Source of the DNA: Chloroflexota bacterium | GTDB taxonomy: Bacteria; Chloroflexota; JAJPGV01 | Direction of reading: 5' to 3' | Length of the DNA: 64,000 nucleotides | Assembly (NCBI GenBank): GCA_021325635.1 | Contig: JAJPGV010000039.1 | Location: 1-64,000 of the forward strand | In this document: positions 1-64,000 of the stretch, one piece after another | How the letters are laid out: each line of letters starts with the position of its first letter | Numbering within the stretch: position 1 is the stretch's first letter | Made by a program: the position numbers and the translations under genes | The notes under the pieces: generated by a model | Seen by the model: only the letters and a program-made list of their open reading frames with translations | What the model was told of the DNA's origin: nothing | Databases searched by the model: none

Positions 1-74
1 CTGCATGCGCGCTATCTCGCGCTCGCGTCTACGTGAACCGCCGGGTGCGGACCCGCATGCCCGGTGGTGTGGGA

Positions 75-98
75 GGTGGGGTAGGCAACTACCCCACC
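75..98 (-). terminator. GNRA-loop hairpin downstream of the hydroxyacyl-CoA dehydrogenase gene
   Basis: A perfect 10-bp stem (75-84 pairing with 89-98) closes a four-base loop that reads GCAA on the + strand. It lies just beyond the stop of the leftward-reading dehydrogenase gene. There is no clear U-run, so it may be a transcript-end stabiliser rather than a classical intrinsic terminator. Confidence 0.45.
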
Positions 99-128
99 CA
101 CCCTATTGGCTTCTTTGTCTAGCCTTCG

Positions 129-1004
129 CTACTTGACCGGTTTCGGCTCCCCGGACGAGTAGTCGTAGAAGCCGTGCCCGTTCTTGCGCCCCAGGTGGCC
201 CTCCTTGACCAGCTCCAGAATCGCCGGGCTGGGACGGAAGCAATCGCCGTAGGCCTCGGCCATGCCCTCGAGGTTTCGGGTAGCAGTGTCGAGACCGGCG
301 AAATCAGCCAGCTTGAAGGGCCCCATGGGATGGTTGAGCGCCAGCTCGATGGCTCGATCGATCTCCTCGACCGAGGCCACGCCCTCGGACAGCATGCGGC
401 ACGCTTCGGCGCGCTGGGCCAGCAGCAGTCGGTTGACGATGAAGCCTCGAGTGTCCTTGCACACGACCGTTTCCTTGCCGAAAGAGCGGCACAAATCGAG
501 CGTCGTCTGCAGGGTCTCGTCGGAGGTCTGCGCGGCTCGGATGATCTCGACCAGCTTCATGACGGGCGGCGGATTGAACCAGTGCACGCCAATCACTCTG
601 TCCTGGCGGCTGGTCTTAGCTCCCACGTCCGTGACGCTGAGCTGCGAGGTGTTCGTCGCCAGAATCGCGTGCGGCGGGCACAGCCGGTCCAGGTCGACGA
701 ACTGCTGCTGCTTCAGGTCCAGAACCTCGGGGATCGACTCGATCACGAAATCGGTGTTGGAGACCGCTTCCTCCAGTGAGGTCGTGGTCTTGATGCCGCT
801 GGCAATCTCGTCGGCCTTGGCTTCCTCCAGCTTGCCGGACTTGACGAGCCGGCCCAGACTGTTGCGAATCTTTTCGATCGCGGTGTCCAGCGTTCGCTGC
901 TCGCGCGATCGCATGGTCACTTCGTACCCGGCGGACGCGGCCACCTGAGCGATGCCGTTGCCCATGATGCCCGCCCCGAGCACCGTGATGCGCTTGACTG
1001 CCAA
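129..1004 (-). CDS. 3-hydroxybutyryl-CoA / 3-hydroxyacyl-CoA dehydrogenase
   Basis: NAD(P)-dependent oxidation of 3-hydroxyacyl-CoA to 3-ketoacyl-CoA, a soluble step of beta-oxidation or butyrate/aromatic catabolism. The 291-residue protein has the normal length of the single-domain family. The N-terminal Rossmann motif GAGIMGNGIAQV lies at residues 10-21. The family hallmark HWFNPPPVMKLVEI begins at the catalytic His (about residue 141), with the partner Glu about 12 residues later. The C-terminal dimerisation domain has RGFIVNRLL and ends with a GRKNGHGFYDY-type tail. It reads away from the exonuclease gene, sharing a divergent gap of about 130 bases. It could be named paaH or hbd; substrate chain length cannot be told from sequence. 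Confidence 0.93.
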   Translation of the reverse strand: MAVKRITVLGAGIMGNGIAQVAASAGYEVTMRSREQRTLDTAIEKIRNSLGRLVKSGKLEEAKADEIASGIKTTTSLEEAVSNTDFVIESIPEVLDLKQQQFVDLDRLCPPHAILATNTSQLSVTDVGAKTSRQDRVIGVHWFNPPPVMKLVEIIRAAQTSDETLQTTLDLCRSFGKETVVCKDTRGFIVNRLLLAQRAEACRMLSEGVASVEEIDRAIELALNHPMGPFKLADFAGLDTATRNLEGMAEAYGDCFRPSPAILELVKEGHLGRKNGHGFYDYSSGEPKPVK

Positions 1005-1137
1005 CGTTCAGAGCTCCTTCAGTTCGGCGAATTGGGTCTGCGTGATGTGATACTTGGACGCGCCGGACGGTGGTTGAAACCTGCCGGCAACAGCAATTAT
1101 CGCAGCGCCGCGCGTTTGCGCCAGGAGCACCTTCGAG

Positions 1138-2004
1138 CTGAATCTCGCGAACGACCGCCCGTTACTGCTCATCGATGGCGACAACCTCGCCCACCGCGCC
1201 TACCATTCGGTGCCCGCTTCCATTCGGGGAAGCGGAGGGCAGCCCATCAACGCCATCGTGGGATGGACCAACATGCTCCTCGGGATGTGGGACGCGGAGC
1301 AGCCGCGGGCGGTGTTCGTGGCCTGGGATACGCTCGGCATCCCCACCTACCGCCATGAGCTCTGGCCCAGCTATCAGGCCGGGCGGGTATTCGACCCCGA
1401 GCTCATCCAGCAGCTCGACCTCCTGCCCGAGCTCTGCCGAGCGTTCAGCTTCGGGATCGGCAAAGAGGCGGGATACGAAGCCGACGACTTCCTGGCGGCT
1501 GCCGCGCGCAAAGAGACGGCGAACGGCGGCCAGGGACTCATCCTGACCAACGACCGCGACGCCTTTCAGCTCGTCTCCGATGCGGTGACCGTCCTATGGC
1601 CGCGCAAGGGTATCAGCGACATCGTCCGCGTGGACGCCCAGCAGGTGGTCGAGCGTCTGGGCGTGCTGCCCGAGCAGGTCCCGGACTACAAAGCGCTCGC
1701 CGGCGACTCGTCGGACAACATTCCCGGAGCCCGAGGCATTGGCCCCAAGTCGGCCGCTGCCCTGCTGCTCAAGCACGGCACACTCGATCGCGTCCTCGAG
1801 GATCGCGACGGCAGCCTCGCTCCGCAGGCGGAGCAGCTTCTGACGTTTCGGGACATCGTTCGGCTGAAGAGCGACCTTCCGGTAGAGCTGCCGGAATCAG
1901 GCTCGCCCAACTGGCTCGCCGGCGCGGACAAGCTGCGCCAGCTTGGTGCCAACGCCCTGGCGGATCGCGTCAAAGCACGAGGTGGCCGGCTCCCCGGAAT
2001 GTGA
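1138..2004 (+). CDS. 5'-3' exonuclease (Pol I N-terminal type), probable CTG start
   Basis: A stand-alone flap/5'-3' exonuclease like the N-terminal domain of DNA polymerase I, acting on nicked or flapped DNA in repair and Okazaki-fragment processing. Seen: the metal-binding N-terminus LLLIDGDNLAHRAY (1162-1203), the acidic NDRDAFQLV motif and the H3TH segment GDSSDNIPGARGIGPKSAA. The first ATG/GTG/TTG in frame is GTG at 1210, which would delete the essential IDGDN strand. The frame is open from 1078. CTG at 1138 follows AGGAG at 1123-1127 and yields about 288 residues, so I place the start there. No polymerase domain is attached. Function is confident; the start is inferred. Confidence 0.85.
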   Translation: MNLANDRPLLLIDGDNLAHRAYHSVPASIRGSGGQPINAIVGWTNMLLGMWDAEQPRAVFVAWDTLGIPTYRHELWPSYQAGRVFDPELIQQLDLLPELCRAFSFGIGKEAGYEADDFLAAAARKETANGGQGLILTNDRDAFQLVSDAVTVLWPRKGISDIVRVDAQQVVERLGVLPEQVPDYKALAGDSSDNIPGARGIGPKSAAALLLKHGTLDRVLEDRDGSLAPQAEQLLTFRDIVRLKSDLPVELPESGSPNWLAGADKLRQLGANALADRVKARGGRLPGM

Positions 2005-2072
2005 CGCCAGCGCCTGCCAGCAGGCCGCGCCGTCTTCCAGGTCCCACCCCCGCTTGCCGATACTCACAGAGA

Positions 2073-2951
2073 GTGGTGATCGGCGAGTCGGCTATCCGGG
2101 AGCTGTGGCGAGCCGCCGGGACGCGGGGCAATGCCCGGCTGAGCGGCGGCAAGCGGCGGCTCGTCTGTTCAGCGGCCACCGTGCTGCTCAGTGGAGCGCT
2201 GACGGCGTGCCAGGGCATGGCAACTCCGGCACCGGTCACGGGAGTCGCCTCGACTCCCGTGACACTGCGCATGGTGGCCAGCAGCAAGGAGATTACGGGC
2301 GAGCTGCCAACGGCAACACCAATCCCGCCGCGGGACGCTCAGCAGGTAGCGCCCACCGACACGCCACGGCCCCAGGTGACCGCGCAGGTCATTGCCATCC
2401 CAACCAGCACGCCACAGCAACCGGACCTACGCGACGTCCTGAACGATTCCAAGCTCAACCCACCCAGCTCTCAAGCATCCCGCGATACGTCGCGGAACCT
2501 GCATCCGACCTTTCCCTTCACCAGCTCGTCGTTGACACCCGCTGCCCCGTCGGCAGCCCGAGTGAACCCGGCTGCTCGAGCGATTTCCGCTCCGGGCGCC
2601 GCGATTGGCGCAACCACGCCGGTCGATCAGTCGGGCACGACCGCCTCCGCGGGCAACACGGGGCAGGACGTCGCGTCGACCGACGCCGCATCGACGGATA
2701 GCAGCGGCGATACCACCACCAATACGGCAGACACGTCAACGAACGATGCATCGCCAACCGACACCCCCACCGGCACCCCTGTCACCACGCCGACGGCCAC
2801 CTTCACGGCGGCCCCCACCCGAACGCCAACGGCAACAGCCACGATCACGCCGACGAGGACGGAAACGCCAACGCGCACGGCGACGCCGACCCGAACACCA
2901 ACCCGCACCGCGACACCAACCCACACCCCAACCGCAACGCCCACTCCCTAG
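2073..2951 (+). CDS. Thr/Pro-rich predicted lipoprotein
   Basis: No enzymatic fold is recognised. The protein of about 292 residues has a basic segment (GGKRR, about residues 25-29), a hydrophobic stretch and a lipobox ending LTAC (Cys about 46), so it should be exported and lipid-anchored. The rest is low-complexity Ala/Ser/Thr/Pro sequence. It finishes in about 60 residues of T-P-T-x repeats (TPTATATITPTRTETPT type), like a flexible cell-surface spacer. The start is one of two adjacent GTG codons (2073 or 2076), after a purine-rich AGAGAG. It lies 68 bases after the exonuclease. Composition is unlike a globular protein; function unknown. Confidence 0.6.
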   Translation: MVIGESAIRELWRAAGTRGNARLSGGKRRLVCSAATVLLSGALTACQGMATPAPVTGVASTPVTLRMVASSKEITGELPTATPIPPRDAQQVAPTDTPRPQVTAQVIAIPTSTPQQPDLRDVLNDSKLNPPSSQASRDTSRNLHPTFPFTSSSLTPAAPSAARVNPAARAISAPGAAIGATTPVDQSGTTASAGNTGQDVASTDAASTDSSGDTTTNTADTSTNDASPTDTPTGTPVTTPTATFTAAPTRTPTATATITPTRTETPTRTATPTRTPTRTATPTHTPTATPTP

Positions 2952-3024
2952 CCCTGCCCACGGTGGCTAGCCGCTCCGCGCCCGCTGGGGCACAATAGGC
3001 AGGAAATCGGAACAGGGGAGACCC

Positions 3025-4041
3025 ATGGCGGATCTACGCGTAATGGACGCGGACGGGCACATCAACGAGGATGAGGAGGACATCGGAAGCTTCCTGCGCG
3101 AGCCGTTTGCCGGACGCAAGCGCTTCTTCGCCTCCTGGCCGTCGCTCGACGGGCGGTTTCGCAGCCCCAACGTTACCGCTACCAGCGCCTCCATCTGGGG
3201 GAACTTTCTCGACAGCGCCAGCGTCCAAGCCGCTGTCGTCTATCCAACGGCCGGGCTGGCCCACGGGCTCATTCAGGACGCGGACTGGGCGGTTGCCCTG
3301 GCGAGCGCGTACAACGACTGGATTCACGCGCGCTACAGCAGCCAGGATCCTCGGCTGCTGGCCGTGGCGCTGCTGAGTCCCCAGGACGTAGCAGCTTCGG
3401 TCAAAGAGCTACGCCGAGCGGTCAACGAGCTTGGCTGTGTGGGCGGTCTGCTGCCGGCCGTGACCTACGACAACGCGGTGTTCGGGAAGGAGCGATTCTG
3501 GCCCCTCTATGAGGAGGCCGTTCGGCTGAACAAGCCGATCGTCTTCCACGGAGCACCGCAGCTCGGACTCGGCCTGGAATGCTTCGACAGTCACCTCGAA
3601 GCGCATGTGCTGGAGCACGCCATTCCACAATTCAAACAGATGGTCAGCGTCATCTACCAGGGCGTATTCGATCACTTCCCAAAGCTGCGAGTCGCTTTTC
3701 TCGAAGCCGGTGCCGGCTGGCTGCCATACATGGCCGACCGCATGGACTACGAGTACAAGGCCCGGCCCGGCAAGGCCGGCATCAAGCGTCTGCCTTCCGA
3801 GTACCTGGCAGGCGAAAATGTGTACGTAGCCTGCGAGCCGGAAGAGCCCGGCCTGGCCTACACCGTTCAGCGTTTCGGCGCCCAGCGCATCCTGTACCCC
3901 ACTGACTTCCCGCACGAGCTGGCCTTCGACCAGTACCTGGAAGACCTGGACGAGTTCAAAGAGCGCGAGGACCTGTCATCCGACGCACGGCGGTCCATCC
4001 TCTGGGACAACGCCCGCCGCTTCTACGGGCTGGCGGTCTAA
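3025..4041 (+). CDS. amidohydrolase family (Amidohydro_2) metal-dependent hydrolase/decarboxylase
   Basis: A TIM-barrel amidohydrolase of 338 residues, of the class that includes ACMSD-like decarboxylases and hydratases of aromatic ring-cleavage products. The usual N-terminal metal motif appears as DADGH (residues 8-12), a D-x-D-x-H variant. Further barrel landmarks are PIVFHGAPQ, FLEAGAGWLPYMADRMD and YPTDFPHELAFDQY, where the TDFPH Asp is the expected late metal/catalytic acid. GGGGAG at about 3015-3020 gives a good ribosome site for ATG 3025. It sits 9 bases before a GalB-like PIG-L gene, so the two probably act in one ring-fission pathway. Substrate unproven. Confidence 0.85.
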   Translation: MADLRVMDADGHINEDEEDIGSFLREPFAGRKRFFASWPSLDGRFRSPNVTATSASIWGNFLDSASVQAAVVYPTAGLAHGLIQDADWAVALASAYNDWIHARYSSQDPRLLAVALLSPQDVAASVKELRRAVNELGCVGGLLPAVTYDNAVFGKERFWPLYEEAVRLNKPIVFHGAPQLGLGLECFDSHLEAHVLEHAIPQFKQMVSVIYQGVFDHFPKLRVAFLEAGAGWLPYMADRMDYEYKARPGKAGIKRLPSEYLAGENVYVACEPEEPGLAYTVQRFGAQRILYPTDFPHELAFDQYLEDLDEFKEREDLSSDARRSILWDNARRFYGLAV

Positions 4042-4050
4042 GGGCGCGCG

Positions 4051-4785
4051 ATGGCTGAGCCCACGCTGCTGGTCGTAAGCGCCCACGCGGCTGACTTTGT
4101 ATGGCGCTGCGGTGGAACGATGGCGCTGTATCGACAGCGCGGGTCACGAGTTCGTCTCCTCGTGCTGAGCTACGGCGAGCGAGGAGAATCAGCCGAGCAG
4201 TGGAAGATGCCGGGCGCAACGCTGGAGAAGGTCAAGGCCAACCGGCACCAAGAATCAGCGGCCGCGGCCGCGGTCATCGGCGCCGACGTCCGCTTCTTCG
4301 ATCTCGGCGACTATCCCATGCACATCGACGATGGTGTGATCGAAGAGCTGGTGAGGGAGTTTCGGGCGGTGCGGCCGGACATCGTGCTCACCCACTCGGC
4401 GAAGGATCCCTACAACATGGACCACGAGACGGCGGCTGAAGTCACGCTCAAGGCACGTGTGGTGGCGCAAGCACTCGGCATGCTGCCCGATATCCCGATC
4501 ATCGGCGCGCCGCCCGTCTACGCATTCGAGCCGCACCAATCCGAGACCTGCGGCTTCAAGCCCAGCTTCTACGTGGACATTACCGAGGTCTTTCCGATCA
4601 AGAAGAAAGCTATGGAATGCATGGCCACGCAGCAGTACCTGTGGGAGTACTACGAGCACGTTGCCCGCCGCCGTGGCGTGCTGGCTGTGCGCAACGGAGG
4701 GGCGAAAAGCACCCGTTACGCGGAAGCGTTCGAGTCGTACTACCCCTGGGCCGGCCCAGCTCTGCCAACCGTCGCGGCGCCGTAA
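4051..4785 (+). CDS. PIG-L/LmbE family protein, GalB (4-oxalomesaconate hydratase)-like
   Basis: A PIG-L fold zinc hydrolase of 244 residues. The N-terminal metal motif reads SAHAADFVWRCGG (His12, Asp15) instead of the AHPDD of sugar deacetylases. The AHAAD form is what I recall for GalB, the PIG-L-type 4-oxalomesaconate hydratase of gallate/protocatechuate 4,5-cleavage. HSAKDPYNMDHETAAEV holds the distal His ligand. It follows an amidohydrolase by 9 bases as an apparent operon, consistent with aromatic-acid catabolism. Family membership is firm; the hydratase role rests on motif resemblance and context, and a deacetylase is the alternative. Confidence 0.8.
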   Translation: MAEPTLLVVSAHAADFVWRCGGTMALYRQRGSRVRLLVLSYGERGESAEQWKMPGATLEKVKANRHQESAAAAAVIGADVRFFDLGDYPMHIDDGVIEELVREFRAVRPDIVLTHSAKDPYNMDHETAAEVTLKARVVAQALGMLPDIPIIGAPPVYAFEPHQSETCGFKPSFYVDITEVFPIKKKAMECMATQQYLWEYYEHVARRRGVLAVRNGGAKSTRYAEAFESYYPWAGPALPTVAAP

Positions 4786-4803
4786 CGGCAGACGGGAGCG
4801 GGG

Positions 4804-5301
4804 CTAGGCGTTGGGTAGGAGGTCAACCGGCCGAAGGATGACAGGGACGAAGCCGGCAAACCAGTCGGCCCGGCAAAAGGTTGGGGTCAGCTCGAGAACG
4901 ACACGCCCGGTGTCTTCCGAAGCGTCCCAGCCACGGCGACGGGAGGGATTCTTCACCGCGTAACGCGCAGCGAACTCCCGAACCGCCGCCAGATCGTCTA
5001 TCACCTCCACACGTCCTTGCAGCAGCACGCTGCGGGCTGGCGTACCGGCGGCATCGCACCACAGCAGACTCGCGTTCGGGTTCCGCGCCAGGTGCCGCAG
5101 CTTGACGGCCCCACGCCGGGTCACCATGCGGATCACGAAACCGTCATTGACGCAGATTACAGGGCGGGTGTAAGGCAAGTCCCGACTGGTCGTCGTGATC
5201 AGGTAGGGATAGAGGGGGCTTGCGATGAGCTCCAGAATGGCCGCTCGCAGCTCGGACGTAACCGGCTGCGAGCGCGCCCGAATCACATCGCGGTCAGCCA
5301 A
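4804..5301 (-). CDS. pyridoxamine 5'-phosphate oxidase-family (F420/flavin-binding split barrel) protein
   Basis: A 165-residue split beta-barrel protein of the PPOX class, of the size of F420- or FMN-dependent reductases. Seen: YPYLITTTSRDLPYTRPV near the N-terminus, RRGAVKLRHLARNPNASLLW (the usual K-x-x-x-L-x-R-x-P core), then the barrel strand VLLQGRVEVIDD. The C-terminus TFCRADWFAGF is less typical. It is last in a leftward group with the S51 peptidase, overlapping it by 8 bases, so the two are co-translated. Cofactor and substrate cannot be read from the sequence. Confidence 0.8.
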   Translation of the reverse strand: MADRDVIRARSQPVTSELRAAILELIASPLYPYLITTTSRDLPYTRPVICVNDGFVIRMVTRRGAVKLRHLARNPNASLLWCDAAGTPARSVLLQGRVEVIDDLAAVREFAARYAVKNPSRRRGWDASEDTGRVVLELTPTFCRADWFAGFVPVILRPVDLLPNA

Positions 5302-5989
5302 TGTAACGGGCGGGAATGGCTGTCTCGCTCACCTCTCCGCCTGGGCATTCGACCCTGAAGGCGCGGCCGCCCGGCTTGGCGGTGATCGCCTCGTGAAAGG
5401 CTCGGTCGACGAAGTGCAGGCCGACGGCATCTTCGGCTGCTAAGCCTGGCGGAAAGCCGCTCTCCACTGCTGCCCGATAGACCGGCCGGCGCAGCACCTC
5501 GCTGTCGTAGTGCGGGCAGTTGCTGCCGGCCAGAAAGCCCAGGCCGTCAGGCAGCTGAGCCAGCTGGGGGCCGAAGGAGTCGGTGATGCCGGCCTCGAAC
5601 CAGCACAGCGAACCGGCGCTCGACCCGCACATGATGGTTCCGGCTTCCCAGGCTTCCTTCAACAGCGTGTCGACACCGTGCAGCCGCCAAATCGCCAGCA
5701 TATTGGCCGTGTTGCCACCTCCCACAAAGATGACGTCCTGCTCCAGGATGAGCGGCCGCAGATCCTCCGCCTTACGAACGAACAATGGGAGATGGTTGGG
5801 ATGGCAGCGGCTGGCCGGATAGGCCTCATAAAAGGCGGCAATGCCCTCCGCCGCGTCTCCACTGGCTGTGGGCAGGTACAGCACCCGAGGGCGCTGGCGG
5901 GCGCTCAGACTGAAGACGAACTCACGCAGCAGCGGGCCACTAGGCGACATGAGTCCCGCGCCGCCGATGGCCACGATATGCCTGGACAC
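5294..5989 (-). CDS. peptidase S51 family (peptidase E / cyanophycinase-like)
   Basis: A serine peptidase-type protein of 231 residues. The nucleophile elbow CGSSAGSLCW (Ser about 124) is the S51 signature, and VIFVGGGNTANML is the conserved GGGNT loop. An Asp/His pair is expected downstream (DAVGLHFVDRAFHEA). Relatives are aspartyl dipeptidases (PepE, cytoplasmic) and cyanophycinases; at this length either is possible. It lies between the SDR gene (47 bases upstream) and the PPOX gene (8-base overlap) in a leftward operon. No signal peptide is evident, so it is probably cytoplasmic. Confidence 0.85.
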   Translation of the reverse strand: MSRHIVAIGGAGLMSPSGPLLREFVFSLSARQRPRVLYLPTASGDAAEGIAAFYEAYPASRCHPNHLPLFVRKAEDLRPLILEQDVIFVGGGNTANMLAIWRLHGVDTLLKEAWEAGTIMCGSSAGSLCWFEAGITDSFGPQLAQLPDGLGFLAGSNCPHYDSEVLRRPVYRAAVESGFPPGLAAEDAVGLHFVDRAFHEAITAKPGGRAFRVECPGGEVSETAIPARYIG

Positions 5990-6036
5990 AACCTAAGAGT
6001 ACCAGCCCGGCGGCACCGTTCTGATGAGGCGGCAGC

Positions 6037-6687
6037 TCACACGAGCTGAGTGATGCCAAAGCTGGGCCTTAACGTCTGCCCGGTGATGCCGGCCGCGTCG
6101 TCAGCGGCGATCGAAGCCACAATGGTGCCGGTCGCTTCTTCGCCGCCGGACGCGATCGTGTTGACGGTGACGTTCCAATGAGCCGCCTGGATCGCCAGTG
6201 TCTGGCAGAAGCTCGCGGCTGCCGCTCGGGCGGCGGCAGAGAGCGGGCCATCGCCAGTCTCCGACGCTTGCTCGGGGAGGACGCTCACAATTCGGCCCCA
6301 TCTCGCATTCTGCATGCTGGGGAGCACCGCCCGGGTCAACAGCAGTATGCCGATCAGGTCGAGGCCAGGCTCGGGCGGATGGTATCGCGGATCAGCCTGG
6401 TCGCCGCCGCCGGCGGCATTGACCAGGATGCTTATGGGGCCGAATTTCGCTTCGATGGCCCTGACCGCGTCAGCCACCTGGTCAGCGGATGACACGTCCG
6501 CTTCCATCGCCACCACACGTCCCCCAGCGCGAGCCAGCTCGCAGGCGGCCTGCTCACCCGCTTGCGGGTCTCCATCCACCAATCCCACAGCCGCACCCTC
6601 TGCCGCCAAACGGCCCGCAACAGCCCGTCCGATTCCCCAACCAGCGCCGGTCACGAGCGCGACCTTACCGCGGAGGCGCCGGTTCAC
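6037..6687 (-). CDS. short-chain dehydrogenase/reductase lacking the YxxxK catalytic motif
   Basis: A Rossmann-fold SDR of about 216 residues. The cofactor motif TGAGWGIG and the NAAGG motif (here VNAAGGGDQ) are intact, and the tail GITGQTL matches the usual ITGQ-x-L. In the active-site helix the expected Tyr-x-x-x-Lys reads PLSAAARAAAASF, so both catalytic Tyr and Lys are missing and the preceding Ser region is altered (SVLPEQA). It may bind NAD(P)H or a ligand without classical reduction. The start is taken as GTG at 6687; GTG at 6732 is possible. It heads the leftward operon with the S51 peptidase. Confidence 0.75.
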   Translation of the reverse strand: MNRRLRGKVALVTGAGWGIGRAVAGRLAAEGAAVGLVDGDPQAGEQAACELARAGGRVVAMEADVSSADQVADAVRAIEAKFGPISILVNAAGGGDQADPRYHPPEPGLDLIGILLLTRAVLPSMQNARWGRIVSVLPEQASETGDGPLSAAARAAAASFCQTLAIQAAHWNVTVNTIASGGEEATGTIVASIAADDAAGITGQTLRPSFGITQLV

Positions 6688-6928
6688 AGCCCCGGCCCCA
6701 CGGCGACAGCGATTGCCGCTGCGAGATGCCACAGAGCCATGCCTGCAGCATAGTACGCCACCGGCCTCCGGCCGTCCGGAGGATCTATGCCGCCTGGCCA
6801 CGACCTCCGTTTCGCCACCGCATCTCAGGCTTGCACCCCTGCACCCTCCCGGGCGACAGCGGGCACCTGCTTGCGGACCCGCGCACGGCGTAACGCCAAC
6901 ACCCGCACGTAGGGATACACTGTGGGCC

Positions 6929-7732
6929 GTGAGCCAGGAACACGTGAGGTTCGGACGCCAGCTGGAGGGCCAGCTCTTCCTCCCCGAAGGGAGCGGCCGC
7001 GGTGGCGCCGTGGTCATCCTGCACGAGCGCTACGGGCTGGTGCAGCACACGCTCGACCTAGCCGCCAAACTGGCCGGCGACGGGTACGCGGCCCTCGCGC
7101 CCGACCTGTTCTCACGCTGGCCAGGAAACAAAGAGGCGCTCCGGCGCGGCGACGTGCGGGCGGTGCTGCCCGATGAGGAAGTGGCGAGCGTGGTCGACAG
7201 CGCCATCGACCTCCTGAAGGACCACGCGCGCATCGATCCCCGCCGAATCGCCGTCATGGGTGTATGCCAGAGTGGGCGCTATCCCATCGTCGTGGGCAGC
7301 CGGCGCACCGATCTGGCTGCCCTGGTGGTGTTCTACGGCGCCGCGCAGGAGTCCGATTGGCGTGTCACGACCGACCAGCCCGCGCCGATGCCCGACATGA
7401 TCGCCGCCCTCTCCGCGCCGGGGCTGTACGTGTTCGGCGAGGCGGACCACGTCATCTCGATCGACAATGTGCTCCGCCTCAAGGGCACAATGGAGGCCCT
7501 GCATAAGAGCTACCGCATGAAGATTTACCCGGAGGTCCCGCACGGCTGGCTCAACGACACCATGCCCGGTCGATACCGCCCGGAGCAGGCCGAGCATGCC
7601 TGGCAGGTGCTGCTCGGGTTCCTGTCCGACGTCTTCGAAGGGCGCTGGCCGGCGTCCGGCCGCGTCGAGTGGCAGTTCGAGAGCGCCTTCAGCCAAGCCT
7701 ACGACTTCAGCAACAACGTCCGGCTCGAGTAA
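6929..7732 (+). CDS. dienelactone hydrolase family protein
   Basis: An alpha/beta hydrolase of about 267 residues in the carboxymethylenebutenolidase family, which opens dienelactones in chlorocatechol-type pathways. A Cys nucleophile is seen in MGVCQSGRYP (Cys about 113), with a likely Asp in GEADHVI (about 173) and His in VPHGWLND (about 205), the Cys-Asp-His triad of this family. The N-terminal HERYGLVQHTLDLAAKLA and GYAALAPDLFSR blocks are typical. GTG 6929 is chosen, with AGGG about 15 bases upstream. It is followed after 16 bases by an amidohydrolase that is probably co-transcribed, consistent with aromatic degradation. Confidence 0.87.
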   Translation: MSQEHVRFGRQLEGQLFLPEGSGRGGAVVILHERYGLVQHTLDLAAKLAGDGYAALAPDLFSRWPGNKEALRRGDVRAVLPDEEVASVVDSAIDLLKDHARIDPRRIAVMGVCQSGRYPIVVGSRRTDLAALVVFYGAAQESDWRVTTDQPAPMPDMIAALSAPGLYVFGEADHVISIDNVLRLKGTMEALHKSYRMKIYPEVPHGWLNDTMPGRYRPEQAEHAWQVLLGFLSDVFEGRWPASGRVEWQFESAFSQAYDFSNNVRLE

Positions 7733-7748
7733 AGGAGCGCCCTGCAAC

Positions 7749-8753
7749 ATGCTGGAAGACACGCCCGTCGTCGACGTCCATCACCATTTCCTGCCGCGAG
7801 CGGTGTTCGATGATCTAAAAGCTCAGGCCGGCGGAGCCAACAGGCTGGTCAACGACAAGCTGAGCATCACGCTGAGCGAGGATCTGCACAGCGTCGACGC
7901 CCACCTGAAGGCCATGGACGAGGGCGGAGTAGACAGCGCCATCCTGACCTACTCCGGCGTCAGCGTGCTGGGCATGAACACCTGCCGGCAGCTCAACGAC
8001 GGCTTTGCCGCTATCCAGCAAGCCAACAAGCCTCGGCTGTACGGCGCGGCTCATGTCCCGCTCACCGATCCCGAGCACGCGCCGGCCGAGCTCGAGCGAG
8101 CGGTCCGCGACCTTGGCCTGGTAGCCGCCGGCCTGCCTACGTCGGACGGCAGCGCAGTGCTCGACGATCCGGCGCTGGGACCGCTCTGGCGCAAGGTGTC
8201 CGAGCTGAACCTGCCAGTCATCCTGCACCCGGCGCTGCTGCCTCAGGGCGCATCCACCGACTACGCCATGGAGCGATCCTGCGCCCGGCCGTTCGACACC
8301 ACCATGGCAGCGGTGCGGCTCATCAACGCCGTCCTGCCCGAGTTCCCCGACCTGCGCTTCGTGCTGCCGCACCTCGGCGGCACCTCGGTGTTCCTCCGCG
8401 GACGCATTTCGATGTTCTTCTCACCACCCAACTACGACAGCCCCACGAAAGCGCTGGCCAAGACACAGCGCGAGCAGCGGGCGCTGGGCTTCGATCGTGT
8501 ATTCGAGGAGCAGTGGAGCAAGTTCTACTTCGACACGGCGGGAACGGGTGCCTGGTCCCCGGCTGTGAAATACACCGCAGAGGTCGTCACCCCGGCCCGC
8601 ATGCTGTTCGGCTCGGATTATCCGCTCGAATCCCATTCCGGCGACACGGTCCGCGAGCTGGTCGACATGATTGGCGACCTGCCGCTGCCGCGCGACGCCC
8701 GCCAGGCCATCGCCGGGCACAACGCCCGCAAGCTCTTCCGGCTGCAACCCTAG
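7749..8753 (+). CDS. amidohydrolase family protein (ACMSD-like)
   Basis: A 334-residue Amidohydro_2 TIM-barrel protein. It begins with the canonical metal motif VDVHHHFLPR (H-x-H). It continues with VILHPALLP, the LPHLGG metal-histidine block and the late acid in LFGSDYPLESH. This layout matches the 2-amino-3-carboxymuconate-semialdehyde decarboxylase and gamma-resorcylate-type group, which decarboxylate or hydrolyse ring-fission acids. ATG 7749 is preceded by AAGGAG at 7732-7737, next to the stop of dienelactone hydrolase. Pairing with dienelactone hydrolase supports an aromatic-acid role; the exact substrate is unknown. Confidence 0.88.
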   Translation: MLEDTPVVDVHHHFLPRAVFDDLKAQAGGANRLVNDKLSITLSEDLHSVDAHLKAMDEGGVDSAILTYSGVSVLGMNTCRQLNDGFAAIQQANKPRLYGAAHVPLTDPEHAPAELERAVRDLGLVAAGLPTSDGSAVLDDPALGPLWRKVSELNLPVILHPALLPQGASTDYAMERSCARPFDTTMAAVRLINAVLPEFPDLRFVLPHLGGTSVFLRGRISMFFSPPNYDSPTKALAKTQREQRALGFDRVFEEQWSKFYFDTAGTGAWSPAVKYTAEVVTPARMLFGSDYPLESHSGDTVRELVDMIGDLPLPRDARQAIAGHNARKLFRLQP

Positions 8754-8778
8754 CCGCGTCGGTACGGGAGGGGACCGC

Positions 8779-9312
8779 TCAGCCCGAGGTCAGCTGAGAC
8801 CGGGCGTCGCGAATGTAGCGCAGCATCGCGTCCACGTGCTGACTCAGCGACTTGATCAGGGTGGGATCGGCCGCGGCGAGCACCTTGTCGTAGCGCTGCG
8901 CCAGAAGCCGTACCCGATCATGGGCCTTGGCGAGCGTAGCATCCACCTTCGCCATGCTCTCCGGCAGCGGGCTGACCCGCATCTCGCCGGCCGCCCGCAA
9001 CATGGCTCCAACCGCGGCGTTGGCCCTGGCTTGCCAGGTCTCGTCCTTCAGCAGCTGCGGACTGCCCACCGCGTCCTGGAGCGCGGCCACCCAGGTCGCC
9101 TGCGCGCCGCCAAGATCGGTCAGCGCCGCGGCCAGTCGTTGGACGTAAGCGATCTCCGCTGGCTCGAAGATGCGCTGTGTCTGCGCATGGCTGGCCCCGT
9201 TGCGCTCCGCACTGGGCGCGCTCTCGACCTTGGCGCCGCTCGCCCGTCGAGGCGCAGCCGCCGTTTTGCCTGCCGGCCTCGCACGGCGGGTCCGCGTCTT
9301 CTTTTTCGGCAT
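8779..9312 (-). CDS. hypothetical protein with basic N-terminus
   Basis: No family recognised. The 177-residue protein starts with a strongly basic tail (KKKTRTRRARP, then PAGKTAAAPRR to about residue 25), reminiscent of histone-like or nucleic-acid-binding tails. It then changes to a helical body rich in Ala/Leu/Glu with no Cys and no transmembrane segment. It lies 20 bases after a second small helical protein on the same strand, so the two form a likely two-gene unit facing the cobalamin gene. A structural or DNA-associated role is only a guess. Confidence 0.55.
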   Translation of the reverse strand: MPKKKTRTRRARPAGKTAAAPRRASGAKVESAPSAERNGASHAQTQRIFEPAEIAYVQRLAAALTDLGGAQATWVAALQDAVGSPQLLKDETWQARANAAVGAMLRAAGEMRVSPLPESMAKVDATLAKAHDRVRLLAQRYDKVLAAADPTLIKSLSQHVDAMLRYIRDARSQLTSG

Positions 9313-9332
9313 GTTTCCCCTAACCGCCGCGG

Positions 9333-9569
9333 TTAGTTGTTCCCCACAACCGCCGCGGCGAAGATCTCCTGCTCCAGCCGGCTCATATCCGCCATAAGCA
9401 GAATCAGCTGCGTTTTGAGCGCTCTCCGGCTGAGCTCAGGCGCTTCGATGGGCTCGCGAACGGCTGCGGGCAATCGCTCCTGCGCTTCGATCTGGTCCCA
9501 GACCATAAGCGCCCTGTTCGCCTGATCCAGGCGGCGTGCCAGGCTGCGCAGCTGGTCCACGTACTCCAC
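9333..9569 (-). CDS. small helical hypothetical protein
   Basis: A 78-residue protein predicted to be almost entirely helical with heptad-like Leu/Ala spacing (VDQLRSLARRLDQAN and LILLMADMSRLEQE). That suggests a small coiled-coil or helical hairpin. The start is GTG 9569 with no strong ribosome site. It lies directly upstream of the basic-tail protein on the same strand (20-base gap). No known family; a real gene is likely from the composition and pairing but not certain. Confidence 0.45.
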   Translation of the reverse strand: MEYVDQLRSLARRLDQANRALMVWDQIEAQERLPAAVREPIEAPELSRRALKTQLILLMADMSRLEQEIFAAAVVGNN

Positions 9570-9624
9570 GGCGTCAAGGCAAGCTTAGCGACTTTGCGTC
9601 CTTCGCGCCGTAAAGTTAGCTGAC

Positions 9625-11085
9625 TTGGCAGCACCACAGGATCTCGCTCTCGTTGCCGTCAGCGAGCACGGCCGACAGCTGGCCAACCATTTGCCAGGCC
9701 GGCTGATGGCCGGGCCCCCAGGCGAAGCTCTGGAGCAAGCCTGGCGCGAAAGCCGGCACATCGTCTTCTTCGGAGCCGCGGGCATCGCCGTCCGATTGGC
9801 CGCCCCGCTGCTCTCCGGCAAGGATGTCGATCCGGCGCTTGTCGTCGTCGATGACGCCGGGCGCCATGCCATCAGCCTGCTGGGCGGCCACGAGAGCGGA
9901 GCCAACGAGCTGGCGCTGTGGGTGGGCAGTCAGCTTGGCGCACAGCCGGTGGTGACCACGGCCAGCGAGATCCTTGGTCAGAGGAGGCTGGTGCTGGGCC
10001 TCGGCTGCTCCCGCGGTGCCTCCGCCGAGGCCATCGAAGGGCTGGCCCGAGAGACCCTGCTCGAGGCCCAGGCGTCTATCGAATCCGTCGCCGGGATTGC
10101 GACCATCGACCTGAAGCGGGACGAGCCCGGCCTGGATGCGTACGCCCGCCGCTGGCATCTGCCCGTCCACTGCTTTTCCGCCGCCGATCTCGACGCGGTG
10201 CAGGTACCCAACCCCTCGGCCGTCGTCGCCCAAGCGATCGGCACAGCCAGTGTGGCGGAAGCTGCCGCGCTGCTCGGCGCGGGCGCCGGATCTACGCTAC
10301 TCGTTCCCAAGCGGAAGTCGGCGCAGGTCACCGCCGCCGTGGCCCTCATCCAGGCCCAAGGGCACCTGGACGTCGTGGGGCTCGGTCCCGGCGGACGCGA
10401 GCAGCTCACCTTTGAGGCGTGGGAGGCATTGCGAGCGGCCAACGTGATCGTTGGTTACCGCTTCTACGTCGACATCGTTCGCGAGTGGCTGCCGCTGGCG
10501 GTCTACGAGGCGCTGGATTTGGGCGAGGAGACGGAGCGCGCGCGGCGGGCCATCGAGCTGACTCGCGCCGGGCAGCGAGTGGCCCTCGTCAGCAGCGGCG
10601 ACGCGGGCATCTATGCGCTGGCAGGCCTGGTATTCGAGGAGCTGAACGGGGATGCGAGCATCGACGTCCGGGTGATTCCAGGCATCACGGCGGCCAGCAG
10701 CGCAGCCGCGCTGCTGGGCGCTCCGCTGATGGCCGACTTCGCCGTCATCAGCCTCAGCGACCTGCACGTGCCCGCCACCGTGATTCTCCAGCGCCTGCAA
10801 GCGGCCGCCGCCGGCGACCTGGTGACGGTCATCTACAACCCGGCCAGCCAGCGGCGGCGGATACTGCTCACGGAGATGCACCGCATCCTCTCGACCTATC
10901 GCACGCCCGACACGCCCGTGGGCATCGTGCGCCACGCCTACCGCCCGGACCAGACGGTGACGGTTTCGCCCTTGAAGAGCCTGGATCTCGACGCCATCGA
11001 CATGTTCACCGTCCTGGTGGTAGGCAACTCGCAGACCAACCTCATGGGCGACAGGATGGTGACCCGCCGCAGATACCGCGACTAG
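9625..11085 (+). CDS. cbiGH: CbiG-CbiH fusion: cobalt-precorrin-5A hydrolase / precorrin-3B C17-methyltransferase
   Basis: A bifunctional corrin-ring enzyme of 486 residues. Residues about 1-230 are CbiG: HIVFFGAAGIAVRLAAP and HAISLLGGHESGANELA (N-terminal domain) and LVLGLGCSRGAS (C-terminal domain), which opens the delta-lactone of cobalt-precorrin-5A. Residues about 240-486 are the tetrapyrrole methylase CbiH/CobJ, with HLDVVGLGPGG, SSGDAGIYALAG and VIPGITAASSAAALLGAPL, making the ring-contraction methylation at C17. The start is TTG 9625. It converges on the CobN C-terminal gene; the two stop codons share one CTAG. No cobalamin riboswitch is visible. Confidence 0.92.
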   Translation: MAAPQDLALVAVSEHGRQLANHLPGRLMAGPPGEALEQAWRESRHIVFFGAAGIAVRLAAPLLSGKDVDPALVVVDDAGRHAISLLGGHESGANELALWVGSQLGAQPVVTTASEILGQRRLVLGLGCSRGASAEAIEGLARETLLEAQASIESVAGIATIDLKRDEPGLDAYARRWHLPVHCFSAADLDAVQVPNPSAVVAQAIGTASVAEAAALLGAGAGSTLLVPKRKSAQVTAAVALIQAQGHLDVVGLGPGGREQLTFEAWEALRAANVIVGYRFYVDIVREWLPLAVYEALDLGEETERARRAIELTRAGQRVALVSSGDAGIYALAGLVFEELNGDASIDVRVIPGITAASSAAALLGAPLMADFAVISLSDLHVPATVILQRLQAAAAGDLVTVIYNPASQRRRILLTEMHRILSTYRTPDTPVGIVRHAYRPDQTVTVSPLKSLDLDAIDMFTVLVVGNSQTNLMGDRMVTRRRYRD

Positions 11086-12584
11086 AGTCTTTCCAGGCCG
11101 TCTTCCAGGTCGAGGTAGCGGCGGCGAAGCTCAGCCAGCGTTTCGGGCGACGGCTGCCAGTAGCCACGCGTTGATGCCTCGAGGAGACGTGCGAGCAAGC
11201 CTCTGGCCGCGTGCGGGTTCAGCTCGCGCAGCCGATTGAGGAGCGCCTCATCGTCCACGTAAGTCCGCACGATCGCGTCGTACACCCAGCCCGGCACTGC
11301 CCGGCAGGTGGCGCTCCAGCCGAAGGTGTTGGTGACGTGACTCTCGATCTCGCGAACGCCCTCGTAGCCATGCGCCAGCATGCCTTCATACCAGCGCGGG
11401 TTCAGCGTCTTGGTGCGCGTCTCCAGCGCGACCATCTCCTCCACGCTGCGCACCTTCCCCTGAGGCATGACGAAGTCGCCGACGTAGGCCGCCGGCCGGC
11501 GGCCGCGTATCTGCTCCACGGCGCGGGTCAGCCCGCCCAAATACTCGTTGTAGTGGTCGATGTCGGTGAGCCCGAACTCCAGGCTGTCGACGTTCTGAAA
11601 GGTCGCATCCACGCCGGCCAGCATCCGCTCCAGCAGCTGGCCGTTCTGCGCGCCTTCGACTCCGCGTCCGTAGACAAAGCTCTTACGGCTCAGAAAGATG
11701 CGGGCCAGCTCCTCCTCGGCGCTCCAGGCGCTGCTTTCGACGGCAAAATTGACGTTGGTGCCATACGTGCCCGGGGCATTGCTGAAGATCCGCAGCGCAG
11801 CTTCTTCGAGAGGCACTTCCAGCTCCGCGGCGATGGCCAGTGTGTTGGCTCGAACGAAATTACGCTCCGGCGGCTCGTCGGCCAGCGCCGCCAGCCGGAA
11901 GGCGCGATCGAGAAGGTCCAGGTGGTGGGCGAACAGGTCACGGAAAATGCCCGACGCCGTGATCACCACGTCGACCCGGGGGCGGCCGAGCCGATCCAGA
12001 GGCACCAGGCGAACGTCGTGCACGCGACCCAGGTCGTCGAGCTGAGGCTCCACGCCAATCAGCGCCAGCGCTTGGCCGATCGCTTCTCCGTCCGTCTTGA
12101 GGTTATCCGTGCCCCATAGCACCAGGCCAACCGATCGCGGGTAGGCGCCCTGCTCGGCCTGCGCGCGCTCGAGCAGCTGATCCGCGGCGCGAACGGCGGC
12201 TCGCAAAGCGTAGGCCGTCGGGATCAGCGCCGGGTTGAGGCCGTGCAGGTTGCGGCCGGTAGGCACCGCCGCGGGATTGCGGATCACGTCGCCGCCTGAG
12301 GAGGGCGGTAGATAACGGCCGTCCAGGGCCCTGAGAATCGCTTCGCCTTCATCGCAGCTCGCCAGCTCCTGTCGCAGCCTGGCCAGCACGGGCGGCGGCT
12401 GGTGCTCGGCCGCCAGCGCCAGGACGTCTTCGACGCTCGACGAGGGCAGGGGCTGATCGAGGACGTGCAGACCCGTCGGGATCAGCCGGAGCTCAATCTC
12501 CCGCAAGCCCTCCAGCAATCCCAGGACGTAGCCATCGTCGCCAAGATAGGCATCCTGGGCGAAATCGTGCGTCTCGATCATCAC
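11082..12584 (-). CDS. cobN: cobaltochelatase CobN, C-terminal polypeptide
   Basis: The C-terminal part of the large cobalt chelatase subunit, 500 residues. Landmarks of the CobN/BchH C-terminal region are IPTGLHVLDQ, RNPAAVPTGRNLHGLNP, GLVLWGTDNLKTDGE, TASGIFRDLFAHHLDLLD and FGWSATCRAVPGWVYD. CobN inserts Co2+ into hydrogenobyrinic diamide with two further ATPase subunits, which are not in this window. GTG 12584 (or ATG 12581) overlaps the stop of the upstream N-terminal gene as TGATG, so translation is coupled. The two proteins sum to about 1204 residues, one normal CobN. See the finding on the split gene. Confidence 0.85.
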   Translation of the reverse strand: MMIETHDFAQDAYLGDDGYVLGLLEGLREIELRLIPTGLHVLDQPLPSSSVEDVLALAAEHQPPPVLARLRQELASCDEGEAILRALDGRYLPPSSGGDVIRNPAAVPTGRNLHGLNPALIPTAYALRAAVRAADQLLERAQAEQGAYPRSVGLVLWGTDNLKTDGEAIGQALALIGVEPQLDDLGRVHDVRLVPLDRLGRPRVDVVITASGIFRDLFAHHLDLLDRAFRLAALADEPPERNFVRANTLAIAAELEVPLEEAALRIFSNAPGTYGTNVNFAVESSAWSAEEELARIFLSRKSFVYGRGVEGAQNGQLLERMLAGVDATFQNVDSLEFGLTDIDHYNEYLGGLTRAVEQIRGRRPAAYVGDFVMPQGKVRSVEEMVALETRTKTLNPRWYEGMLAHGYEGVREIESHVTNTFGWSATCRAVPGWVYDAIVRTYVDDEALLNRLRELNPHAARGLLARLLEASTRGYWQPSPETLAELRRRYLDLEDGLERL

Positions 12585-14695
12585 GCCTGCCCAGCCGGCA
12601 CGGGAGCGTCAGAAGCCGCCACAGGGGTCAGGTCCAGGGCAGCGGCGAGCTGGCGGATCTCCGCCAGCAGCGCGCCGTCGCGGGTGCGCCGGTAGGTGTC
12701 GAGCAGGTCGCGCAGCGCCAGCAGCTCTTTGTACAGCCCGGCCTGCTGCATGGGCGGCGTCAGGTAGGACACCAGGCTGCCGTAGCCTCGTCGCTTGGCG
12801 ATCGTGCCCTCCGAGGGATTGCCCACGCTGTACAGGTAGACGTGCGGCAGCGCCCCGATGAGCCGGTCCGGCCAGCATGCCTCGGAAAGCCCGATCTGCT
12901 TGCCCGGCATGAACTCCAGCGAGCCGTGCGTGCCAAAGTGCAGCACCGCGTCGGCTTGCCACAGCTTCTGCAGGTACAGATAGTAGGCGCAGAACGCGTG
13001 GGAGGGCGTCTGTCCCTGCGCGGCCAGCAGGCGCAGCGGATCGCCTTCATAGCCGAAGGATGGCTGCACGCCAATGAACACGTTGCCGAAATGCCGGCCC
13101 AGCACGAACAGCTCCGAGCCATTGCTGTTGATCGCGCCGGGCGCACGTCCCCAGCAGTCCTCGACTTCTCTGAAATATGGCCAGCCGCGCAGGTAGTCGG
13201 CGACCGGAATGGACGCGGCGACGTTAGCCGGCGTCCCATGCTCCGAGGCATTGCTGCCGGCCAGGGCCTCGCGCAGCGCCTCCGCGCTGTCGGGCACGTC
13301 GACCGCGTAGCCGCTGCCGGCCAGCCGAGTCAGCAGCCGCTGCAGGCTGGCGAACACGTCCAGGTAGGCCGCCGTTCCGAGGTTGCCGCGGTTGGGCGGG
13401 AAGCTGAACAGCGTAATGGCGATGCGCTTCTCGGCGTTCGGCTTGAGCCGCAGCTCGACCATTCGGGCCAGGCGATCCACCAGGCGCTCGATACGCTCAG
13501 GCAGGGGCTGGAAACCGTCCGTCGCGCTGGTCACGCCGCCGAAGATGAACGGCTCGATCGCTCCATCCAGCTCGGGGATGGCGACCTGCATCATGCTCTG
13601 GAGCGGGTTCAAGCCGGTGGGGCTGGCCAGCCATTCCTCGATTCGCTGGAAGGTCAGCGACACGGCGTCGAGGTAGGGCACGTCCTGCCGTCCAAGCGCC
13701 GCCACCGCGGCCGGGGCATCGTTGGCGCCCATGCCACCAACATAGCCGAAGCCGGTCAGCGACAGGATGGTCTGCACGCGGCCAAAGAAACGCTCCTGGA
13801 TGACCCGATTGTCGAGCGCGAATGCCAGCGCCGGCACGGGGATGAGGCCGCGGCGCTCGATGGCAGCGATCACCGCATCGTAATGAGCGGTATTGTGATT
13901 CAGCACAAAGGTGCGAAAGAGGATCACGCCCACCTGTGCCGCGCCGGCCGATGGAGCGCCCGGCCGTGAATGGAACCAGGCCAGGTAGTCGTCGAGGGCG
14001 TCGAACTGACGGGGCGCATCGGGATGGTAAATCGAGGCCGTCGGATACTCCACCACCGGGCCAGGCGTCACCGCCGCGCCCGCGTAGCGCCGCAGGATGA
14101 GCAGCAGCATGTTGCGCAGGTTCTCCGGCGAGCTGTTCAGGTAGTAGCCGTAGATCTGCAGGTAGGCGCGGAAGTCTTGCCCCCGGCCCGGCGCGAACCT
14201 CAGCCAGCCGGCAACGCGGCCGGCCAAGCTGGCGAATGATTCGGCCGATCGCTCCCCCGACGGACGGCGGATCAGCTTGCCGAAGCGGGACATGAATCCA
14301 CTCTGCCGCGCCAGGTCCAGGCCGCCCAGTCTCGCCCGCCGCATGAGACTGGCCACGCAGTTGAGGGGCACGAAGGCCCGCAGCTGCGGGCCCTGTTCGT
14401 CCAGCAACTCCGCAATCCGCCGTGCCGAGGCCTCTTCGGTGACGTGGATGGCCAGCAGCGCCACCGACGACGAGACGTCGGCCGCGACACGCTGCCAGTC
14501 CTCGGTGGTGCGCACGTCTGGCAGCAGGTGAACGGCCAGCTCGAGGCCGAGATGATGGACCCGCTCAATTTCGGCGCAAGCCTGCTTGAGCGAGCCCAGG
14601 AAGCTGCGTTCGACCAGCAGCAAGGTGATCTTCAAGGGCATCCAAAGTGTACCGGCGAAGGCCTCCCTTGCCGGGCTGCGACTAGGCACGTCCAT
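12581..14695 (-). CDS. cobN: cobaltochelatase CobN, N-terminal polypeptide
   Basis: The N-terminal 704 residues of a CobN-type chelatase subunit. Seen: VGVILFRTFVLNHNTAHYDAVI, SLTGFGYVGGMGANDAP, EPFIFGGVTSATDGFQPLPERI, LFSFPPNRGNLGTAAYLDVF and VLHFGTHGSLEFMPGKQIGLS, all standard CobN blocks including the metal-site HFGTHGSLEFMPGK. It ends at APVPAGQA immediately before the C-terminal gene. ATG 14695 follows AAGG; ATG 14641 would give a start closer to other CobN proteins. Its neighbour CbiGH supports cobalt rather than magnesium chelation. Confidence 0.87.
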   Translation of the reverse strand: MDVPSRSPAREAFAGTLWMPLKITLLLVERSFLGSLKQACAEIERVHHLGLELAVHLLPDVRTTEDWQRVAADVSSSVALLAIHVTEEASARRIAELLDEQGPQLRAFVPLNCVASLMRRARLGGLDLARQSGFMSRFGKLIRRPSGERSAESFASLAGRVAGWLRFAPGRGQDFRAYLQIYGYYLNSSPENLRNMLLLILRRYAGAAVTPGPVVEYPTASIYHPDAPRQFDALDDYLAWFHSRPGAPSAGAAQVGVILFRTFVLNHNTAHYDAVIAAIERRGLIPVPALAFALDNRVIQERFFGRVQTILSLTGFGYVGGMGANDAPAAVAALGRQDVPYLDAVSLTFQRIEEWLASPTGLNPLQSMMQVAIPELDGAIEPFIFGGVTSATDGFQPLPERIERLVDRLARMVELRLKPNAEKRIAITLFSFPPNRGNLGTAAYLDVFASLQRLLTRLAGSGYAVDVPDSAEALREALAGSNASEHGTPANVAASIPVADYLRGWPYFREVEDCWGRAPGAINSNGSELFVLGRHFGNVFIGVQPSFGYEGDPLRLLAAQGQTPSHAFCAYYLYLQKLWQADAVLHFGTHGSLEFMPGKQIGLSEACWPDRLIGALPHVYLYSVGNPSEGTIAKRRGYGSLVSYLTPPMQQAGLYKELLALRDLLDTYRRTRDGALLAEIRQLAAALDLTPVAASDAPVPAGQA

Positions 14696-14763
14696 ATACT
14701 GACCTTGAGATCAGGACAGGGCTGCTTGCGGGCAGCCGAGGAACTCGGGAGGATCGTTCGAGC

Positions 14764-15606
14764 TTGGTATCAGCCCGACCTATCGTTTCGCTCGAAGAGC
14801 TGGATGGTCTGCTCGCTCGGCCCGGCGCCGAGGTTCGACTCGTCGATACCCGTTGGAAGCTGGGCGATCCCGAGGCCGGACGCAGGCTGTTCGAGGAGGG
14901 ACACATTCCCGGCGCCAGCTATGTGGACATGGACCGCGACCTCGCCGCGCCTCCCGGCCGCCAAGGGCGCCATCCACTCCCCAGCAGCGAGGATTTCGCC
15001 GCCGCGATGGCCCGCTCAGGAGTCGGCGACGGGACGACGGTGATTGCCTACGACGATGAAAACGGCCTGGGAGCCGCCCGGCTGTGGTGGCTGCTGCGCC
15101 ACTTCGGGCACGAGGCGGTCTACGTCCTGGACGGCGGCCTGCGCGGCTGGCTGGCCGCGGGCAGGCCGGCAGAGCGCGGGCAGCCGGCAGTCCGGCAGCA
15201 CTTCTTCACCGCGCGGAAAGTCAGCGACGACAGCGTCGAAGCGCTGGAGCTGCGGGAGCTGCTGGCACGCGACCAGGTCCACCTGCTCGACGCTCGAGCG
15301 CCGGAGCGCTGGCGAGGCGAAATCGAGCCGGTGGATCGCGAGCCCGGCCGCATTCCGGGATCCGTCAACGCGCCCGCCGCTCAGAACCTCCTCGAACACC
15401 GCTTCCGATCCCCGGAGGACCTGCACAGCCTCTACCGGCAGCTCGGCGTGCTGGACGGCAAGGCCATCGTGGTCTCCTGCGGCTCCGGCGTCACCGCCTG
15501 CGTGGACCTGCTTGGCCTGGAGCTGGCCGGAATCCATGGCGCCAAGCTCTACCCTGGCTCCTATTCCGAATGGCTCGCCCGAGGATTCCCCATCGAGAAG
15601 GGCTAG
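14764..15606 (+). CDS. thiosulfate/3-mercaptopyruvate sulfurtransferase (tandem rhodanese)
   Basis: A two-domain rhodanese of 280 residues that moves sulfane sulfur from thiosulfate or mercaptopyruvate to an acceptor. The inactive N-terminal domain has GHIPGASYVDMDRDLA. The C-terminal domain has GRIPGSVNAPA and the active loop SCGSGVTAC with Cys about 239. The CGSGVTA loop is the form associated with 3-mercaptopyruvate sulfurtransferases, so SseA-like activity is favoured. TTG 14764 is the start. It is divergent from cobN with 68 bases between them and is probably monocistronic. Confidence 0.9.
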   Translation: MVSARPIVSLEELDGLLARPGAEVRLVDTRWKLGDPEAGRRLFEEGHIPGASYVDMDRDLAAPPGRQGRHPLPSSEDFAAAMARSGVGDGTTVIAYDDENGLGAARLWWLLRHFGHEAVYVLDGGLRGWLAAGRPAERGQPAVRQHFFTARKVSDDSVEALELRELLARDQVHLLDARAPERWRGEIEPVDREPGRIPGSVNAPAAQNLLEHRFRSPEDLHSLYRQLGVLDGKAIVVSCGSGVTACVDLLGLELAGIHGAKLYPGSYSEWLARGFPIEKG

Positions 15607-15692
15607 CCGAAGACTGCGCTGCGTTCATCAGCAGGTTGACCCTCGTCACAGGGCGCACACCGGCTGAGGCACCTGGGCGCCGCGCCGCGGTG

Positions 15693-16184
15693 CTAGATGT
15701 CGACTAGGGTGGAGGCTTCTGACAGCAGGGACAGGGCCTTGATGTCGATGTCCACGAATACGCGGTAGAAGATGGCCACCAGTGCGACAAAGAACAGGAT
15801 GGCGCCCATCAGCAGGCCCAGGTCGAGCATGCGCCCAATTTCACCCACGAACAGTCCGAAGATGGTCAGCAGCACCGCCGGAGCGGTGAACTCCCACTGC
15901 CGGCTGGAGCGCTTGTGGTTGGCCCACTTCTCCAGCGCCAGCGTGGCGCCGGGCACACGAACTTCCAGGTCTTCGAGGTAGGTGATAGCCAGCTCCAGCC
16001 GGCCCTCCTCGTCGCGGCGGTTGTTGAGGATGAACTTCATCTCGTCCAACGCCTCCAGAGCCGAAACAGCACGGCGCACAGCCGTGCGTGAGATGGGTCG
16101 CAGGTGGCGCTGGTCACGGCGTGGTGCAGCCGCTGCTTCCTGTTGATATTCCTCGTCGGGAAGCTCAGTCGCCGTTACCGCCAT
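15693..16184 (-). CDS. hypothetical membrane protein with two TM segments
   Basis: A 163-residue protein with a soluble, charged N-terminal half and a C-terminal half with two adjacent hydrophobic helices, roughly FTAPAVLLTIFGLFVGEI and GLLMGAILFFVALVAIFY. A short acidic tail (DIDIKALSLL) follows. The middle has VSALEALDEMKF and a basic RNHKRSSR-like stretch before the first helix. GGAGACGA gives a good ribosome site for ATG 16184. It is divergent from pgsA. No family recognised; an inner-membrane location is inferred. Confidence 0.65.
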   Translation of the reverse strand: MAVTATELPDEEYQQEAAAAPRRDQRHLRPISRTAVRRAVSALEALDEMKFILNNRRDEEGRLELAITYLEDLEVRVPGATLALEKWANHKRSSRQWEFTAPAVLLTIFGLFVGEIGRMLDLGLLMGAILFFVALVAIFYRVFVDIDIKALSLLSEASTLVDI

Positions 16185-16283
16185 TTCGTCTCCGCTATCC
16201 TATCAGCAGCCCGGCCGGCCCGCAACGCTCGGCTTGACTTTTCCCCTCCGCGCCAGCAAAGTTGGTCTTAGAGGAGAGTTCCT

Positions 16284-16915
16284 ATTAGCCTCGCGAACGG
16301 CCTGTCCCTGTTCAGGCTAGGACTTTCGCCACTCCTGCTGCTGTTTCTCCTGCCCAGCACCCCACTTCGGATACTCGTGCTGGTTCTCTTTATTGTCGGT
16401 GAAATAAGCGACTTTCTTGACGGCATCGTCGCTCGCCGCAAGAACGAGGTCTCGGACTTCGGCAAGCTGATCGACCCCATGGCCGACGCGATCTTTCATC
16501 TCACCCTGTTCATGATCTTCCTTACGCTGCAGCTCGTGCCGGGCTGGATGGTCATCGTGCTGGTATGGCGCGAGATAGCGGTATCGTCGCTGCGGCTGAT
16601 GGCCTCGACCGACCAGCGGCTGGTCATCGCCGCCGCCCGGCCGGGCAAGATCAAGGCCAACGTCCAGGCCCTGGTCACGCTGCTGATCATGGTGTCATTC
16701 ATTGCCGGCCCGATTTCGCTGGCGCAAAGCATCGCCTTCTGGGGCTCCCTCGCCGCCGTCGTGGCCTCGATCTACTCCGGGGCCTTCTATTTCGTCGGCT
16801 ACCGCAGCATCCTGGCCGCGGTCTACCGCCGCAGCCAGCCATCCTACCTGCGGCGCACGCGCTCCGGCTCGGATTCGGCTGCCGAGCGGCCACCCGAGCA
16901 TCAGCAGGTAGCCGG

Positions 16916-16919
<4 letters not shown>
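16284..16919 (+). CDS. pgsA: CDP-diacylglycerol-glycerol-3-phosphate 3-phosphatidyltransferase, probable ATT start
   Basis: A membrane enzyme making phosphatidylglycerol-phosphate from CDP-diacylglycerol. The complete CDP-alcohol motif D-x2-DG-x2-AR-x8-G-x3-D-x3-D is present as [10 protein letters not shown]...[10 protein letters not shown]. The conserved N-terminal helix [16 protein letters not shown] (16284-16331) lies upstream of the first normal start codon (GTG 16377). AGGAGAG at 16272-16278 stands 5 bases before ATT 16284, so I place the start there (211 residues). Several TM helices follow. The stop overlaps the next gene as GTGA. Substrate assignment within the CDP-alcohol family is good but not absolute. 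Confidence 0.85.
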
Positions 16920-18562
<1,643 letters not shown>

Positions 18563-18603
18563 GGAATCAGGATGCGCCACTCCCTTTGCCTCCTCGTCGC
18601 GCC

Positions 18604-19017
18604 ATGAGCCCGCGGATCGATCACATCGGCGTCGCGGTCCGGCGGATCGAGGACCACCTGGCCCTGTATACGGATGCGCTCGGCCTGGGCGGCGCCCACG
18701 TGGAAGAGGTTCCCAGCGAGCAGGCCCGCGTGGGCTTCGTGCCCATCGGCGAGAGCGACATCGAGCTGTTGGAGCCAACCTCGCCCGACAGCGTGCTGAC
18801 CCGCTTTATCGACAAGCGCGGCGAAGGCGTGCACCACGTCGCCATCGAGGTGGACGATTGCGCCGCCGCGCTCGCCCGTCTCAAGGCCCAGGGGCTGCGT
18901 ACCGTCGACGACGCTCCCCGTCCCGGCGCCCGCGGCACCAAAGTGGCCTTCATCCATCCCAGCGCCACCGGCGGCGTGCTCATCGAGCTGGTGGAATATG
19001 GGCAGGCGAGGGATTAG
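18604..19017 (+). CDS. mce: methylmalonyl-CoA epimerase (VOC fold)
   Basis: Interconverts (R)- and (S)-methylmalonyl-CoA, feeding the mutase encoded directly upstream. VOC metal ligands are seen as RIDHIGVAV (His), GVHHVAIEV (His) and the closing Glu in GVLIELVEY. From ATG 18604 the protein has 137 residues, the family norm. An upstream in-frame GTG at 18559 overlapping the mutase stop (GTGA) would add a 15-residue non-conserved extension and cannot be excluded. Its stop codon lies inside the telomere-like G-rich repeat. Confidence 0.93.
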   Translation: MSPRIDHIGVAVRRIEDHLALYTDALGLGGAHVEEVPSEQARVGFVPIGESDIELLEPTSPDSVLTRFIDKRGEGVHHVAIEVDDCAAALARLKAQGLRTVDDAPRPGARGTKVAFIHPSATGGVLIELVEYGQARD

Positions 19018-19087
19018 GGGTCAGGGTTTAGGGTTCAGGGTTTAGGGGCCAGGGGCCGGTGGTTAGGGGCCGGGGGGTTTAGGGGGG
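19014..19087 (+). repeat. telomere-like G-rich intergenic repeat
   Basis: About 74 bases of degenerate (T)TTAGGG / TTCAGGG units with at least ten runs of three or more G, including TTAGGGG, TCAGGG, TTTAGGG, TTCAGGG and TTTAGGGGGG. It starts over the epimerase stop codon. It has G-quadruplex potential on the + strand. Confidence 0.8.
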
Positions 19088-19098
19088 CTAAATGTAGA

Positions 19099-19117
19099 GC
19101 GGGGGCTTGCCCCCCGC
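19099..19117 (+). terminator. GC hairpin after the epimerase gene
   Basis: GCGGGGGC (19099-19106) pairs with GCCCCCCGC (19109-19117) across a TT loop with one bulged C. Pyrimidine-rich sequence (CTTCCTCTCTCTT) begins about five bases past the stem. It may end the pgsA-mutase-epimerase transcript. A similar core, GCGGGGGCTTG, recurs at 45244-45254. Confidence 0.5.
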
Positions 19118-19225
19118 CGGGCTTCCTCTCTCTTAGACAGCGAATGGGAGGGCGCTGGAAGGCCATGCGGGGTTCGCCCGCCAATGGCCACGGCCGCACT
19201 CGCGTCCGGGGTCACACCCCGAGGG

Positions 19226-20665
19226 TTAGTAGGAGCGGGCGAAGAGAACCGGGCCGGTGGACGGCTGGCCGCAGTTCACGCACGAGCCGGGAGCCTTGTC
19301 CCGCTCGAACGGGATGTTGCGAATCGTCGCTGCGGTCTTCTCCTTGACCGCCAGCTCGCACTGCGTGCGGCCGCACCAGTGGGCCCACACGAACTTGCGG
19401 GCGGCAATCGCTTCCTGCAGCTCCGGCAGGCTGGAGGCCGCCACGGTGTTATCCGACAGGAACGTTCTCGCCCTGGCCAGCAGGTCGCCCTGCACCTCAC
19501 GCAGGAGATCCCCCAGGGTCGCGCTCAAGCCATCCATGGGCAGCTGGCGCTTTTCGCGCGTGTCGCGCCGCACCACGGTAACCTGCCGGGCAGCCACGTC
19601 TCGCGGACCGATCTCGATGCGCAGCGGGACGCCGCGCATCTCCCATTCACTGAACTTCCAGCCGGGCTTGTACTCGTCCCGACCGTCGTAGTGCACCCGG
19701 AAGTCGCCGAGCTGGCGCTGCACCTGCTGTGCGGCGGCGCCAACCTGCGCCTGCTCCTCGTCGCTGCGCCAGATGGGGACGATGACCACCTGGTAGGGCG
19801 CCACGTTGGGCGGAAAGATGAGCCCGCTCTCATCGCCGTGGACCATAATCAGCGCGCCGATCAGCCGCGTGCTGGCGCCCCAGGAGGTAGTCCAGGCGTA
19901 CTTCATCTCCTTGTCCATGTCCTGGAACTTGATGTCGAAGACCGACGAGAAATGCTGGCCCAGATCGTGGGAGGTGGCGGCCTGCAGCGCCTTGCCGTCG
20001 CCCATCATGGCCTCGATGCTGAACGTCTCCAGCGCGCCCTTGAACTTCTCCTGCTCCGTCTTCTGACCGGCGATGACCGGGATCGCCAGCTCGTTCTCCA
20101 CGAAGTCCTGGTACACGCCGAGCATGCGCAGCACCTCCTCACGCGCCTCTTCGTGCGTGCGGTGGACGGTGTGCCCCTCCTGCCACAGGAACTCCGTGGT
20201 GCGCAAGAAGAAGCGAGTCACCTTCTCCCAGCGCATGACGTTGCACCACTGGTTGATCAGGATCGGCAGGTCACGCCAGGACTGCACCCACTTGGAGTAC
20301 GTCTCGCCGATGATGGCCTCGCTGGTGGGGCGGATGGCCAGCCGCTCCTCGAGATCGTCCTGCCCGCCCCGGGTGACCCAGGCGACCTCGGGCGCGAAGC
20401 CCTCCACGTGCTCCGCCTCCTTGGCCAGCAAGCTCTCGGGGATGAGCAACGGGAAGTAGGCGTTCTGGTGGCCGGTAGCCTTGAAGCGCTTATCCAACAG
20501 TTGCTGGATGTTCTCCCACAGACTGAACCCGTACGGTCGGATGACCATGCAGCCGTGCACCAGCGACCAATCCGCCAGCTGCGCCTTGTAGATGACGTCC
20601 GTGTACCAGCGCGAGTATTCCTCGTCGTGGCTGGCGATGTTGCGCACGAAATGCTCGTTGCTCAC
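19226..20665 (-). CDS. proS: prolyl-tRNA synthetase, short archaeal/eukaryotic type
   Basis: A class II synthetase charging tRNA-Pro. The 479 residues lack the large editing insertion of the long bacterial ProRS and end in a terminal Tyr (LFARSY), the archaeal-type architecture. Motif 2 region: LPILINQWCNVMRWE and FFLRTTEFLWQEGHTVH. Motif 3: GASTRLIGALIMVHGD. The C-terminal zinc-like domain has HWCGRTQCELAVKEK and CVNCG. The start is GTG 20665. It is transcribed toward the epimerase and stands divergent from the tRNA-Arg gene. Confidence 0.95.
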   Translation of the reverse strand: MSNEHFVRNIASHDEEYSRWYTDVIYKAQLADWSLVHGCMVIRPYGFSLWENIQQLLDKRFKATGHQNAYFPLLIPESLLAKEAEHVEGFAPEVAWVTRGGQDDLEERLAIRPTSEAIIGETYSKWVQSWRDLPILINQWCNVMRWEKVTRFFLRTTEFLWQEGHTVHRTHEEAREEVLRMLGVYQDFVENELAIPVIAGQKTEQEKFKGALETFSIEAMMGDGKALQAATSHDLGQHFSSVFDIKFQDMDKEMKYAWTTSWGASTRLIGALIMVHGDESGLIFPPNVAPYQVVIVPIWRSDEEQAQVGAAAQQVQRQLGDFRVHYDGRDEYKPGWKFSEWEMRGVPLRIEIGPRDVAARQVTVVRRDTREKRQLPMDGLSATLGDLLREVQGDLLARARTFLSDNTVAASSLPELQEAIAARKFVWAHWCGRTQCELAVKEKTAATIRNIPFERDKAPGSCVNCGQPSTGPVLFARSY

Positions 20666-20776
20666 CGTTGGATTCTAACGGCGGGTCCTCGCTCCCTGCG
20701 AGCGCGGTGATGGGTCGTTCCAGCCGTCCATTGCCGCGCTAGCTATCATTAGCTGGCGCCGTCAACACGGCCACCC

Positions 20777-20853
20777 GATCGCGTAGCTCAGTCGGATAGA
20801 GCGCAACCCTGCGGAGGTTGAGGTCGGAGGTTCGAATCCTCTCGCGATCGCCA
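20777..20853 (+). tRNA. tRNA-Arg, anticodon GCG
   Basis: A complete cloverleaf. The acceptor GATCGCG pairs with CGCGATC, the D-arm is GCTC/GAGC, the anticodon stem is CAACC/GGTTG, the loop is CTGCGGA giving anticodon GCG, the T-arm is GGAGG/CCTCT and the T-loop is TTCGAAT. The discriminator is G and the 3' CCA (20851-20853) is encoded. It reads CGC/CGU arginine codons. Most bacteria use an inosine-modified ACG tRNA instead. Confidence 0.95.
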
Positions 20854-21030
20854 CTCAGTTTCGAGGTCAAACCTTGGTTTACATGGTCGGCGATCATATG
20901 GCGCACATGCGCCTGCCTCCCCTGCGGCAACATTTGCTGAAGCTTAGTAGCGCTCCTGCCATCGAAGAGACTCGAGTGTGCCTCCTCCCCGTTCGTTCAT
21001 CATCGGTCTGTCGAAATTCAGGAGGAGCCC

Positions 21031-21378
21031 TCAGATCGATGACGATGCAATCGATTCCCGGCGGAGTTGCTTAAGGCGAGCCTCGTACAGGTCGACCTCG
21101 GCTTGCATGTTCAGCCAGAACTGAGGCGTTGTGCCGAACAACCTGGCCAGCCGCAATGCTGTATCTGCTGTTACTCCACGCCTCGCGTTCACTAGCTCGT
21201 TCATGCGCACGATCGGAATACTCATGCGCTGCGCCGCCTCCGTCTGCGTCAGCCCCATTGGCTTCAGGAATTCTTCGAGCAGTACCTCGCCCGGATGCAC
21301 AGGTGGCTGCACCGGAAAGTCATCGCCTCGGGGAATGGTCGCTTGTTCCCCAACCTTACGTTCAGTGATAGTCCTCAC
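21031..21378 (-). CDS. higA: HigA-type antitoxin (XRE-family HTH)
   Basis: The antitoxin and autorepressor of a HigBA module. The core VHPGEVLLEEFLKPMGL and the helix-turn-helix TQTEAAQRMSIPIVRMNELV are classic HigA, followed by TADTALRLARLFGTTPQFWL and a C-terminal LYEARLKQLRR-type helix. GTG 21378 (115 residues) is chosen because it overlaps the end of the toxin gene by 17 bases and has GGGAGG just upstream. A longer ORF reading through the toxin would add an unrelated N-terminus. The toxin-first order is typical of higBA. Confidence 0.9.
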   Translation of the reverse strand: MRTITERKVGEQATIPRGDDFPVQPPVHPGEVLLEEFLKPMGLTQTEAAQRMSIPIVRMNELVNARRGVTADTALRLARLFGTTPQFWLNMQAEVDLYEARLKQLRRESIASSSI

Positions 21379-21652
21379 ATCGCACCTCCCGCGCGTTACT
21401 GCCCTTGAATTGAAAGGTGATCCTGTACTGGTCGTTGACCCGGATGCTCCAACTCCCCTGTCGCTCGCCCTTGAGAGTCTCGAGACGATTCCCCGGAGGT
21501 GCGCGGAGGTCACGCATGGTCGCTGCAGCGTTGATCATCGTCAGTTTCCTTCGTATTACTGGCCACAGCGCCCGCGGCAATCGCCTCGCATCCTTTGTGT
21601 CGCGAGCGAAGAAGACATCGCGGGTTACTTCGTCTCCGAAGCTCTCGATCAC
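21362..21652 (-). CDS. higB: HigB-type toxin (RelE superfamily ribosome-dependent RNase)
   Basis: A 96-residue toxin expected to cleave translated mRNA on the ribosome. Family blocks are the N-terminal MIESFGDEVTRDVF, AATMRDLRAPPGNRLETLKG, then GSWSIRVNDQYRITFQF and the terminal CEDYH. This matches HigB, whose members end in a YEDYH-like motif. It is first in the operon, followed by HigA with a 17-base overlap. The locus is flanked upstream by AT-rich DNA with a palindrome, unlike its GC-rich surroundings, which suggests horizontal acquisition. Confidence 0.92.
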   Translation of the reverse strand: MIESFGDEVTRDVFFARDTKDARRLPRALWPVIRRKLTMINAAATMRDLRAPPGNRLETLKGERQGSWSIRVNDQYRITFQFKGSNAREVRCEDYH

Positions 21653-21668
21653 CCTATTATTTTAACAG

Positions 21669-21678
21669 TTATCGATAA
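21669..21678 (-). promoter_or_regulatory. candidate HigA operator (TTATCGATAA palindrome)
   Basis: A perfect 10-base palindrome 17 bases upstream of the higB start, in the only strongly AT-rich stretch nearby (about 21650-21680). A partial copy (ATTCGATA) follows directly. HigA proteins commonly repress their own operon through such dyads; the assignment is inferred from position. Confidence 0.4.
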
Positions 21679-21838
21679 TTCGATACATCGTCGGGATGCT
21701 CCCAACGATCAAGGCGTGCGATCTCCACATCCATAGTAATTCCCGGTTGGCGACCACCGGACTCTTCACAAAACCTTAATATTGTCGTGTGACGGACGTC
21801 ACCACCGTTTCAGACCGGGCACTCCGAACGCTCGTGAA

Positions 21839-22291
21839 ATGAGCGCCATCCTGGCCGCGCTCGTGCGCTGTCTCTCCAATCCGTGGCTGCGCTGGATGCT
21901 GGTGGGCGGAGTATTCGAGGTCATTGGCACGCCGCTGCTCTTTCTTCTGCATGGGATATGGCTCATGCCGCTGTTCGGGGCCACGGCGCTGGTAGCGGAG
22001 CTGACCACGCTTCCTCGCTTCTTTATCAACGACCGTTACGTCTTCGGCCATGCACGCCCCACGTGGCGCCGCCTGTGGCAATATCACGTGGCCTGCGGCG
22101 GCGGCTTTGTGGCCTGGTATTGCGTGACCAATGTCCTCCCAATGTTCGGGGTCCACTACATCATCGCTTCGTTGTGCGGGACGGCGTGCTCAGTCGGACT
22201 AGCCGTCCTGTCCAATTTCGCCTGGATCTGGCGCCGCCGATCGGCGAGCGACTCGCAACCTTCAGCCACGGTCGGACTCTCCCTCCGCTGA
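21839..22291 (+). CDS. GtrA-like membrane protein
   Basis: A 150-residue integral membrane protein with about four hydrophobic segments. The helix-2/3 loop FFINDRYVFGH matches the conserved F-x-x-N-x-x-[WY]-V-F of GtrA-like proteins. Those help flip polyprenyl-linked sugars or accompany cell-wall glycosylation. ATG 21839 is chosen at the start of the conserved region; an upstream in-frame codon at 21782 adds a non-hydrophobic leader. A GT-C glycosyltransferase lies 1.2 kb downstream, on the far side of the channel gene. Confidence 0.8.
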   Translation: MSAILAALVRCLSNPWLRWMLVGGVFEVIGTPLLFLLHGIWLMPLFGATALVAELTTLPRFFINDRYVFGHARPTWRRLWQYHVACGGGFVAWYCVTNVLPMFGVHYIIASLCGTACSVGLAVLSNFAWIWRRRSASDSQPSATVGLSLR

Positions 22292-22382
22292 GCGAGCCGT
22301 CCGGCCTCCCTCATGCCGGGCCACGCCGTCTCGGCAGGCGCTCACCGCCGGGGGCAGCGCCGGGTCGGGCCGCGGCAGGCAG

Positions 22383-23411
22383 TTGGCGATCTATGCCAAC
22401 ATCCATAGCGCGGTGCAGATGAGAAGCTCCGGGGTGGGGCGAGTATTCATTGGCGCGGGACTGCTCATCACCGTCACGGCCCTGGGAGTCGTGGGCTACG
22501 TTGTGATTGAGGGATGGTCATGGTTCGACGCGCTCTACGCCACGGTTACGACGCTGACGACGGTTGGGGGAGGCGAACCGCGACCGCCTTCGACTGCCGG
22601 ACGGGCATGGACGCTGGGCCTGATCGTCTTGGGGGTGGGCGGAGTCTTCTACGTCCTGGTCGCCACGGCGGAATTCGTGCTGGAGGGCCAGCTCGGCAAG
22701 CTGGTTGGCCGCCGGCGCATGCGGCGCAGGGTCGAGCGCTTGAATAATCACTTCGTGCTCTGCGGCTTCGGGCGCGTGGGCAGTGAAATCGCGCGGCAGT
22801 TCAGCGAGGAAGGGGTCGAATTTGTGGTGGTAGACGTGAACCAGGGATCCCTCGCCGAAGCCAGCGAGCAGGGCTATCGTGTGGTCCTCGGAAACGCGGC
22901 GCAGCTCGACGTCCTGCAGGATGCCGGCATCGAGCGAGCCCGAGGCCTGGTGGCTGCGGTCGACAACGATGCCGACAACGTGTACGTCACCCTGTCGGCC
23001 CGGGTGCTGCGGCCCGACCTGTTCATCGTCGCACGGGCAAACGAGCTGGACGCGGAGCCCAAGCTGCGCCTGGCAGGAGCTAACCGCGTCATCTCGCCCT
23101 ACACCATCGGAGGACGCCGGATGGCAAACCTGGCGATGCGCCCCATTGCGGTGGACTTTGTCGACACAGTCCTGTCGGTCGGCGCCAGCGACCTCCTGTT
23201 GGAGGACCTCAGCGTTTCGGCCTCTTCGCGCTGGATAGGCAAGACGGTCGGCGAGCTGCCCGGAGCGGACAAGGAGATCCTGGTGCTGGCCATCAGCCGA
23301 GAAGAGCGGCTCATGTTCCGGCCGGACGCAGCAACCCAGCTGAAGATGGGCGACGAGCTCGTGGTAGCCGGGCCTCCCAATGCCATACGGGAGCTCGAAA
23401 GAGCCCTGTAA
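22383..23411 (+). CDS. two-TM ion channel with TrkA-N/TrkA-C (RCK) domain, altered selectivity filter
   Basis: A Kch/MthK-like channel of 342 residues. It has one pore hairpin (helices about 20-42 and 75-100, pore helix WFDALYATVTTLT), then a Rossmann RCK domain starting HFVLCGFGRVGSEIARQF and a TrkA-C ligand domain ending GDELVVAGPP. The filter reads T-V-G-G-G-E (residues 60-65) where K+ channels have T-V-G-Y-G-D, so ion selectivity may differ. The start is TTG 22383; ATG 22419 is an alternative. It sits between GtrA-like and glycosyltransferase genes. Confidence 0.88.
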   Translation: MAIYANIHSAVQMRSSGVGRVFIGAGLLITVTALGVVGYVVIEGWSWFDALYATVTTLTTVGGGEPRPPSTAGRAWTLGLIVLGVGGVFYVLVATAEFVLEGQLGKLVGRRRMRRRVERLNNHFVLCGFGRVGSEIARQFSEEGVEFVVVDVNQGSLAEASEQGYRVVLGNAAQLDVLQDAGIERARGLVAAVDNDADNVYVTLSARVLRPDLFIVARANELDAEPKLRLAGANRVISPYTIGGRRMANLAMRPIAVDFVDTVLSVGASDLLLEDLSVSASSRWIGKTVGELPGADKEILVLAISREERLMFRPDAATQLKMGDELVVAGPPNAIRELERAL

Positions 23412-23446
23412 ACCCGCATTGTTCCGAGCATTGATCGCAATGCCTC

Positions 23447-25870
23447 GTGAAGAGCGCCCTAAGTGAGCCCTCAGACCGGCTGCTAGATTGTACGCGGGAA
23501 TCCTGTTTGATCGTCGTGCTCTTGAAGTTCGTGCATTCGCACCAGCGGCTGTTGGCGATGGTGGCCGTAACTCTGTTTGCGATTGGCGTACGAGTTTGGC
23601 AAATCGACCTGGCGCCTTTCGACCTCGATCAAACCGCCATCCTCCAAACGGCCGCCGACGCGCTCGATCAGCACAGGCTTCCCCTGTACACCGGCGCCCC
23701 GCTGACCATCGGTGCCCGGCAACCGCCGCTTCTGGCACTCATCCTGGCCATCCCATCAGGCGTTTCTCACAACCCTGCTCTCTTTGCCGCCTTGCAGGCG
23801 TCGCTCGATGCGATAGGGGCTGGGTTCATCTTCCTCCTGGCGTTGGAATTCCGCGGCGCCATGGCTGCTGCGGCATCGGCAGGTTTACTCTACGCGACTG
23901 CGCCAGCAGCTATTGTGTACAGCCGCAAACTGTGGAATCCGGATTTCGTGCCCTGCTTGTGCGCTGTGGGACTCTGGGGCACAGCTCGGTTCCTGCGGCG
24001 TGGCGAGTCGAGAGCCTTGGCCGTCGCGGCCTTGGCCTTTGCCGTGGCCGCGGAGCTCCACCCAACCTCAGCCGTGCTGTTACTTACAGTCGTCATCGCA
24101 GCGGTCCTTCGTTGGCGAGACGTACGCTGGCGCCCGCTGGCCAGCGCTGCGGTCATTGTCGGCCTCACGCTCGCGCCATACGTCTATCTTCAAACCCAAT
24201 CTGGCTGGAGCGACGTCTTGGCGGTGCTGCACACTTCCGGAACGCCCCGGCAATTCAATATCGAAGCCGTGCCGACAGCGCTCCTTCTGATCGGTGGACG
24301 ATTCCAGGACATAGTCGAAGCGGAATTTCAGCTCTACAACCTGCAACCTCTGGGCTCGCTCATCGGCCAGGGCTCATTTGGGACAAGCGGCGCAGCTATT
24401 AACGTCGCTCAGGAGCCGCTGCTGTGGCTCGTCCTAGCGTTGACGCTGCTTGGGATAGGCCTGGCAGTGATGAAGGTGCGCAGCGGCTGGCTGCTTCCAC
24501 TCGTTCTCGCGCTGCCCATTGCTGGCGTGATTGCCTCCGGACAGTTCGTGCAACCGCACTACCTGCTCGCCTTGCTGCCCCCGGCGATGGCGCTGGCAGG
24601 CATAGGACTAGCTGCCGTTCGACCTCGTGCCCTAGGACTCAGCCTGCTGACCATAGTTATCGTCTGGCGCTTGGTGGACTACGCGGCCTTCCAGGCCAAC
24701 GTTGCACAGGTCAAAGTACCGGGCACGTACGGCATCCCGATGCGCTACTCGATTCAGGCAGCTGACCTCGCCACACACATGGAGCCCACTGGGCCCCTGC
24801 TGATCGCCCGCACCGAGCCAAACAGCGCCATCTTCCGCTACCTCAGTGGCGGTCACATCCCTGTTCAAGCCTTCAACAGCCAGGCCGCGCTGGTGATTCC
24901 TCCTGGGGGAGGCGTGTACGTTGCGCAGGGCAGCGGCAGGGCCCAGGAGGCCCTTACCTCCCTGTATGGCCCACCCACGGCGTCCGTCAGCGATCCTTCT
25001 GGCGCTGTGGTTTACGCGGTGTACCATCTTTCGTCCGACGATTCCCTGCGGCTAGCACGTTCTTCAGCTCTCCAGCCCCTACACGCTGACGTGGGCAACG
25101 CCGTGCAGTTCACGGGCTATAGAGCAGAGGGTTTCGTGGCGGGAAGGCCTTCCACAGCCATTTTGGCTTGGCGCGTCCTGGCAAATCCGTCTCCGGCTCA
25201 ACCCGGTGTGCGCATGTTTGCACATCTGCTCGATCGATCGGGCAGCGTCGTTTCCACTGACCCGGACGTGGAGGCTTTCCCACGACAAAGTTGGCAAGCT
25301 GGCGACACAGTTCTTTCGTGGTTCGATCTGAATCCGCCCATGCAGATTCCGACCGGAGGCTATTGGCTGGAGACGGGCTTTTACGAAGCATCGTCGGGTC
25401 AGCGGCTCACCTTGCGCGACGGCGATCGTGAGATGGGATCGGCCCTCCGCATGGGACCATTCCGCCTAACCGGTGGGACAACTCCGCCGCCACTCCCAAC
25501 CGCGATATTCGGTAGCGACGAAATTGCCCTCGCGGGGATCCGTACCAACGGCCCGCAAGTAATCCTCACCTGGACCGCGCTGGGCAATCCTCGCTCCGGC
25601 TACACCGTCTTCGTCCATGCGTTGGATGATCACGGTCAGGTAGTGGGACAGCATGACGGTCCACCGGTTGATGGCAGCTTTCCGACAGATCTTTGGCAAA
25701 AGGGAGACGTGGTCGAGGACACCCATATCCTTACCGGGACGATCAGTTCCGCCACCCAACTGGAGATCGGTCTCTATACGCCCGGCGATCTGCGCCGGCT
25801 GCCCGCCAAGGATACGGCTGGCGCGTCCATGGGAGACCGGTGGTTGGTTCCTCTCCCCCTTAGCCACTAG
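23447..25870 (+). CDS. GT-C fold membrane glycosyltransferase (GT39/PMT-ArnT-like)
   Basis: An 807-residue protein with a polytopic N-terminal half of about 11-12 hydrophobic helices and a soluble C-terminal half rich in beta-strand. After the first TM, the loop LAPFDLDQTAILQTA carries the acidic D-x-D catalytic loop typical of GT-C enzymes, which use polyprenyl-phosphate sugar donors outside the membrane. The soluble part repeats a jelly-roll-like pattern (VRMFAHLLDRSGSVV, YTVFVHALDDHGQVV), perhaps two carbohydrate-binding modules. The start is GTG 23447. It follows the channel gene by 35 bases. Confidence 0.75.
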   Translation: MKSALSEPSDRLLDCTRESCLIVVLLKFVHSHQRLLAMVAVTLFAIGVRVWQIDLAPFDLDQTAILQTAADALDQHRLPLYTGAPLTIGARQPPLLALILAIPSGVSHNPALFAALQASLDAIGAGFIFLLALEFRGAMAAAASAGLLYATAPAAIVYSRKLWNPDFVPCLCAVGLWGTARFLRRGESRALAVAALAFAVAAELHPTSAVLLLTVVIAAVLRWRDVRWRPLASAAVIVGLTLAPYVYLQTQSGWSDVLAVLHTSGTPRQFNIEAVPTALLLIGGRFQDIVEAEFQLYNLQPLGSLIGQGSFGTSGAAINVAQEPLLWLVLALTLLGIGLAVMKVRSGWLLPLVLALPIAGVIASGQFVQPHYLLALLPPAMALAGIGLAAVRPRALGLSLLTIVIVWRLVDYAAFQANVAQVKVPGTYGIPMRYSIQAADLATHMEPTGPLLIARTEPNSAIFRYLSGGHIPVQAFNSQAALVIPPGGGVYVAQGSGRAQEALTSLYGPPTASVSDPSGAVVYAVYHLSSDDSLRLARSSALQPLHADVGNAVQFTGYRAEGFVAGRPSTAILAWRVLANPSPAQPGVRMFAHLLDRSGSVVSTDPDVEAFPRQSWQAGDTVLSWFDLNPPMQIPTGGYWLETGFYEASSGQRLTLRDGDREMGSALRMGPFRLTGGTTPPPLPTAIFGSDEIALAGIRTNGPQVILTWTALGNPRSGYTVFVHALDDHGQVVGQHDGPPVDGSFPTDLWQKGDVVEDTHILTGTISSATQLEIGLYTPGDLRRLPAKDTAGASMGDRWLVPLPLSH

Positions 25871-26036
25871 CGCTCGGCCCGGGCTCCAGCCAACCCAGGG
25901 CCCGTTGGCTCAACTGTCACGTCGCATGCCTCGCCAGGGCCCAGCTCAACGTGACACACACCTGCAAGTTGGATCCCCCACATAAACGCCCGTCAACCGA
26001 ATGCCCCCATGAAGCGCCAACGAATCGCGCTCGCGC

Positions 26037-26339
26037 CTAAAGAAGCTTCCCCGTTCCCCGGCTTTCTACGGCTTGCAACCAGCGCTTGGCAGCTACCAGG
26101 CAGTCCTGGCAGATGTACGTGGTGCTGCTCTCGGGACCGGCGCAAACCTGGCGACCGGGGCGGGCGGCCCGCAGACAGAAGGAGCATTGCGCGCCGTCCA
26201 CCGCCTGCGCCTCCTCCGATAGACGATCGACACAGGCGTCGCAGATGCGGGCCGCACCCGGATCGCGCCGGCCGTACTGCCGATCCAGGGGCTTGTCGTT
26301 ACGGCAGAAGCCGCAGCGGGCGACATCCGATGGTGTCAT
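26037..26339 (-). CDS. miniprotein with tandem ClpX-type C4 zinc fingers
   Basis: A 100-residue protein made almost entirely of two zf-C4_ClpX-like modules. The first is C9-x2-C12 ... C33-x2-C36, the second C52-x2-C55 ... C77-x2-C80. Spacing and surrounding residues (CGFCRNDKP, ICDACVDR, CSFCLRA, YICQDCLV) resemble the N-terminal zinc domain of ClpX, which binds substrates and adaptors. There is no AAA+ domain. ATG 26339 gives a protein starting just before the first finger. It may be a free-standing adaptor or decoy for Clp protease; that is inference. Confidence 0.75.
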   Translation of the reverse strand: MTPSDVARCGFCRNDKPLDRQYGRRDPGAARICDACVDRLSEEAQAVDGAQCSFCLRAARPGRQVCAGPESSTTYICQDCLVAAKRWLQAVESRGTGKLL

Positions 26340-26623
26340 GCTCGGCCGAGTCGCAACTTCGAGGCCCACGAGAACGTACCGGCGTGCAGCGGGCATTTCC
26401 GAGCCATGGCCCGGCAGGCAACACTTCATCGCCCGCTCACATCGCAAAAGCATGCGCACTCCGTTGCATCGGGCCCGTACGACGTGAGTACGAGTCGCCT
26501 GCCTCAGCCGCTCGCGGCCCACCCGCGGGCACGAAACCTGCTTCCGTGGAGGCCCATGCAGCGCGCGGCCCGCCACCACATCGACGTGCTGCTGCCGGCC
26601 GTGCTCCGAGAACTCGTCGTCGC

Positions 26624-27874
26624 ATGACCGCGGACCGGCCCAGGGTAGCCATTGTCGGCGCGGGCTTCGGGGGACTTCGCGTGGCTAAGGCGTTGGGCGG
26701 AAAGCCCATCGACGTCACGCTCGTCGACCAGCATAACTACCATCTCTTCCAGCCGCTGCTGTACCAGGTAGCCACCGCCGGGCTCGAGCCGGGCGAGATC
26801 GCTTACCCCGTGCGGCGTATCGTCCACGCTTACCCCAACGTCGAGTTCCGCCTGGCCCGAGTCGACCGCCTGGATCTGACCGCGAGCTGCCTGTACGCCT
26901 CAGGTCACCGGATTGGCTACGACTACCTGGTGCTGGCGGCCGGCAGTGACGCCAACTTCTTCGGCATGGAGGATCTGGCCGCCCACAGCTGCCCCCTCAA
27001 GAGCCTGCGCGGCGCGGTCCGGCTGCGCAACCACGTCCTCAGCTGCTTCGAGCGCGCCGCGGCGGAGGAGGATCCGGGCGAACGCTCGGCGCTTCTGACC
27101 TTCGTGGTCGGGGGAGGCGGGCCCACGGGCGTGGAGTTCGCCGGCGCGCTGTCCGAGCTGGTCGCGATCGTTCTTCGGCGGGACTATCGCACCATTTCTC
27201 GACATGAGGTCCGCATCTACATCGTGGAGGCTGAGTCGGAGCTGCTGAGCATGGTCCATCCTCATCTGCGCCGCGCCGCGATGCGTCAGCTGAACGCGCG
27301 CGGGATTCGAGTCCGGCTCAGCGCCCAGGTACGAGGTTATGACGGGCGGATGGTGGTGCTATCGAACGCGAAGCAGATCCCGGCGGCGACCTTGGTCTGG
27401 GCGGCCGGCGTGCGCGCAGCCAACGTCGCGGCGGCGGCCGGCGTGGGCCAGTCCAAGAGCGGCGGCCGGATCTTGGTGGTGCCCTCGCTGCAGCTCCCCG
27501 AGCATCCGCAAGTGTTCGCGATCGGCGACATAGCCTACCTCGAAGACCGGCGCGGCAGGCCGCTCCCCCAGCTGGCGCCGGTCGCCATCCAGCAGGGGGA
27601 GCTGGTGGCTGAGAACATCCTGCGGCTCATCGCAGGTCAACCTCCGAAGGCGTTTCATTATGTCGATAGGGGCACGCTGGCGACCATTGGGCGGCACGCT
27701 GCCGTGGCCGAGATCGGCCCCGTGCGGCTATCCGGACCCATTGCCTGGTTCCTGTGGCTGGTGGTGCATCTGGTGCAGCTCATCGGCTTTCGCAACCGCG
27801 TGGCCGTGCTGCTCGACTGGACCTGGAGCTACTTCCGTTACGAGCGGGCGATCAGGCTGATCACGGACGAGTAG
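26624..27874 (+). CDS. ndh: type II NADH:quinone oxidoreductase (NDH-2)
   Basis: A single-subunit FAD flavoprotein passing electrons from NADH to quinone without pumping protons. The 416 residues have the FAD motif VAIVGAGFGGLRVAKAL and the NAD motif TFVVGGGGPTGVEFAGAL. QHNYHLFQPLLYQVATA near residue 45 and FAIGDIAY with LAPVAIQQG are NDH-2 hallmarks. The C-terminus (IAWFLWLVVHLVQLIGFRNRV) supplies the amphipathic membrane anchor. ATG 26624 is used. It is divergent from the zinc-finger miniprotein, with 284 bases of non-coding DNA between them. Confidence 0.92.
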   Translation: MTADRPRVAIVGAGFGGLRVAKALGGKPIDVTLVDQHNYHLFQPLLYQVATAGLEPGEIAYPVRRIVHAYPNVEFRLARVDRLDLTASCLYASGHRIGYDYLVLAAGSDANFFGMEDLAAHSCPLKSLRGAVRLRNHVLSCFERAAAEEDPGERSALLTFVVGGGGPTGVEFAGALSELVAIVLRRDYRTISRHEVRIYIVEAESELLSMVHPHLRRAAMRQLNARGIRVRLSAQVRGYDGRMVVLSNAKQIPAATLVWAAGVRAANVAAAAGVGQSKSGGRILVVPSLQLPEHPQVFAIGDIAYLEDRRGRPLPQLAPVAIQQGELVAENILRLIAGQPPKAFHYVDRGTLATIGRHAAVAEIGPVRLSGPIAWFLWLVVHLVQLIGFRNRVAVLLDWTWSYFRYERAIRLITDE

Positions 27875-27925
27875 CCAGGAGCTCGTTCCGGGCCAAGCGG
27901 CCTCGATTGTGCTGGGCTCTCATGG

Positions 27926-29101
27926 GTGAAAGCCCGATTCGCCGCTCGGTCGGGCGTCGAATCGCGCGAGTCATCCTCGGTCCATCTGCACGAGATCGAT
28001 GTCTTGCGTGCGCTGGCGCTGGCGGCAGTCGTGATCATCCATGCCGGAGCCTGGCTAACCGTTCCCGGCGCCCCACCCAATGCTGGAGCGATAGCCGCCC
28101 TGGTCGCCGTCGCGCGCTTCTCGGTACCCGCGTTCGTGTTCGTCAGCGGCTTCACCCTGATGCACCAGTACAGCGGACGCGACCTCTCCTGTAGTTTCTT
28201 CCTGGCCAAGCGTTTCCGCCGTATCGCCTTACCATGGCTGGCCGGCGTAGCAGTCTTCGGGATGGTGGCCAGGTGGCAAGGCGTGATCGCGACCTCTTCG
28301 TCCCTGATCGATTGGCTGGCCTCCGGCCCGGGGCACCTCTACTTCCTGGTGCTGCTGGCCCAGCTCTACCTCATCTTCCCGCTGCTGCCGCGCCGTTCGG
28401 GCAGTCTGGCAATGGTCGCCTTGGCCGCACTGGCGCTCCAGCTCAGCTGCGGCTGGGCGCTGACGTATCTGACTCCACCACCCGGCGCGCCGGCCTGGTT
28501 TGCCCAGTACATGGCGCCCGAAACCTTCGTGCTGTGGATAGGCTACTTCGTGCTCGGTGCGTTGGCCGGCCTCAGCTCCGTCCGCATCCTCAGACTGAGC
28601 CAGCTGTGGCCGCTCGCGCTTGCTGCCGCGCTGGGCATGAGCGCGCTGCTGCTGTGGGAAGGGACGATGGTCCGGCCGGACGACACGCATCAAGGCATGT
28701 ATGGGTTCTTCTGGCTCTCGCGCCTGCCCATGACCGTGACCTGGATCCTCCTCATCGCCTGGCTGGCCCACCAGCTTGTCCAGCGGATACCCGCCATCCT
28801 TGCCGTTACCCGGTCCCTCAGCCAGCACGGCCTTGGCATCTACGTCTTCCATCAGATCGTGCTCGTCTTCATTGGCCCGCCGACAAACTTCCTGCCAACC
28901 GCTCCCCGCTTTCTTCTCCTGTGGGGCGCCACCATCGTCACCACGACGTTAGGTGTCGAGCTCGCCACCAAGACGCGCTTCGGCCGGCTTCTGGTCGGTG
29001 AGGAGGCCCAACCAACACGAGCCGCCGCTCAGCGCAGACCTGCCCGCCGGCACGTGCCCATCATCCGTCACGGGACACCCGCGTCCCACGCTCCCAGCTA
29101 A
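27926..29101 (+). CDS. acyltransferase 3 family membrane protein
   Basis: A 391-residue polytopic acyltransferase (OafA/YrhL type) that O-acylates surface sugars or lipids. The diagnostic N-terminal block HEIDVLRALALAAVVIIHAG contains the R and the active-site His. LAKRFRRIALPW is the conserved basic loop after helix 2. About ten hydrophobic helices follow, and a basic, Pro-rich cytoplasmic tail ends the protein. Its start overlaps no gene and is 51 bases after ndh. It converges with the HAD-fusion gene so that both stop codons share CTAA. Confidence 0.85.
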   Translation: MKARFAARSGVESRESSSVHLHEIDVLRALALAAVVIIHAGAWLTVPGAPPNAGAIAALVAVARFSVPAFVFVSGFTLMHQYSGRDLSCSFFLAKRFRRIALPWLAGVAVFGMVARWQGVIATSSSLIDWLASGPGHLYFLVLLAQLYLIFPLLPRRSGSLAMVALAALALQLSCGWALTYLTPPPGAPAWFAQYMAPETFVLWIGYFVLGALAGLSSVRILRLSQLWPLALAAALGMSALLLWEGTMVRPDDTHQGMYGFFWLSRLPMTVTWILLIAWLAHQLVQRIPAILAVTRSLSQHGLGIYVFHQIVLVFIGPPTNFLPTAPRFLLLWGATIVTTTLGVELATKTRFGRLLVGEEAQPTRAAAQRRPARRHVPIIRHGTPASHAPS

Positions 29102-30510
29102 CGCGCTGCCGGATGGGAGGGGACCGCAACGTCGGCAGATCGCTGTTCGGGTTCGAGCATCATCGTCTTCAGTCTCGCCTCCGCCGAGCGCTGCCACACG
29201 GCGGCTTCGTTGGGCCGGAGCTGCTGAGCCCTCGCGGCGGGGAGCACGTGGCCGGCAATTCGCGCAAAGGCGGCGAGGCCGCCGACCGCGGCGTCACCCG
29301 CGGCCACCATCGTTGACGTGGCCTGGAGCACTTCGACCGAGACGTCGTCAACCCGTTCCGTCGCCAGCAGCACGCCGGCGAAATCGTCGAGCGCCACCAG
29401 GCTGTGCTCGGCAGGCACCAACCGTTCCGCTTCGTCCAGTGCCAACCAGTGCGGGCGGCCGGCCTTCCTACCCAGCCCCGAGAGGGCCAGCAGCAGCTCG
29501 CTGAACAGCGCCCGCTGCTCGTCCGCGTTGGCACCGCTGAGGTCCACCGTCGCGCTGCGACGCGGCTGCTCCAGAACGTGCAGCACCTCGTCCACTCCTG
29601 GCGAGTGCCCCACGTCACCCAGGTGCACGCAGCCCGCCAGGCTGCCGTGCTCACCCTCCGGGTCCAGCAGGCAGAACTGATATCCTTGCACGGCCAACCG
29701 CCCCATAAGGTCTCTCGACAGACGGGACCTGGCTTCACGGTGGCCCGCCACGAGCACCCTGCTGCCATACGCAGGCACCCGAACGTCCTCACCGCTCGAG
29801 TCCCGTCCCAGCAGCAAGTCGTGCCGAGGAAGCTGCACGCCGGCCAGATCGTCGGCCAGCAGCCGTTCGACGAGCTCGACCACACCCGACCCGCGTGCCC
29901 CCTTGGTCACGAGGTCGGCTCGCTGCTTGAGCAGCGGCACGGCGTTGTCCACGACGGCAGCGCATTCGCAGCACGCCAGGAATGCATGGTCGTTCTCGGC
30001 GTCGCCAATGCCGGCAACCTCGTGCGTCGACAGGCCCAGCTCCTCCAATGCGTGGCACAGCCCCGTCCCCTTGTTCACGCCCGAGGGAAGCACCATCACC
30101 GCACCCTTGTTGAAGATGATCTGCATCTCCAACCCCAGGTCGTGAATCGCCTCCAAGACGAGCCCTTCGAATGGTTCCCAGGTCGCAAGGATTGCGTGGC
30201 CCTGCGACAACGGCGATACCCCACGCCGCTGCAACAGCTCAACCAGGCCCGGCGGCGGCGGATCGGCAAGCATGGTCACCGAACCATCGGCGGGCCGGTA
30301 CAGCAGGGCCCCGTTTTCCAGCACCGCCCGGTCGAACAGGTCCATGCTGCCGAACGCCTTCTGCAGATCTTCGAGCTCACGGCCGCTGACCAGGATGAGC
30401 CGCCGGCCGCTTTGGCGCAGCCGCCTCAGGGCATCGAGAGTGGCCGGCGCCACGCTTCCATCCTCGGCCAGCGTTCCGTCATAATCGCAGGCAAGCGCGC
30501 GATAGCGCAT
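29098..30510 (-). CDS. HAD phosphatase fused to a HerA/VirB4-like ATPase domain
   Basis: A 470-residue fusion. Residues 1-215 form a Cof-type HAD hydrolase: nucleophile motif DYDGT (Asp9, Asp11), VSGRELEDL, and GIGDAENDHAFL near 167. Residues about 230-470 resemble HerA/DUF87 P-loop ATPases, with LLDPEGEH (281-288) and Walker B HWLALDEAERL (354-364). The P-loop position RVLVAGHREARSRLS lacks the G-K-[ST], so nucleotide hydrolysis is doubtful. ATG 30510 is the start. The gene is divergent from a ROK sugar kinase, which hints at sugar-phosphate metabolism. Confidence 0.75.
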   Translation of the reverse strand: MRYRALACDYDGTLAEDGSVAPATLDALRRLRQSGRRLILVSGRELEDLQKAFGSMDLFDRAVLENGALLYRPADGSVTMLADPPPPGLVELLQRRGVSPLSQGHAILATWEPFEGLVLEAIHDLGLEMQIIFNKGAVMVLPSGVNKGTGLCHALEELGLSTHEVAGIGDAENDHAFLACCECAAVVDNAVPLLKQRADLVTKGARGSGVVELVERLLADDLAGVQLPRHDLLLGRDSSGEDVRVPAYGSRVLVAGHREARSRLSRDLMGRLAVQGYQFCLLDPEGEHGSLAGCVHLGDVGHSPGVDEVLHVLEQPRRSATVDLSGANADEQRALFSELLLALSGLGRKAGRPHWLALDEAERLVPAEHSLVALDDFAGVLLATERVDDVSVEVLQATSTMVAAGDAAVGGLAAFARIAGHVLPAARAQQLRPNEAAVWQRSAEARLKTMMLEPEQRSADVAVPSHPAAR

Positions 30511-30600
30511 ACGGCGGGCGGTCGCCAGAACTGTGCCATTGGTCTGACTGGAAGACCCGGTTTCACCCGCTCCTTGCATGATTCCTGCGTCACGTGGGGC

Positions 30601-31380
30601 GTGGCAGAAGCGCGTGACTCCAAGCCGAGCGGCCAGGGCCGTCATCCGATCACACTGGCAATCGACGTCGGTGGAACGGGCGTCAAGGCCATGAGGCTCG
30701 ATAACCGCGGCCGGCCAATCAGCCAGCGAAAACGGCTCAGCACCCCGCGCCCGGCGACGCCGGGGCGGATGATCGAGACCATACGCTGCCTCATTGGACG
30801 CCGCAAGGGCTTCGACCGTGTGGCCGTGGGCTTTCCCGGCTGGGTGGAGGACGGCATCGTGCGAACGGCGCCCAACCTGCACCCGAACTGGATGGGCTTC
30901 GACCTGCGCCGGAAGCTGGAGGACATCACCACCAAGCCGGTGCGGGTGATCAACGACGCCGAAGTCCAGGGGCTGGGCCACATTTCCGGAGACGGGTTGG
31001 AGATCATGATCACGCTGGGCACGGGCCTCGGCTCGGCCGTGTTCGTCGACGGCAAGCTCGTGCCGGGTCTTGAAATCGGCCAGCAGCGCGCCGCCAATGG
31101 CAAGACCTATGACGGATTGCTCAACAAGGCCGCGCTCGCCAGCATCGGGGTGCGGCGCTGGCGCAAACGGGTGCTGCACCTGGTCCAGGAGATCGAGCCG
31201 GTGTGGAACTACCGCCGGCTGTATCTCGGCGGGGGCAACTCGCGCCACCTCAAGCAGAAAGCCCTCCCGGAGAACGTGACCGTCGTCTCCAACGACGGTG
31301 GCTTATGGGGCGGCCATGTGCTGTGGACCAAACCCGAGGCTGTCGAGTGGGACCCGCCTACGCGCGCTGGCGGCTCCTAG
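30601..31380 (+). CDS. ROK-family sugar kinase (polyphosphate glucokinase-like)
   Basis: A 259-residue sugar kinase of the actin-like ATPase fold. The phosphate-1 loop is LAIDVGGTGVKAM, the sugar site has VAVGFPGWVEDG, NDAEVQGLG carries the catalytic Asp, and TLGTGLGSAVF is the phosphate-2 loop. Members with this short length and GKTYDGLLNKAAL block are commonly polyphosphate/ATP glucokinases (PpgK). The classical ROK zinc motif C-x-C-G-x2-G-C-x-E is absent. GTG 30601, behind GGGG, is the start. It is divergent from the HAD fusion with a 90-base gap. Confidence 0.85.
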   Translation: MAEARDSKPSGQGRHPITLAIDVGGTGVKAMRLDNRGRPISQRKRLSTPRPATPGRMIETIRCLIGRRKGFDRVAVGFPGWVEDGIVRTAPNLHPNWMGFDLRRKLEDITTKPVRVINDAEVQGLGHISGDGLEIMITLGTGLGSAVFVDGKLVPGLEIGQQRAANGKTYDGLLNKAALASIGVRRWRKRVLHLVQEIEPVWNYRRLYLGGGNSRHLKQKALPENVTVVSNDGGLWGGHVLWTKPEAVEWDPPTRAGGS

Positions 31381-31505
31381 CCGTTCCGGATTCAACCGGC
31401 ACGGCCGCCACGCCTGCCCGGTGGCGATCGTTCCCCATACCTCGACGCTCGGGCGCGGACGCATTCGAGCGGGCCAGGGGGGTCGGCGGCCGGGTATCGG
31501 TCCGG

Positions 31506-32438
31506 CTAGTTCCCCACGGACAAGCCGCGGCCAAGCTCGACTGCCCGCCGGAAGACGTAGGCCGCCAGAGCAACGTCGGTGAAGCCGCCCTGTGCTTCGC
31601 GGAAGACCATACGGCCGGCGCGCACCGGAGCCACCCGACCGGTCACCACTTCGCCGAGCTCCACGACCTTGCCGGCAGGCAGCGCACCGCCAGCCATGAG
31701 CCGGCCCAACGTGCCCTGCGAATGCGCGCCCAGCTCAGACTCCTCCTGCTTCCGCGAGGTGGTGACCACCAGGTCCGCCGCGTCGAACACCCCTTCGTCG
31801 ACTTCCGAGCGGGCGCCCATGGCTACTACCAGGGCAGGACGAGCCAACCACGCAGACTGGAGGACTGGCGCCGGCGAGTTGGTGGCGGTCAAGATCAGGC
31901 CGGCGTCTTCGGCCGCGGCCTCGGGACTGCCGGTGGCCGTTACCGGCACACCAAGCGCGACCGCTGCCCGTTCGGCGAAGCTTCGCCGATGCTCTTCGTT
32001 GGGGCTGAACAGCCGCACTTCCTCAGGAGGACATACCGTGCAAACGCTCTGCAGGGCGATCATGCCCAGGCGCCCACTCCCGAACATGCCCAAGCGGCGG
32101 ACGCGGCTCGGCCCAAGCTGGCGGACACCCAACCCGACCGACGCGGCCAGGCGCAGGGCCGAAAACGGATACTCCATCACGCTTGCCAGCCGGCCACTGG
32201 GAGATTCGAACAGGCAAGCCACACTGGTCGCCTCACAGGTCATGCGCAGGCCCAGGTAGCCCTGCCCCGTGAGGCCGCCGGAGCGCACGCGCAGCGTCGG
32301 CCCCGCGCCCTGGAGCGCCAGCGGCTGCCAGGCGGTCACCTCTCCCTGCGCCTGGTGTGCGAAGGTCTCTTGCAGGCACGACATAGCCTGCTCGAGGTCG
32401 AGCAGATCCTCGACCTCGGCTCGTGACAGGATCAGCAC
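31506..32438 (-). CDS. ornithine cyclodeaminase / mu-crystallin family protein
   Basis: A 310-residue NAD(P)-binding protein of the OCD/mu-crystallin family, which includes ornithine cyclodeaminases, alanine dehydrogenases and ketimine reductases. The Rossmann part has RRLGMFGSGRLGMIALQSV, and LILTATNSPAPVL is a conserved substrate-side block. VVAMGARSEVDEGVFDAADLVV matches the family's G-x-R-x-E-x-D segment. The start is GTG 32438. It lies 26 bases downstream of a VOC gene on the same strand and may be co-transcribed. The true substrate is unclear. Confidence 0.85.
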   Translation of the reverse strand: MLILSRAEVEDLLDLEQAMSCLQETFAHQAQGEVTAWQPLALQGAGPTLRVRSGGLTGQGYLGLRMTCEATSVACLFESPSGRLASVMEYPFSALRLAASVGLGVRQLGPSRVRRLGMFGSGRLGMIALQSVCTVCPPEEVRLFSPNEEHRRSFAERAAVALGVPVTATGSPEAAAEDAGLILTATNSPAPVLQSAWLARPALVVAMGARSEVDEGVFDAADLVVTTSRKQEESELGAHSQGTLGRLMAGGALPAGKVVELGEVVTGRVAPVRAGRMVFREAQGGFTDVALAAYVFRRAVELGRGLSVGN

Positions 32439-32463
32439 TTAGGAGAGCGCCGGGATTCGGACG

Positions 32464-32865
32464 TCAATCCGCCAGCTCGAGGTTGTTGCCGTCCGGGTCG
32501 TGGAAGTACAGCGTTCGATGGGTGGTGCCCGGCCAGGTGATCGGGCCGCGGCGAAAAATTCCCATCTCCTGGAACTTCTCCATGGCCAGGTCGAACTCTT
32601 CGGGCGTCACGACGAAGGCATGGTGGGTGTAGCCATCCTCGGCGACCGCGTCTCGCTCGATAGGCGCCGGCCGCTTGAACAGGACGACCTGCTGTCCCGG
32701 GGCAGCTTCCTGCCCGCAGTACAGACGCACCGGTGAGTTGGGGCCGTAGTCGTAGTCGTTCGACTCCTTGAGACCAAGCACGTTCATATAGAAATCTTTG
32801 GCGCGCTCCAGGTCATTCACCGGAATCCCAGTGTGCAGGAACGTATGGACGTTGACTAGCGACAT
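32464..32865 (-). CDS. VOC family (glyoxalase/bleomycin-resistance-like) protein
   Basis: A 133-residue vicinal-oxygen-chelate metalloprotein. The first metal His is in HTGIPVNDLERAKDFY, the middle His in YTHHAFVVTP, and the last acidic ligand in YFHDPDGNNLELAD, the usual C-terminal signature. The subgroup covers dioxygenases, glyoxalases and resistance proteins; nothing here picks one. GAGGAGA precedes ATG 32865. It is upstream of the OCD gene by 26 bases and downstream of an ABC binding-protein gene. Confidence 0.87.
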   Translation of the reverse strand: MSLVNVHTFLHTGIPVNDLERAKDFYMNVLGLKESNDYDYGPNSPVRLYCGQEAAPGQQVVLFKRPAPIERDAVAEDGYTHHAFVVTPEEFDLAMEKFQEMGIFRRGPITWPGTTHRTLYFHDPDGNNLELAD

Positions 32866-32923
32866 GACAATCTCCTCGCGCGTCCGCCGCCGGACGCCGG
32901 AATGGGCATCTGCACCGGGACTA

Positions 32924-34096
32924 TCACTTGGGCGAGGCCTGGCCCGCCTTCTCCAGGGCCCCGGTGAGAAGCGGCTCCAAGACGGACGACGTGATGCGCC
33001 CGTACTCCTCGGTCTGCGCGTTAACGTACTCCACCCCTGCCTTAGGCGAAAAATCGATCCCGTCCTTGGGAATGTCCATGCGCAGCGACGGTTCGCCGGT
33101 CTCCCGCTGCCAGGCCAGCTGCCCCTGCTTGGACAGCAGCCAGTTGATGTACAGCTTGGCAGCGTTGGGATGCGGCGGGCTGTCCAGAATAGCCACCGAT
33201 CCCCAGCCGCTGGTCACCGGGGGCTTCTCCTTGAGCTGCTCGGCCGGGACCACGTCCACAGGCAGGCCCGTGGCTTTGGCCTTGACGATTTCCGTGCCGC
33301 TCACGAAGATGCTGACGGCGTACTGGCCCTGAGCCAGCCAGTCGATCATCTGGCGCTGGTCAGAGCTGAGCTTGAGGTTCGTCTCCCCATACAGTCGAGT
33401 CAAGAACGTGGGGCCCAGGTCAGAACTTTTGTAAATGTAGCGAGCTTGGGCCGCCCCGGTGCCGGGCCGGCGAATGTCCGTGGCGACGATCTTGCCCTTC
33501 CACTTCGGGTCCAGGATGTCCCACTGCGAGGTGAATTGCTTCGGATCCACGAGCTTGCTGTTGTAGGCGATAGGGGCACTGACCAGGCCCTCGAACTGCA
33601 GGTCGACGTATGGCTCGGCCGCGTCCGGGAACCAGAGCTTCTGCTGCAGCCAGGCCGACTCATCGAGCACTTCGGGCAGCATCAGCACCGGCCGAATAGG
33701 AGCCACCGCGCCGGATTGCTTGAGCGCGGTAATCGGGCTGGTCGTGCCGTCGACGAGCACGTCAGCCAGATACTTGTGTGCCGCTCGCTCGGTCGTGATG
33801 CGGCTGACCAGGCTCTGGTCGTCGCCAAAGTAGGCGTCGACCTTGATGCCCGGGTAGGCCTGCTCGAAGGGGCCGATCAGGGCATTCCGGTAGTTCCCTC
33901 CCGGTGGGCCATAGAGTGAGACCGTGCCCTCACGCTGGGCAGCCTGGACCAGCTGCTGCCAGCTGTCGGATTGGTTCGTGGCAGCCGCAGGCCGGCTGAC
34001 CTGGGCAGGCAGGCTAACCTGGGCAGGTGCCGCCGCGCTTCCCCCGCAAGCGACCAGGAACAGGCAAGCAAAGACAGCCGTCGACAATCGCTTCAC
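32924..34096 (-). CDS. ABC transporter substrate-binding lipoprotein (extracellular family 1, iron-type)
   Basis: A periplasmic or surface solute-binding protein of about 390 residues. The signal peptide VKRLSTAVFACLFLVACGGS ends in the lipobox LVAC. The mature protein shows TVSLYGPPGGNYRNALI, FEQAYPGIKVDAYFG and a WGSVAILDSPPHPNAAKLYINWLLS block, close to Fe(III)-type binding proteins (FbpA/AfuA group). GTG 34096 is preferred over 34135 because GGGGGAGAAG lies just upstream and the signal peptide then begins properly. No permease or ATPase genes are adjacent, so it is an orphan here. Confidence 0.85.
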   Translation of the reverse strand: MKRLSTAVFACLFLVACGGSAAAPAQVSLPAQVSRPAAATNQSDSWQQLVQAAQREGTVSLYGPPGGNYRNALIGPFEQAYPGIKVDAYFGDDQSLVSRITTERAAHKYLADVLVDGTTSPITALKQSGAVAPIRPVLMLPEVLDESAWLQQKLWFPDAAEPYVDLQFEGLVSAPIAYNSKLVDPKQFTSQWDILDPKWKGKIVATDIRRPGTGAAQARYIYKSSDLGPTFLTRLYGETNLKLSSDQRQMIDWLAQGQYAVSIFVSGTEIVKAKATGLPVDVVPAEQLKEKPPVTSGWGSVAILDSPPHPNAAKLYINWLLSKQGQLAWQRETGEPSLRMDIPKDGIDFSPKAGVEYVNAQTEEYGRITSSVLEPLLTGALEKAGQASPK

Positions 34097-34250
34097 AGAT
34101 CTTCTCCCCCTGGGGGCCCAGCTCCCCCCGAGCACCCAGTCGAAATTTGCGGCATTCTAGCACTCCGCCACCAGCCAGCACCCGCCCGGATTTACGCGGC
34201 ATCCGGAGCGGCGTGGCCGATTCGAGAGCGCCGAAGATCGCTGGTGCTAT

Positions 34251-34691
34251 CTACACGGGGAAAGGCGCGCACTCCGCGTGCGCCATATAGGGCGCGAGCA
34301 GCGCGGTGGCGTCGATATACCACGCGAACTCGCGATCCTTGGGCGTGTCCAGGGCCGGCGCGTCGGGACCTGCCTCGATGGCCTGCCAGGTTTGTAAAGC
34401 CGAGGCATAGGCGCGATTTTCAGTAGCCTCACAACCCGCGCGGTTGGTAGTGAGCGTGGTGCCGATATCCACGGCATGCTGGCCCTCGTGGGCCAGGATG
34501 GTGGCGAGAACGGCTGGATCGTTCGTCACCGGCGAAAGGCTGATCATCCGAGCGCGGGGATCGTACAGTCCCCAGGCGCCGTTCGGCACGGCTTTCTGGA
34601 CGATGGCCACGTGGTGGTCGTTGATGTAGGCGACGGTGGTGGGTTGGGAAAGGGCAAGGATTGTGAGCGCAGACACGATGACCGGATCCAT
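34251..34691 (-). CDS. small exported HExxH putative metallopeptidase
   Basis: A 146-residue protein with a short hydrophobic N-terminus (PVIVSALTILALS), suggesting export or anchoring. The zinc motif is ATILAHEGQHAVD (His68, Glu69, His72), followed about 16 residues later by CEATEN, whose Glu could be the third ligand. I do not recognise the family. ATG 34691 gives the hydrophobic leader; the open frame extends upstream to 34811 but through the terminator hairpin, so the longer form is unlikely. It precedes the ABC binding protein on the same strand. Confidence 0.6.
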   Translation of the reverse strand: MDPVIVSALTILALSQPTTVAYINDHHVAIVQKAVPNGAWGLYDPRARMISLSPVTNDPAVLATILAHEGQHAVDIGTTLTTNRAGCEATENRAYASALQTWQAIEAGPDAPALDTPKDREFAWYIDATALLAPYMAHAECAPFPV

Positions 34692-34792
34692 GGATGCTGG
34701 GCATAGCTCCCCGTAGGTAATCCGGCAGATGATAACTGCTTGCCGTGCAGCTATCGGCCGGCGGGGTCTGCCCAGCACGAGAGCGCGCGCAG

Positions 34793-34829
34793 CGAAACGG
34801 GCCCGCCGCAATGCGGCGGGCCCGTTTCG
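34793..34829 (-). terminator. 17-bp perfect stem terminator
   Basis: CGAAACGGGCCCGCCGC (34793-34809) pairs perfectly with 34813-34829 around a three-base loop. It lies 32 bases past the stop of the leftward fibronectin-III gene. U-residues occur only inside the stem base, so the hairpin itself is the dominant signal. Confidence 0.75.
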
Positions 34830-34861
34830 AGGAAGTGAGCTGCACCCTCCCGAAAGGACGA

Positions 34862-37237
34862 TCAGCCAGACTTCTGCAGTCCTCGGACCACGGCGGACGA
34901 GGTCTTCGGCGGTGGCGATCCGGCCGGGCCAACGTCGACCGCGTTCACATAGCCGTAGTTACCGCTATCCGGGTCGAGCACGAGGAGACGATCGCCAATC
35001 TGTGGCTCGACCACCTGCAGGAACGTGAACTGATCCTTGGTTCCAAAGGTCTGCGCATTCTGCACGTCGAAGCTGGACAGCACCGGAGCGTTGGGCGTGA
35101 GCGTCTGCACGTAGCCGACGGGGTTGGTAACCACCGCCATCACCGAGCCGATGGCCTGCGTGTTGTAGGTGATCGTGCCCAAAGTGGTGTCCAGCGTCAC
35201 AGCGGAAGGCGGCGCCAGCACCATCGTGCCCAGCGGGAAGTGCAGCGGGTTGGCAATGTCCGGGGTAGTCGCGTCGACGAAGTAGGCGGCGGTGAGCTTG
35301 GTGGGGTCACCGTTTGCCTGGCCAACGTCGGCCGCGTTGTAGCGAAAGACGATCGGGACGGGCGCAGGGAAGGTCGTTACCGGATTACCGGCCTGGTCCT
35401 TGATGCTCACGTCCAGGACCGTGCCGTTGGGGCTGTACTGCGACGGGCCGCCCGGGATGGGCACGTTCGGCGGCTGAGCCTGCACGCTCATGGACAGCGG
35501 TCCCGTGAACCCGACCAGGGCCGCCGGCGGGAAGGTCACCACTACGTTGCCCGCGACGAACGTTCCGCCAGTCGCGGCATCCATGACTGCCGCCAGCGAT
35601 ATTGGCGCGGGGGCAAACAGGAAGTCCGGAGGTATGACGCCAGCGGGGAACAGTCCAGCGCCAGGCTGCAGGGACTGCATCGGTATTGGGGCCCCGGGCT
35701 GAAGAGTGAATCCTTGAGGGAGGGTCACGCCCGGCGGTAGGGTCACGCCAGGAGGAAGCTGGAACGTCCCCGTGGGTGGCCCGCTGTTCGGCGGAGGACC
35801 GCCTCCGCCCCCAGGCCCAGGCGTGGGTGAGGCATTGGCCTGCGTCACCGTGACAACGTTGGACCCGGCCGACGAGATCCCGAGCCCGGAGTCGCTGGCC
35901 GCGGAGACCATGAACTGATAGTCCCCAGGGGTTAAGCCGGTGACCGTGGCCGATCCAACGATGATGTCGGCCGTCCACTCCGACTCCGTGCCGGCCGTGA
36001 GGTTCGAGGCGAAGATCTGGTAGAAGGTGGGAACGGCGCTACCGGGATCAGTCGGAGCCGTCCAGCTCACCGTGGCTGCCCCTGCCCCGCCGCTCGCGGT
36101 CACGTTCGTCGGCGTGCCGGGAGGCGTGCCCGTTACCGTTGGCGCCGCGATAAACGATGACAGCATCGACCATGGGCCCGGCCCGCTGGCGTTAATCGCC
36201 CGCACCTGGAACTGATAGGAGTCGCTCCGCAGGCCAAATACGGCGGCCTGATTGCCAGTTACGTCGGGTATCACCCGGAAGGTAGCCGTCGCGGGCACGA
36301 CCATGACCTCGTAGGCGGTGATCGGACCGGATCCCGTGTTGGCCGGAGGGATCCAGGTGACCACTGCTCGGCCGTAACCGGGTCTTGTCGCGCTTACTTC
36401 AATGGGCGCGCCGGCCGTGCCGATGATGATGGGGCCGCTCGACGTCATGGGGGCCCCGGCCCCGGCAGCGTTCAGGGCCTGCACCATGAAGCTGTAACCC
36501 TGGCCGTTGGTAAGACCAGTGACCGTGTAGCTGGTGGCGTCGGTGGTGTAGGTCTGCCCACCCGGTTGCACGGTGATCACGTACCCGGTGATGGCGCTGC
36601 TGCCGGAATCCGTCGGCGCCGACCAGCTGAGCATTGCCTGGCCGTCGCCTGCGGTCGCCACGAGTCCGGTCGGTGAGCCCGGAGGAATGTTCATGGGCGT
36701 TCCGGTCGGCGACGGGCTTCCCGGTGTGACCGTTGGCGGAGGCCCACCCGGCGTGCTCGTGGGCGTGGGGCTCATGCCAGGAGTGCCCGATGGAGTCGGG
36801 CCGGGCGGCGTGCCCGTGACAGTCGGACTCGGTGGAACGACCGTATCGGTCGGAGTCGGCGGAGGTGGTGTCGGCGTCGGTGGAACGACCGTGTCGGTCG
36901 GAGTCGGCGGAGGTGGTGTCGGCGTCGGTGGAACGACCGTATCGGTCGGAGTCGGTGGAGGTGGTGTCGGCGTCGGTGGAACGACCGTGTCGGTCGGAGT
37001 CGGCGGGGGTGGTGTCGGCGTCGGTGGAACGACCGTGTCGGTCGGAGTCGGCGGAGGTGGTGTCGGCGTGTCGGTAGGAGTCGGTGGGATGACCGTATCG
37101 GTCGGAGTGGGTGGCGGTGGCGTCGGCGTGGAGGTCTGTGCCAGGGCGACCGCCGGCACTCCGCACGTTGTCAGCCCTAGGACCACCAGCCAAACGAAGA
37201 TGGCGCGCACGATGGTGCGCTTCGCGATTCGTCTCAT
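34862..37237 (-). CDS. secreted fibronectin type III protein with Thr/Pro repeat stalk
   Basis: A 791-residue surface protein. The signal peptide (about residues 1-33: KRTIVRAIFVWLVVLGL ... ALAQ) is followed by about 110 residues of PTPTDTVVPP/TPPPP repeats. Three fibronectin-III domains come next, roughly residues 190-275, 280-370 and 372-465 (VTVSW-like cores: AMLSWSAPTD, AVVTWIPPAN, ATVSWTAPTD, each with a following ITxY strand). A Pro/Gly hinge leads to a C-terminal beta-rich region. The stalk probably lifts the binding domains off the cell. The repeats are exact at DNA level. Function is likely adhesion or polysaccharide binding; no catalytic motif is seen. Confidence 0.8.
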   Translation of the reverse strand: MRRIAKRTIVRAIFVWLVVLGLTTCGVPAVALAQTSTPTPPPPTPTDTVIPPTPTDTPTPPPPTPTDTVVPPTPTPPPPTPTDTVVPPTPTPPPPTPTDTVVPPTPTPPPPTPTDTVVPPTPTPPPPTPTDTVVPPSPTVTGTPPGPTPSGTPGMSPTPTSTPGGPPPTVTPGSPSPTGTPMNIPPGSPTGLVATAGDGQAMLSWSAPTDSGSSAITGYVITVQPGGQTYTTDATSYTVTGLTNGQGYSFMVQALNAAGAGAPMTSSGPIIIGTAGAPIEVSATRPGYGRAVVTWIPPANTGSGPITAYEVMVVPATATFRVIPDVTGNQAAVFGLRSDSYQFQVRAINASGPGPWSMLSSFIAAPTVTGTPPGTPTNVTASGGAGAATVSWTAPTDPGSAVPTFYQIFASNLTAGTESEWTADIIVGSATVTGLTPGDYQFMVSAASDSGLGISSAGSNVVTVTQANASPTPGPGGGGGPPPNSGPPTGTFQLPPGVTLPPGVTLPQGFTLQPGAPIPMQSLQPGAGLFPAGVIPPDFLFAPAPISLAAVMDAATGGTFVAGNVVVTFPPAALVGFTGPLSMSVQAQPPNVPIPGGPSQYSPNGTVLDVSIKDQAGNPVTTFPAPVPIVFRYNAADVGQANGDPTKLTAAYFVDATTPDIANPLHFPLGTMVLAPPSAVTLDTTLGTITYNTQAIGSVMAVVTNPVGYVQTLTPNAPVLSSFDVQNAQTFGTKDQFTFLQVVEPQIGDRLLVLDPDSGNYGYVNAVDVGPAGSPPPKTSSAVVRGLQKSG
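36831..37070 (-). repeat. five 48-bp tandem repeats (minisatellite) encoding PTPTDTVVPP units
   Basis: The GGTGGAACGACCGT unit starts at 36831, 36879, 36927, 36975 and 37023, giving a strict 48-base period (16 codons) with few changes. It lies inside the fibronectin-III gene, so copy-number change keeps the frame and alters stalk length. Confidence 0.95.
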
Positions 37238-37696
37238 GACCCTCGCTCCTCGAGATGGGTTGGAACACCCTCTGCGGGCAAGGTAAGGCGACCCAGGTAA
37301 AGAACCGCTAAGAGCCGAAGAAATGTGCAGGAAATGTTTGGGTATAAATGCTCACTGGCGCAGTGCAGCCATTCCGGCAATGACAGCCAGCCGAACAGCA
37401 GAAGAGGCCCGGATTTGGGCTCCGAGCCTCGCGGAGCAGCCCGGCCTCCTGGCATTGGCTTGCTCCTCACGGTCCCAGGTGTTTCTCCCGAGCCCGCTCT
37501 GTACGTCAAGCATGTCTCAGCCGCCCGCAACGGCGCGCAAAGGACCAGCAAACGTTGAGTAACGGTTTTGTGCCACTTGGCCACTTGGACGATTGGCAGC
37601 GAGCATGCCCGTGGCCAGCCATTCTTAGGCGCCCTTTTCCAGCCGTTTACGGCTTTGTCGGCTGAAGCCGCCTATGCTGCAGATGGAGCCCAAGGC
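37238..37696. other. 459-bp non-coding divergent region
   Basis: The gap separates the start of the fibronectin-III gene (leftward) from the flavin-binding protein (rightward). Short ORFs in it have no family features. It holds a direct repeat CCACTTGG CCACTTGG at about 37571-37588. I looked for a c-di-GMP riboswitch core and did not find one. It is likely a pair of promoters plus long leaders. Confidence 0.5.
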
Positions 37697-38158
37697 ATGG
37701 AGGCACTGAGCCGCGAAGCCGCGACGACCGTGTTGGCGCGAAACAGGCTAGGCCACCTCGGCTGTTTTTCCGTCAGCAGCGATCGCTCCTATGTCGTGCC
37801 CGTGTCGTACATCTACAGCCAGGGCTCGCTTTATGCCGCCTCAATCGCGGGACAGAAGCTGCGCTACCTTCGCGAGCACCCTGCCGGCGTGTGCCTGGAA
37901 GTGGAAGAGGTTGACGATCAGCTCAACTGGACCAGCGTCATCGTCACGGGCCGCTTCGAAGAGGTGACCGGCACGGAACGTTTTTCCCGAGCGGCGGATG
38001 CGCTGTACCGGGCGGTCCGTGGACCGCTTTGGCCTGCCCTAGCGAACACCGACATCCTGCAGGAGCCCGAGCAGGCCGTGCTGTGGGCTTTGCGCGTTGA
38101 GGAAATCAGCGGCCGGCGAGAAAAATGGGACCTGGCCGAAGCGTACAAGTACTGGTAA
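37697..38158 (+). CDS. pyridoxamine 5'-phosphate oxidase-like flavin-binding protein (NimA/Rv-type)
   Basis: A 153-residue split-barrel protein starting MEALSREAATTVLARNRLGHLG, the usual opening of the NimA-like/FMN-binding group found in stress regulons. VVPVSYIYSQGSLYAAS and GQKLRYLREHPAGVCLEVEEV complete the fold, and SVIVTGRFEEVTG is the barrel strand. ATG 37697, with GGAGCCC upstream, fits the conserved start; the open frame further upstream has no family similarity. It begins the stress-like island and is followed after 23 bases by a LOG-family gene. Confidence 0.85.
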   Translation: MEALSREAATTVLARNRLGHLGCFSVSSDRSYVVPVSYIYSQGSLYAASIAGQKLRYLREHPAGVCLEVEEVDDQLNWTSVIVTGRFEEVTGTERFSRAADALYRAVRGPLWPALANTDILQEPEQAVLWALRVEEISGRREKWDLAEAYKYW

Positions 38159-38181
38159 ACGCACGTCACCTGGGAGGAGGT

Positions 38182-38790
38182 ATGAGGCTGGCAATTGGCG
38201 TCATGGGCTCCTCCGGACCGCCGTACGAGGACGGCGCCTGGGACAAGCTGGTACAGCTCGGACGCCGCATCGCTGAGCGTGACTGCATCTTGCTCACCGG
38301 CGCCTGCCCAGGGTTGCCTTATGCGGCCGTGCAGGGAGTCAAGGAATGCGGCGGCCTCGCTGTCGGCATTTCTCCGGCGCTCTCGCTTCAGGAGCACGTG
38401 CAGCGCTTCGACTCGCCGGCGGATGGTTTCGACGTGCTCATCTACACCGGTTCCGGCCTCATGGCCAGGGAGATCGAGAACATTCGCTCGTCGGACATCG
38501 TGGTCATAGCCGGAGGACGCTCAGGCACGCTGGGGGAATTCGCCATTGCTTACGACGAAGGCCGGTTGATTGGGGTGCTCACCGGGACTGGCGGCATCGC
38601 TGACGCCGTGGCGGACTTGGTACGGCTGTGCGCCAAGGACACGGGAGCTGCCGTGCTCTACGATGGCGATCCGGTGCAGCTCGTAGACCGGCTCATCGAG
38701 CACTATCAGACCGAGCACTTCAAGAAACCGAGCGTATTCGCACACAGAAACCGCCTGGAAGCGTTCCGTAAGATGAGCTCCGGCAGCTGA
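38182..38790 (+). CDS. LOG family / nucleotide-binding Rossmann protein
   Basis: A 202-residue protein of the TIGR00725/LOG-like group. The opening is RLAIGVMGSSGPPYEDGAWD, the phosphate loop region is LTGACPGLPYAAVQGVKE, and the key motif VIAGGRSGTLGEFAIAYDEG is the GGRSGTLGE form of the P-G-G-x-G-T-x-x-E nucleoside-phosphate site. Relatives release cytokinin bases from nucleotides or handle modified nucleotides; the exact substrate here is unknown. A strong GGGAGGAGGT lies directly before ATG 38182. It is probably co-transcribed with the PPOX gene. Confidence 0.82.
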   Translation: MRLAIGVMGSSGPPYEDGAWDKLVQLGRRIAERDCILLTGACPGLPYAAVQGVKECGGLAVGISPALSLQEHVQRFDSPADGFDVLIYTGSGLMAREIENIRSSDIVVIAGGRSGTLGEFAIAYDEGRLIGVLTGTGGIADAVADLVRLCAKDTGAAVLYDGDPVQLVDRLIEHYQTEHFKKPSVFAHRNRLEAFRKMSSGS

Positions 38791-38805
38791 ATCGAGGCGG
38801 CAATC

Positions 38806-39438
38806 CTATTCGACGCCGGCAATATCGAGCTCTTCGACGACTTCGCGAACGCCAGGTAAACGGCCGGCAACCTCCTCCGCGTTCTCGACGTCCTCGATGC
38901 TCAGCACGCGACCACGCAGGTGCACGATCCCCTCTTCGACACAGACGCGAATCGGCAGATCGGTCGTGGCTGCGTCCTCGCGCAGCTCCCGGCGCACGGC
39001 TTCGGCCAGAGCATCGTCTCCGGGGCCCACGCCAGACACCGACGGCTCGACTTCAAGCGAATCCATCGACGTGGCATCGAATCCCCCAACCACCTCGCCG
39101 TTCTCCAGCACGGGATCCGTCGGCGGGAAGTACGTGCTCGCGCCATTGTCCTCGGGCGCTCCGAGGACCACTGCCGGTTCCTGTCCGAATGGCTCTTCGA
39201 GATACTCGTATTCGCCGGCTTGGGGTTCAGCAGGCTCCAGCTCGACGACGTCGAGGTTGTTCTCAATTCTTCTGTTTTCGGCCACATGCCCGGCGATCTC
39301 TTCGGCCAGCGAACGCTCGCTAAGGTCGTTTACCGTGCCGTCGAGCAGGACCCCCTCCTCCGTCAAGCCCACATGCACGTAGATGCCGGCCTCGGCCAGC
39401 TTGTCCTCAATTCGATCCGCCAGCGACTCCCGTTCCAT
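38806..39438 (-). CDS. two-BON-domain protein
   Basis: A 210-residue protein with one BON domain at each end (residues about 5-68 and 135-208) joined by an acidic, Pro/Gly-rich linker (ELEPAEPQAGEYEYLEEP). Each domain has the typical V-x-L-x-G-x-V strand (EEGVLLDGTV and EEGIVHLRGRV) and the helix that precedes it. BON domains bind phospholipid membranes or cell wall and recur in osmotic-shock proteins. There is no signal peptide. TAGGAGA precedes ATG 39438. It lies 9 bases after a UspA gene on the same strand. Confidence 0.85.
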   Translation of the reverse strand: MERESLADRIEDKLAEAGIYVHVGLTEEGVLLDGTVNDLSERSLAEEIAGHVAENRRIENNLDVVELEPAEPQAGEYEYLEEPFGQEPAVVLGAPEDNGASTYFPPTDPVLENGEVVGGFDATSMDSLEVEPSVSGVGPGDDALAEAVRRELREDAATTDLPIRVCVEEGIVHLRGRVLSIEDVENAEEVAGRLPGVREVVEELDIAGVE

Positions 39439-39447
39439 TGCACTCTC

Positions 39448-40401
39448 CTAATGCGACATTGCCACTATTTCGGGTTCCCCGGCGACATGAGCCAGCACCT
39501 TGCGCGGAGCTGCCCGCTCGTCGGCAGCCGGATGAGCCGGCTCGTGTCCGAGCCGCCTCAGGGCTTCACGGCCCAGAACCATCAGCGGCACATGGCTGCG
39601 CCGGAGAACCGCCTCGCCCACTGTGCTCATATGCTCACGATCCAAGGGCGTTCGTCCATGCGTCGCGAACGCGACCAGATCCACCTGCTCGCGCCCGCAA
39701 ACCTCGACGATTTCGCGCGCCGGCTCGCCCAACGTGATTCTCTGGACCATGACCGGTCGCCGGGGCTCGTGGGCCTTCGTGGAATCGATCTCGCCGGGCG
39801 TCAATCCGTCAACCACCTGGCCGACAGCCGACAGCATCTTGTAGGTGGCGCGCTCCGGTTCCGGAACAGGCTCGAAGACGTGGAACAGCAACACTTCAGC
39901 CCCAAACGCCTCGGTCAACCGGCGAAGGGGCGCCAGCACGGCCTCGGCGCGCGACGAGCCGTTCAGGGGCACCAGGATGCGTCTGAAACGAGGCAGCCCG
40001 GGGGCGTCCACGCTGGCCGGGATGAGAAACACCGGCACTGGTGAAAGGTCAATCACCTCTTCAGCCACGCTGCCAAGGACGCTCCTCAGCAAGCCGGCGC
40101 GGCTGTGCGAGGCCATCACCACGGCCCACGCATCGCGCTCGCGAACTTCGTCGGCGATGGTTGGTCCCACGTAGCCGCAGCGACTTTGCGTCTCCGGGTC
40201 CAGGCCGTACTGCCGGCGCACGTGCCAGTACGCGGCGTGCAACGCTGCCTGCGCGTCACGCCCATTGTTGAAGCTGGGTTCGGGCTCATGCACGTGAAGC
40301 AGCACGAGCGTCAGGTCCATCTCGCGAGCCAACGTACAGGCCAACGGCAGCGCCCGCTCAGAAAGCGGCGACCCGTCAAGCGGCACGATGATGGCACTCA
40401 T
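39448..40401 (-). CDS. tandem universal stress protein (UspA x2)
   Basis: A 317-residue protein with two UspA domains. The N-terminal one opens SAIIVPLDGSPLSERALPLA and has VVMASHSRAGLLRSVLGSVAEEV, a G-2x-G-9x-G-[ST]-like nucleotide loop. The second opens RRILVPLNGSSRAEAVLAPL and has THGRTPLDREHMSTVGEAVLRRS. UspA proteins bind ATP and protect starved or energy-limited cells. ATG 40401 follows GGGAGGT; an upstream in-frame codon at 40416 is weaker. It is upstream of the two-BON gene and behind another double UspA. Confidence 0.92.
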   Translation of the reverse strand: MSAIIVPLDGSPLSERALPLACTLAREMDLTLVLLHVHEPEPSFNNGRDAQAALHAAYWHVRRQYGLDPETQSRCGYVGPTIADEVRERDAWAVVMASHSRAGLLRSVLGSVAEEVIDLSPVPVFLIPASVDAPGLPRFRRILVPLNGSSRAEAVLAPLRRLTEAFGAEVLLFHVFEPVPEPERATYKMLSAVGQVVDGLTPGEIDSTKAHEPRRPVMVQRITLGEPAREIVEVCGREQVDLVAFATHGRTPLDREHMSTVGEAVLRRSHVPLMVLGREALRRLGHEPAHPAADERAAPRKVLAHVAGEPEIVAMSH

Positions 40402-40606
40402 AGCTCGACCTCCCATGGGGTTCAGGACGTTCAGGACGAGCTGCGGAACTCAACCCGTATAGCGCTGGCGGTGGCCCTTCAGGAGAGCTGCCGCAAAGCC
40501 CGGATCTGTTTCGCCCTTCAGGCTTACCATAAGCAGTGGCTCACAACGAAGCCGTCAATCTGAGCTAAAGCTCCCGTTAAAGGGTCACGAAGCCGCGCCT
40601 GACAGA

Positions 40607-41494
40607 TCAGGCCGACAGCGCTGCCGGTCGCAGCACCAGGACCGGCATACTCGCCCGCTGCACGACACCGAGGGCCACACTGCCCAGAACCACGCGGGCA
40701 ACCCCCGAACGTCCATGCGTAGCCATGACAATGGCGGCGGCCTGCTCAGCCTCGGCCAGCTCAGCAATCGTTGCCGCCGCATACCCCACCAGGGTGTCCG
40801 TATCGACAGCCCATCCATCCGAACCAAGCCGCTTTGCCCAGTCCGTGAGATACGGCTTGGCCTGTTCCACCCACTCCTCGACGTTCAAATAGCCATAGCC
40901 GGCTGGGACCTCGTAGGCCACGGCCGGCGGCGGCTCAATAACCTGCACCAGGCTCAGATTTGCGTCCAGAGCGCGCGCCAATTCTTTGGCCGGAACGAGC
41001 GCCTCCTCGGCCAGAGGAGAGCCATCCAGCGGTACGAGAACCGTGGACTTCCGGCCGTGCACCCATTCATGCTCGCAATGAGCAGGCACGAGCAGCAGAG
41101 GACGGCTCGCAAGCCTCAAGACCCGTTCGGCCACGCTGCCGTAGGCCCAGCGTGCCAGTCCGCCGCGCCCGTGCGTGGACATGACGATGAGGTCTAGGTC
41201 ATGCGATTTCGCCACGCCATCGATAATCGACGCCGGCTCGCCAGGGAGGACTAGCGCCTCGGCCGAAACCTGGTCTGCGGCCAGTCGTCGAACCTCGGCC
41301 TGCAGCTCCGCTTCGATCTCCGGCTTCTGGTCTAGCTCCCTCTCGATCGCTTCGTGGGGCGTGGAAGCCCAGGTTCGCACAGCTCGCAGGAGAACGAGGT
41401 GGCCACCAGCCACTTTCGCCAGAAAGGCTGCATGAGGCAGAGCCTTACGGGCCAGGTCCGAGCCGTCCAGCGGCACCAGTATCTTGGCGAACAT
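40607..41494 (-). CDS. tandem universal stress protein (UspA x2)
   Basis: A second double UspA, 295 residues. Domain 1 opens FAKILVPLDGSDLARKALPHA, with LIVMSTHGRGGLARWAYGSVAERVLR, a full ATP-loop G-x2-G-x9-G-S. Domain 2 opens KSTVLVPLDGSPLAEEAL, with IVMATHGRSGVARVVLGSVALGVVQ, again a full loop. The nucleotide loops here are intact, unlike the second domain of its neighbour, so the two copies probably differ in ATP binding. ATG 41494 has GGGAGC upstream. There is a 205-base gap to the next UspA gene, containing a direct repeat of TTCAGGACG at 40421-40438. Confidence 0.92.
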   Translation of the reverse strand: MFAKILVPLDGSDLARKALPHAAFLAKVAGGHLVLLRAVRTWASTPHEAIERELDQKPEIEAELQAEVRRLAADQVSAEALVLPGEPASIIDGVAKSHDLDLIVMSTHGRGGLARWAYGSVAERVLRLASRPLLLVPAHCEHEWVHGRKSTVLVPLDGSPLAEEALVPAKELARALDANLSLVQVIEPPPAVAYEVPAGYGYLNVEEWVEQAKPYLTDWAKRLGSDGWAVDTDTLVGYAAATIAELAEAEQAAAIVMATHGRSGVARVVLGSVALGVVQRASMPVLVLRPAALSA

Positions 41495-41519
41495 CGCTTG
41501 CTCCCGGCGAAGCCCCGGC

Positions 41520-41977
41520 CTAGAGCGGTGTCGCCACGGCGGGCAGGCCGTGGGCCACGATGTCGTTGGTGACGCCGCGCACCCCTTCGATGGCGCGCAC
41601 CACTCGTTCCACGTCTCTGCGCTGGCGCTCGGAATCGACCGTACCGGTCAGCCTCACCCAGCCGGCCGAGACCGTCGCATGAATGCGTTCACCCGGCAAT
41701 TGGCGATGGCCACCGAGCTCGCCCCGCACCAGCCGGGCGATGTCCGCATCGGCGTGTGCCAGGCTCACCGGAAAGCGCACCACAATGTCATTGACAACGT
41801 CCTTTACACCCGGGACTCGGTGGGCAGCCTCCTGCGCCGCGGCACGCTGCGCCCAATGCTCCACGGTACCCTGCAAGACGACTACACCATGGTCGACCTG
41901 GACCGTTATCGATGACGTGGGACCTGGCGGTCCCATTCCAGCTCTCGTACAACGCACTGTCGCAGATCAGCGTCCAT
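41520..41977 (-). pseudogene. BON-domain protein gene interrupted by a one-base frameshift
   Basis: From ATG 41977, behind an AGGGGA ribosome site, the frame gives MDADLRQCVVRELEWDRQVP, the standard N-terminus of small two-BON proteins, then hits TAA at 41906-41908. The neighbouring frame continues without a break as SSITVQVDHGVVVLQGTVEHW and on to LTGTVDSERQRRDVERVVRAI and the stop at 41520. The join lies near 41910-41930, at GGGACC...GGTCCCACG, and is one base short. Protein length without the break would be about 152 residues. Either a recent mutation, a sequencing error or programmed frameshifting. Confidence 0.75.
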
Positions 41978-42094
41978 AAGTCTCGTCCCCTTTCGGCCGG
42001 TCGCTCATCTCGATCATCCGCCGAGGGGCATCAATTCGACGTTGACGCCGAGTGAAGCGCCCGTCAAATCTGCGCCACGGTAGGAAGGCGGCTG

Positions 42095-42292
42095 TCAGGG
42101 GGCCCGGAGCATGAAAATCTGCCGCCGAAACTGGATGATCTTGCGCACGATCTCGTCGGCTGACTCGAGAACCACCATGCGCTTGGTGTGAGCGAAGGTG
42201 ATCACCGTGTCAGGCGTCTCCTCCACGGTCTCAATGAGGTCGCTGCTGATGATCACCTTGGTGCCATTGAGGCGAGTGACGGCAATCATCAC
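42095..42292 (-). CDS. FlbD-like small protein
   Basis: A 65-residue protein matching the FlbD family: IAVTRLNGTKVIISSDLIETVEETPDT is near-canonical, then VITFAHTKRMVVLESADEIV. FlbD genes normally sit within flagellar operons, but no flagellar gene is in this window. The start is GTG 42292 or ATG 42289. It lies between the frameshifted BON gene and an acyl carrier protein. Its role outside flagella is unknown. Confidence 0.82.
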   Translation of the reverse strand: MMIAVTRLNGTKVIISSDLIETVEETPDTVITFAHTKRMVVLESADEIVRKIIQFRRQIFMLRAP

Positions 42293-42321
42293 AGTCGGCG
42301 TTGCATCGACCTACATGCGCC

Positions 42322-42582
42322 TCAGCGCTGCACCTCCGCGGCGGAGCGATCCACGAGGTAGCCTACACAGCCGTCGAGGGTAGACATCCTGAGATAGTCG
42401 CGCTCCGGCACGTCGAGCCCAAACAGCTCATTGAGTCCAAGGGCGAAGTTGAGGAAGTCCATCGAATCCAGGTCGAGATGCTCTCGCAAGTCCTGGCGCG
42501 GATCAATTGCCTCCAGGTCGGCCTCGGGCGCCATCCGGCCGAGCATCTCCAGCACCCTCTGACGTGTTTCTTCAGAGGTCAT
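42322..42582 (-). CDS. acyl carrier protein
   Basis: An 86-residue ACP. The attachment site for 4'-phosphopantetheine is in HLDLDSMDFLNF (Ser about 40, D-S-M form). The acidic helix II and the C-terminal TLDGCVGYLVDR helix complete the four-helix fold. ATG 42582 follows AGGAGCCC; longer in-frame starts add non-conserved sequence. No fatty acid or polyketide synthase gene is nearby, so this is an orphan carrier, perhaps serving a specialised acyl transfer. FlbD-like is 29 bases downstream on the same strand. Confidence 0.88.
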   Translation of the reverse strand: MTSEETRQRVLEMLGRMAPEADLEAIDPRQDLREHLDLDSMDFLNFALGLNELFGLDVPERDYLRMSTLDGCVGYLVDRSAAEVQR

Positions 42583-42783
42583 AGCTTTTCGGGCTCCTGC
42601 AGTCAAGGAAAAACCCGCCACCGGCGACCGCCGTTCTACAGCCTGCACGTCCTTCTCCATACCGGCCATGCTCAACACGCCGCCCGGCAGCCCGGCTGGA
42701 GTTGATCCGCTTTTTTCGTCCTGTTTACGCAGCAATCACGGCCTGGCGGCAACACTTGGAGCAAAAGGCTCGCGAGGCAGAAC

Positions 42784-43950
42784 ATGCAGCGTCTCACTAC
42801 TTGCAGTCTAGGTCGTGCCTGGGCGCCTTTGCTCGTGGCGATCGCGCTTCTCGCGGCGGGTCCGCTGGCGGCAAGGGCCAACCAGACGTCGAATAACGCC
42901 GTCGTGGTGATGGCGGATACCGGATTCCAACCCATTGCCGTCAACATCCCCGTGGATGGAACGGTTACCTGGATCAACCGAGGATCGAGCGTCCACACCG
43001 CCACGACAATCGGCGGCGCCCCTCTGCCCTTCACCACCGGCGGACTCGGCCCGGGAGAGACAACCAGCTTCACCTTCGGAACGTCCGGCCGCTACTATTA
43101 CACCTCCTCTACGGACTGCCTCAACGGAGTCAACAACGCGGCCTTCCCATGCAGTATCAGCTACCTCGTCCAGGTTGGTCCGGCTCCTTCGATCGTGCCC
43201 TATGTGCCGGCCACACCCACCCCACAACCCGCAGCTGTGGCTCCGCTGCCAGCGGTCGAGCAGCCGTCAGCGAGTGGGCTGCCCCAGGCCGCCACTCTTA
43301 ACATCACGGATACGGGCATTTCCCCACGTTCGGTCAGCATCGCTCTGAATGGCAGCGTGACCTGGATCGACCAGGGCGGCGCCGTGCATACGGCAACAAG
43401 CCTGCCGGGCATCTTCCCCGGATTCGACACCGGCGGTCTGGGCTGGGCACAGAGCGCCAACGTCGTCTTCACCACCCCCGGCAGGTATGAATACACGTCC
43501 GCTCCCGACTGCCTGAACAACAGCTACACGCCCGGCTTCGACTGCGGGCCATACACAGTGGAAGTGAGCAGTAGCCCGGTCATCGTCCCGGCGGCTCCAA
43601 CGCCAGTCCCTACGCAGGCGCCATACCTCGCGGCGCCCGCCCCGAACACGACTGTTGCTCTGGACGAAGTTGGCGGCTTCCAGCCGTATACCCTGCTCAT
43701 CAAGGCAGGCCAGATTGTGACGTGGACTAATCGAGGGAGCCTGGTGCACAGTGTGGTCAGCGACCCAGGCTACATCCCCGCTTTTGACTCAGGCGGGCTT
43801 GCCCCAGGCGATAGCTTCTCGGTGACGTTCAGCCAACCGGGCTCTTTTGGCTACCATTCGTCGACCGAGCCCATCTACAGCCACGACACCAGCTGCGACT
43901 GCACCGTCACCACGTACACACTCAAGGGCGTCGTCCAGGTCTCCAGCTAA
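42784..43950 (+). CDS. secreted protein with three cupredoxin-like domains
   Basis: A 388-residue exported protein. The signal peptide is about residues 1-33 (LLVAIALLAAGPLAARA). Three plastocyanin-like repeats follow at about 37-132, 165-268 and 288-388, each with a G-x-V-T-W-I-[ND]-x-G / VHT-A-T-type strand (VTWINRGSSVHTATT, VTWIDQGGAVHTATS, VTWTNRGSLVHSVVS). Pro/Thr-rich linkers (TPTPQPAAV) join them. In repeats 1 and 2 the late copper-binding H-x-x-x-x-M/H is replaced by YYYTSSTDC and YEYTSAPDC. Only repeat 3 has GYHSSTEPIYSHDTSC, so copper binding may be confined to it. Confidence 0.85.
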   Translation: MQRLTTCSLGRAWAPLLVAIALLAAGPLAARANQTSNNAVVVMADTGFQPIAVNIPVDGTVTWINRGSSVHTATTIGGAPLPFTTGGLGPGETTSFTFGTSGRYYYTSSTDCLNGVNNAAFPCSISYLVQVGPAPSIVPYVPATPTPQPAAVAPLPAVEQPSASGLPQAATLNITDTGISPRSVSIALNGSVTWIDQGGAVHTATSLPGIFPGFDTGGLGWAQSANVVFTTPGRYEYTSAPDCLNNSYTPGFDCGPYTVEVSSSPVIVPAAPTPVPTQAPYLAAPAPNTTVALDEVGGFQPYTLLIKAGQIVTWTNRGSLVHSVVSDPGYIPAFDSGGLAPGDSFSVTFSQPGSFGYHSSTEPIYSHDTSCDCTVTTYTLKGVVQVSS

Positions 43951-44073
43951 TTTAGCGCCACAGTCACGCCTTATTCGCACGTTAACGGCGAATTCATCCG
44001 CTGTTTGTCGTGGTGCGGACAAGATGAAGAGAGAAGCCACACGCCTCAGAGGCGCCTTCTTAGGAGCATCGTC

Positions 44074-45204
44074 ATGCGAGCATACCCCCAGAACCTGGCG
44101 CAGACTGTCGAGCATCTGCAGCATCGTCCCCCCGACGGGCAGGTCCTGTCTGTCTACGCGGACGTCAGCCCGCGGGCACGCACCGAAGAGCGCGTGCTGG
44201 TCGCCTTCCGAGAAGAATGCCGGGAGCTGCGCAAAGCCCTTCCGGAAGGCCAGCGGACGGCTTTCAATCGGGCGGCGCAGCGAGCTGAGCGGCTTCTGGT
44301 TGAAGACCGAGCGCCGGCGACGGCGGGCCTGGCCGTCTTCGTTACCGAGACCGGCAAGGTGTTGGAGCAGGTCGATCTTCCGGACCCCCCACTCCCCGGC
44401 ATGAGCTGGTCGGTCACGCCACGCCTGGAGCCCCTCGAGGAGGTGCTCGACGACTACGAGCGTATAGCCGTGCTGCTGTTCGACAAGGAGCGTGCGCGAA
44501 TATACACAGTGTTCCTGGGGCAGATCGAAGAACGCCATGAGCTGACGGACGAAGCGCCTGGGAAACAGGCCACCGGCGAGTGGTTCGGCCTGGCCCAGAC
44601 CCGTTACGAACGGCATCACATGGACCATGTGCTGCGACACGCCAAGCGCGCCACTCGGACGCTAATGGACGTCCAGCGCGAGCATCCGTTCGACCGGCTG
44701 TTCCTGGCGGGAACCGACGAGGCGCTGGCGGCGCTGCGCTCCCAGCTTCCGTCCGCGCTGCGCGCGAGGTTGGCTGGTGAGCTCCAACTGGAGCTGTTCG
44801 CCCCGGAAGGCGAGGTGCTGGCGGCAGCCCTGCGCCAGGCCGAAGCCGCGGAGCGCGCTGACGAGCTGCAAGAAGTGGCAAGGCTGTTCGAGGCTGCTCG
44901 GCAGCGCTACCCGGCGATCGGCATCGACAGCACCCTTCAGGCGGCCAGCGATGATCGCATCCACCGGCTGGTCGTAGCCGACACCTTTGGACCGACCGGT
45001 CACGAGTGCCCGCAATGCGGCTTGCTGAGCCAGGCGGACGAGGTGTGCGGCCGCTGCGGCGCGAAGACCGAGCCGGTGCCGGACCTCAAGGAGGCAGTCG
45101 TGCAGCGGAGCCTCAAGGCCGGCGCCAGCATCGAAGTCGTCTCCGGCGAGGCCGCCGCCCAGCTCATGACCGCTGGCGGAATTGGTGCCTGGACAAGGTA
45201 TTGA
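44074..45204 (+). CDS. eRF1-like (bacterial archaeo-eukaryotic release factor, baeRF) family protein
   Basis: A 376-residue protein in the baeRF group, whose middle and C-terminal domains share the fold of eukaryotic/archaeal eRF1/Dom34. The central YERIAVLLFDKERARIYTVFLGQIEE is the diagnostic beta-hairpin, and FDRLFLAGTDEALAALRSQLP follows. A C-terminal zinc ribbon (CPQCG ... CGRCG) and an end QLMTAGGIGAWTRY-type block match this family. The GGQ hydrolysis motif is not seen, so a role in ribosome rescue rather than peptide release is possible. TAGGAG precedes ATG 44074. Confidence 0.8.
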   Translation: MRAYPQNLAQTVEHLQHRPPDGQVLSVYADVSPRARTEERVLVAFREECRELRKALPEGQRTAFNRAAQRAERLLVEDRAPATAGLAVFVTETGKVLEQVDLPDPPLPGMSWSVTPRLEPLEEVLDDYERIAVLLFDKERARIYTVFLGQIEERHELTDEAPGKQATGEWFGLAQTRYERHHMDHVLRHAKRATRTLMDVQREHPFDRLFLAGTDEALAALRSQLPSALRARLAGELQLELFAPEGEVLAAALRQAEAAERADELQEVARLFEAARQRYPAIGIDSTLQAASDDRIHRLVVADTFGPTGHECPQCGLLSQADEVCGRCGAKTEPVPDLKEAVVQRSLKAGASIEVVSGEAAAQLMTAGGIGAWTRY

Positions 45205-45359
45205 CCGCGGGCAAACAGCCGCAATCGGCACACCTGCTGCAGCGCGGGGGCTTGTCTCCCACGGGTTAGCCGGAGCTCCCATGAGAAGGCGAACGGAGAC
45301 CGGCGGGCCGTAAGAGCTGCATGGGATCAGTCGGGACGCGAACGAGCGGGCGAATGGGC
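45205..45359. other. intergenic region with GCGGGGGCTTG element
   Basis: A short non-coding stretch between two converging genes. It repeats at 45244-45254 the GCGGGGGCTTG core found in the hairpin at 19099-19109, again just past a gene end. Pairing is weaker here (GGG with CCC), so it may be an eroded copy of the same dispersed element or terminator. Confidence 0.4.
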
Positions 45360-46508
45360 TCAGGCTGCGCGCTGACGTTCGGCCTGGGGCCTGGCCTCGG
45401 CCAGGGCTGTCCTCAGCTCCATGAAACGGGCGATGTCGAGGAGCGTAAGCAGACCAAGGACTTGCTCCTCATCCATGACCACGACGTAGTCCGCGTGCCT
45501 GGAGCCCATCTCCGTCAGAACGTCGGTAAGAAGTCGCTCAGACGGAGAGACGATTTCCTGCTCGAGCGGATGCATGATAGCTCGCGCAGGCGTCGAGCCC
45601 CACAGCTCCCGAGCAACGCGCCGGACCTGTTTCAGATCGGCGATGCCGACCAACTGCGATGCCTGCATCACCAGCACAGCTCGCTCGCCGTACTGGAGCA
45701 TGGCAGCGGCTAGATCGGCGACGGCCGCGTCGCCTTCCACCACACGCGGCGAACCCTTGAGCAACTCGCCGACCTTCACCCCCACGAACGCCGATTGGAC
45801 GTCCATTGCATGAGTGGTTTGCTCGGTCGCCTGGATCAGAAACCAACCGATGAACGCTATCCACAGACCGCCCGCCACGTTTCCGGCAAACAGCTGCAGC
45901 ATGCCAAGGGCGATGAGCCCATAAGCAACGCCCTTGCCCGCCGAAGCCGCGATTCGGGTAGCGCGCGCCAAGTCCCGTGTGATACCCCACAGCACCGACC
46001 GCAGCACACGGCCACCATCAAGCGGAAAGCCGGGCAGCAGGTTGAAGGCCCCCAGGATGGCATTGATCAACGCCAGGTATTCCGCCATGGCCGTCAAGGG
46101 CAGACTCACCTGGGACGTCAGCAGCGACGCGGCGTACGCTACCCCCGAAACAACAAAGCTGGCGATGGGCCCCGCGATGGCAACCAGGAACTCCGTCGAA
46201 GCTCGCGTGGGCTCGCCCTTCAGCTCAGAGATGCCTCCGAAGACGAACATCGTTATGGAGTGCACCTCCAGGCCGTGGGCCCGCGCCACGAGCGAATGGC
46301 TCAGCTCATGAACGACGACAGAAGCGAATAGCAAGAGCGCGGAAACGACGGCCAGGATCCAGGTCGTTGGCCGATCGAGCAGGGGATAGCTCTCCGGGAA
46401 GTAGCCTGCGCCGAGGGACCAGGTAACCAGGGCAAAGATCAACAGCCAGCTGGCGTGAACCCGAATCTCGATGCCCCACACCCGGGCGATACGCAACGAA
46501 GCGCGCAT
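45360..46508 (-). CDS. site-2 intramembrane metalloprotease (M50) with CBS pair
   Basis: A 382-residue membrane protease. The catalytic VVVHELSHSLVAR (HExxH) is in an early helix. The third ligand motif NLLPGFPLDGGRVLRS (N-P-x-D-G-type) is in a later one, and five to six hydrophobic helices surround them. Residues about 240-370 form two CBS modules, predicted to sense AMP/ATP. It is probably a regulator that cuts membrane-bound anti-sigma factors under stress. ATG 46508 follows AAGGAA. It lies downstream of the Hsp20 gene on the same strand. Confidence 0.9.
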   Translation of the reverse strand: MRASLRIARVWGIEIRVHASWLLIFALVTWSLGAGYFPESYPLLDRPTTWILAVVSALLLFASVVVHELSHSLVARAHGLEVHSITMFVFGGISELKGEPTRASTEFLVAIAGPIASFVVSGVAYAASLLTSQVSLPLTAMAEYLALINAILGAFNLLPGFPLDGGRVLRSVLWGITRDLARATRIAASAGKGVAYGLIALGMLQLFAGNVAGGLWIAFIGWFLIQATEQTTHAMDVQSAFVGVKVGELLKGSPRVVEGDAAVADLAAAMLQYGERAVLVMQASQLVGIADLKQVRRVARELWGSTPARAIMHPLEQEIVSPSERLLTDVLTEMGSRHADYVVVMDEEQVLGLLTLLDIARFMELRTALAEARPQAERQRAA

Positions 46509-46659
46509 GTTCACTTCCTTCCCACCGCCTGAGGGCTAGGAGCATGCCCGGAATGCGATTCCCGGTGCATTCCCTCCGCCCGAAAAACGGATCAGCATTC
46601 GCAACGTCCGCTCCGACGGTGCCCCTCCCCCGCCGCCTTCGATCGTTCCCGGCATGGTC

Positions 46660-47148
46660 TTAGTCCTTGATAGCAAGCTTCTTCTGCGGCGGCGTAGGGC
46701 CCGACGACAGGAGGGTGACGGTGAGCATCCCATCCTTGAGCTTCGCCTCGGCCCTGTCGGCGTCCACGTCATTGGGCAGACGAAGCGTTCGGGTGAAAGA
46801 GCTGGAGTACTGCTCTCTCACAAAGTAGTCTCTCTCGGCGGGCTCCTGCGGCTCGGTGCGCAAGCGCCGTACGGTGAGGACGTCACCTTCGATCGTGGCT
46901 TCAATCTCCTCCGGCTTGGCGCCGGGCAGCCCAATCTTGACGACGATTCGGCCGTCTTCCTTGAACATGTCGACCGCCGGCTGCAGCTTGCCGGACGGCG
47001 GCTCGCACGGCAGCCAATCCCATGGCCACGAGGCGAGTCGCTCCATGACCTCCGCCAACCTTCGGATCTCTGTTCTCCACGGGTCCCGCATCAGACGATC
47101 GAGCTCCAGCAGCGTCAAACGTTCTCGCTTGGTGCTTGTGTCAGCCAT
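46660..47148 (-). CDS. Hsp20 / alpha-crystallin small heat-shock protein
   Basis: An ATP-independent holdase chaperone of about 162 residues that stops unfolded proteins aggregating. The alpha-crystallin domain runs from AVDMFKEDGRIVVKIGLPG through EGDVLTVRRLR to the signature FTRTLRLPNDVDADRAEAKLKDGMLTVTL. Here the expected A-x-x-x-n-G-V-L motif reads AKLKDGMLTV. AGGAGGT lies 12 bases before ATG 47148 and 3 bases before TTG 47157, so either start is possible. It is 28 bases after the Lon-like protease stop on the same strand, probably co-regulated. Confidence 0.93.
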   Translation of the reverse strand: MADTSTKRERLTLLELDRLMRDPWRTEIRRLAEVMERLASWPWDWLPCEPPSGKLQPAVDMFKEDGRIVVKIGLPGAKPEEIEATIEGDVLTVRRLRTEPQEPAERDYFVREQYSSSFTRTLRLPNDVDADRAEAKLKDGMLTVTLLSSGPTPPQKKLAIKD

Positions 47149-47176
47149 GTGTGCCAATCAACCTCCTTAGCCGGCC

Positions 47177-49777
47177 TCACGCGGCCGGATTGGCGCTGGG
47201 CTCACCGCGACCTCGCCCGGGAGCCGGCTGCCGCCGCCTCAGACGTGGCGTGCGTGGCCCGACCTCCGCCGGAGTGCGCTCGCGCAACTCGGGCTGCTCT
47301 ACCGGCCGGTTGTAGCTTTTCAAGCGCTCGGCGTATTCCCGCAGCCGGTGATCGACCGAGCCGTTGACGGTGCCGTCCGGCCACGTTTCATCGAGGTCAC
47401 GCCGGCCGGCAGGAACGCCAGCAAGAATCTCGATAGCTTGGTCCACCGTATCCACCGCCCAGACGTGGAAACGCCCCTCACGAGCGCTGTCGACGATGTC
47501 CTCCCTGAGCATCAGGTGGTTGACGTTCCGCCGCGGGATGATCACCCCCTGATCGCCGCTGAGACCCTTCGACTTACAGGTGTCGTAAAAGCCTTCGATC
47601 TTGCGGGTTACTCCCCCAACCGGCTGGACCTCGCCCAACTGATTCACCGAGCCGGTGATGGCAATGTCCTGCCGCAACGGCACGGTACCCAGCGCCGACA
47701 GGAGCGCGCACAGCTCGGCGCAGGAAGCGCTATCGCCCTCGATCTCGTCGTAGGTCTGCTCGAACGTGATACGCGCAGCCAGCGCCAGCGGCTTGTCTTG
47801 GGCATATCGGGCCATGAAGAACGTAGTCAGGATGAGGAAGCCCTTGTTGTGAATGCGGCCACTGAGCCTGGTCTCCCGCTCCAGGTTCATGACCCCCTCG
47901 CTGCCGAGGGATGTTTGAGCCGTAATGCGCACCGGCCGGCCGAAAGAGTAGTCGCCAACGTCCAGGACCGACAGCGCGTTGACCTGCCCAACGCGGGACC
48001 CGGACGTATCGATGAGCAGGGTCCCTTCCTCCATGAGGTCGCTCAGCTTCTCTTCGAACAGGTTGGAGCGGAAGGTCCGGGCCTCGATAGCCTGCCGGAC
48101 GTGTTCGGCAGTTACTATCTGGCCGCCCGCCTGGCCCGCCGCGTGACTGGCTTCCACAACCACGTCACCGATGTCCTTGAAGCGGGCGCTGAGCCGGCCC
48201 TGATGCTCGGTCAAGCGAGCGCCGTATTCGGCAATCTTGGCGACGGCGCTTCGGTCGAAATGCCTGAGCTTGAGCTCCCGAACCTGGCTGCTCACAAACC
48301 CGGCGTAGCTTGCCAGCTGCTCGGCATTGGTCTTGAGCTCATTGTCGAAGTCGGCCCGAACTCGGAAGAGCTTCGGAAAGTCCTCGTCGTAGAAATACAG
48401 GAGGTAGTAGATGCGCGGCAGGCCGATCAGGACGACCTTCACGTCCAGTGGAATGGGCTGCGGGCGCAGGGTCGCGGCCGGAAAGGCCATGTACTGCTCG
48501 CCCAGGTTCTCGATTCGCAGCTCGCCGGTCTGCAGAGCCCTCTTGAGTGTATTCCAGGCAAATGGGCTGCCCAGAACATCCAGCGCGTTGAGCACCAGGT
48601 AGCCGCCATTCGCCCGATGCAGAGCGCCGGCCTTGATCATCGCGAAATCCGTGACCATGGCCCCGAGCTGGCCGCGGTACTCGATCCGGCCCAGCAGGTT
48701 GTAGTACGTGGGGTTGGACTCGAACACCACGGGGGCGCCGGCCAGACCCTGGTTGTTGACCAGGACGTTCACCTGGTAGCGCCTGAAGACGGCGTCCTCA
48801 GCCTCACCACGCATCTGCTGGAGAAGCTGGGGCAGGGAACCCTGCTCCGACTCGCCGGCCTCACCCTGGCGCCAGATCTCCTCGTCATGAGTCACCAGGT
48901 CTTCCTGGGCCTGCAGCAGGTAATCGACAATCGCCGGTTGATCCTGGTACTTCTCCTGCAGGACCTTGATGAGCGGGGCAATCGTCGATCGCGCCACCTG
49001 CTGATGCAGCTCGGCCATGCGCTCATGGGCGTCCTTTTCGAACTGCCGGATCTGCTCCCACACGTCCATGAAGGCTCGACTGATCTCCTCGCCATGCTGG
49101 AGGAGGCCGGCACGCTTGTCCTCCGGCAGACTATCCAGCTCTTCAGGCTTCATCGGCCGGCCGTGCACGATGGGGATGACAGCCGGACCGCCGGGAGTGA
49201 TGGTGATGCCCAGGCCTTCCTTTTCCGCCTGCTCACTGAGGCCGTGCAGCAGCCGGTCGCGGGGCTCGGTAACCGCTCTGTGCACCTCTTCTTGCGCCCG
49301 CCGGTACTCACGGCTTTCGAACACGCGCCGAAGGTCTCGCCGCACGTTAGCAATCAGTTGCCGCACGTCCTCCTGGAACACCACCGCTCGGCCCGGTGGC
49401 AGGCTGATGGCGGCAGGTTGAGCCGGGTCCTTGAAGTTGAAGACGTAGCACCAGTCGTCAGGGGCCGGGCGGCGAGCTGCCAGCTGGCGAAGATACAGCG
49501 CCGCGGTGGTCCTGCGGCCGGTTCCGGAGGGCCCGGCGACGAAAAGATTGAAGCCCGGCGCCTCGGTGGCGAGGCCAAAGGACAGCGCGCTGAGTGCACG
49601 CGGCTGACCCACCGTCCCATCCAGGGGCGGTACCTGCTCGGTGGTGTCGAAGGGAAAGGCCGTCGGATCGCACGTCCAGCGCAGCTGCGCCGGCGAAACT
49701 TCGAGCGGACGGGTATCCACTGCGTCTGGGGTCGGTTGCTGGCCGTTTGGCGACGGCGGGCGGGCGGACCTGTCCAT
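47177..49777 (-). CDS. Lon-family ATP-dependent protease (LonC/YcbZ-like, AAA_32)
   Basis: An 866-residue ATP-dependent serine protease of the non-canonical Lon group. The C-terminal S16 domain has EGDSASCAELCALLSALG (catalytic Ser about 683) and GGVTRKIEGFYDTCKSKGL (Lys about 726). The 43-residue spacing is the same as in E. coli Lon. The Walker A region reads GPSGTGRRTT (82-91), with Arg where Lys is expected. The family middle has FESNPTYYNLLGRIEYRGQLG and GYLVLNALDVL. The C-terminal 40 residues are basic and Pro-rich. It is the first gene of the Lon-Hsp20-M50 unit. Confidence 0.88.
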   Translation of the reverse strand: MDRSARPPSPNGQQPTPDAVDTRPLEVSPAQLRWTCDPTAFPFDTTEQVPPLDGTVGQPRALSALSFGLATEAPGFNLFVAGPSGTGRRTTAALYLRQLAARRPAPDDWCYVFNFKDPAQPAAISLPPGRAVVFQEDVRQLIANVRRDLRRVFESREYRRAQEEVHRAVTEPRDRLLHGLSEQAEKEGLGITITPGGPAVIPIVHGRPMKPEELDSLPEDKRAGLLQHGEEISRAFMDVWEQIRQFEKDAHERMAELHQQVARSTIAPLIKVLQEKYQDQPAIVDYLLQAQEDLVTHDEEIWRQGEAGESEQGSLPQLLQQMRGEAEDAVFRRYQVNVLVNNQGLAGAPVVFESNPTYYNLLGRIEYRGQLGAMVTDFAMIKAGALHRANGGYLVLNALDVLGSPFAWNTLKRALQTGELRIENLGEQYMAFPAATLRPQPIPLDVKVVLIGLPRIYYLLYFYDEDFPKLFRVRADFDNELKTNAEQLASYAGFVSSQVRELKLRHFDRSAVAKIAEYGARLTEHQGRLSARFKDIGDVVVEASHAAGQAGGQIVTAEHVRQAIEARTFRSNLFEEKLSDLMEEGTLLIDTSGSRVGQVNALSVLDVGDYSFGRPVRITAQTSLGSEGVMNLERETRLSGRIHNKGFLILTTFFMARYAQDKPLALAARITFEQTYDEIEGDSASCAELCALLSALGTVPLRQDIAITGSVNQLGEVQPVGGVTRKIEGFYDTCKSKGLSGDQGVIIPRRNVNHLMLREDIVDSAREGRFHVWAVDTVDQAIEILAGVPAGRRDLDETWPDGTVNGSVDHRLREYAERLKSYNRPVEQPELRERTPAEVGPRTPRLRRRQPAPGRGRGEPSANPAA

Positions 49778-49882
49778 GCACTCATGCTCCCCTCCGGGCG
49801 CTAAACGCCCACTAAAGCCGCTGGCAACCGCCGATAAATTCCGCCCCTGGCTCGGGCGGGGGCGCTTGTGGCCGAAAGCCGC

Positions 49883-50071
49883 TCAGTCTTGGATGGGAGC
49901 GAGCTCCGGAAGGCGCGCCAAGAAGGACACGATGATTTGCTCGTCCTGCTTCAGTCCCTGCCGAAACTCATAGTTCTCCGTGTCCCGGATCTCCATCCGC
50001 AGGTCGCCCAGGTAGTTCCGCAAGACACCCCCGATCACGGCTACTTCTTGGTCGCTGAAATCGAGTTGCAT
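49883..50071 (-). CDS. small conserved-looking hypothetical protein
   Basis: A 62-residue acidic protein (FSDQEVAVIGGVLRNYLGDL, then MEIRDTENYEFRQGLKQDE) that looks like a helical hairpin. AGGAGAAGG lies a few bases before ATG 50071, strong support for translation. It is upstream of the Lon-like gene on the same strand (105-base gap). No family recognised. Confidence 0.6.
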   Translation of the reverse strand: MQLDFSDQEVAVIGGVLRNYLGDLRMEIRDTENYEFRQGLKQDEQIIVSFLARLPELAPIQD

Positions 50072-50380
50072 AAGCCACCTTCTCCTGTTGCTTCGAGCCT
50101 AGGAACGAGGAAGCCAACACCCGGCAAATGACACGAAAACGTTGCATAAACGGCGAACGCACTGGGGCTTCACGGTCGCCGCTGTCCCTCCCTGCTCGCG
50201 CCGGACGTGCCCGCACAAATCGGGCCCTGCTCGTTGGCCCGTGCATGGTCATCCCCCTCTCTGCCGGCAGCAGGACCGGCTTTAGCACCCGTTTGCACGT
50301 CCTTGACGGGAAGTTCGCGCGGCGCTGCCTACCGTACTCCTGTAGGCCTTGCCTCACATCAACCAGCAGGTGCAGACGTC
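50072..50380. other. 309-bp promoter region upstream of the CO dehydrogenase operon
   Basis: Non-coding divergent DNA between the small protein and the CooF gene. TTGACG at 50303-50308 may be a -35 box, but no convincing -10 lies 16-18 bases on. CCCG/CGGG dyads flank it. I did not find a CooA/CRP-like TGTCA-N6-TGACA site. Regulation of the operon therefore cannot be read directly. Confidence 0.4.
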
Positions 50381-51121
50381 ATGACCATGGGGCTTCGATC
50401 CGAGCGCCAAAGGCGGGCGCCACGCAGCGTGTTCGTGAACCCCGAGCACTGCATTGGCTGCCGCCAGTGCGAGTTCGCCTGCGCTGTCGAGCACTCGCGG
50501 AGCAACGACCAGTTCGCCGCCTTCCTCGAGGATCCTGTGCCTCGCACGAGGGTGCACGTCGAGGCGGGGGACGTGCCCTCGACCTCGTTCCCGAACCGCT
50601 GCCGCCATTGCGATCCGGCTCCCTGCCAGCAAGTCTGCCCGACCGGAGCCGTCAGCCGCGACGACGAGATGGGCGTTGTCCTCATCGAGGCTACGCGCTG
50701 CATCGGCTGCGCCATGTGCGCCGTCGTCTGCCCGTTCGACGTCATCAGCTTCTATCCGCTGGCCGAAGGGCCCGATCCACAGACCGCCGTCGCCGTCAAG
50801 TGCGACGGTTGTATCGACCGACAGCGCCGCCACGAGGTTCCGGCTTGCGCCGAAGCCTGCAAAGTGGAAGCGCTGGTGTACGGCGAGCTGAACGAGCTGA
50901 TCCGGTCCGGCCGGGTGCGCGAAACCCGCGCGGTGCTAGGGGCGGCGGACCTCACTCACCAGCCAGCCGCCGACCCGCTCGCCGGCTGGCACGCCTGGGG
51001 TGATGAAATCCTCACGGTCGCGGCCGCGGCGCACATGCCGGGGCACAACCACCATAACGGGCACGGCAATGGGCACGGCCCGGCCAAGAGCACTAACAAG
51101 AGCGATGGAGGTTCCCGATGA
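50381..51121 (+). CDS. cooF: CooF-like 4x[4Fe-4S] electron-transfer protein with His-rich tail
   Basis: A 246-residue ferredoxin-like partner of CO dehydrogenase that carries electrons away from CooS. Four cluster motifs are seen: CIGCRQCEFAC, CRHCDPAPCQQVCP, CIGCAMCAVVCP and CDGCIDRQRRHEVPACAEAC. This is the DmsB/CooF arrangement. The C-terminus carries an unusual His/Asn/Gly run (HMPGHNHHNGHGNGHG) suited to bind Ni or other metal, reminiscent of the separate nickel protein CooJ. AGGTG precedes ATG 50381. Its stop overlaps cooS as ATGA, so it opens the operon. Confidence 0.9.
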   Translation: MTMGLRSERQRRAPRSVFVNPEHCIGCRQCEFACAVEHSRSNDQFAAFLEDPVPRTRVHVEAGDVPSTSFPNRCRHCDPAPCQQVCPTGAVSRDDEMGVVLIEATRCIGCAMCAVVCPFDVISFYPLAEGPDPQTAVAVKCDGCIDRQRRHEVPACAEACKVEALVYGELNELIRSGRVRETRAVLGAADLTHQPAADPLAGWHAWGDEILTVAAAAHMPGHNHHNGHGNGHGPAKSTNKSDGGSR

Positions 51122-53064
51122 GCACCGTCAGCCGCGACGGCCACCACAGCGGCCGGCTCACAATCAACGAAGACGCCCGACGCATGATCGACGTCGCCCG
51201 CGAGGAAGGCATCGAGACCGTGTGGGATCGTCTTCAGGCCCAGCAGCCCCAGTGCGGCTACTGTTCCCTGGGGGTCTCATGCCGCAACTGCTCTATGGGC
51301 CCATGTCGCATCGACCCCTTCGGGGCCGGACCGCAAAAGGGCGTTTGCGGCGCCGACGCCGACGTTATCGTCGCCCGCAACCTGGGCCGAACCATCGCTG
51401 CCGGCTCGTCGTCCCATTCCGACCACGGCCGCGACATTCTGGAAGTCTTCCTGGCCACGGCCAAAGGTGAGACGACCGGCTATCGCATTGCCGATGAAGC
51501 GAAGCTGCTGCGCCTCGCCGCCGAATTCGGCATCCCCAGCGACGGTCGCTCGGTCAGCGACGTAGCCAGCGACCTCGCGGACCGCCTCTTCGAGGACTTC
51601 GGCAGCCGCAAAGAGCACCTGTCGTTCGTGGAGCGCGCGCCGGCCAAACGGCGCGAAGTGTGGGAGAAGCTCGGCATCGTCCCTCGCGGCATCGATCGTG
51701 AGAACGTCGAGATGCTGCACCGCACGCACATGGGCGTTGACAATGATTATGTCAACATCTTGCTCCATGGCCTGCGCACTGGTCTGTCGGATGGCTGGGG
51801 CGGCTCGATGATCGCTACGGAGCTGTCCGACATCATGTTCGGCACGCCAAGCCCACGCATGTCCGAAGTGAACCTGGGCGTGCTTCGGTCCGACCAGGTC
51901 AACGTGGCCATGCACGGGCACAATCCCCTCCTGTCCGACGTGATCGTCAGCGCCGCCCAGGACCCCGAGCTGCTCGAGCTGGCCCGTTCCTATGGCGCTA
52001 CCGGTATCAACGTCGTCGGCCTGTGCTGCACGGGCAATGAACTCCAGATGCGGCGTGGCGTGCCGATAGCCGGCAACCACCTGATGCAGGAGCTGGTGAT
52101 GATGACCGGCGCCCTGGAAGCCATGGTCGTGGACTACCAGTGCATCATGCCTTCGGTCACCGACGTGGCCAAGTGCTACCACACCCAGATCATCTCCACC
52201 GCCGACAAGGCCAAGTTCCCCGGGGCGACGCACGTGTCCTTCGATCCCCACCGCGGCGCAGAGATCGGGAAGCAGATCGTGCGCATGGCTGTTGAGGCCT
52301 ATCCCAATCGCAACCCGGATCGCGTGCGCATTCCAGTCAAGCCGGTGCAGATGATGGCCGGGTTCTCGGTGGAAGCCATCCTCGGAGCCCTGGGCGGAAC
52401 CCCCAAGCCCCTGGTGGATGCCATCGCCGGCGGAGCCATCCGGGGAGCGGTCGCCGTGGTTGGCTGCAGCAACCCCAAGGTTCCCCAGGACTATGGCCAC
52501 GTGGAGCTCACCCGCCAGCTCATCGAGCACGACGTGCTGGTGATCGTGACGGGCTGCGCCGCTGTGGCCAACGGGAAGGCCGGCCAGATGCTGCCGGAGT
52601 CGGCCCGCATGGCCGGGCCGGGCCTGCGTGGAGTGTGTGAGGCGCTCGGCATCCCGCCGGTGCTGCACATGGGCTCGTGTGTCGACAACAGCCGCGTGCT
52701 GGTACTGGCCGGGGCGCTGGCCAGCTACCTGGGAGTCGACATCGATCAGCTGCCCCTGGCCGGAGCCGCGCCGGAGTGGTATTCGGAGAAGGCCGTGGCC
52801 ATCGGCGCCTACGTCGTCGCCAGCGGGGTCAAGACCGTGCTGGGCGTGCAGCCGCCGATCTTCGGCAGTCCGCATGTCGTCGACCTGCTGGCCAACGGGC
52901 TCGAGGGCGTCACTGGCGCGACCTTCGCCATCGAGCCCGACCCGGCCAAGGCGTCGCTGCTGATTCGTCGACACATCGAGGCCAAGCGCAAAGCGCTCGG
53001 CCTGCCATACGAGGAAGTGGAGGAGATGGCCCCGGCGGTCGAGGCCGTGGGGACCGGAGCGTAA
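51118..53064 (+). CDS. cooS: anaerobic carbon-monoxide dehydrogenase catalytic subunit (Ni-Fe)
   Basis: Oxidises CO with water to CO2 and two electrons at a [Ni-4Fe-4S] C-cluster. The 648 residues contain all expected ligands by homology: His266, Cys303/304, Cys342, Cys450, Cys480 and Cys521, plus Lys558 and the proton-transfer HSDH near 100. B-cluster Cys are 55, 58, 63 and 77. At the D-cluster, Cys46-x2-Cys49 replaces the usual C-x7-C, the form linked to a [2Fe-2S] D-cluster. ATG 51118 overlaps cooF; cooC follows by 5 bases. It needs anaerobic or micro-oxic Ni maturation. Confidence 0.96.
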   Translation: MSTVSRDGHHSGRLTINEDARRMIDVAREEGIETVWDRLQAQQPQCGYCSLGVSCRNCSMGPCRIDPFGAGPQKGVCGADADVIVARNLGRTIAAGSSSHSDHGRDILEVFLATAKGETTGYRIADEAKLLRLAAEFGIPSDGRSVSDVASDLADRLFEDFGSRKEHLSFVERAPAKRREVWEKLGIVPRGIDRENVEMLHRTHMGVDNDYVNILLHGLRTGLSDGWGGSMIATELSDIMFGTPSPRMSEVNLGVLRSDQVNVAMHGHNPLLSDVIVSAAQDPELLELARSYGATGINVVGLCCTGNELQMRRGVPIAGNHLMQELVMMTGALEAMVVDYQCIMPSVTDVAKCYHTQIISTADKAKFPGATHVSFDPHRGAEIGKQIVRMAVEAYPNRNPDRVRIPVKPVQMMAGFSVEAILGALGGTPKPLVDAIAGGAIRGAVAVVGCSNPKVPQDYGHVELTRQLIEHDVLVIVTGCAAVANGKAGQMLPESARMAGPGLRGVCEALGIPPVLHMGSCVDNSRVLVLAGALASYLGVDIDQLPLAGAAPEWYSEKAVAIGAYVVASGVKTVLGVQPPIFGSPHVVDLLANGLEGVTGATFAIEPDPAKASLLIRRHIEAKRKALGLPYEEVEEMAPAVEAVGTGA

Positions 53065-53069
53065 GCCAG

Positions 53070-53948
53070 ATGTGCGACGTCGACGAGCGGCATCAGCACG
53101 CGGTTGATGCCGCCATAGCAGGCGGCGAAGGGCTGCGCACGGTGGTCGTGGGCAAGGGGGGAGTGGGGAAATCGACGATCACCGCGCTGCTGGCCCGCAT
53201 TCTCGCGCGGCGAGGAGCCCAGGTGCTGGCTGTCGACGCTGATGAGCAGCGTAACCTCGCAGCTACCCTGGGCCTCGCCGCCGCCGCCGCCGCAATCGTT
53301 CCCCTGGCCGAACAGGCCGACTACGTCGAAGAGAAGACGGGCGCTCGGCCGGGTGAAGGGTCGGGCGGCATACTGCGGCTCAATCCCGACGTCTCGGACG
53401 TCGTCGAGCGCCTGGGCGTTCCGGCGCCAGATGGCGTCCGCTTGCTGGTCATGGGCACGGTGCGCCGCGCCGGAAGCGGCTGCCTCTGTCCGGAGCACTC
53501 ACTGTTAGCGGCAACCGTGGGCGGCATGAGCCTGCGCCGAGGTGAAGTGGTGCTGATGGATACCCACGCCGGCGTAGAACATTTCGGCCGCGCGCTGGCC
53601 CGCGGCTTCGATCGGGCGCTCGTGGTAGTCGATCCCACCTTCAACGCCATGCACGTTGGCGTCGAAGCGGCGCGTCTCTCGATCGACCTCGGAATCCATG
53701 ACGTCCGACTGCTGGTCAACCGCGTGCGTGGGCCCGACGACCTGTGCCGCGCTCTGGACAACATCAGCCGAGCGGGTGACTTTGCCTTCCACTCGCTGCA
53801 CGCGCTGCCCTACGACGAGCTAGCCATGGCGAGTGAGCCGGCAGTCGACGAGCTGCTGCGCGGGTCGGATCTGGCCGGCGCCGTTGGCGCGCTGGCGGCC
53901 GAGCTGGTTCCGGCAGCCACCACTCCCATCCTCCAGGCGGTGCGCTGA
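53070..53948 (+). CDS. cooC: CO dehydrogenase maturation ATPase CooC
   Basis: A MinD/SIMIBI-class ATPase that aids nickel insertion into CooS. The 292 residues have the deviant P-loop GKGGVGKST (28-36), DADEQRNLAATLG and the family C-x-C metal motif in SGCLCPEHSLL (Cys138, Cys140), which joins the dimer around a metal ion. An N-terminal extension of about 20 residues precedes the P-loop. The gene starts 5 bases after cooS and its stop overlaps the next gene as TGATG, placing it within one translation unit with its substrate enzyme. Confidence 0.93.
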   Translation: MCDVDERHQHAVDAAIAGGEGLRTVVVGKGGVGKSTITALLARILARRGAQVLAVDADEQRNLAATLGLAAAAAAIVPLAEQADYVEEKTGARPGEGSGGILRLNPDVSDVVERLGVPAPDGVRLLVMGTVRRAGSGCLCPEHSLLAATVGGMSLRRGEVVLMDTHAGVEHFGRALARGFDRALVVVDPTFNAMHVGVEAARLSIDLGIHDVRLLVNRVRGPDDLCRALDNISRAGDFAFHSLHALPYDELAMASEPAVDELLRGSDLAGAVGALAAELVPAATTPILQAVR

Positions 53949-55201
53949 TGCGCGCGGTGATTATTGGCACGGGTCCGGCGGGCATCACCGCCGCCCTCAC
54001 CCTGCGGCAGCTCGATCCTTCCGGCGCGGTAACCGCGCTGTCGGCCGAGCCGTACCCGCCCTACTCGCCGCCGGCGATAGCCGACCATTTCCTGACCGGC
54101 CGCGATCAGACGCTGTACTGGCAGGGCAGGGACGTTGCTCAGCGCCTAGGCATCGAGGAGCGGCGCGAAGCTTGCGTCGCGGCGGTGGACAGCTGCAACC
54201 GCGAGGTCGTCCTGGCGGACGGCGACCGTATCCGGTACGAAAGATTGATCGTCGCTTCGGGCAGCCGGCTGCACGCGCCCTTAACAGGCGCGGAGCTGCC
54301 GGGCGTGTACGACTTCAAGTCGCTGCGAGTGGCCACCGAGATGATTGGTCGGGTGCGCTCCGGCGAGGTCAAGAGCGCGCTGATCGTGGGCAACGGCTTT
54401 ATCGGCATCGAGCTAGCCCTGCTGCTGGCCGATCTCGGCGTCGACGTGACCATCATCGGCCGCAGGTCGTGGGTCATGCCTCGCGTATTGGATCCTGAGA
54501 CCTCCGCCGTGGCCGAAGCAGCCCTGGAGGCGCGAGGCGTGACCCTCCGCCTGGGCCTGGAAGCTGAGGCATTCATAGGCGATGGCGGCGTCACCGGGGT
54601 GCGCCTAGCCGGAGGAGAAGTCGTCACCGCCGGGATGTACATCGCCGCCACCGGCGTGAAGCCGCACGTCGAGTTCCTTGGCGGCTCGGACGTGACGGCC
54701 AGGTGGGGCGTGGAGGTCGACGACCGGCTGCGCACAACCGATCCCAACATCTTCGCCGCCGGCGACGTGACCGAAGCCGCCGACCGCCTCACCGGCGAGC
54801 CATACGTGCACGCCATCTTCCCCAATGCCGTGGCCCAGGGCCGTGTCGCCGCCCTGAACGCCCTGGGGCGAGACATACGTTACGAGGGAGCTGAGGCGAT
54901 GAACAGCCTCAAGCACCTCGGAGTGCCCATCGTCGCCATGGGCAGCACCGACCACCCGGATGAGATCCTGCGCCGTCATGACGGCGCGGGGCTGCGCTCG
55001 ATTTACCTGCGCGACGGCCAGATCGTGGGCGCGCAGCTCGCCGGGGACATCAGCGCCGCGGGCATCTATCGCTCGCTCATGCTCCGCCGGGCGAAGGTGC
55101 GCCCGTTCGGCAAGCGCATCATCGAGCCCGGCTTCGGCATGAGCCAGATTGTTTGGGACGCAATGCAGCCAGGCCGGATCCATGCCTGTGCCGCAGCCTG
55201 A
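53948..55201 (+). CDS. NAD(P)/FAD-dependent oxidoreductase of the CODH operon
   Basis: A 417-residue two-dinucleotide-fold flavoprotein like NADH:rubredoxin or ferredoxin reductases. The FAD motif is AVIIGTGPAGITAAL, the NAD(P) motif SALIVGNGFIGIEL and the second FAD contact IFAAGDVTEAA. Such FNOR genes accompany cooF/cooS in several anaerobic CODH clusters, where they are proposed to pass CO electrons to NAD(P)+ or to oxygen-protective reductases. ATG 53948 shares a base with the cooC stop. The last 20 bases overlap the transhydrogenase alpha gene. Confidence 0.9.
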   Translation: MRAVIIGTGPAGITAALTLRQLDPSGAVTALSAEPYPPYSPPAIADHFLTGRDQTLYWQGRDVAQRLGIEERREACVAAVDSCNREVVLADGDRIRYERLIVASGSRLHAPLTGAELPGVYDFKSLRVATEMIGRVRSGEVKSALIVGNGFIGIELALLLADLGVDVTIIGRRSWVMPRVLDPETSAVAEAALEARGVTLRLGLEAEAFIGDGGVTGVRLAGGEVVTAGMYIAATGVKPHVEFLGGSDVTARWGVEVDDRLRTTDPNIFAAGDVTEAADRLTGEPYVHAIFPNAVAQGRVAALNALGRDIRYEGAEAMNSLKHLGVPIVAMGSTDHPDEILRRHDGAGLRSIYLRDGQIVGAQLAGDISAAGIYRSLMLRRAKVRPFGKRIIEPGFGMSQIVWDAMQPGRIHACAAA

Positions 55202-56411
55202 AGCCGACCCGGTGGGACAGCCGGGAGCAAGTCCGGTGCGAATCGCCGTCCTGAAGGAGACCCGCCCGGGCGAACGGCGAGTCGCCCTGGTGCCCGGCAC
55301 GGTCGACAAGCTGCGCCAGCTCGGAGCCGACGTCCGGATGCAGGCCGGAGCCGCCGAGGGCATCAGTCTGCCCGACGCGGCGTTCCACAACGTGGCCTTC
55401 GGCCAGGACCCGCGCAGCCTCGTAGGCGACGCGGACATCGTCCTGGCCGTTCAGCCACCGGCGGTTGAAGTGGTCAACGCTATGAAGCCAGGCGCGATCC
55501 TGATCTCCTTCGTCTACGCTGAAAGAGAGCCCGCGCTGGTCCAGGCTCTGTGCGCGCGGCGCGTCACCTGCTTCGCCATGGAGCTGGTTCCGCGCTCCAG
55601 CCGGGCGCAAGCGGTCGACGCGCTTTCCAGTCAGGCCGCCCTGGCCGGCTACTACGCGGTGCTGCTGGGAGCTACCAAGCTCACCCGCATTCTGCCGATG
55701 ATGACCACGGCTGTTGGCGCCCTGCGTCCGGCAACCGTGCTGGTCATGGGCCTCGGGGTGTGCGGGCTGCAAGCCGTCGCCACGGCTCACCGCCTGGGCG
55801 CCATCGTCGAGGGCTACGACGTTCGCCCCGAAACGCGGGGGGAGGTGCAGTCGCTTGGAGCGAGATTCGTCGACACCGGCATCGATGCCCGAGGTGAAGG
55901 CGGTTACGCCCGCGAGCTGACGAGCGACGAGCGCCAGCACGTTGCCGACGTACTGACCAGGCACATCCAGCAGGCCGACCTCGTCATCACCACGGCCGCC
56001 GTGCCTGGCCGGCCGGCCCCGCGGCTCGTCAGCCGGCCCCAGGTGGAAGGCATGAAGCCAGGCTCGGTCATCGTGGACCTGGCCGCCGAGGGTGGCGGGA
56101 ACTGCGAGTGCTCGCGTCCCGACGAGGTTGTCCGGGTAGGCCAAGTCACCGTCCTGGCTCCCTCGAACGTTCCCTCACTGCTGGGCGAGCACGCCAGTGA
56201 GCTCTATGCCAAGAACCAGGTCAACCTGCTCCAGCTGATGCTCCGCAATGGCCGCATCGACATCGACTGGTCCGATGACATCCTGGCCGGCAGCGTGCTC
56301 ACCCACGATGGGGAGATCAAGAACCGCACTGCGCGGCAGGCGCTGGAGCCGCGCCGGAGTGAGCCGGTGCAGGCACCCGACCACGTGCAGCCAGGGCTTG
56401 CTCGATCGTGA
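55182..56411 (+). CDS. pntAA: NAD(P) transhydrogenase alpha subunit, NAD(H)-binding part (PntAA)
   Basis: Domain I of the proton-translocating transhydrogenase, binding NAD(H) on the cytoplasmic side. It has about 409 residues; the conserved start is VRIAVLKETRPGERRVALVP. The nucleotide motif is VLVMGLGVCGLQAVATAHRLGA, and GYDVRPETRGEVQSLGARF is an RPETREQV-like loop. It lacks the membrane helices found in single-chain PntA; these are in the next gene, the three-gene layout. ATG 55182 is used; GTG 55236, behind GGGAG, is a fair alternative that would remove a Pro-rich leader. It overlaps the flavoprotein gene. Confidence 0.92.
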   Translation: MPVPQPEADPVGQPGASPVRIAVLKETRPGERRVALVPGTVDKLRQLGADVRMQAGAAEGISLPDAAFHNVAFGQDPRSLVGDADIVLAVQPPAVEVVNAMKPGAILISFVYAEREPALVQALCARRVTCFAMELVPRSSRAQAVDALSSQAALAGYYAVLLGATKLTRILPMMTTAVGALRPATVLVMGLGVCGLQAVATAHRLGAIVEGYDVRPETRGEVQSLGARFVDTGIDARGEGGYARELTSDERQHVADVLTRHIQQADLVITTAAVPGRPAPRLVSRPQVEGMKPGSVIVDLAAEGGGNCECSRPDEVVRVGQVTVLAPSNVPSLLGEHASELYAKNQVNLLQLMLRNGRIDIDWSDDILAGSVLTHDGEIKNRTARQALEPRRSEPVQAPDHVQPGLARS

Positions 56412-56421
56412 GGAGGCATTG

Positions 56422-56742
56422 ATGACGCTGCAATTGACAATCACTGGCTTCGTGGCCATCTACATCTTCATGCTGGCGGCCTTCACCGGGTATGAGGTCA
56501 TCAGCCGGGTTCCGGCCATCCTGCACACGCCGCTGATGTCCGGATCCAACTTCGTCCATGGCATCGTGGTCGTGGGTGCACTGTATGCCCTTCTCAATGC
56601 CACGTCCCTCACCGAACAGATCATCGGCTTCGTGGGCGTCGTTCTCGGAGCGGCCAACGCCGCCGGTGGCTACGTCGTGACCATCCGCATGCTGGAGATG
56701 TTCAAGGTCAGCCATTCCCGGACCGGCGAGAAGGTAACGTGA
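56422..56742 (+). CDS. pntAB: NAD(P) transhydrogenase alpha subunit, membrane part (PntAB)
   Basis: A 106-residue small membrane subunit with about three transmembrane helices (VAIYIFMLAAFTGYEVISRVP, GIVVVGALYALLNA, QIIGFVGVVLGAANAAGGYVV), corresponding to the first part of domain II that forms the proton channel. AGGAGG lies just upstream of ATG 56422. It is 10 bases after pntAA. The stop overlaps the GTG start of pntB as GTGA. Mild Arg/Lys at the C-terminus suggests an inside location. Confidence 0.93.
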   Translation: MTLQLTITGFVAIYIFMLAAFTGYEVISRVPAILHTPLMSGSNFVHGIVVVGALYALLNATSLTEQIIGFVGVVLGAANAAGGYVVTIRMLEMFKVSHSRTGEKVT

Positions 56743-58163
56743 ACCTCGGCTGGCTGGTCGCCCTGGTCGACGTCGTGGTCGCCTTCCTTCTCATCTTCGG
56801 CCTCAAGCAGATGGCCTCCCCGGTCACTGCGCGATCCGGCATCGGCTTAGCCGGCGCGGGCATGCTCGCCGCCGTGCTGGCCGCTCTGCTGTATGTCCTC
56901 GATGTGGCGCCGGACGCCCAGCCACACGTGACCGCGAACGCGATTCTCGCCGCGCTCGCCCTGGCTCTAGGGCTGGGCTGGGCGTGGTGGGCCGGCTCCC
57001 GGGTTCCCATGACCGCCATGCCGCAGATGGTCGCCATCTACAACGGCATGGGCGGCGGGGCCGCGGCGGCGATTGCCGCCACCGAGCTGCTCGGTGCCGG
57101 CCAGGGGGCCAGCACTCGGCTGGCCATAGCGGTTGTTGGCGGTTTGATCGGCTCCGTGTCGCTGTCCGGATCAGTCGTGGCCTGGGCCAAGCTGGACGAG
57201 CGGCTGAAGCGACCGTGCCGAATCAAGGGCCAGCAGATGCTCAATGCGCTGGTGATGCTGGCTGCGATCGTCCTTGGCTTCAGCACGATCCTCGTCATGC
57301 CGCGCAGCCCTGGCCTGGCGGCGCTGTTCTTCTTCGCAGCGCTGCTCTTTGGGGTGCTCATGACGCTGCCCATCGGCGGGGCCGATATGCCCGTGGTGAT
57401 TTCGCTGTACAACGCCTGCACCGGTGTGGCGGTGGGGCTCGATGGCTACGTCCTCCAGAACCCTGCGCTGATGGTTGCCGGCACGATTGTGGGCTCAGCC
57501 GGCACGCTGCTCACCGTGCTCATGGCACGAGCCATGAACCGCTCCGTTCGCAACGTCCTGTTCGCGAACTTCGGCGCGACCGGCAGCGCAGCACAAGCCG
57601 GTGCCGTGGGCGCTCTCAAACCGGCCGAGGCCAGCGACGCGGCCATTTTCATGCGCTATGCCCGCAAAGTCATCGTCGCGCCCGGCTACGGGCTAGCCGT
57701 CGCGCAGGCTCAGCACAAGCTCTACGAGCTGGTCAAGCTGTTGCAAGCCGCCGGCGTGGAAGTCAAGTTCGCCGTGCACCCGGTGGCGGGACGCATGCCC
57801 GGACACATGGACGTGCTCCTCGCCGAGGCGGGCGTACCCTACGACCTCATTTTCGAGCTCGATGACATCAACGACGAGTTCGACGATGCCGACGTCGCTC
57901 TCGTGATCGGCGCCAACGACGTCGTCAATCCGGCGGCCCGCGTGGACCGATCGTCACCGATTTACGGCATGCCGATCTTGAACGTGGACCATGCGCACCA
58001 GGTCTACGTGATCAAACGCGGGCAGGGGAGAGGCTACTCGGGCATCGAGAATGCCCTGTTCTACGCGCCCAATTGCGCCATGGTCTACGGCGACGCCCAG
58101 GCCGTCCTGGTCAAGATGATTCAAGCCATCAAAGATCTCACCGCGGAGCCGCAGGCGGCGTGA
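56739..58163 (+). CDS. pntB: NAD(P) transhydrogenase beta subunit (PntB)
   Basis: The 474-residue subunit with the rest of the membrane domain (about eight helices) and the cytoplasmic NADP(H) domain. The latter has VIVAPGYGLAVAQAQHKLYEL and FAVHPVAGRMPGHMDVLLAEA, then DDADVALVIGANDVVNPAA and the RGQGRGYSGIEN loop that closes over NADP. Complete with PntAA/PntAB, it can make NADPH from NADH using the proton gradient. GTG 56739 overlaps pntAB. It ends the CO operon; 66 bases then separate it from a hypothetical gene. Confidence 0.95.
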   Translation: MNLGWLVALVDVVVAFLLIFGLKQMASPVTARSGIGLAGAGMLAAVLAALLYVLDVAPDAQPHVTANAILAALALALGLGWAWWAGSRVPMTAMPQMVAIYNGMGGGAAAAIAATELLGAGQGASTRLAIAVVGGLIGSVSLSGSVVAWAKLDERLKRPCRIKGQQMLNALVMLAAIVLGFSTILVMPRSPGLAALFFFAALLFGVLMTLPIGGADMPVVISLYNACTGVAVGLDGYVLQNPALMVAGTIVGSAGTLLTVLMARAMNRSVRNVLFANFGATGSAAQAGAVGALKPAEASDAAIFMRYARKVIVAPGYGLAVAQAQHKLYELVKLLQAAGVEVKFAVHPVAGRMPGHMDVLLAEAGVPYDLIFELDDINDEFDDADVALVIGANDVVNPAARVDRSSPIYGMPILNVDHAHQVYVIKRGQGRGYSGIENALFYAPNCAMVYGDAQAVLVKMIQAIKDLTAEPQAA

Positions 58164-58229
58164 AATCCCACCGCTTTCTCGCCACTTGCTCTCAATCGAC
58201 CTTGCGCTGCCTATGAGGGGGAAGGTGCC

Positions 58230-58604
58230 ATGAATCTGTACCCGCTTCCACCGCTCGCTTCCGGCAGGGAAGCGCTCCTGAACATCTTCAAACGGCCACC
58301 CTTCGCGGAAGCCGCGGCGCGCGCGGCCGACCAGGCGGGGTTGAGCCCGCGCACACCCGAGATCGGGCCCAACAAGCTGGTCTCGCTAGGTATCGGCGCC
58401 CAAACCGTGGGCGTGGTCCAGACGGTAGACGCGAGCCAGGCACAGATGGTGGCCAGCAACATGAACGCCGACTACCGGCTGCTGGTCAACAGCAGCGGCG
58501 GCACAACCGAGGTGCAGCCGGTCATCGGGAACATCAACGGCCTGGCCAATTTGCACAACGGGATAGCCGACCTCTCCGGCTTCCATCCCCTGGGGTCTGT
58601 GTAG
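58230..58604 (+). CDS. hypothetical protein
   Basis: A 124-residue protein with no recognised domain. It reads MNLYPLPPLASGREALLN, then SPRTPEIGPNKLVSLGIGAQ and ADYRLLVNSSGGTTEVQPVIG. It is rich in Asn, Gly and Val and may be a beta-rich fold. There is no signal peptide and no transmembrane segment. GGGGGAAGG precedes ATG 58230. It may be a distal gene of the pnt operon. Confidence 0.55.
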   Translation: MNLYPLPPLASGREALLNIFKRPPFAEAAARAADQAGLSPRTPEIGPNKLVSLGIGAQTVGVVQTVDASQAQMVASNMNADYRLLVNSSGGTTEVQPVIGNINGLANLHNGIADLSGFHPLGSV

Positions 58605-58761
58605 CGCCGCTTCGACGAACGGGCGCGGCCTTTTCGATACGCCAACGGCCACGCAAAGTGGGGTGGTTGCCTCCGGCAACAAGTGTGCCGCTTTCGACCT
58701 TGCCGGTGCGCTGCCCGGAACCTATCCTGGTGTTGATTACGGAGCGAGGAGCAAGCTACCC

Positions 58762-59076
58762 ATGCGCATGATGATGAAAGTCAGTTTCCCGGTAGAAAAG
58801 GCGAACCAGACCATCGCCGACGGCAGTCTGCCCAGGAACATGCAGGCAATCCTGGGCGAGCTGAAACCCGAGGCAGCCTACTTCACAACCTTCCAAGGCA
58901 AGCGGACCGCCTTCGTCTTCTTCGACCTGCAGGACCCCTCACAGATGCCGTCCGTGGGCGAGCCGTTCTTTCTCGCATTCAATGCCGAAGTTGATCTCTA
59001 CCCGGTCATGAGTCCCGCCGACCTCGAAAAGGGCCTCAGCGGAATCGAACAAGCAGTCCGCACCTATTTCAAATAG
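58762..59076 (+). CDS. small conserved alpha/beta protein, probable dimeric barrel
   Basis: A 104-residue protein, MRMMMKVSFPVEKANQTI, with PEAAYFTTFQGKRTAFVFFDL and SVGEPFFLAFNAEVDLYPVMS. The pattern (edge strand, helix, FxxxxGxRTAFxxFD strand) resembles widespread dimeric alpha-beta barrel proteins of unknown substrate. GAGGAG lies upstream of ATG 58762. The longer ORF has no support. Confidence 0.65.
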   Translation: MRMMMKVSFPVEKANQTIADGSLPRNMQAILGELKPEAAYFTTFQGKRTAFVFFDLQDPSQMPSVGEPFFLAFNAEVDLYPVMSPADLEKGLSGIEQAVRTYFK

Positions 59077-59106
59077 CTCGGCAGCCGCGGCTGCGATGGG
59101 CCGCGC

Positions 59107-60213
59107 TCAGCGGCCCATGAAGCTCGGAGGCGTAGGCCGTAGGCGATCGGGCGTCTGCGGCGGGCTGAGTTCATAGACGCGCAGGGTCTTGTCGTCCGCA
59201 CCCATCGCCAGATACCGGCCATCCGGTGACCAGGCTGTCCCGTTCGTGTCATAGCCCACGTCGTCGCGAGCGATAAGGGCTCCCCCGGCGTCGAGGATCT
59301 TCAGGTCGAAGGACACCGAGGTGAGCGCCAGCAGCTTGCCATTGGGCGACCATGAGACCGTGCCCGATTGGCGCCCCTTGGGAAGCTCGCGAATGAGCTT
59401 GGCGGTGGCGGGATTCACCAGCAGCAGCGCTCCGTCGTCGTAGGCGATGGCCAGCGTTTGCCCATCAGGGGACAGGCTCATGCTGTTCACCGCCTTGTGC
59501 GCGACATCCGGCTGGAATATGCGCACCGGCTTGGCCTGCCCTGCAGCGAAAAAGGCGACCCGGCCCGTCTCGTCACTGGCGGCGACCTCCCCGCCGGGCA
59601 GCCACAGCAGCGCCCGCGTCCTAACGTCCCCAACCTGGAAGCTGTCGACGAGGGTGCCGTCCTTGGCCTCGAACAGCTGCACCGTGTTTCGGCCTTGTGC
59701 GAGGGCGAAGCGTTGACCGTCGGGCGACCACGCCACGGATGGGTACGTCGTCGGATACGCGGTAACGCTGTATGCCACCTGGAGCGATTCGGGATCGGAG
59801 ACACGCACGCTGCCGTCGCCCGCGGCCGTCAGCAGCCGCTTGCCGTCGGGGGACCAAGCCAGGCCCGTGGTCTGGCCCACGTGCAGCTTCCGGATCACCG
59901 CGTCCTCACCCGGCTGGAGCTGAAGCTTGAGCACGGCCACCGTGCCGTCCTCGGCGCCGATGGCCAGCCTGAGTCCGTCCGGTGAAAAGGCGACGGTCTC
60001 CACGTGATCCTCACCCACCGGCTGGCGGAGGATCTCCTTGAGCGATACGCCCGAAGCGCTTGGCAGGGCGGACCCGGCTGACGGCGCCTGACTGGCTGGA
60101 GAGGCCGGTGCGATCTGCCCTGGACTGGCCGAGCAGGCTGCCACGGTAAAGGCCGCGAGCACGCCCACGGTCCAACGAACCCGCTTGAGCAAGCTAGCGC
60201 CGCGGAGGCTCAT
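59107..60213 (-). CDS. WD40-like beta-propeller lipoprotein
   Basis: A 368-residue exported protein. The signal VRWTVGVLAAFTVAACSAS ends in the lipobox VAAC, so it is lipid-anchored outside the membrane. The rest is about seven blades with the recurrent phrase W/LSPDGxxLA (AFSPDGLRLAIG, AWSPDGKRLLTAA, AWSPDGQRFALA, SLSPDGQTLAIAY, SWSPNGKLLALTS, AWSPDGRYLAMG). Such propellers scaffold protein or ligand binding. It stands opposite to the small alpha/beta gene and divergent from the DUF2249 operon. Confidence 0.88.
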   Translation of the reverse strand: MSLRGASLLKRVRWTVGVLAAFTVAACSASPGQIAPASPASQAPSAGSALPSASGVSLKEILRQPVGEDHVETVAFSPDGLRLAIGAEDGTVAVLKLQLQPGEDAVIRKLHVGQTTGLAWSPDGKRLLTAAGDGSVRVSDPESLQVAYSVTAYPTTYPSVAWSPDGQRFALAQGRNTVQLFEAKDGTLVDSFQVGDVRTRALLWLPGGEVAASDETGRVAFFAAGQAKPVRIFQPDVAHKAVNSMSLSPDGQTLAIAYDDGALLLVNPATAKLIRELPKGRQSGTVSWSPNGKLLALTSVSFDLKILDAGGALIARDDVGYDTNGTAWSPDGRYLAMGADDKTLRVYELSPPQTPDRLRPTPPSFMGR

Positions 60214-60408
60214 ACTCTACCTACAACCTAGGATAGGTCCATTTCGGTCCGGTGACCAGGCTGTCCGAAGCGCCGTCCAGGGCGACACGCGGCTCGCTCC
60301 TTCCCACAACCATGGTCGAGCGCACCGGAAAAGGAACCTAGGTCCCTGACGGTCAGCGGTGTCCACGCTAGCGTGTGAAACGAAGACATGATTTCGTGGA
60401 GGGCGCAG

Positions 60409-60660
60409 ATGGAGCAACCACACAACACCGTCGTGCTGGACGTACGTGACGACCTACGAGAGGGCCGCGAGCCGTTCCAGCGGATCATGATGACCGCCAA
60501 CAGCCTCGCGCCCGACCAGGCGATGGAGCTGTGGGCCCTGTTCGAGCCTAAGCCGCTGTTTGCCGTCATGACGGGGATGGGCTTTGAATACGAGGCAGAA
60601 GCGCAGCCCAACGGCGATTGGCGCGTGCGTTTCTTCCGGTCGGGTCACGTGCAGGCGTAG
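60409..60660 (+). CDS. DUF2249 domain protein
   Basis: An 83-residue protein that matches the DUF2249 pattern: VVLDVRDDLREGREPFQRIM, then LAPDQAMELWALFEPKPLFAVMTGMGFEYE and the closing GDWRVRFFR. DUF2249 proteins are TusA-fold-like and frequently sit beside denitrification and low-oxygen genes. GGAGGG stands six bases before ATG 60409. Seven bases separate it from the next gene, opening an operon through to 63734. Confidence 0.83.
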   Translation: MEQPHNTVVLDVRDDLREGREPFQRIMMTANSLAPDQAMELWALFEPKPLFAVMTGMGFEYEAEAQPNGDWRVRFFRSGHVQA

Positions 60661-60667
60661 GATCCCG

Positions 60668-62008
60668 ATGAGCCAGCCTGTCACGACGCCCACCATGCCG
60701 GATCCGGCCCAGCCACTGCCGAGCATGCCCGCGGGACCGCTGCTGTCCGGGCTCAGCACCTCCCGCGCTGCGTCGCTCAGCCTGCCGCTGCGCTACATGG
60801 TGGCGGGCCTGGCGTTCGCCGTGCTGGCATTCGGCTTCGCGCTGGCCTACTCGCCGTCATTCCTAGGCACGGTGTTTCTCACGCCCCGCCTTCTGGCCGT
60901 TACCCACCTCACGGCCCTGGGCTGGCTGACCATGGTCGCGATGGGCGCCTTGTACCAGTTCATTCCCGTCGTGCTCGACGTACCGATTTTCAGCGAGCGC
61001 CTCGGCAAGGTGCAGTTCTACCTGTACCTGGCAGGAGTGCTGGGATTGACGGTGGAGATGGGCACGGGCCGGACGCAGGTCATGGCCTGGCCGGCGGGCT
61101 TGTTGGTGCTGGCCGTTGGCGTGTTCCTCTACAACGCCGCTCGCACGCTGGCGCGTGTGGAGCGCTGGCCGCTCACAGGCTGGTACATCCTTGCGGCTCT
61201 GACGTCGCTGGCCCTGGTAGTGACGGTCGGGTTCGCCCTGGCCCTGAACCTCACCCTGGGGTTCCTGCCGTTGAGCCAGCTGGCGTTCGTCGAAGCCCAT
61301 GCGCACCTGGCAGCGCTGGGATGGCTAGGCCTGCTGGTCATGGGCGTTTCCTACAAGCTGACGCCGATGTTCGCGCTGTCCCACCCCTTCAATGAGTGGC
61401 GCCTTGGAAGGCCCATCTTCATCCTGCTGACCGCCGCGGTCGTTGGGCTGTTCGTCAGCTTACTGCTGCGGCTCGGACAAGCGCCGCTGCTGGGATGCTG
61501 GTCGGTGGCCGCGATCGGGATTGGCTTGTACGCCTGGGACTACGCCACGATGCTGCGGGTACGCCGCCGGCGGCCCATTGACCTAACGCAGCAGCACAAC
61601 ATCGCCGGCCTGGGCGGACTGCTGCTCACGACCCTGCTCGGCCTAGCCTTGATCCTGGTGCCGGCCGAGACCGACCTACATCCGCGGCTGCAGCTGGCCT
61701 ACGCGGCCGCAAGCCTGGGCGGGTGGATCGGGCTCACCACGCTGGGGCAGCTGTACAAGATTGTGCCCTTCCTGGTCTGGACTCACCGCTTTGCCCCGAG
61801 GATGGGCAAGGCGCCGGTTCCCCTCCTCAAGGACCTCTATCCTCAGGTGCTGGCACGGGCCGGCTTCGGCGCTCTGCTGGCCAGCCTGACCATAGCTCTT
61901 GCCGGCATCCTCGCCGGCTACCTTCCAGCTATCCAGGCCGGTTTTGGCCTGTGCACGCTGGGCGCCGCCCTTACGGCGGTCAATCTCATTCGGGTGGTGT
62001 TGCGATGA
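60668..62008 (+). CDS. polytopic haem-copper oxidase subunit I-like / NnrS-like membrane protein
   Basis: A 446-residue protein with about twelve hydrophobic helices. Two His-rich helices, VTHLTALGWLTMVAMGALYQF and VEAHAHLAALGWLGLLVMGVSYKLTPMF, resemble the haem-ligating segments of NnrS and of cbb3/nitric-oxide-reductase catalytic subunits. A third conserved part is LTQQHNIAGLGGLLLTTLL. Not all ligands of a working binuclear centre are visible, so it is more likely NnrS-like or a haem-binding relative. It is co-transcribed with DUF2249 and MIP18-type genes. Confidence 0.65.
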   Translation: MSQPVTTPTMPDPAQPLPSMPAGPLLSGLSTSRAASLSLPLRYMVAGLAFAVLAFGFALAYSPSFLGTVFLTPRLLAVTHLTALGWLTMVAMGALYQFIPVVLDVPIFSERLGKVQFYLYLAGVLGLTVEMGTGRTQVMAWPAGLLVLAVGVFLYNAARTLARVERWPLTGWYILAALTSLALVVTVGFALALNLTLGFLPLSQLAFVEAHAHLAALGWLGLLVMGVSYKLTPMFALSHPFNEWRLGRPIFILLTAAVVGLFVSLLLRLGQAPLLGCWSVAAIGIGLYAWDYATMLRVRRRRPIDLTQQHNIAGLGGLLLTTLLGLALILVPAETDLHPRLQLAYAAASLGGWIGLTTLGQLYKIVPFLVWTHRFAPRMGKAPVPLLKDLYPQVLARAGFGALLASLTIALAGILAGYLPAIQAGFGLCTLGAALTAVNLIRVVLR

Positions 62009-62307
62009 TCGACCAAGATGCCTTGATGGCAGCGCTCAAGAACGTCTATGACCCTGAGCTGGGAGTGAACGTCGTCGACCTCGGGCTGATTTATGACGTC
62101 GAGCAGCATGGCGGCAAGATCACGGTAGCCATGACCATGACCACCCCCGGCTGCCCGCTGCACGAGAGCATGCTGCGCGGCGTCGGCGATGCGCTGAACG
62201 GCGTTCCCGGCGTCGAGCGCGTGGAAGTGCGGTTGGTGTGGGATCCGGTGTGGACCCCGGAGCGCATCACGCTGGCAGGTCGCAAGGCGCTCGGCTGGGC
62301 GGCCTGA
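62005..62307 (+). CDS. MIP18/DUF59 iron-sulfur cluster assembly family protein
   Basis: A 100-residue SufT/MIP18-fold protein. The hallmark VYDPELGVNVVDLGLIYDVE comes first, then TMTTPGCPLHESM with its conserved Cys and VEVRLVWDPVWTPERIT. It contributes to maturation of Fe-S proteins or the Paa-type machinery. The gene starts inside the stop of the upstream membrane protein (ATGA) and its stop shares a base with the following gene (TGATG). All three are thus translationally coupled. Confidence 0.92.
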   Translation: MIDQDALMAALKNVYDPELGVNVVDLGLIYDVEQHGGKITVAMTMTTPGCPLHESMLRGVGDALNGVPGVERVEVRLVWDPVWTPERITLAGRKALGWAA

Positions 62308-63734
62308 TGCCGGCGGGCATGGTGCCGCGACGGCGCCATGAGCCGTATCAGTACTTCCTGAAGGCCAGCCTGCTCCTGGCGATGACCATCGGCTGGCTGC
62401 TGGGCGCCATCGAGCTGAGCGCCATCGCGTTCCATGACGCCTCGCCTTCGCTGGCTGCCCGGCTGATCTCGCCAGCCCTGTTCCAGGTCCATGGCCAGAG
62501 CCAGATCCTTGGCTGGGTGGGCCTGTTCATCATGGGCATTTCCTACCAGGTCGTTCCGCGCCAGCGGCGAGTAGCCATCCACGCCTCGACGATGGCATAC
62601 GTAGTCCTCGCGCTGATGGTCGCAGGGATCGTGCTGAGGGCCATCTCCCAGCCCCTGGCTGCAGCCTCCGTGCTGTTTCGCGGCCTTACCGTCCTCTCGG
62701 CGCTGCTCGAGCTGGCCGGCCTTGGCCTGTTCATGGGGGGCTTGATCAAGGGTCGCGTCATGGCAGACAGCATCCAGGGGCCGGAGCGCTTCAGCCGGGC
62801 AGCGCTGCAGTGGTTTGCCGTGGCACTGCTAATCAACCTGGGCACGACCGTTTACCTGGCGCTGCAAGCGGGCTCGGTCGTGCCCGACTGGCTGGACAGG
62901 CCCCTGATCGTGGTTGAGCTATTCGGCTTCGTCACGTCCATGATCTTCGGTGTCAACGCCCGGAATTTGCCGCTGTTCATGCGTGTGAGACCCGCGTCCT
63001 CCGACGATCTGCTGGCCGTGCTGAGGCTGCTGCCGCCGAGTGTCGCGCTGTGCGCCGCAGGACAGGCCGTGTCGGCGATTTCACTGGGTGGCGGCCGAAT
63101 GATGGCGGCCGCGGGCTGGGCTGGGCTGCTGGTCATCGCCGGGCTGTACGTCCGGGCCGTCGGCCTCCTTGGACCCCGAACGCGCCAGATCGTGACCGCC
63201 GGCGAATCAGGCTGGTACGAAGCCTACGTGGTGGGCGCGTACGCCTGGCTCGGGCTTGGGCTCCTCCTGGAGCTGCTCACCTCGCTGGCGCAGCTCGGGC
63301 GGCTGGGACTGCCGGCGGAAGACCTGTTCCTCGCGGGTCTGCACGCCGTCACCATCGGCTTCATCTCCATGATGATCATGGGCATGGCCGCACGGATCGT
63401 CCCGGCGTTTGCCGCTACCCGGCTGCACAGTCGATCGCTGTTCGTCTTGACCTGGTGGTGCCTCATGCTGGGCACGCTGCTGCGCGTGCCAGCGCAGGCG
63501 CTGTACAGCTCGACGGGTGGCGCGATCGGCCCGCTGCTTGGCTTATCGGGCATCGTCCAGCTGGCTGGCATGATGCTGTTTACCTGGAACCTGTGGCGGA
63601 CGCTGGCTGGCAGCGTCACGGATCGGGCCGCACTGCTAGCCCCCCGAAGCAATGCGCTCCAACCGCCCCACGTCCAGCAGCGCGGTCGTGCCTCGACCGA
63701 TGCGGACGACACCCTGCCGCTCCATCTCTCGTAA
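62307..63734 (+). CDS. NnrS-like membrane protein
   Basis: A 475-residue protein with about twelve helices. HGQSQILGWVGLFIMGISYQVVPR and GLHAVTIGFISMMIMGMAARIVPAF carry the histidines that are typical of the NnrS family, haem-copper proteins linked to nitric oxide tolerance and denitrification. The C-terminal 40 residues are hydrophilic (APRSNALQPPHVQQRG). They overlap by 99 bases with the end of the converging Crp/Fnr gene, so the exact C-terminus deserves care. It follows the MIP18 gene as TGATG. Confidence 0.75.
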   Translation: MPAGMVPRRRHEPYQYFLKASLLLAMTIGWLLGAIELSAIAFHDASPSLAARLISPALFQVHGQSQILGWVGLFIMGISYQVVPRQRRVAIHASTMAYVVLALMVAGIVLRAISQPLAAASVLFRGLTVLSALLELAGLGLFMGGLIKGRVMADSIQGPERFSRAALQWFAVALLINLGTTVYLALQAGSVVPDWLDRPLIVVELFGFVTSMIFGVNARNLPLFMRVRPASSDDLLAVLRLLPPSVALCAAGQAVSAISLGGGRMMAAAGWAGLLVIAGLYVRAVGLLGPRTRQIVTAGESGWYEAYVVGAYAWLGLGLLLELLTSLAQLGRLGLPAEDLFLAGLHAVTIGFISMMIMGMAARIVPAFAATRLHSRSLFVLTWWCLMLGTLLRVPAQALYSSTGGAIGPLLGLSGIVQLAGMMLFTWNLWRTLAGSVTDRAALLAPRSNALQPPHVQQRGRASTDADDTLPLHLS

Positions 63735-64000
63735 CTCCCGTCCGGCTACCTCTCGGGCCGTACCTGCCAGCTCGGCCAGGTCACGCTGGGTCAAATGGCT
63801 CGCCCCGCCATCCGCCGTCTCGATCAGCGCCCGGGCCAGGCGAGCCCGAACGCTGTGGAAGGCGAAGTCCTCGATCACCGTCGTGAGCTGGCGAAGCCGC
63901 CGCGCGAAGACGCGCAGCATGGCCGCGCTGAAGCCAGGGCGTGTGCGCAGCAGGCGATCCGCGTCCGCCTTGGTGAGGATCCCGAGGTGGCAATCGTCGA
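63636..64000 (-). CDS. Crp/Fnr-family transcriptional regulator (5' end outside window)
   Basis: A partial regulator; the N-terminal part of the cyclic-nucleotide/ligand domain is cut by the window end. Visible: the end of the ligand domain with LGILTKADADRLLRTRPG, the long dimer helix VFARRLRQLTTVIEDFAFHSVRARLARAL and the winged helix (THLTQRDLAELAGTAREVAGREL-like: HLTQRDLAEL then TAREVAGRELREM). Fnr-type Cys cannot be checked. It converges on the NnrS-like operon, which it may regulate in response to NO or oxygen. Confidence 0.85.
   Translation of the reverse strand, partial: DDCHLGILTKADADRLLRTRPGFSAAMLRVFARRLRQLTTVIEDFAFHSVRARLARALIETADGGASHLTQRDLAELAGTAREVAGRELREMERQGVVRIGRGTTALLDVGRLERIASGG

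Follow-up and report, generated by a model that had tools for sequence, protein, structure and literature searches.

A free-standing protein made of two ClpX-type zinc fingers, with no ATPase behind them, is encoded on the reverse strand of a contig from a Chloroflexota bacterium (JAJPGV010000039.1). The first 64,000 nucleotides of this contig were analysed and are referred to here as the window. The domain arrangement of the protein is real and unusual. The tandem architecture of ClpX-type fingers is not unique to the window gene, as it was found elsewhere in both free-standing and fused form. The protein is tentatively read as a motor-less mimic of the ClpX N-domain, which in soluble form may serve ClpXP as a co-adaptor or act as its decoy, and perhaps folds as a single-chain pseudo-dimer.

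The ORF and its parts are listed in Table 1. The product is arginine-rich and contains little besides its two C4 modules, the cysteines of which are spaced as C9-x2-C12 ... C33-x2-C36 and then C52-x2-C55 ... C77-x2-C80. Only 20 residues remain between the last cysteine and the end of the 100-residue frame. An in-frame GTG start at position 26579 is possible and would produce a protein of 180 residues. The additional stretch is judged to be probably untranslated, since it holds no finger and its codon score is lower.

Table 1. Features of the tandem zinc-finger ORF in the window.
Feature	Position	Strand	Basis or remark
Free-standing tandem ClpX-type zinc-finger protein, 100 aa + stop	26037..26339	-	ATG to TGA
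Module 1, probable degenerate zf-C4_ClpX, residues 8-45 (C9, C12, C33, C36)	26205..26318	-	14.7 bits alone
Short linker, residues 46-50	26190..26204	-	Sequence
Module 2, zf-C4_ClpX, residues 51-87 (C52, C55, C77, C80)	26079..26189	-	27.8 bits alone
End of C-terminal helix and tail, residues 88-100, without known motif	26040..26078	-	
Possible in-frame upstream extension from GTG	26340..26579	-	Without zinc-finger similarity, low codon score

The gene stands alone on the strand opposite to both of its neighbours, and no clp genes lie near it. The neighbour on the 5′-coordinate side, at 23447-25870 (+), is presumably a large membrane-protein gene, and the frame that starts from about 26624 (+) on the other side is taken to be an NDH-2-like oxidoreductase. 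A separate ORF in the window, at 21031-21513 (-), presumably encodes a HigA-type antitoxin or HTH protein, a resemblance judged by eye.

The codon evidence for the ORF as a gene is weak. Its synonymous codon usage (0.018) is the highest among the six frames and falls in a zone of overlap, with 13% of 97 real-gene windows of 100 codons scoring lower and 6% of 485 off-frame windows scoring higher. When the amino-acid make-up is included, just 1% of the real windows score lower, a result probably due in part to the Cys/Arg-rich composition of the protein. Neither a sigma-70-type promoter nor a terminator was detected for the ORF, a negative of little weight in an organism of this kind. The eight zinc-ligand cysteines are intact across the two modules, with no frameshift or stop.

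The family of the modules was assigned by profile searches. The whole protein matches zf-C4_ClpX (PF06689) of Pfam at 33.4 bits (E 4.3e-8; cut-off 27), and no other Pfam family scores above its own cut-off. The strength of the assignment differs between the two modules because of their separate Pfam scores. Module 2 alone lies over the 27-bit cut-off (27.8 bits, E 2.3e-6) and is firmly a ClpX-type zinc finger. Module 1 alone lies under it (14.7 bits, E 0.029), with zf-C4_ClpX as its sole Pfam match at E up to 1, and is likely, not proven, to be a degenerate finger of the ClpX type. There is no Pfam match to an AAA domain in the 100 residues, where the AAA+ ATPase of ClpX would follow the finger. 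The only NCBIfam matches are two ClpX models, which score 21.8 and 15.9 bits against cut-offs of 359 and 370.75, far under them because the ATPase is missing. The preliminary description, in which two C4 modules resembling the N-domain of ClpX stand without an ATPase, is thereby upheld, with the qualification that module 1 is degenerate and only likely to be of this type. Gin (PF10764) was not among the Pfam matches up to E 10, a range in which the HMMER filters drop most weak matches, and the UVR domain gave no Pfam match up to E 10 in the protein. In the profile searches no RNA-binding, DNA-binding or other zinc family scored above its cut-off.

AlphaFold2 models the whole protein with a mean pLDDT of 74 and a pTM of 0.49. 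The alignment behind this two-module model had rows which covered module 2 only, and at this pTM the predicted arrangement leaves the pairing of the modules unsupported. The model of module 2 resembles the zinc-binding domain (ZBD) of ClpX, with a Foldseek probability of 0.94 against 2ds5 (E 0.37, TM by target 0.71) and a VIA-align Z of 5.0 (rmsd 2.8 Å, 43 residues aligned), the top match, tied with ClpX 9a5x. A 50-residue fragment holding module 1, modelled alone by AlphaFold2, is treble-clef-like (pLDDT 72). It matches ClpX ZBD entries at Foldseek probabilities of 0.47-0.63 and 2ds5 at a VIA-align Z of 3.8 (rmsd 3.0, 42 aligned), and the best match to PHD fingers (Z 4.7, rmsd 3.0, 50 aligned) is counted as a tie with the ClpX ZBD. 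Neither structure search passed E 0.001. Structure prediction suggests a ClpX likeness for module 2 and leaves module 1 between ClpX and PHD. For the whole protein no other C4 family gave a better match, an outcome that would have spoken against the original assignment; the structural tie concerns module 1 alone. The CsfB structure 5n7y was absent among the PDB matches listed, which carries no weight either way.

PF06689 was found at four places in the genome of the bacterium itself, including the window ORF. A normal ClpX is encoded away from the window in a frame of 436 residues, and a single free-standing finger of 76 residues lies on contig C12. The fourth place, on contig C59 (L003:1483-2031 (-)), encodes a protein of 182 residues in which a HicB-type region is followed by a C-terminal finger. 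The HicB match scores 24.9 bits against a cut-off of 21, and the region is HicB/ribbon-helix-helix-like.

No close ortholog of the window gene was found: 1 of 61 gave a match at E ≤ 0.001, and this was its own genome. A search of 400 genomes of the phylum gave matches in 56 at E ≤ 0.01, its own included, and the frames inspected from these matches were those fitting the finger motif. The best match outside its own genome is a ClpX frame of 458 residues (L036); many of the others are also ClpX frames, single-finger proteins of about 220 residues, or frames with stops, and for this reason no ortholog was counted among the 56. The one locus from a scan of genome contigs (L035) was rejected as a chance match, since it lies out of frame inside an open frame of 538 residues. 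Among viral contigs, a pattern matched 15 stretches, and none codes for a relative of the query. A tblastn search against plasmids and phages returned no close relative.

The tandem arrangement itself does recur. A DNA pattern for tandem ClpX fingers is present in 3 of the 400 phylum genomes, and the same pattern reversed in 0 of 400. The three matches are the window gene, L085 (genome G243) and L086 (G278); a third double outside the window, L119 (G211), was found by family search. Free-standing doubles of about 100-125 residues are therefore known from three other genomes of the phylum. Read from the chosen starts and scored against zf-C4_ClpX, L085 has about 104 residues (94 bits), L086 about 99 (91 bits) and L119, which has a longer linker, about 112 (106 bits). 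The identity for L085 and L086 is 27%, no clp genes were seen near either, and the neighbourhoods of the two differ. A weakly supported tree of 38 modules, computed on about 39 columns, places the first modules of L085, L086 and L119 loosely together; the two modules of the window protein are not clearly placed with those of the other doubles. As the window modules stay apart in this weak tree, the doubles may have arisen separately.

Fingers of this type also occur fused to other domains. In L065:1927-3003 (-) a pair of Clp_N domains precedes a pair of ClpX fingers, without an ATPase, and L076:2079-3830 (+) encodes three ClpX fingers ahead of a long TPR region. Two genomes (L122:418-2160 (-) and L123:412-1821 (-)) encode an aspartate/ornithine carbamoyltransferase with tandem fingers at its N-terminus. 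L120 encodes two fingers and a DUF4177-like tail (below cut-off), and in a viral contig (L118:5123-6787 (+)) tandem fingers precede a P-loop ATPase region that scores under the cut-offs of its families. Separately, L072 seemingly has one finger ahead of a Clp_N-like stretch, which is presumed to be Clp_N from its motif.

Single fingers are found next to clpX itself in two bacterial families of the phylum. In 22 of the 23 genomes examined of family f18, a second finger lies, by spacing, on the strand of the clpX finger and about 180-215 bases upstream of it; the remaining genome, which is 84% complete, has no PF06689 match whatever. Four of these loci (L066, L067, L148 and L149) were read directly and have the order clpP - finger ORF - clpX. 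In L067 only a few bases separate the three. Further upstream, L066 and L067 both carry what is presumably a tig-like sequence. In family f43, a diverged finger ORF lies directly upstream of clpX in all 10 loci examined (L134 and L139-L147), with clpP upstream of the finger in nine of the ten; the contig of L140 ends there. This count covers 10 of 12 listed genomes, leaving out G274 and G238, the latter without any match. The order clpP-finger-clpX was not seen in the loci examined from families f15 (L150), f5 (L151, L153) and f52 (L152). The order shared by f18 and f43 suggests a link of their single-finger relatives to Clp, and it makes a good circumstantial case that free-standing fingers of the ClpX type can be part of the ClpXP system. 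This evidence concerns the single-finger relatives and not the window gene.

A scan of viral contigs with the single-finger alignment gave 29 loci, in a collection which may include host DNA. Six of these are long ClpX-like frames. The other 23 (L092, L094-L098, L100-L116) are short one-finger frames of 60-166 residues, some nearly identical to one another.

The proposed function starts from what the ClpX ZBD is able to do. In one study, the ZBDs of ClpX are described as dimerising and docking adaptors, and the isolated ZBD, supplied in trans, as inhibiting the RssB-mediated turnover of sigmaS by ClpXP in vitro (PMC7226468). As a pair, the ZBDs of ClpX make up the site at which adaptors and some substrates dock. 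Since one chain of the window protein holds two ZBD-type modules joined by a short linker, it could take the form of a single-chain pseudo-dimer. It would most likely bind the partners of the ClpX ZBD, whether adaptor tails, substrates or the ClpX ZBDs themselves. Lacking the ATPase, it would either keep these partners off ClpXP, as a decoy or anti-adaptor, or bridge them as a co-adaptor. For the window copy, we infer that the modules pair, which partners they bind and that the protein acts as a decoy or adaptor. The initial suggestion of a Clp adaptor or a competitor of ClpX is plausible by analogy, because fingers lie between clpP and clpX in the single-finger families and because the isolated ZBD inhibits adaptor-mediated degradation.

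The fingers might instead form a protein-interaction module with a target outside Clp, for example as a sigma-factor inhibitor similar to CsfB (Gin), a reading considered unlikely. CsfB of B. subtilis is a small treble-clef zinc dimer which resembles the ClpX N-domain and is reported to act as an anti-sigma factor, so that a stand-alone dimer of this fold is able to do so (PMC5890618). The authors of that study doubt a common ancestry with ClpX, and the absence of Gin from the Pfam matches counts against such an inhibitor here. A target outside Clp would also agree with zf-C4_ClpX as an accessory domain in cyanobacterial sigma factors, as stated in another report (PMC11119718), and with the fusions of the finger to carbamoyltransferase, TPR, HicB and AAA regions in this survey. 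The clpP-finger-clpX clusters point the other way, as they indicate Clp for the single-finger relatives. The soluble ZBD mimic is favoured from the precedents of ZBD docking and inhibition, of CsfB and of the sigma-factor accessory domain taken together.

It is distinctly unlikely that the ORF is the relic of a gene for a ClpX-type finger, either in decay or no longer expressed. The weak codon signal, the degenerate module 1, the lack of a detected sigma-70-type promoter and the lack of a close ortholog would all be expected of a relic. Against a relic, all eight ligand cysteines and an unbroken frame have been kept, despite the wide divergence of the modules from ClpX, and the same double architecture recurs in other genomes. 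Binding of RNA or DNA by the double finger is very improbable, although for the RNA-binding factor suggested in the preliminary description the analysis produced evidence neither way. Treble-clef fingers as a class are able to bind nucleic acids, and the arginine-rich sequence would suit this role; against it, RNA- and DNA-binding families all stayed under their cut-offs in the profile searches, and the domain closest in fold to module 2, the ClpX ZBD, serves to dock proteins. The reading as a ClpX N-domain mimic is accordingly retained as the most probable of these, at the tentative level given above.

The ClpX-finger domain family is already known, and the pattern across the family is more interesting than the window gene alone. 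Motor-less ClpX N-domains might constitute an undescribed class of ClpXP regulators, consisting of singles in clpP-clpX clusters, versions in viral contigs, fusions to enzymes and single-chain pseudo-dimers, a proposal that is itself doubtful. Within it, fusion to an enzyme such as carbamoyltransferase would recruit that enzyme to ClpXP or shield it from ClpXP. In the accessible text of the open-access literature searched, which leaves subscription papers mostly outside, no free-standing or tandem ClpX finger is described as a ClpXP regulator. If the fingers act in trans, bacteria would tune ClpXP through extra copies of its own receptor domain, which is not known to us in this role except as an in-vitro inhibitor (PMC7226468). 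The clpP-finger-clpX clusters make the idea of regulation in trans directly testable. The finger copies in viral contigs would suggest such tuning by phages as well.

Several known systems share features with the window protein. McsA, the zinc-binding partner of ClpC and McsB, is small, has its C4 zinc motifs in pairs, works with a Clp ATPase and carries a C-terminal UVR domain. Compared by these general features, the window protein is similar to McsA in its paired C4 motifs and differs in that the UVR domain is unmatched. CsfB differs from the window protein in having a single module, in belonging to the Gin family of Pfam, which is unmatched here, and in its sigma-factor targets. The ClpX ZBD (PF06689; PDB 1ovx, 2ds5-2ds8) shares the C4 finger, of putative treble-clef fold in the window protein, with its CSFC ... 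YICxxC motif, and the AGP motif is common to it and to module 2, the model of which resembles 2ds5. Unlike ClpX, the window protein has two modules per chain, a degenerate module 1, no AAA+ motor and no ClpP-binding part. The single stand-alone fingers (on C12, in L066 and L067, and in viral contigs) are likewise ClpX fingers without an ATPase; they have one module and, unlike the window gene, lie in a clpP-clpX cluster in two families. The free-standing doubles L085, L086 and L119 consist, like the window protein, of two ClpX-type fingers and nothing else, and their fingers are far nearer to those of ClpX (91-106 bits, versus 33 for the window protein).

Follow-up and report, generated by a model that had tools for sequence, protein, structure and literature searches.

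An apparent operon joining a nickel CO dehydrogenase cassette to a proton-coupled transhydrogenase in an uncultured Chloroflexota bacterium

The window, the whole 64,000-nucleotide stretch analysed here (positions 1 to 64,000 of contig JAJPGV010000039.1), is part of a 96 kb contig in the 4.64-Mb, 96% complete genome of an uncultured Chloroflexota bacterium. It harbours a chain of seven genes (Table 1), the first four of which encode a ferredoxin-like protein with four 4Fe-4S cysteine motifs (CooF), a nickel CO dehydrogenase (Ni-CODH; CooS), a predicted Ni-insertion ATPase (CooC) and an FAD/NAD(P) oxidoreductase (FNOR). The remaining three specify a transhydrogenase (Pnt), comprised of an NAD(H)-binding subunit representing domain I (PntAA), a membrane subunit (PntAB) and a membrane and NADP(H)-binding subunit (PntB). 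An earlier note on this DNA had placed all seven genes on a single strand at about these positions, and all were recovered there with their catalytic motifs intact.

Table 1. Genes of the chain, with positions in the window and the principal basis for each assignment
Gene	Position	Strand	Basis
cooF	50381..51121	+	Fer4_11 65.5 bits, Fer4_7 and others (Pfam); adjoins cooS in relatives too
cooS	51118..53064	+	TIGR01702 711 bits, above the curated family cut-off of 478; best PDB match D. vulgaris CODH 6b6v
cooC	53070..53948	+	Pfam CbiA 55 bits; motifs; between cooS and FNOR in relatives too
FNOR	53948..55201	+	Pfam Pyr_redox_2 171 bits; residue comparison; structure model; fold matches
pntAA	55236..56411 (start revised from ATG 55182)	+	AlaDh_PNT_C 201 bits, AlaDh_PNT_N 112 bits; PDB 9hjx/4izh Thermus alpha1
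pntAB	56422..56742	+	Pfam PNTB_4TM 104 bits; PDB alignment 4o9p_C
pntB	56739..58163	+	Pfam PNTB 537 bits; PntB tree; plasmid homologues 66-67%

Five of the junctions between these genes are as the same note had described them: an ATGA overlap between CooF and CooS (51118-51121), 5 nt between the CooS stop and the ATG of CooC, a TGATG shared by CooC and FNOR (53946-53950), 10 nt between the PntAA stop and the ATG of PntAB, and a GTGA joining PntAB to PntB (56739-56742). The 20-base overlap that had been proposed between FNOR and PntAA did not stand. Other PntAA proteins align only from about residue 19-20 of the protein starting at ATG 55182, a codon with no Shine-Dalgarno match, and GTG 55236 is preceded by GGAG 8 nt upstream; for these reasons PntAA most likely starts at the GTG, so that 34 nt, including a ribosome-binding site, separate it from the FNOR stop. 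Translational coupling along the entire chain, which had also been claimed, is consequently doubtful at this coo/pnt border. Co-transcription of the seven genes is predicted to be likely, since terminator-like sites are at chance level (4 found vs 4.3 expected). No promoter-like site was found; the 34-nt gap could house a processing site or an internal start.

The next gene upstream encodes a divergent LonB protease, and no gene for an RcoM or CooA CO sensor was found beside the operon. An FNR-like site upstream at 50349-50362 has two mismatches and is at chance level, while CooA-like sites there are below chance. The LonB gene belongs to a LonB-Hsp20-M50/CBS group that faces the operon from the other strand, with USP and baeRF10 genes near, and genes similar to NnrS and COX1 lie downstream of the operon; this neighbourhood suggests a stress or low-oxygen setting. 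The upstream genes (window 40607-49777, encoding USP, baeRF family 10, an M50-CBS protease, Hsp20 and a LonB-like protease) resemble a hypoxia or dormancy gene set. Neighbours of this kind (USP, Hsp20, Lon, M50) recurred at other coo or pnt loci only as two or three weak matches to single genes, so the link to a stress island is local.

Alignment of CooS with the D. vulgaris CODH found conservation at the positions which we take to be the cluster ligands, namely H266, C304, C342, C450, C480 and C521 of the C-cluster, the D-cluster CxxC (C46, C49) and the B/D-cluster cysteines. CooC is of the MinD type, with the deviant Walker A motif GKGGVGKST and a CLC (CxC) motif. The closest PDB entries to CooS are the D. 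vulgaris and Thermococcus-type CODHs, which have been called clade E (PMC13056359), making the protein clade-E-like by its closest structures. Among same-phylum sequences, one CooS (L003:1474-3345) is without one D-cluster cysteine (QCGFGETG) and is encoded in the order CooS-CooF-FNOR with no CooC. CooF ends in a histidine-rich tail (HMPGHNHHNGHGNGHG, window 51000-51118) that is nearly unique among related CooFs, one of which (L044) has a short HHGHH end; it is possible that the tail may bind nickel, in an operon that has neither CooJ nor CooT.

The transhydrogenase is also intact, with domains I, II and III all represented by matches above cut-off (AlaDh_PNT_N, AlaDh_PNT_C, PNTB_4TM and PNTB) and by solved homologues. 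It shares the three-subunit composition and gene order of the Thermus thermophilus enzyme (PDB 4o9u), to which PntB is 61% identical, and retains equivalents of its channel histidine, Asp202, Thr214 and Arg254; the Thermus system differs in having no CODH association and a glutamate (Glu221) where the window Pnt has aspartate. The channel histidine is H46 of PntAB, aligned in 4o9p_C with His42 of Thermus alpha2, the residue given a role in the proton channel (PMC5742237). The closest Pnt found was that of Rhizobiaceae and Klebsiella plasmids (PntB 66-67% identical), where the same compact three-gene unit lies ahead of dehydrogenase genes, although the partners are succinate-semialdehyde dehydrogenase with AdhP, or acetoin reductase, rather than CODH. 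These plasmid units (L210-L215) have the appearance of a mobile redox module. Overall the window Pnt is of a Thermus/plasmid type, at 61-67% identity, with the Pnts of genomes carrying related coo cassettes at 39-53%. Its pntB is the sole PNTB gene of the host, and a search for a second pnt copy elsewhere in the genome returned none.

Conservation of gene order was assessed in 80 related loci from one scan (L022-L101; CooS 62-82% identical, fetched flanks up to 10 kb), the closest genomes compared being from the same phylum. The earlier note had made this a test of its proposal, and the two halves behaved differently: in relatives no closer than phylum, the gene order persists for coo but not for pnt. 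CooF-CooS-CooC-FNOR, four genes adjacent on one strand in the window, is kept in Acidimicrobiia, other Actinomycetota, some Chloroflexota, Gammaproteobacteria and a Myxococcales bin; all four genes were found in 29 loci (in 22 of these the sequence extends at least 1.5 kb past the cassette), and only a few have another order. For instance, cassettes of Acidimicrobiia, Chloroflexota, Nitriliruptoraceae and Gammaproteobacteria (L022-L054) share the order and have CooS proteins 73-82% identical to that of the window, but their pnt genes lie elsewhere in the genome rather than in the fetched flanks, and encode PntB proteins with just 39-50% identity to that of the window. Similarly, pnt is on other contigs in three same-phylum genomes with cassettes (G178, G234 and G130), and additional members of the order have no pnt beside the cassette. 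PNTB is present somewhere in 35 of 44 cassette genomes, with an identity to the window protein that never exceeds 50%. None of the 80 loci has pnt beside coo within the fetched flanks, and the join was found in one genome only.

The association of CODH with FNOR is that of a known, mobile cassette, and the assertion that a complete Pnt in the same apparent operon lacks precedent was borne out both by these loci and by the papers on CODH contexts that were consulted. Transhydrogenase is not mentioned in those papers, of which at least one lists only neighbours found in >10% of a clade, and no CODH-plus-transhydrogenase operon of this kind was described in the literature searched; the CODH-FNOR-Pnt operon is apparently unreported so far. 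Among the closest known systems is GSU2098-2095 of Geobacter sulfurreducens (PMC4703632), comprised of the same four gene types and likewise lacking hydrogenase and ACS genes, but differing in gene order, in having RcoM upstream and in that its description includes no transhydrogenase genes. CODH/ECH and CODH/ACS (Wood-Ljungdahl) clusters also combine a Ni-CODH with CooF or CooC; by contrast, there are no hydrogenase genes within 50381-58163, and a search for ACS (PF03598) drew a blank in the genome, which is 96% complete. As the genome has no RuBisCO either, autotrophy through CODH/ACS or the Calvin cycle was rejected. The host does encode two strong COX1 proteins (haem-copper oxidases) and complex I including NuoH, in agreement with the earlier description of its other genes as respiratory. 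It also carries an aerobic form I CoxL at C49:87764-90034 (L196), with the AYRCSFR motif and 1268 bits against a cut-off of 991, such that both CODH types co-occur in one genome; the combination of Mo- and Ni-CODH has been reported in Parageobacillus sp. G301, and is uncommon in its family (PMC13077300).

CODH/FNOR has been regarded as a putative CO-oxidising unit, the FNOR of which is without biochemical study (PMC6344411). The best fold matches of the window FNOR are 8c0z_E, BphA4 and relatives, and in its structure model (mean pLDDT 90) the second strand of the second Rossmann domain, residues 166-171, ends at G171 and is followed by R172-R173. This G-R-R aligns with Glu175-Thr176 of BphA4, and NAD+-type enzymes have glutamate there. 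Glu175 has been described as biasing the enzyme towards NAD through repulsion of the NADP phosphate (PMC7397466), and E175A/T176R/Q177G variants of BphA4 are present in the PDB; similarly, changing Asp-Val to Ala-Arg at the equivalent place in the S. mutans NADH oxidase results in a preference for NADPH (vmax/Km 960 vs 130; PMC3995211). Because G-R-R replaces the glutamate, the window FNOR is predicted to be an NADP+-type enzyme. Across the FNORs compared, a set in which genuine cassette proteins are counted together with more remote ones, the strand ends in Glu or Asp in 22 cases and in a small residue plus Arg in 25; the window FNOR and almost all those of Acidimicrobiia belong to the second group. 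Most Acidimicrobiia cassette FNORs have G-R-R itself, and some cassette FNORs are acidic and of the NAD type. This natural switch between Glu and Gly-Arg-Arg among CODH-associated FNORs (L022-L101) partly follows lineage, and amounts to a prediction of nucleotide preference for many lineages. A link between FNOR type and the presence of pnt in a genome was set aside as confounded by phylogeny. In extracts of Geobacter, with its comparable CooS-CooC-CooF-FNOR operon, CO reduces NADP+ faster than NAD+ (PMC4703632).

We regard the seven genes as one CO-oxidising redox operon in which CO would yield NADPH and Pnt would run in reverse, generating NADH and exporting protons, a reading that we hold tentatively and at a little under an even chance. 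CooS, matured by CooC, would oxidise CO to CO2, and electrons would pass through CooF to FNOR, with NADP+ the most likely acceptor; this route from CO to NADPH is the best-supported part of the mechanism. PntAA-AB-B would couple hydride exchange between NADPH and NADH to proton movement, and with CO keeping NADPH/NADP+ high the net reaction would most likely be NADPH + NAD+ -> NADP+ + NADH with protons exported, the NADH then being respired through complex I and the haem-copper oxidases. Without CO, Pnt could run forward to NADPH. The likely role would be to help the cell survive when O2 is low or energy is limiting. The earlier proposal of a single CO-to-NAD(P)H system thus holds for the gene content of one apparent operon but not for Pnt as the supplier of NADPH, as an NADP-type FNOR would give NADPH from CO without it, and Pnt is more plausibly an outlet to NADH. 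Given such an FNOR, reverse operation would be the simplest reason for the pairing.

The reverse reaction has precedent in E. coli, whose transhydrogenase, when driven by NADPH, translocates protons and in liposomes can power ATP synthesis (PMC8551311). The arrangement suggests a way to save energy from CO, and by pairing CODH/FNOR with a proton-coupled NADPH/NADH exchanger the operon makes energy conservation by this unit directly testable. In its strictest form, a CO-fuelled proton pump without hydrogenase, an NADP-specific FNOR would drive Pnt in reverse with one proton exported per CO and NADH delivered to complex I; we consider this rather doubtful. Were it true, CO oxidation would have a site of energy coupling other than CODH/ECH and Rnf, and this in an organism that is also equipped with the aerobic Mo-Cu CODH. 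More broadly, the finding points to the use of Ni-CODH in respiring soil and sediment lineages.

The same operon might instead work with Pnt in the forward direction, as the earlier note envisaged, with CO reducing NAD+ or both nucleotides and the proton motive force spent on converting NADH to NADPH for biosynthesis or stress defence. In most bacteria the forward direction is considered normal for Pnt, a single-copy PNTB implies that this enzyme must serve the whole cell, and the acidic residues of some cassette FNORs would suit such a scheme. The window FNOR, however, has G-R-R rather than Glu, so that CO electrons would arrive as NADPH and a forward Pnt would be redundant for CO; we judge forward operation unlikely, while giving it appreciable weight.

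The histories of the two halves bear on whether they are functionally linked at all. CooS falls inside an Actinomycetota clade of 19 rows (SH-aLRT 100), and the partner of PntB is the Thermus thermophilus protein (100/100), with every Chloroflexota and Actinomycetota Pnt of the set placed elsewhere, in a tree with long branches and few Thermus-type rows. The two modules were probably acquired separately, and the Thermus/plasmid type of the Pnt together with its single-copy PNTB identifies the operon, on phylogenetic grounds, as a lineage-specific fusion of two transferred, known modules. Separate acquisition means that the neighbourhood alone could be recent and neutral: a mobile coo cassette may have landed upstream of a mobile pnt module within a region of stress genes, the two sharing transcription at most and having no particular connection in function. 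The divergent USP, M50-CBS, Hsp20 and LonB genes, the unrelated dehydrogenases adjoining the plasmid Pnt and the absence of the synteny from the 80 related loci all fit such an event. Against it, the genes are closely spaced and all point the same way, and both halves are equal and native in composition, which fits retention as a unit; we consider neutrality improbable. Tetranucleotide profiles of the window agree with those of eight other host contigs at r 0.98-0.99 when taken in 16-kb pieces and at 0.96-0.97 for the shorter pieces covering coo and pnt, donor-like Acidimicrobiia loci match host contigs less well (0.86-0.89), and GC3 is equal in the two halves (coo 0.78-0.85, pnt 0.82-0.84). 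As far as composition shows, the operon is neither an assembly artefact nor the product of a contaminating Acidimicrobiia contig.

It is very improbable that the CODH feeds a distal Hyf/group-4-hydrogenase-like complex on contig C24, at about 106-114 kb (L195:5039-12567, minus strand), with CooF electrons going to H2 and FNOR and Pnt as side outlets: that complex has two Mrp-type antiporter subunits, a HyfC-like NuoH, a NuoB/ferredoxin protein and a NuoC/D-like large subunit bearing CGAC and CYAC motifs, and a CODH working with a distal ECH has been reported in Carboxydothermus pertinax (PMC6557876), but the operon has no hydrogenase gene, FNOR is conserved in the cassette, and Geobacter with a similar cassette made no H2 from CO in extract (PMC4703632). 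An integrase gene lies a few kb from the Hyf-like complex. The same contig carries, at C24:144464-145138, a duplicate (75-80% identical) of the COX1-like/NnrS-like pair at 60584-63734 of the window, and at the very start of the window (36-106) there is an Rfam group II intron match of 44 bits.

Follow-up and report, generated by a model that had tools for sequence, protein, structure and literature searches.

A C-x2-C (type III) Ni-CODH gene beside CooF, CooC, FNOR and transhydrogenase genes in a Chloroflexota genome, and a recurrent two-state change in the D-cluster motif

The window analysed here, a stretch of 64,000 nucleotides from a Chloroflexota contig, carries on its forward strand a run of genes that begins with one for a CooF-like protein and ends with those for a transhydrogenase. 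The genes, and the metal-ligand sites within cooS, are as follows.

50381–51121 (+): CooF-like protein carrying multiple 4Fe-4S motifs (Pfam Fer4_11 and further 4Fe-4S models matched; DmsB/HydN-like NCBIfam models scored under their cut-offs)
51118–53064 (+): cooS, catalytic subunit of an anaerobic Ni-CODH, clade E, type III D-cluster (TIGR01702, PDB match, tree)
51253–51264 (+): D-cluster ligands Cys46-Gly-Tyr-Cys49 (C-x2-C), by alignment to CODH-II and D. vulgaris CODH
51277–51279 (+): Ser54 (TCA), aligned to where C-x7-C enzymes have their second D-cluster Cys
51280–51348 (+): B-cluster ligands Cys55, Cys58, Cys63 and Cys77, invariant in 94 of 94 aligned sequences
53070–53948 (+): cooC, P-loop maturation ATPase (GKGGVGKS; CLC motif; Pfam CbiA, 9e-15; orthologues adjoin cooS in relatives)
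53948–55201 (+): FNOR, FAD/NAD(P) oxidoreductase (Pfam Pyr_redox_2, 4e-50; PadH-like, 194 bits, below cut-off; conserved beside cooS)
55182–56411 (+): pntAA, transhydrogenase alpha-1 subunit (NF006942, 349.5 bits over profile positions 2–368 of 510; the cut-off of 383 is set for the unsplit protein)
56425–56742 (+): pntAB, membrane subunit alpha-2 of the transhydrogenase, its start only approximate (match to the C-terminal portion of NF006942)
56739–58163 (+): pntB, transhydrogenase beta subunit (PF02233, 536 bits)

The CooF gene lies upstream of cooS and overlaps it by 4 nt (ATGA); an ATG at 50381 or 50387 was judged a likelier start than the listed GTG at 50207. The C-terminus of CooF (51022–51121) is a His-rich tail, HNHHNGHGNGHG. 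We discarded this tail as a nickel-binding feature of the unit: it is largely absent in relatives, with only a short His run in locus L013.

The cooS reading frame is intact and complete (648 aa), and no second CooS was found in the genome. CooS scored 711 bits against TIGR01702, passing the curated cut-off of 478 over the full length of the profile (positions 3–621 of 621). Its best PDB match, and so its closest solved structure by sequence, was D. vulgaris CODH (6b6v, E = 1.5e-241). Residue equivalences were read from an alignment to C. hydrogenoformans CODH-II, whose numbering was used, with D. vulgaris and Thermococcus CODH also aligned. All ligands of the C-cluster (CODH-II His261 and Cys295/333/446/476/526; here His268 and Cys304/342/450/480/521) and of the B-cluster (CODH-II Cys48/51/56/70; here Cys55/58/63/77) are kept, as are the acid–base residues His93 and Lys563 of CODH-II (here His100 and Lys558). 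This bore out the first-pass annotation, which had reported both sets of ligands as complete.

The D-cluster site lies in the peptide QCGYCSLGVSCRNC, encoded from 51250 (+). Here CODH-II Cys39 corresponds to Cys46 (codon 51253–51255), Gly42 to Cys49 (51262–51264) and Cys47 to Ser54, which directly precedes Cys55 (51280–51282). The C-x2-C pair and the Ser at the usual second D-cluster position had been proposed at first reading, and the alignment places them exactly there; no alternative Cys falls at the second position. CODH-II itself has Gly at position 42 in its PDB sequence and thus does not represent a mixed Cys/Cys state. We aligned 94 CooS sequences (80 loci of named genomes, together with sequences from same-phylum genomes, three PDB references and the window). 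Residues 49/54 were Cys/Ser in 60 (window included), Cys/Thr in 5 and Gly/Cys in 29, with no other state. With so many sequences sharing Cys49 and Ser54 or Thr54, the window motif can be put down neither to a chance substitution nor to faulty sequencing.

The C-x2-C form is neither rare nor new. In D. vulgaris CODH the Cys-x2-Cys motif binds a D-cluster that is [2Fe-2S] by crystallography, and the motif is present in several uncharacterised CODHs as well (Wittenborn et al. 2018, PMC6168284). Cys-x-x-Cys-(x)5-Cys was catalogued in 2019 as the type III D-cluster, the D. vulgaris group being E-2 (Inoue et al. 2019, PMC6344411), and Cys-x-Phe/Tyr-Cys has been published as the signature of 2Fe-2S CODHs (2024 study, PMC10979024). 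A 2026 survey uses the same classes, although one of its passages gives the statements on [2Fe-2S] and O2 to "type II" where type III seems to be meant (PMC13240472). The window sequence has the type III spacing (Cys46-x2-Cys49-x5-Cys55) and, with Cys-Gly-Tyr-Cys, the published signature; it is not of type II (C-x7-C, [4Fe-4S]), having Ser54 rather than Cys directly before the first B-cluster Cys. In our own tree, the window CooS fell in a starred group that includes D. vulgaris 6b6v and excludes the clade-F CODH-II.

From the sequence, the D-cluster is thus most likely [2Fe-2S]: with Ser54, the Cys that [4Fe-4S] sites draw on is missing, and the homodimer would carry one [2Fe-2S] cluster between its subunits, held by Cys46 and Cys49 of each. 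We consider it probable that the enzyme is a clade-E, structural group E-2 Ni-CODH of the D. vulgaris type with an FNOR-linked electron path. Both enzymes share clade E, the C-x2-C motif with a residue other than Cys at x7, a complete C-cluster, the acid–base residues and a CooC encoded nearby. They differ in that the window has Ser at x7 and Tyr between the two Cys, whereas D. vulgaris has Thr and Phe, and they belong to separate clades of the tree. The window neighbourhood holds CooF, FNOR and transhydrogenase genes, that of D. vulgaris a regulator and CooC only (PMC13056359).

Since the CooS itself is of a known type, the point of interest is its neighbourhood in an oxygen-respiring bacterium with an aerobic CO enzyme. 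The genome encodes a form I Mo-CODH large subunit (G000:C49:87764–90034, locus L133; 1268 bits, cut-off 991; motif AYRCSFR) and therefore both types of CO dehydrogenase; several CoxL-like paralogues below the cut-off lie elsewhere in it. Among the genomes of the clade, CoxL exceeded the cut-off in 4 of 30. Acetyl-CoA synthase (CdhC, PF03598) gave no match in the window's genome, although methanogen controls were matched; the genomes of L002–L019, L021, L026 and L027 likewise yielded none, and matches did occur in the genomes of L020, L022–L025 and L028–L031. No genes for an energy-converting hydrogenase were recognised in the coo region of the window. Parageobacillus sp. G301, also facultative, likewise encodes both a Ni-CODH and a Mo-CODH, but it belongs to a different phylum and pairs its Ni-CODH with an energy-converting hydrogenase (PMC13077300) where the partner in the window is FNOR.

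The genome is a 63-contig assembly with an estimated contamination of 3.95%. In an RpoB tree it fell near Chloroflexota sequences, though not on a supported fork; several of the 60 relatives sampled, all from its own phylum, grouped there with named Chloroflexota, which makes Chloroflexota the likely phylum. Mis-binning of the contig was rejected: the tetranucleotide profiles of three window segments correlated at 0.72–0.78 with the other contigs of the genome, which correlated among themselves at 0.71–0.81, and at −0.02 to 0.67 with other genomes. The 8-kb coo stretch alone gave a lower value (0.64), which may reflect its small size or an acquired origin. Elsewhere in the window (11082–14695, −), a CobN/Mg-chelatase H-type protein with DUF3479 is encoded by two ORFs that overlap by 4 nt and cover profile positions 2–539 and 677–1090, as in a split gene or a frameshift.

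A 2020 paper in ACS Catalysis reportedly ties the D-cluster to oxygen resistance. The C-x2-C form could be an adaptation to oxygen that this host has retained on account of its aerobic respiration, a reading to which we give a real but minor chance. It is consistent with two strong haem-copper oxidase matches in the window's genome (E = 1.9e-164 and 9.7e-161) and with the full reactivation reported for D. vulgaris CODH after exposure to O2 (PMC13056359). PF00115, which also covers NO reductases, matched in 33 of the 64 genomes carrying type III as opposed to 1 of the 17 carrying type II, in draft assemblies that may be missing genes. A few clades, however, make up most of this count: among pairs chosen to be phylogenetically independent, about 3.6 of 4 had no oxidase difference, a comparison in which four pairs put significance out of reach and leave little power. 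Moreover, type III is universal in those clade members that lack an oxidase match (L020, L022–L026) and occurs in methanogens (L060, L067, L069 and others). Position 559 of CODH-II, at which an engineered Trp lowers O2 sensitivity (PMC12338426), was dropped as an informative residue: Trp stands there in 93 of the 94 aligned CooS, of both D-cluster types, so that O2 behaviour has other determinants. Of the original interpretation, then, the [2Fe-2S] part is supported by the alignment to D. vulgaris CODH and by the published signature; its oxygen part goes back to one characterised enzyme, and an oxygen tolerance of the C-x2-C form is not established beyond D. vulgaris. Two membrane proteins with weak COX1-like matches are encoded next to each other at 60584–62008 and 62238–63734 (+), the second also matching NnrS (8.8e-11), and a further weak COX1-like match lies on contig C24 of the genome.

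With CooF and FNOR genes adjacent to cooS, window positions 50381–55201 form a Ni-CODH/FNOR unit. The order CooF-CooS-CooC-FNOR was found in 19 of the nearest loci (L002–L016, L018, L019, L021 and L027), from Actinomycetota, Chloroflexota and Gammaproteobacteria; in L017 (Acidobacteriota) cooC lies upstream instead. In remoter members of the clade (Chloroflexota, Bacillota) the unit is CooF-CooS-FNOR, and their loci yielded no CooC. The spread of CooF-CooS-(CooC)-FNOR within the window's clade over five phyla points to horizontal transfer. Lineages with terminal oxidases harbour this compact unit, in the present genome alongside a form I Mo-CODH, and a Ni-CODH gene alone should therefore not be read as the sign of a strict anaerobe.

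In the proposed electron path, CO would be oxidised at the Ni-Fe-S C-cluster of CooS, the nickel site of which CooC would mature, and electrons would pass from CooS to CooF, FNOR and finally NAD(P)+. At the end of the second strand of its dinucleotide fold, FNOR has Gly-Arg-Arg in the window and the closest relatives; elsewhere Glu, Lys or Val stands there. Comparison with NADP-binding enzymes suggests use of NADP(H). CO-dependent NADP+ reduction is seen in extracts of Geobacter sulfurreducens, where CooS, CooC, CooF and FNOR are likewise encoded in one cluster (PMC4703632). The G. sulfurreducens cluster (GSU2098–2095) shares CooS, CooC, CooF, FNOR and the predicted acceptor NAD(P)+ with the window. 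It has the order CooS-CooC-CooF-FNOR and an RcoM regulator, whereas in the window CooF comes first and no adjoining regulator was recognised; its CODH is of group E-1 with a type II D-cluster (PMC6344411), that of the window of E-2 with type III.

The likely ATG of pntAA, at 55182, falls within FNOR, so that the two genes overlap by 20 nt, and pntB is the sole PNTB found in the genome (one PF02233 match). Together these make co-expression of coo and pnt likely, as far as gene arrangement can tell. The NAD(P)H so produced would probably be a substrate of the transhydrogenase, encoded in the same run of overlapping genes, which would convert one form into the other in step with proton flow. In its strongest form, the proposal is that a seven-gene operon, CooF-CooS-CooC-FNOR-PntAA-PntAB-PntB, couples CO oxidation to a proton gradient, NADPH being formed at FNOR and Pnt exporting protons as it runs from NADPH to NADH. 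We regard this as improbable; were it true, a facultative aerobe with a Mo-CODH would conserve energy from CO with neither hydrogenase nor acetyl-CoA synthase. The window stood alone in having pnt genes beside the unit; none were found in the 17 related loci whose sequence continues more than 5 kb past FNOR, and the coo-pnt link may thus be a local accident. Our literature search found no published work on a Ni-CODH/FNOR-pnt pairing. A WD40 beta-propeller protein is encoded beside the pnt genes (59107–60213, −).

The unit could also serve stress defence rather than energy conservation, electrons from CO being used via CooF and FNOR to detoxify reactive oxygen. Such a role has been proposed for Carboxydothermus CODH-IV, encoded as CooF-CooS(IV)-FNOR-rubrerythrin (as cited in PMC4703632), and the terminal oxidases of the host favour it. 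Still, we think this function unlikely here, for the coo neighbours include no gene recognised as encoding rubrerythrin or another peroxide-reducing protein, and transhydrogenase genes are found in that place.

We also followed residues 49 and 54 with a DNA motif pattern that could catch Cys/Cys and Gly/Ser as well. It was applied to two sets, one of 400 genomes from the window's phylum and one of 395 from the phylum to which a Desulfobulbaceae relative belongs. The first set gave 33 matches (28 Gly/Cys, 4 Cys/Ser and 1 Trp/Cys). For the second, 78 among the matches listed, a hand-picked subset with mostly one per set of near-identical sequences, comprised 44 Gly/Cys, 32 Cys/Ser, 1 Cys/Thr and 1 Cys/Arg. 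Cys49 and Cys54 were thus mutually exclusive, never both and never neither, in 94 of 94 aligned CooS and in 111 further motif matches (78 of them picked from the matches listed), the two motif samples overlapping slightly with the 94.

Serine can ligate iron in some iron-sulfur proteins, and the D-cluster might on that ground still be of the [4Fe-4S] kind, bound by Ser54 or some other group, or else the site might be empty, the motif then saying little about cluster type. This is very unlikely, as D. vulgaris CODH, with Thr at the Ser54 position, has a crystallographic [2Fe-2S] cluster (PMC6168284), and Ser is not conserved at position 54 (Thr and once Arg occur), Cys49 being present whenever Cys54 is absent.

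We mapped D-cluster type onto a tree built without the loop. It needed 5 changes, of which 4 are forced by well-supported branches, giving at least four switches; 25 changes were expected with shuffled labels. This strong clustering indicates that the type is inherited but reversible. In the 31 sequences of the window's clade, on the starred branch, all are type III, with no switch, while L064 and L076, sisters with support in the tree, are of type II and type III respectively, so that the form differs even between close relatives. The motif acts like a strict switch between two states: each turn takes two substitutions, and at least four turns have occurred. Mutual exclusion is compatible with two successive steps that pass through a state of low fitness, or with gene conversion of the loop by a paralogue. 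Exchange of the whole N-terminal region was rejected as an explanation of the motif changes, on the example of L064: its N-terminal region and the remainder of the protein are both nearest to type III, with a type II loop, which argues against a wholesale swap there; gene conversion of the loop alone may account for this case.

The natural switch is a change already made in the laboratory: among the D. vulgaris variant sequences in the PDB, 6vwy carries the Gly/Cys pair (in 6ons both Cys are Ala). It provides natural sister pairs in which the role of cluster type in oxygen recovery or partner choice can be tested beyond one enzyme. Separately, we noted single Desulfobacterota genomes with both C-x2-C and C-x7-C CooS motifs (G500, G091, G699, G669, G811, G712, G730 and others).
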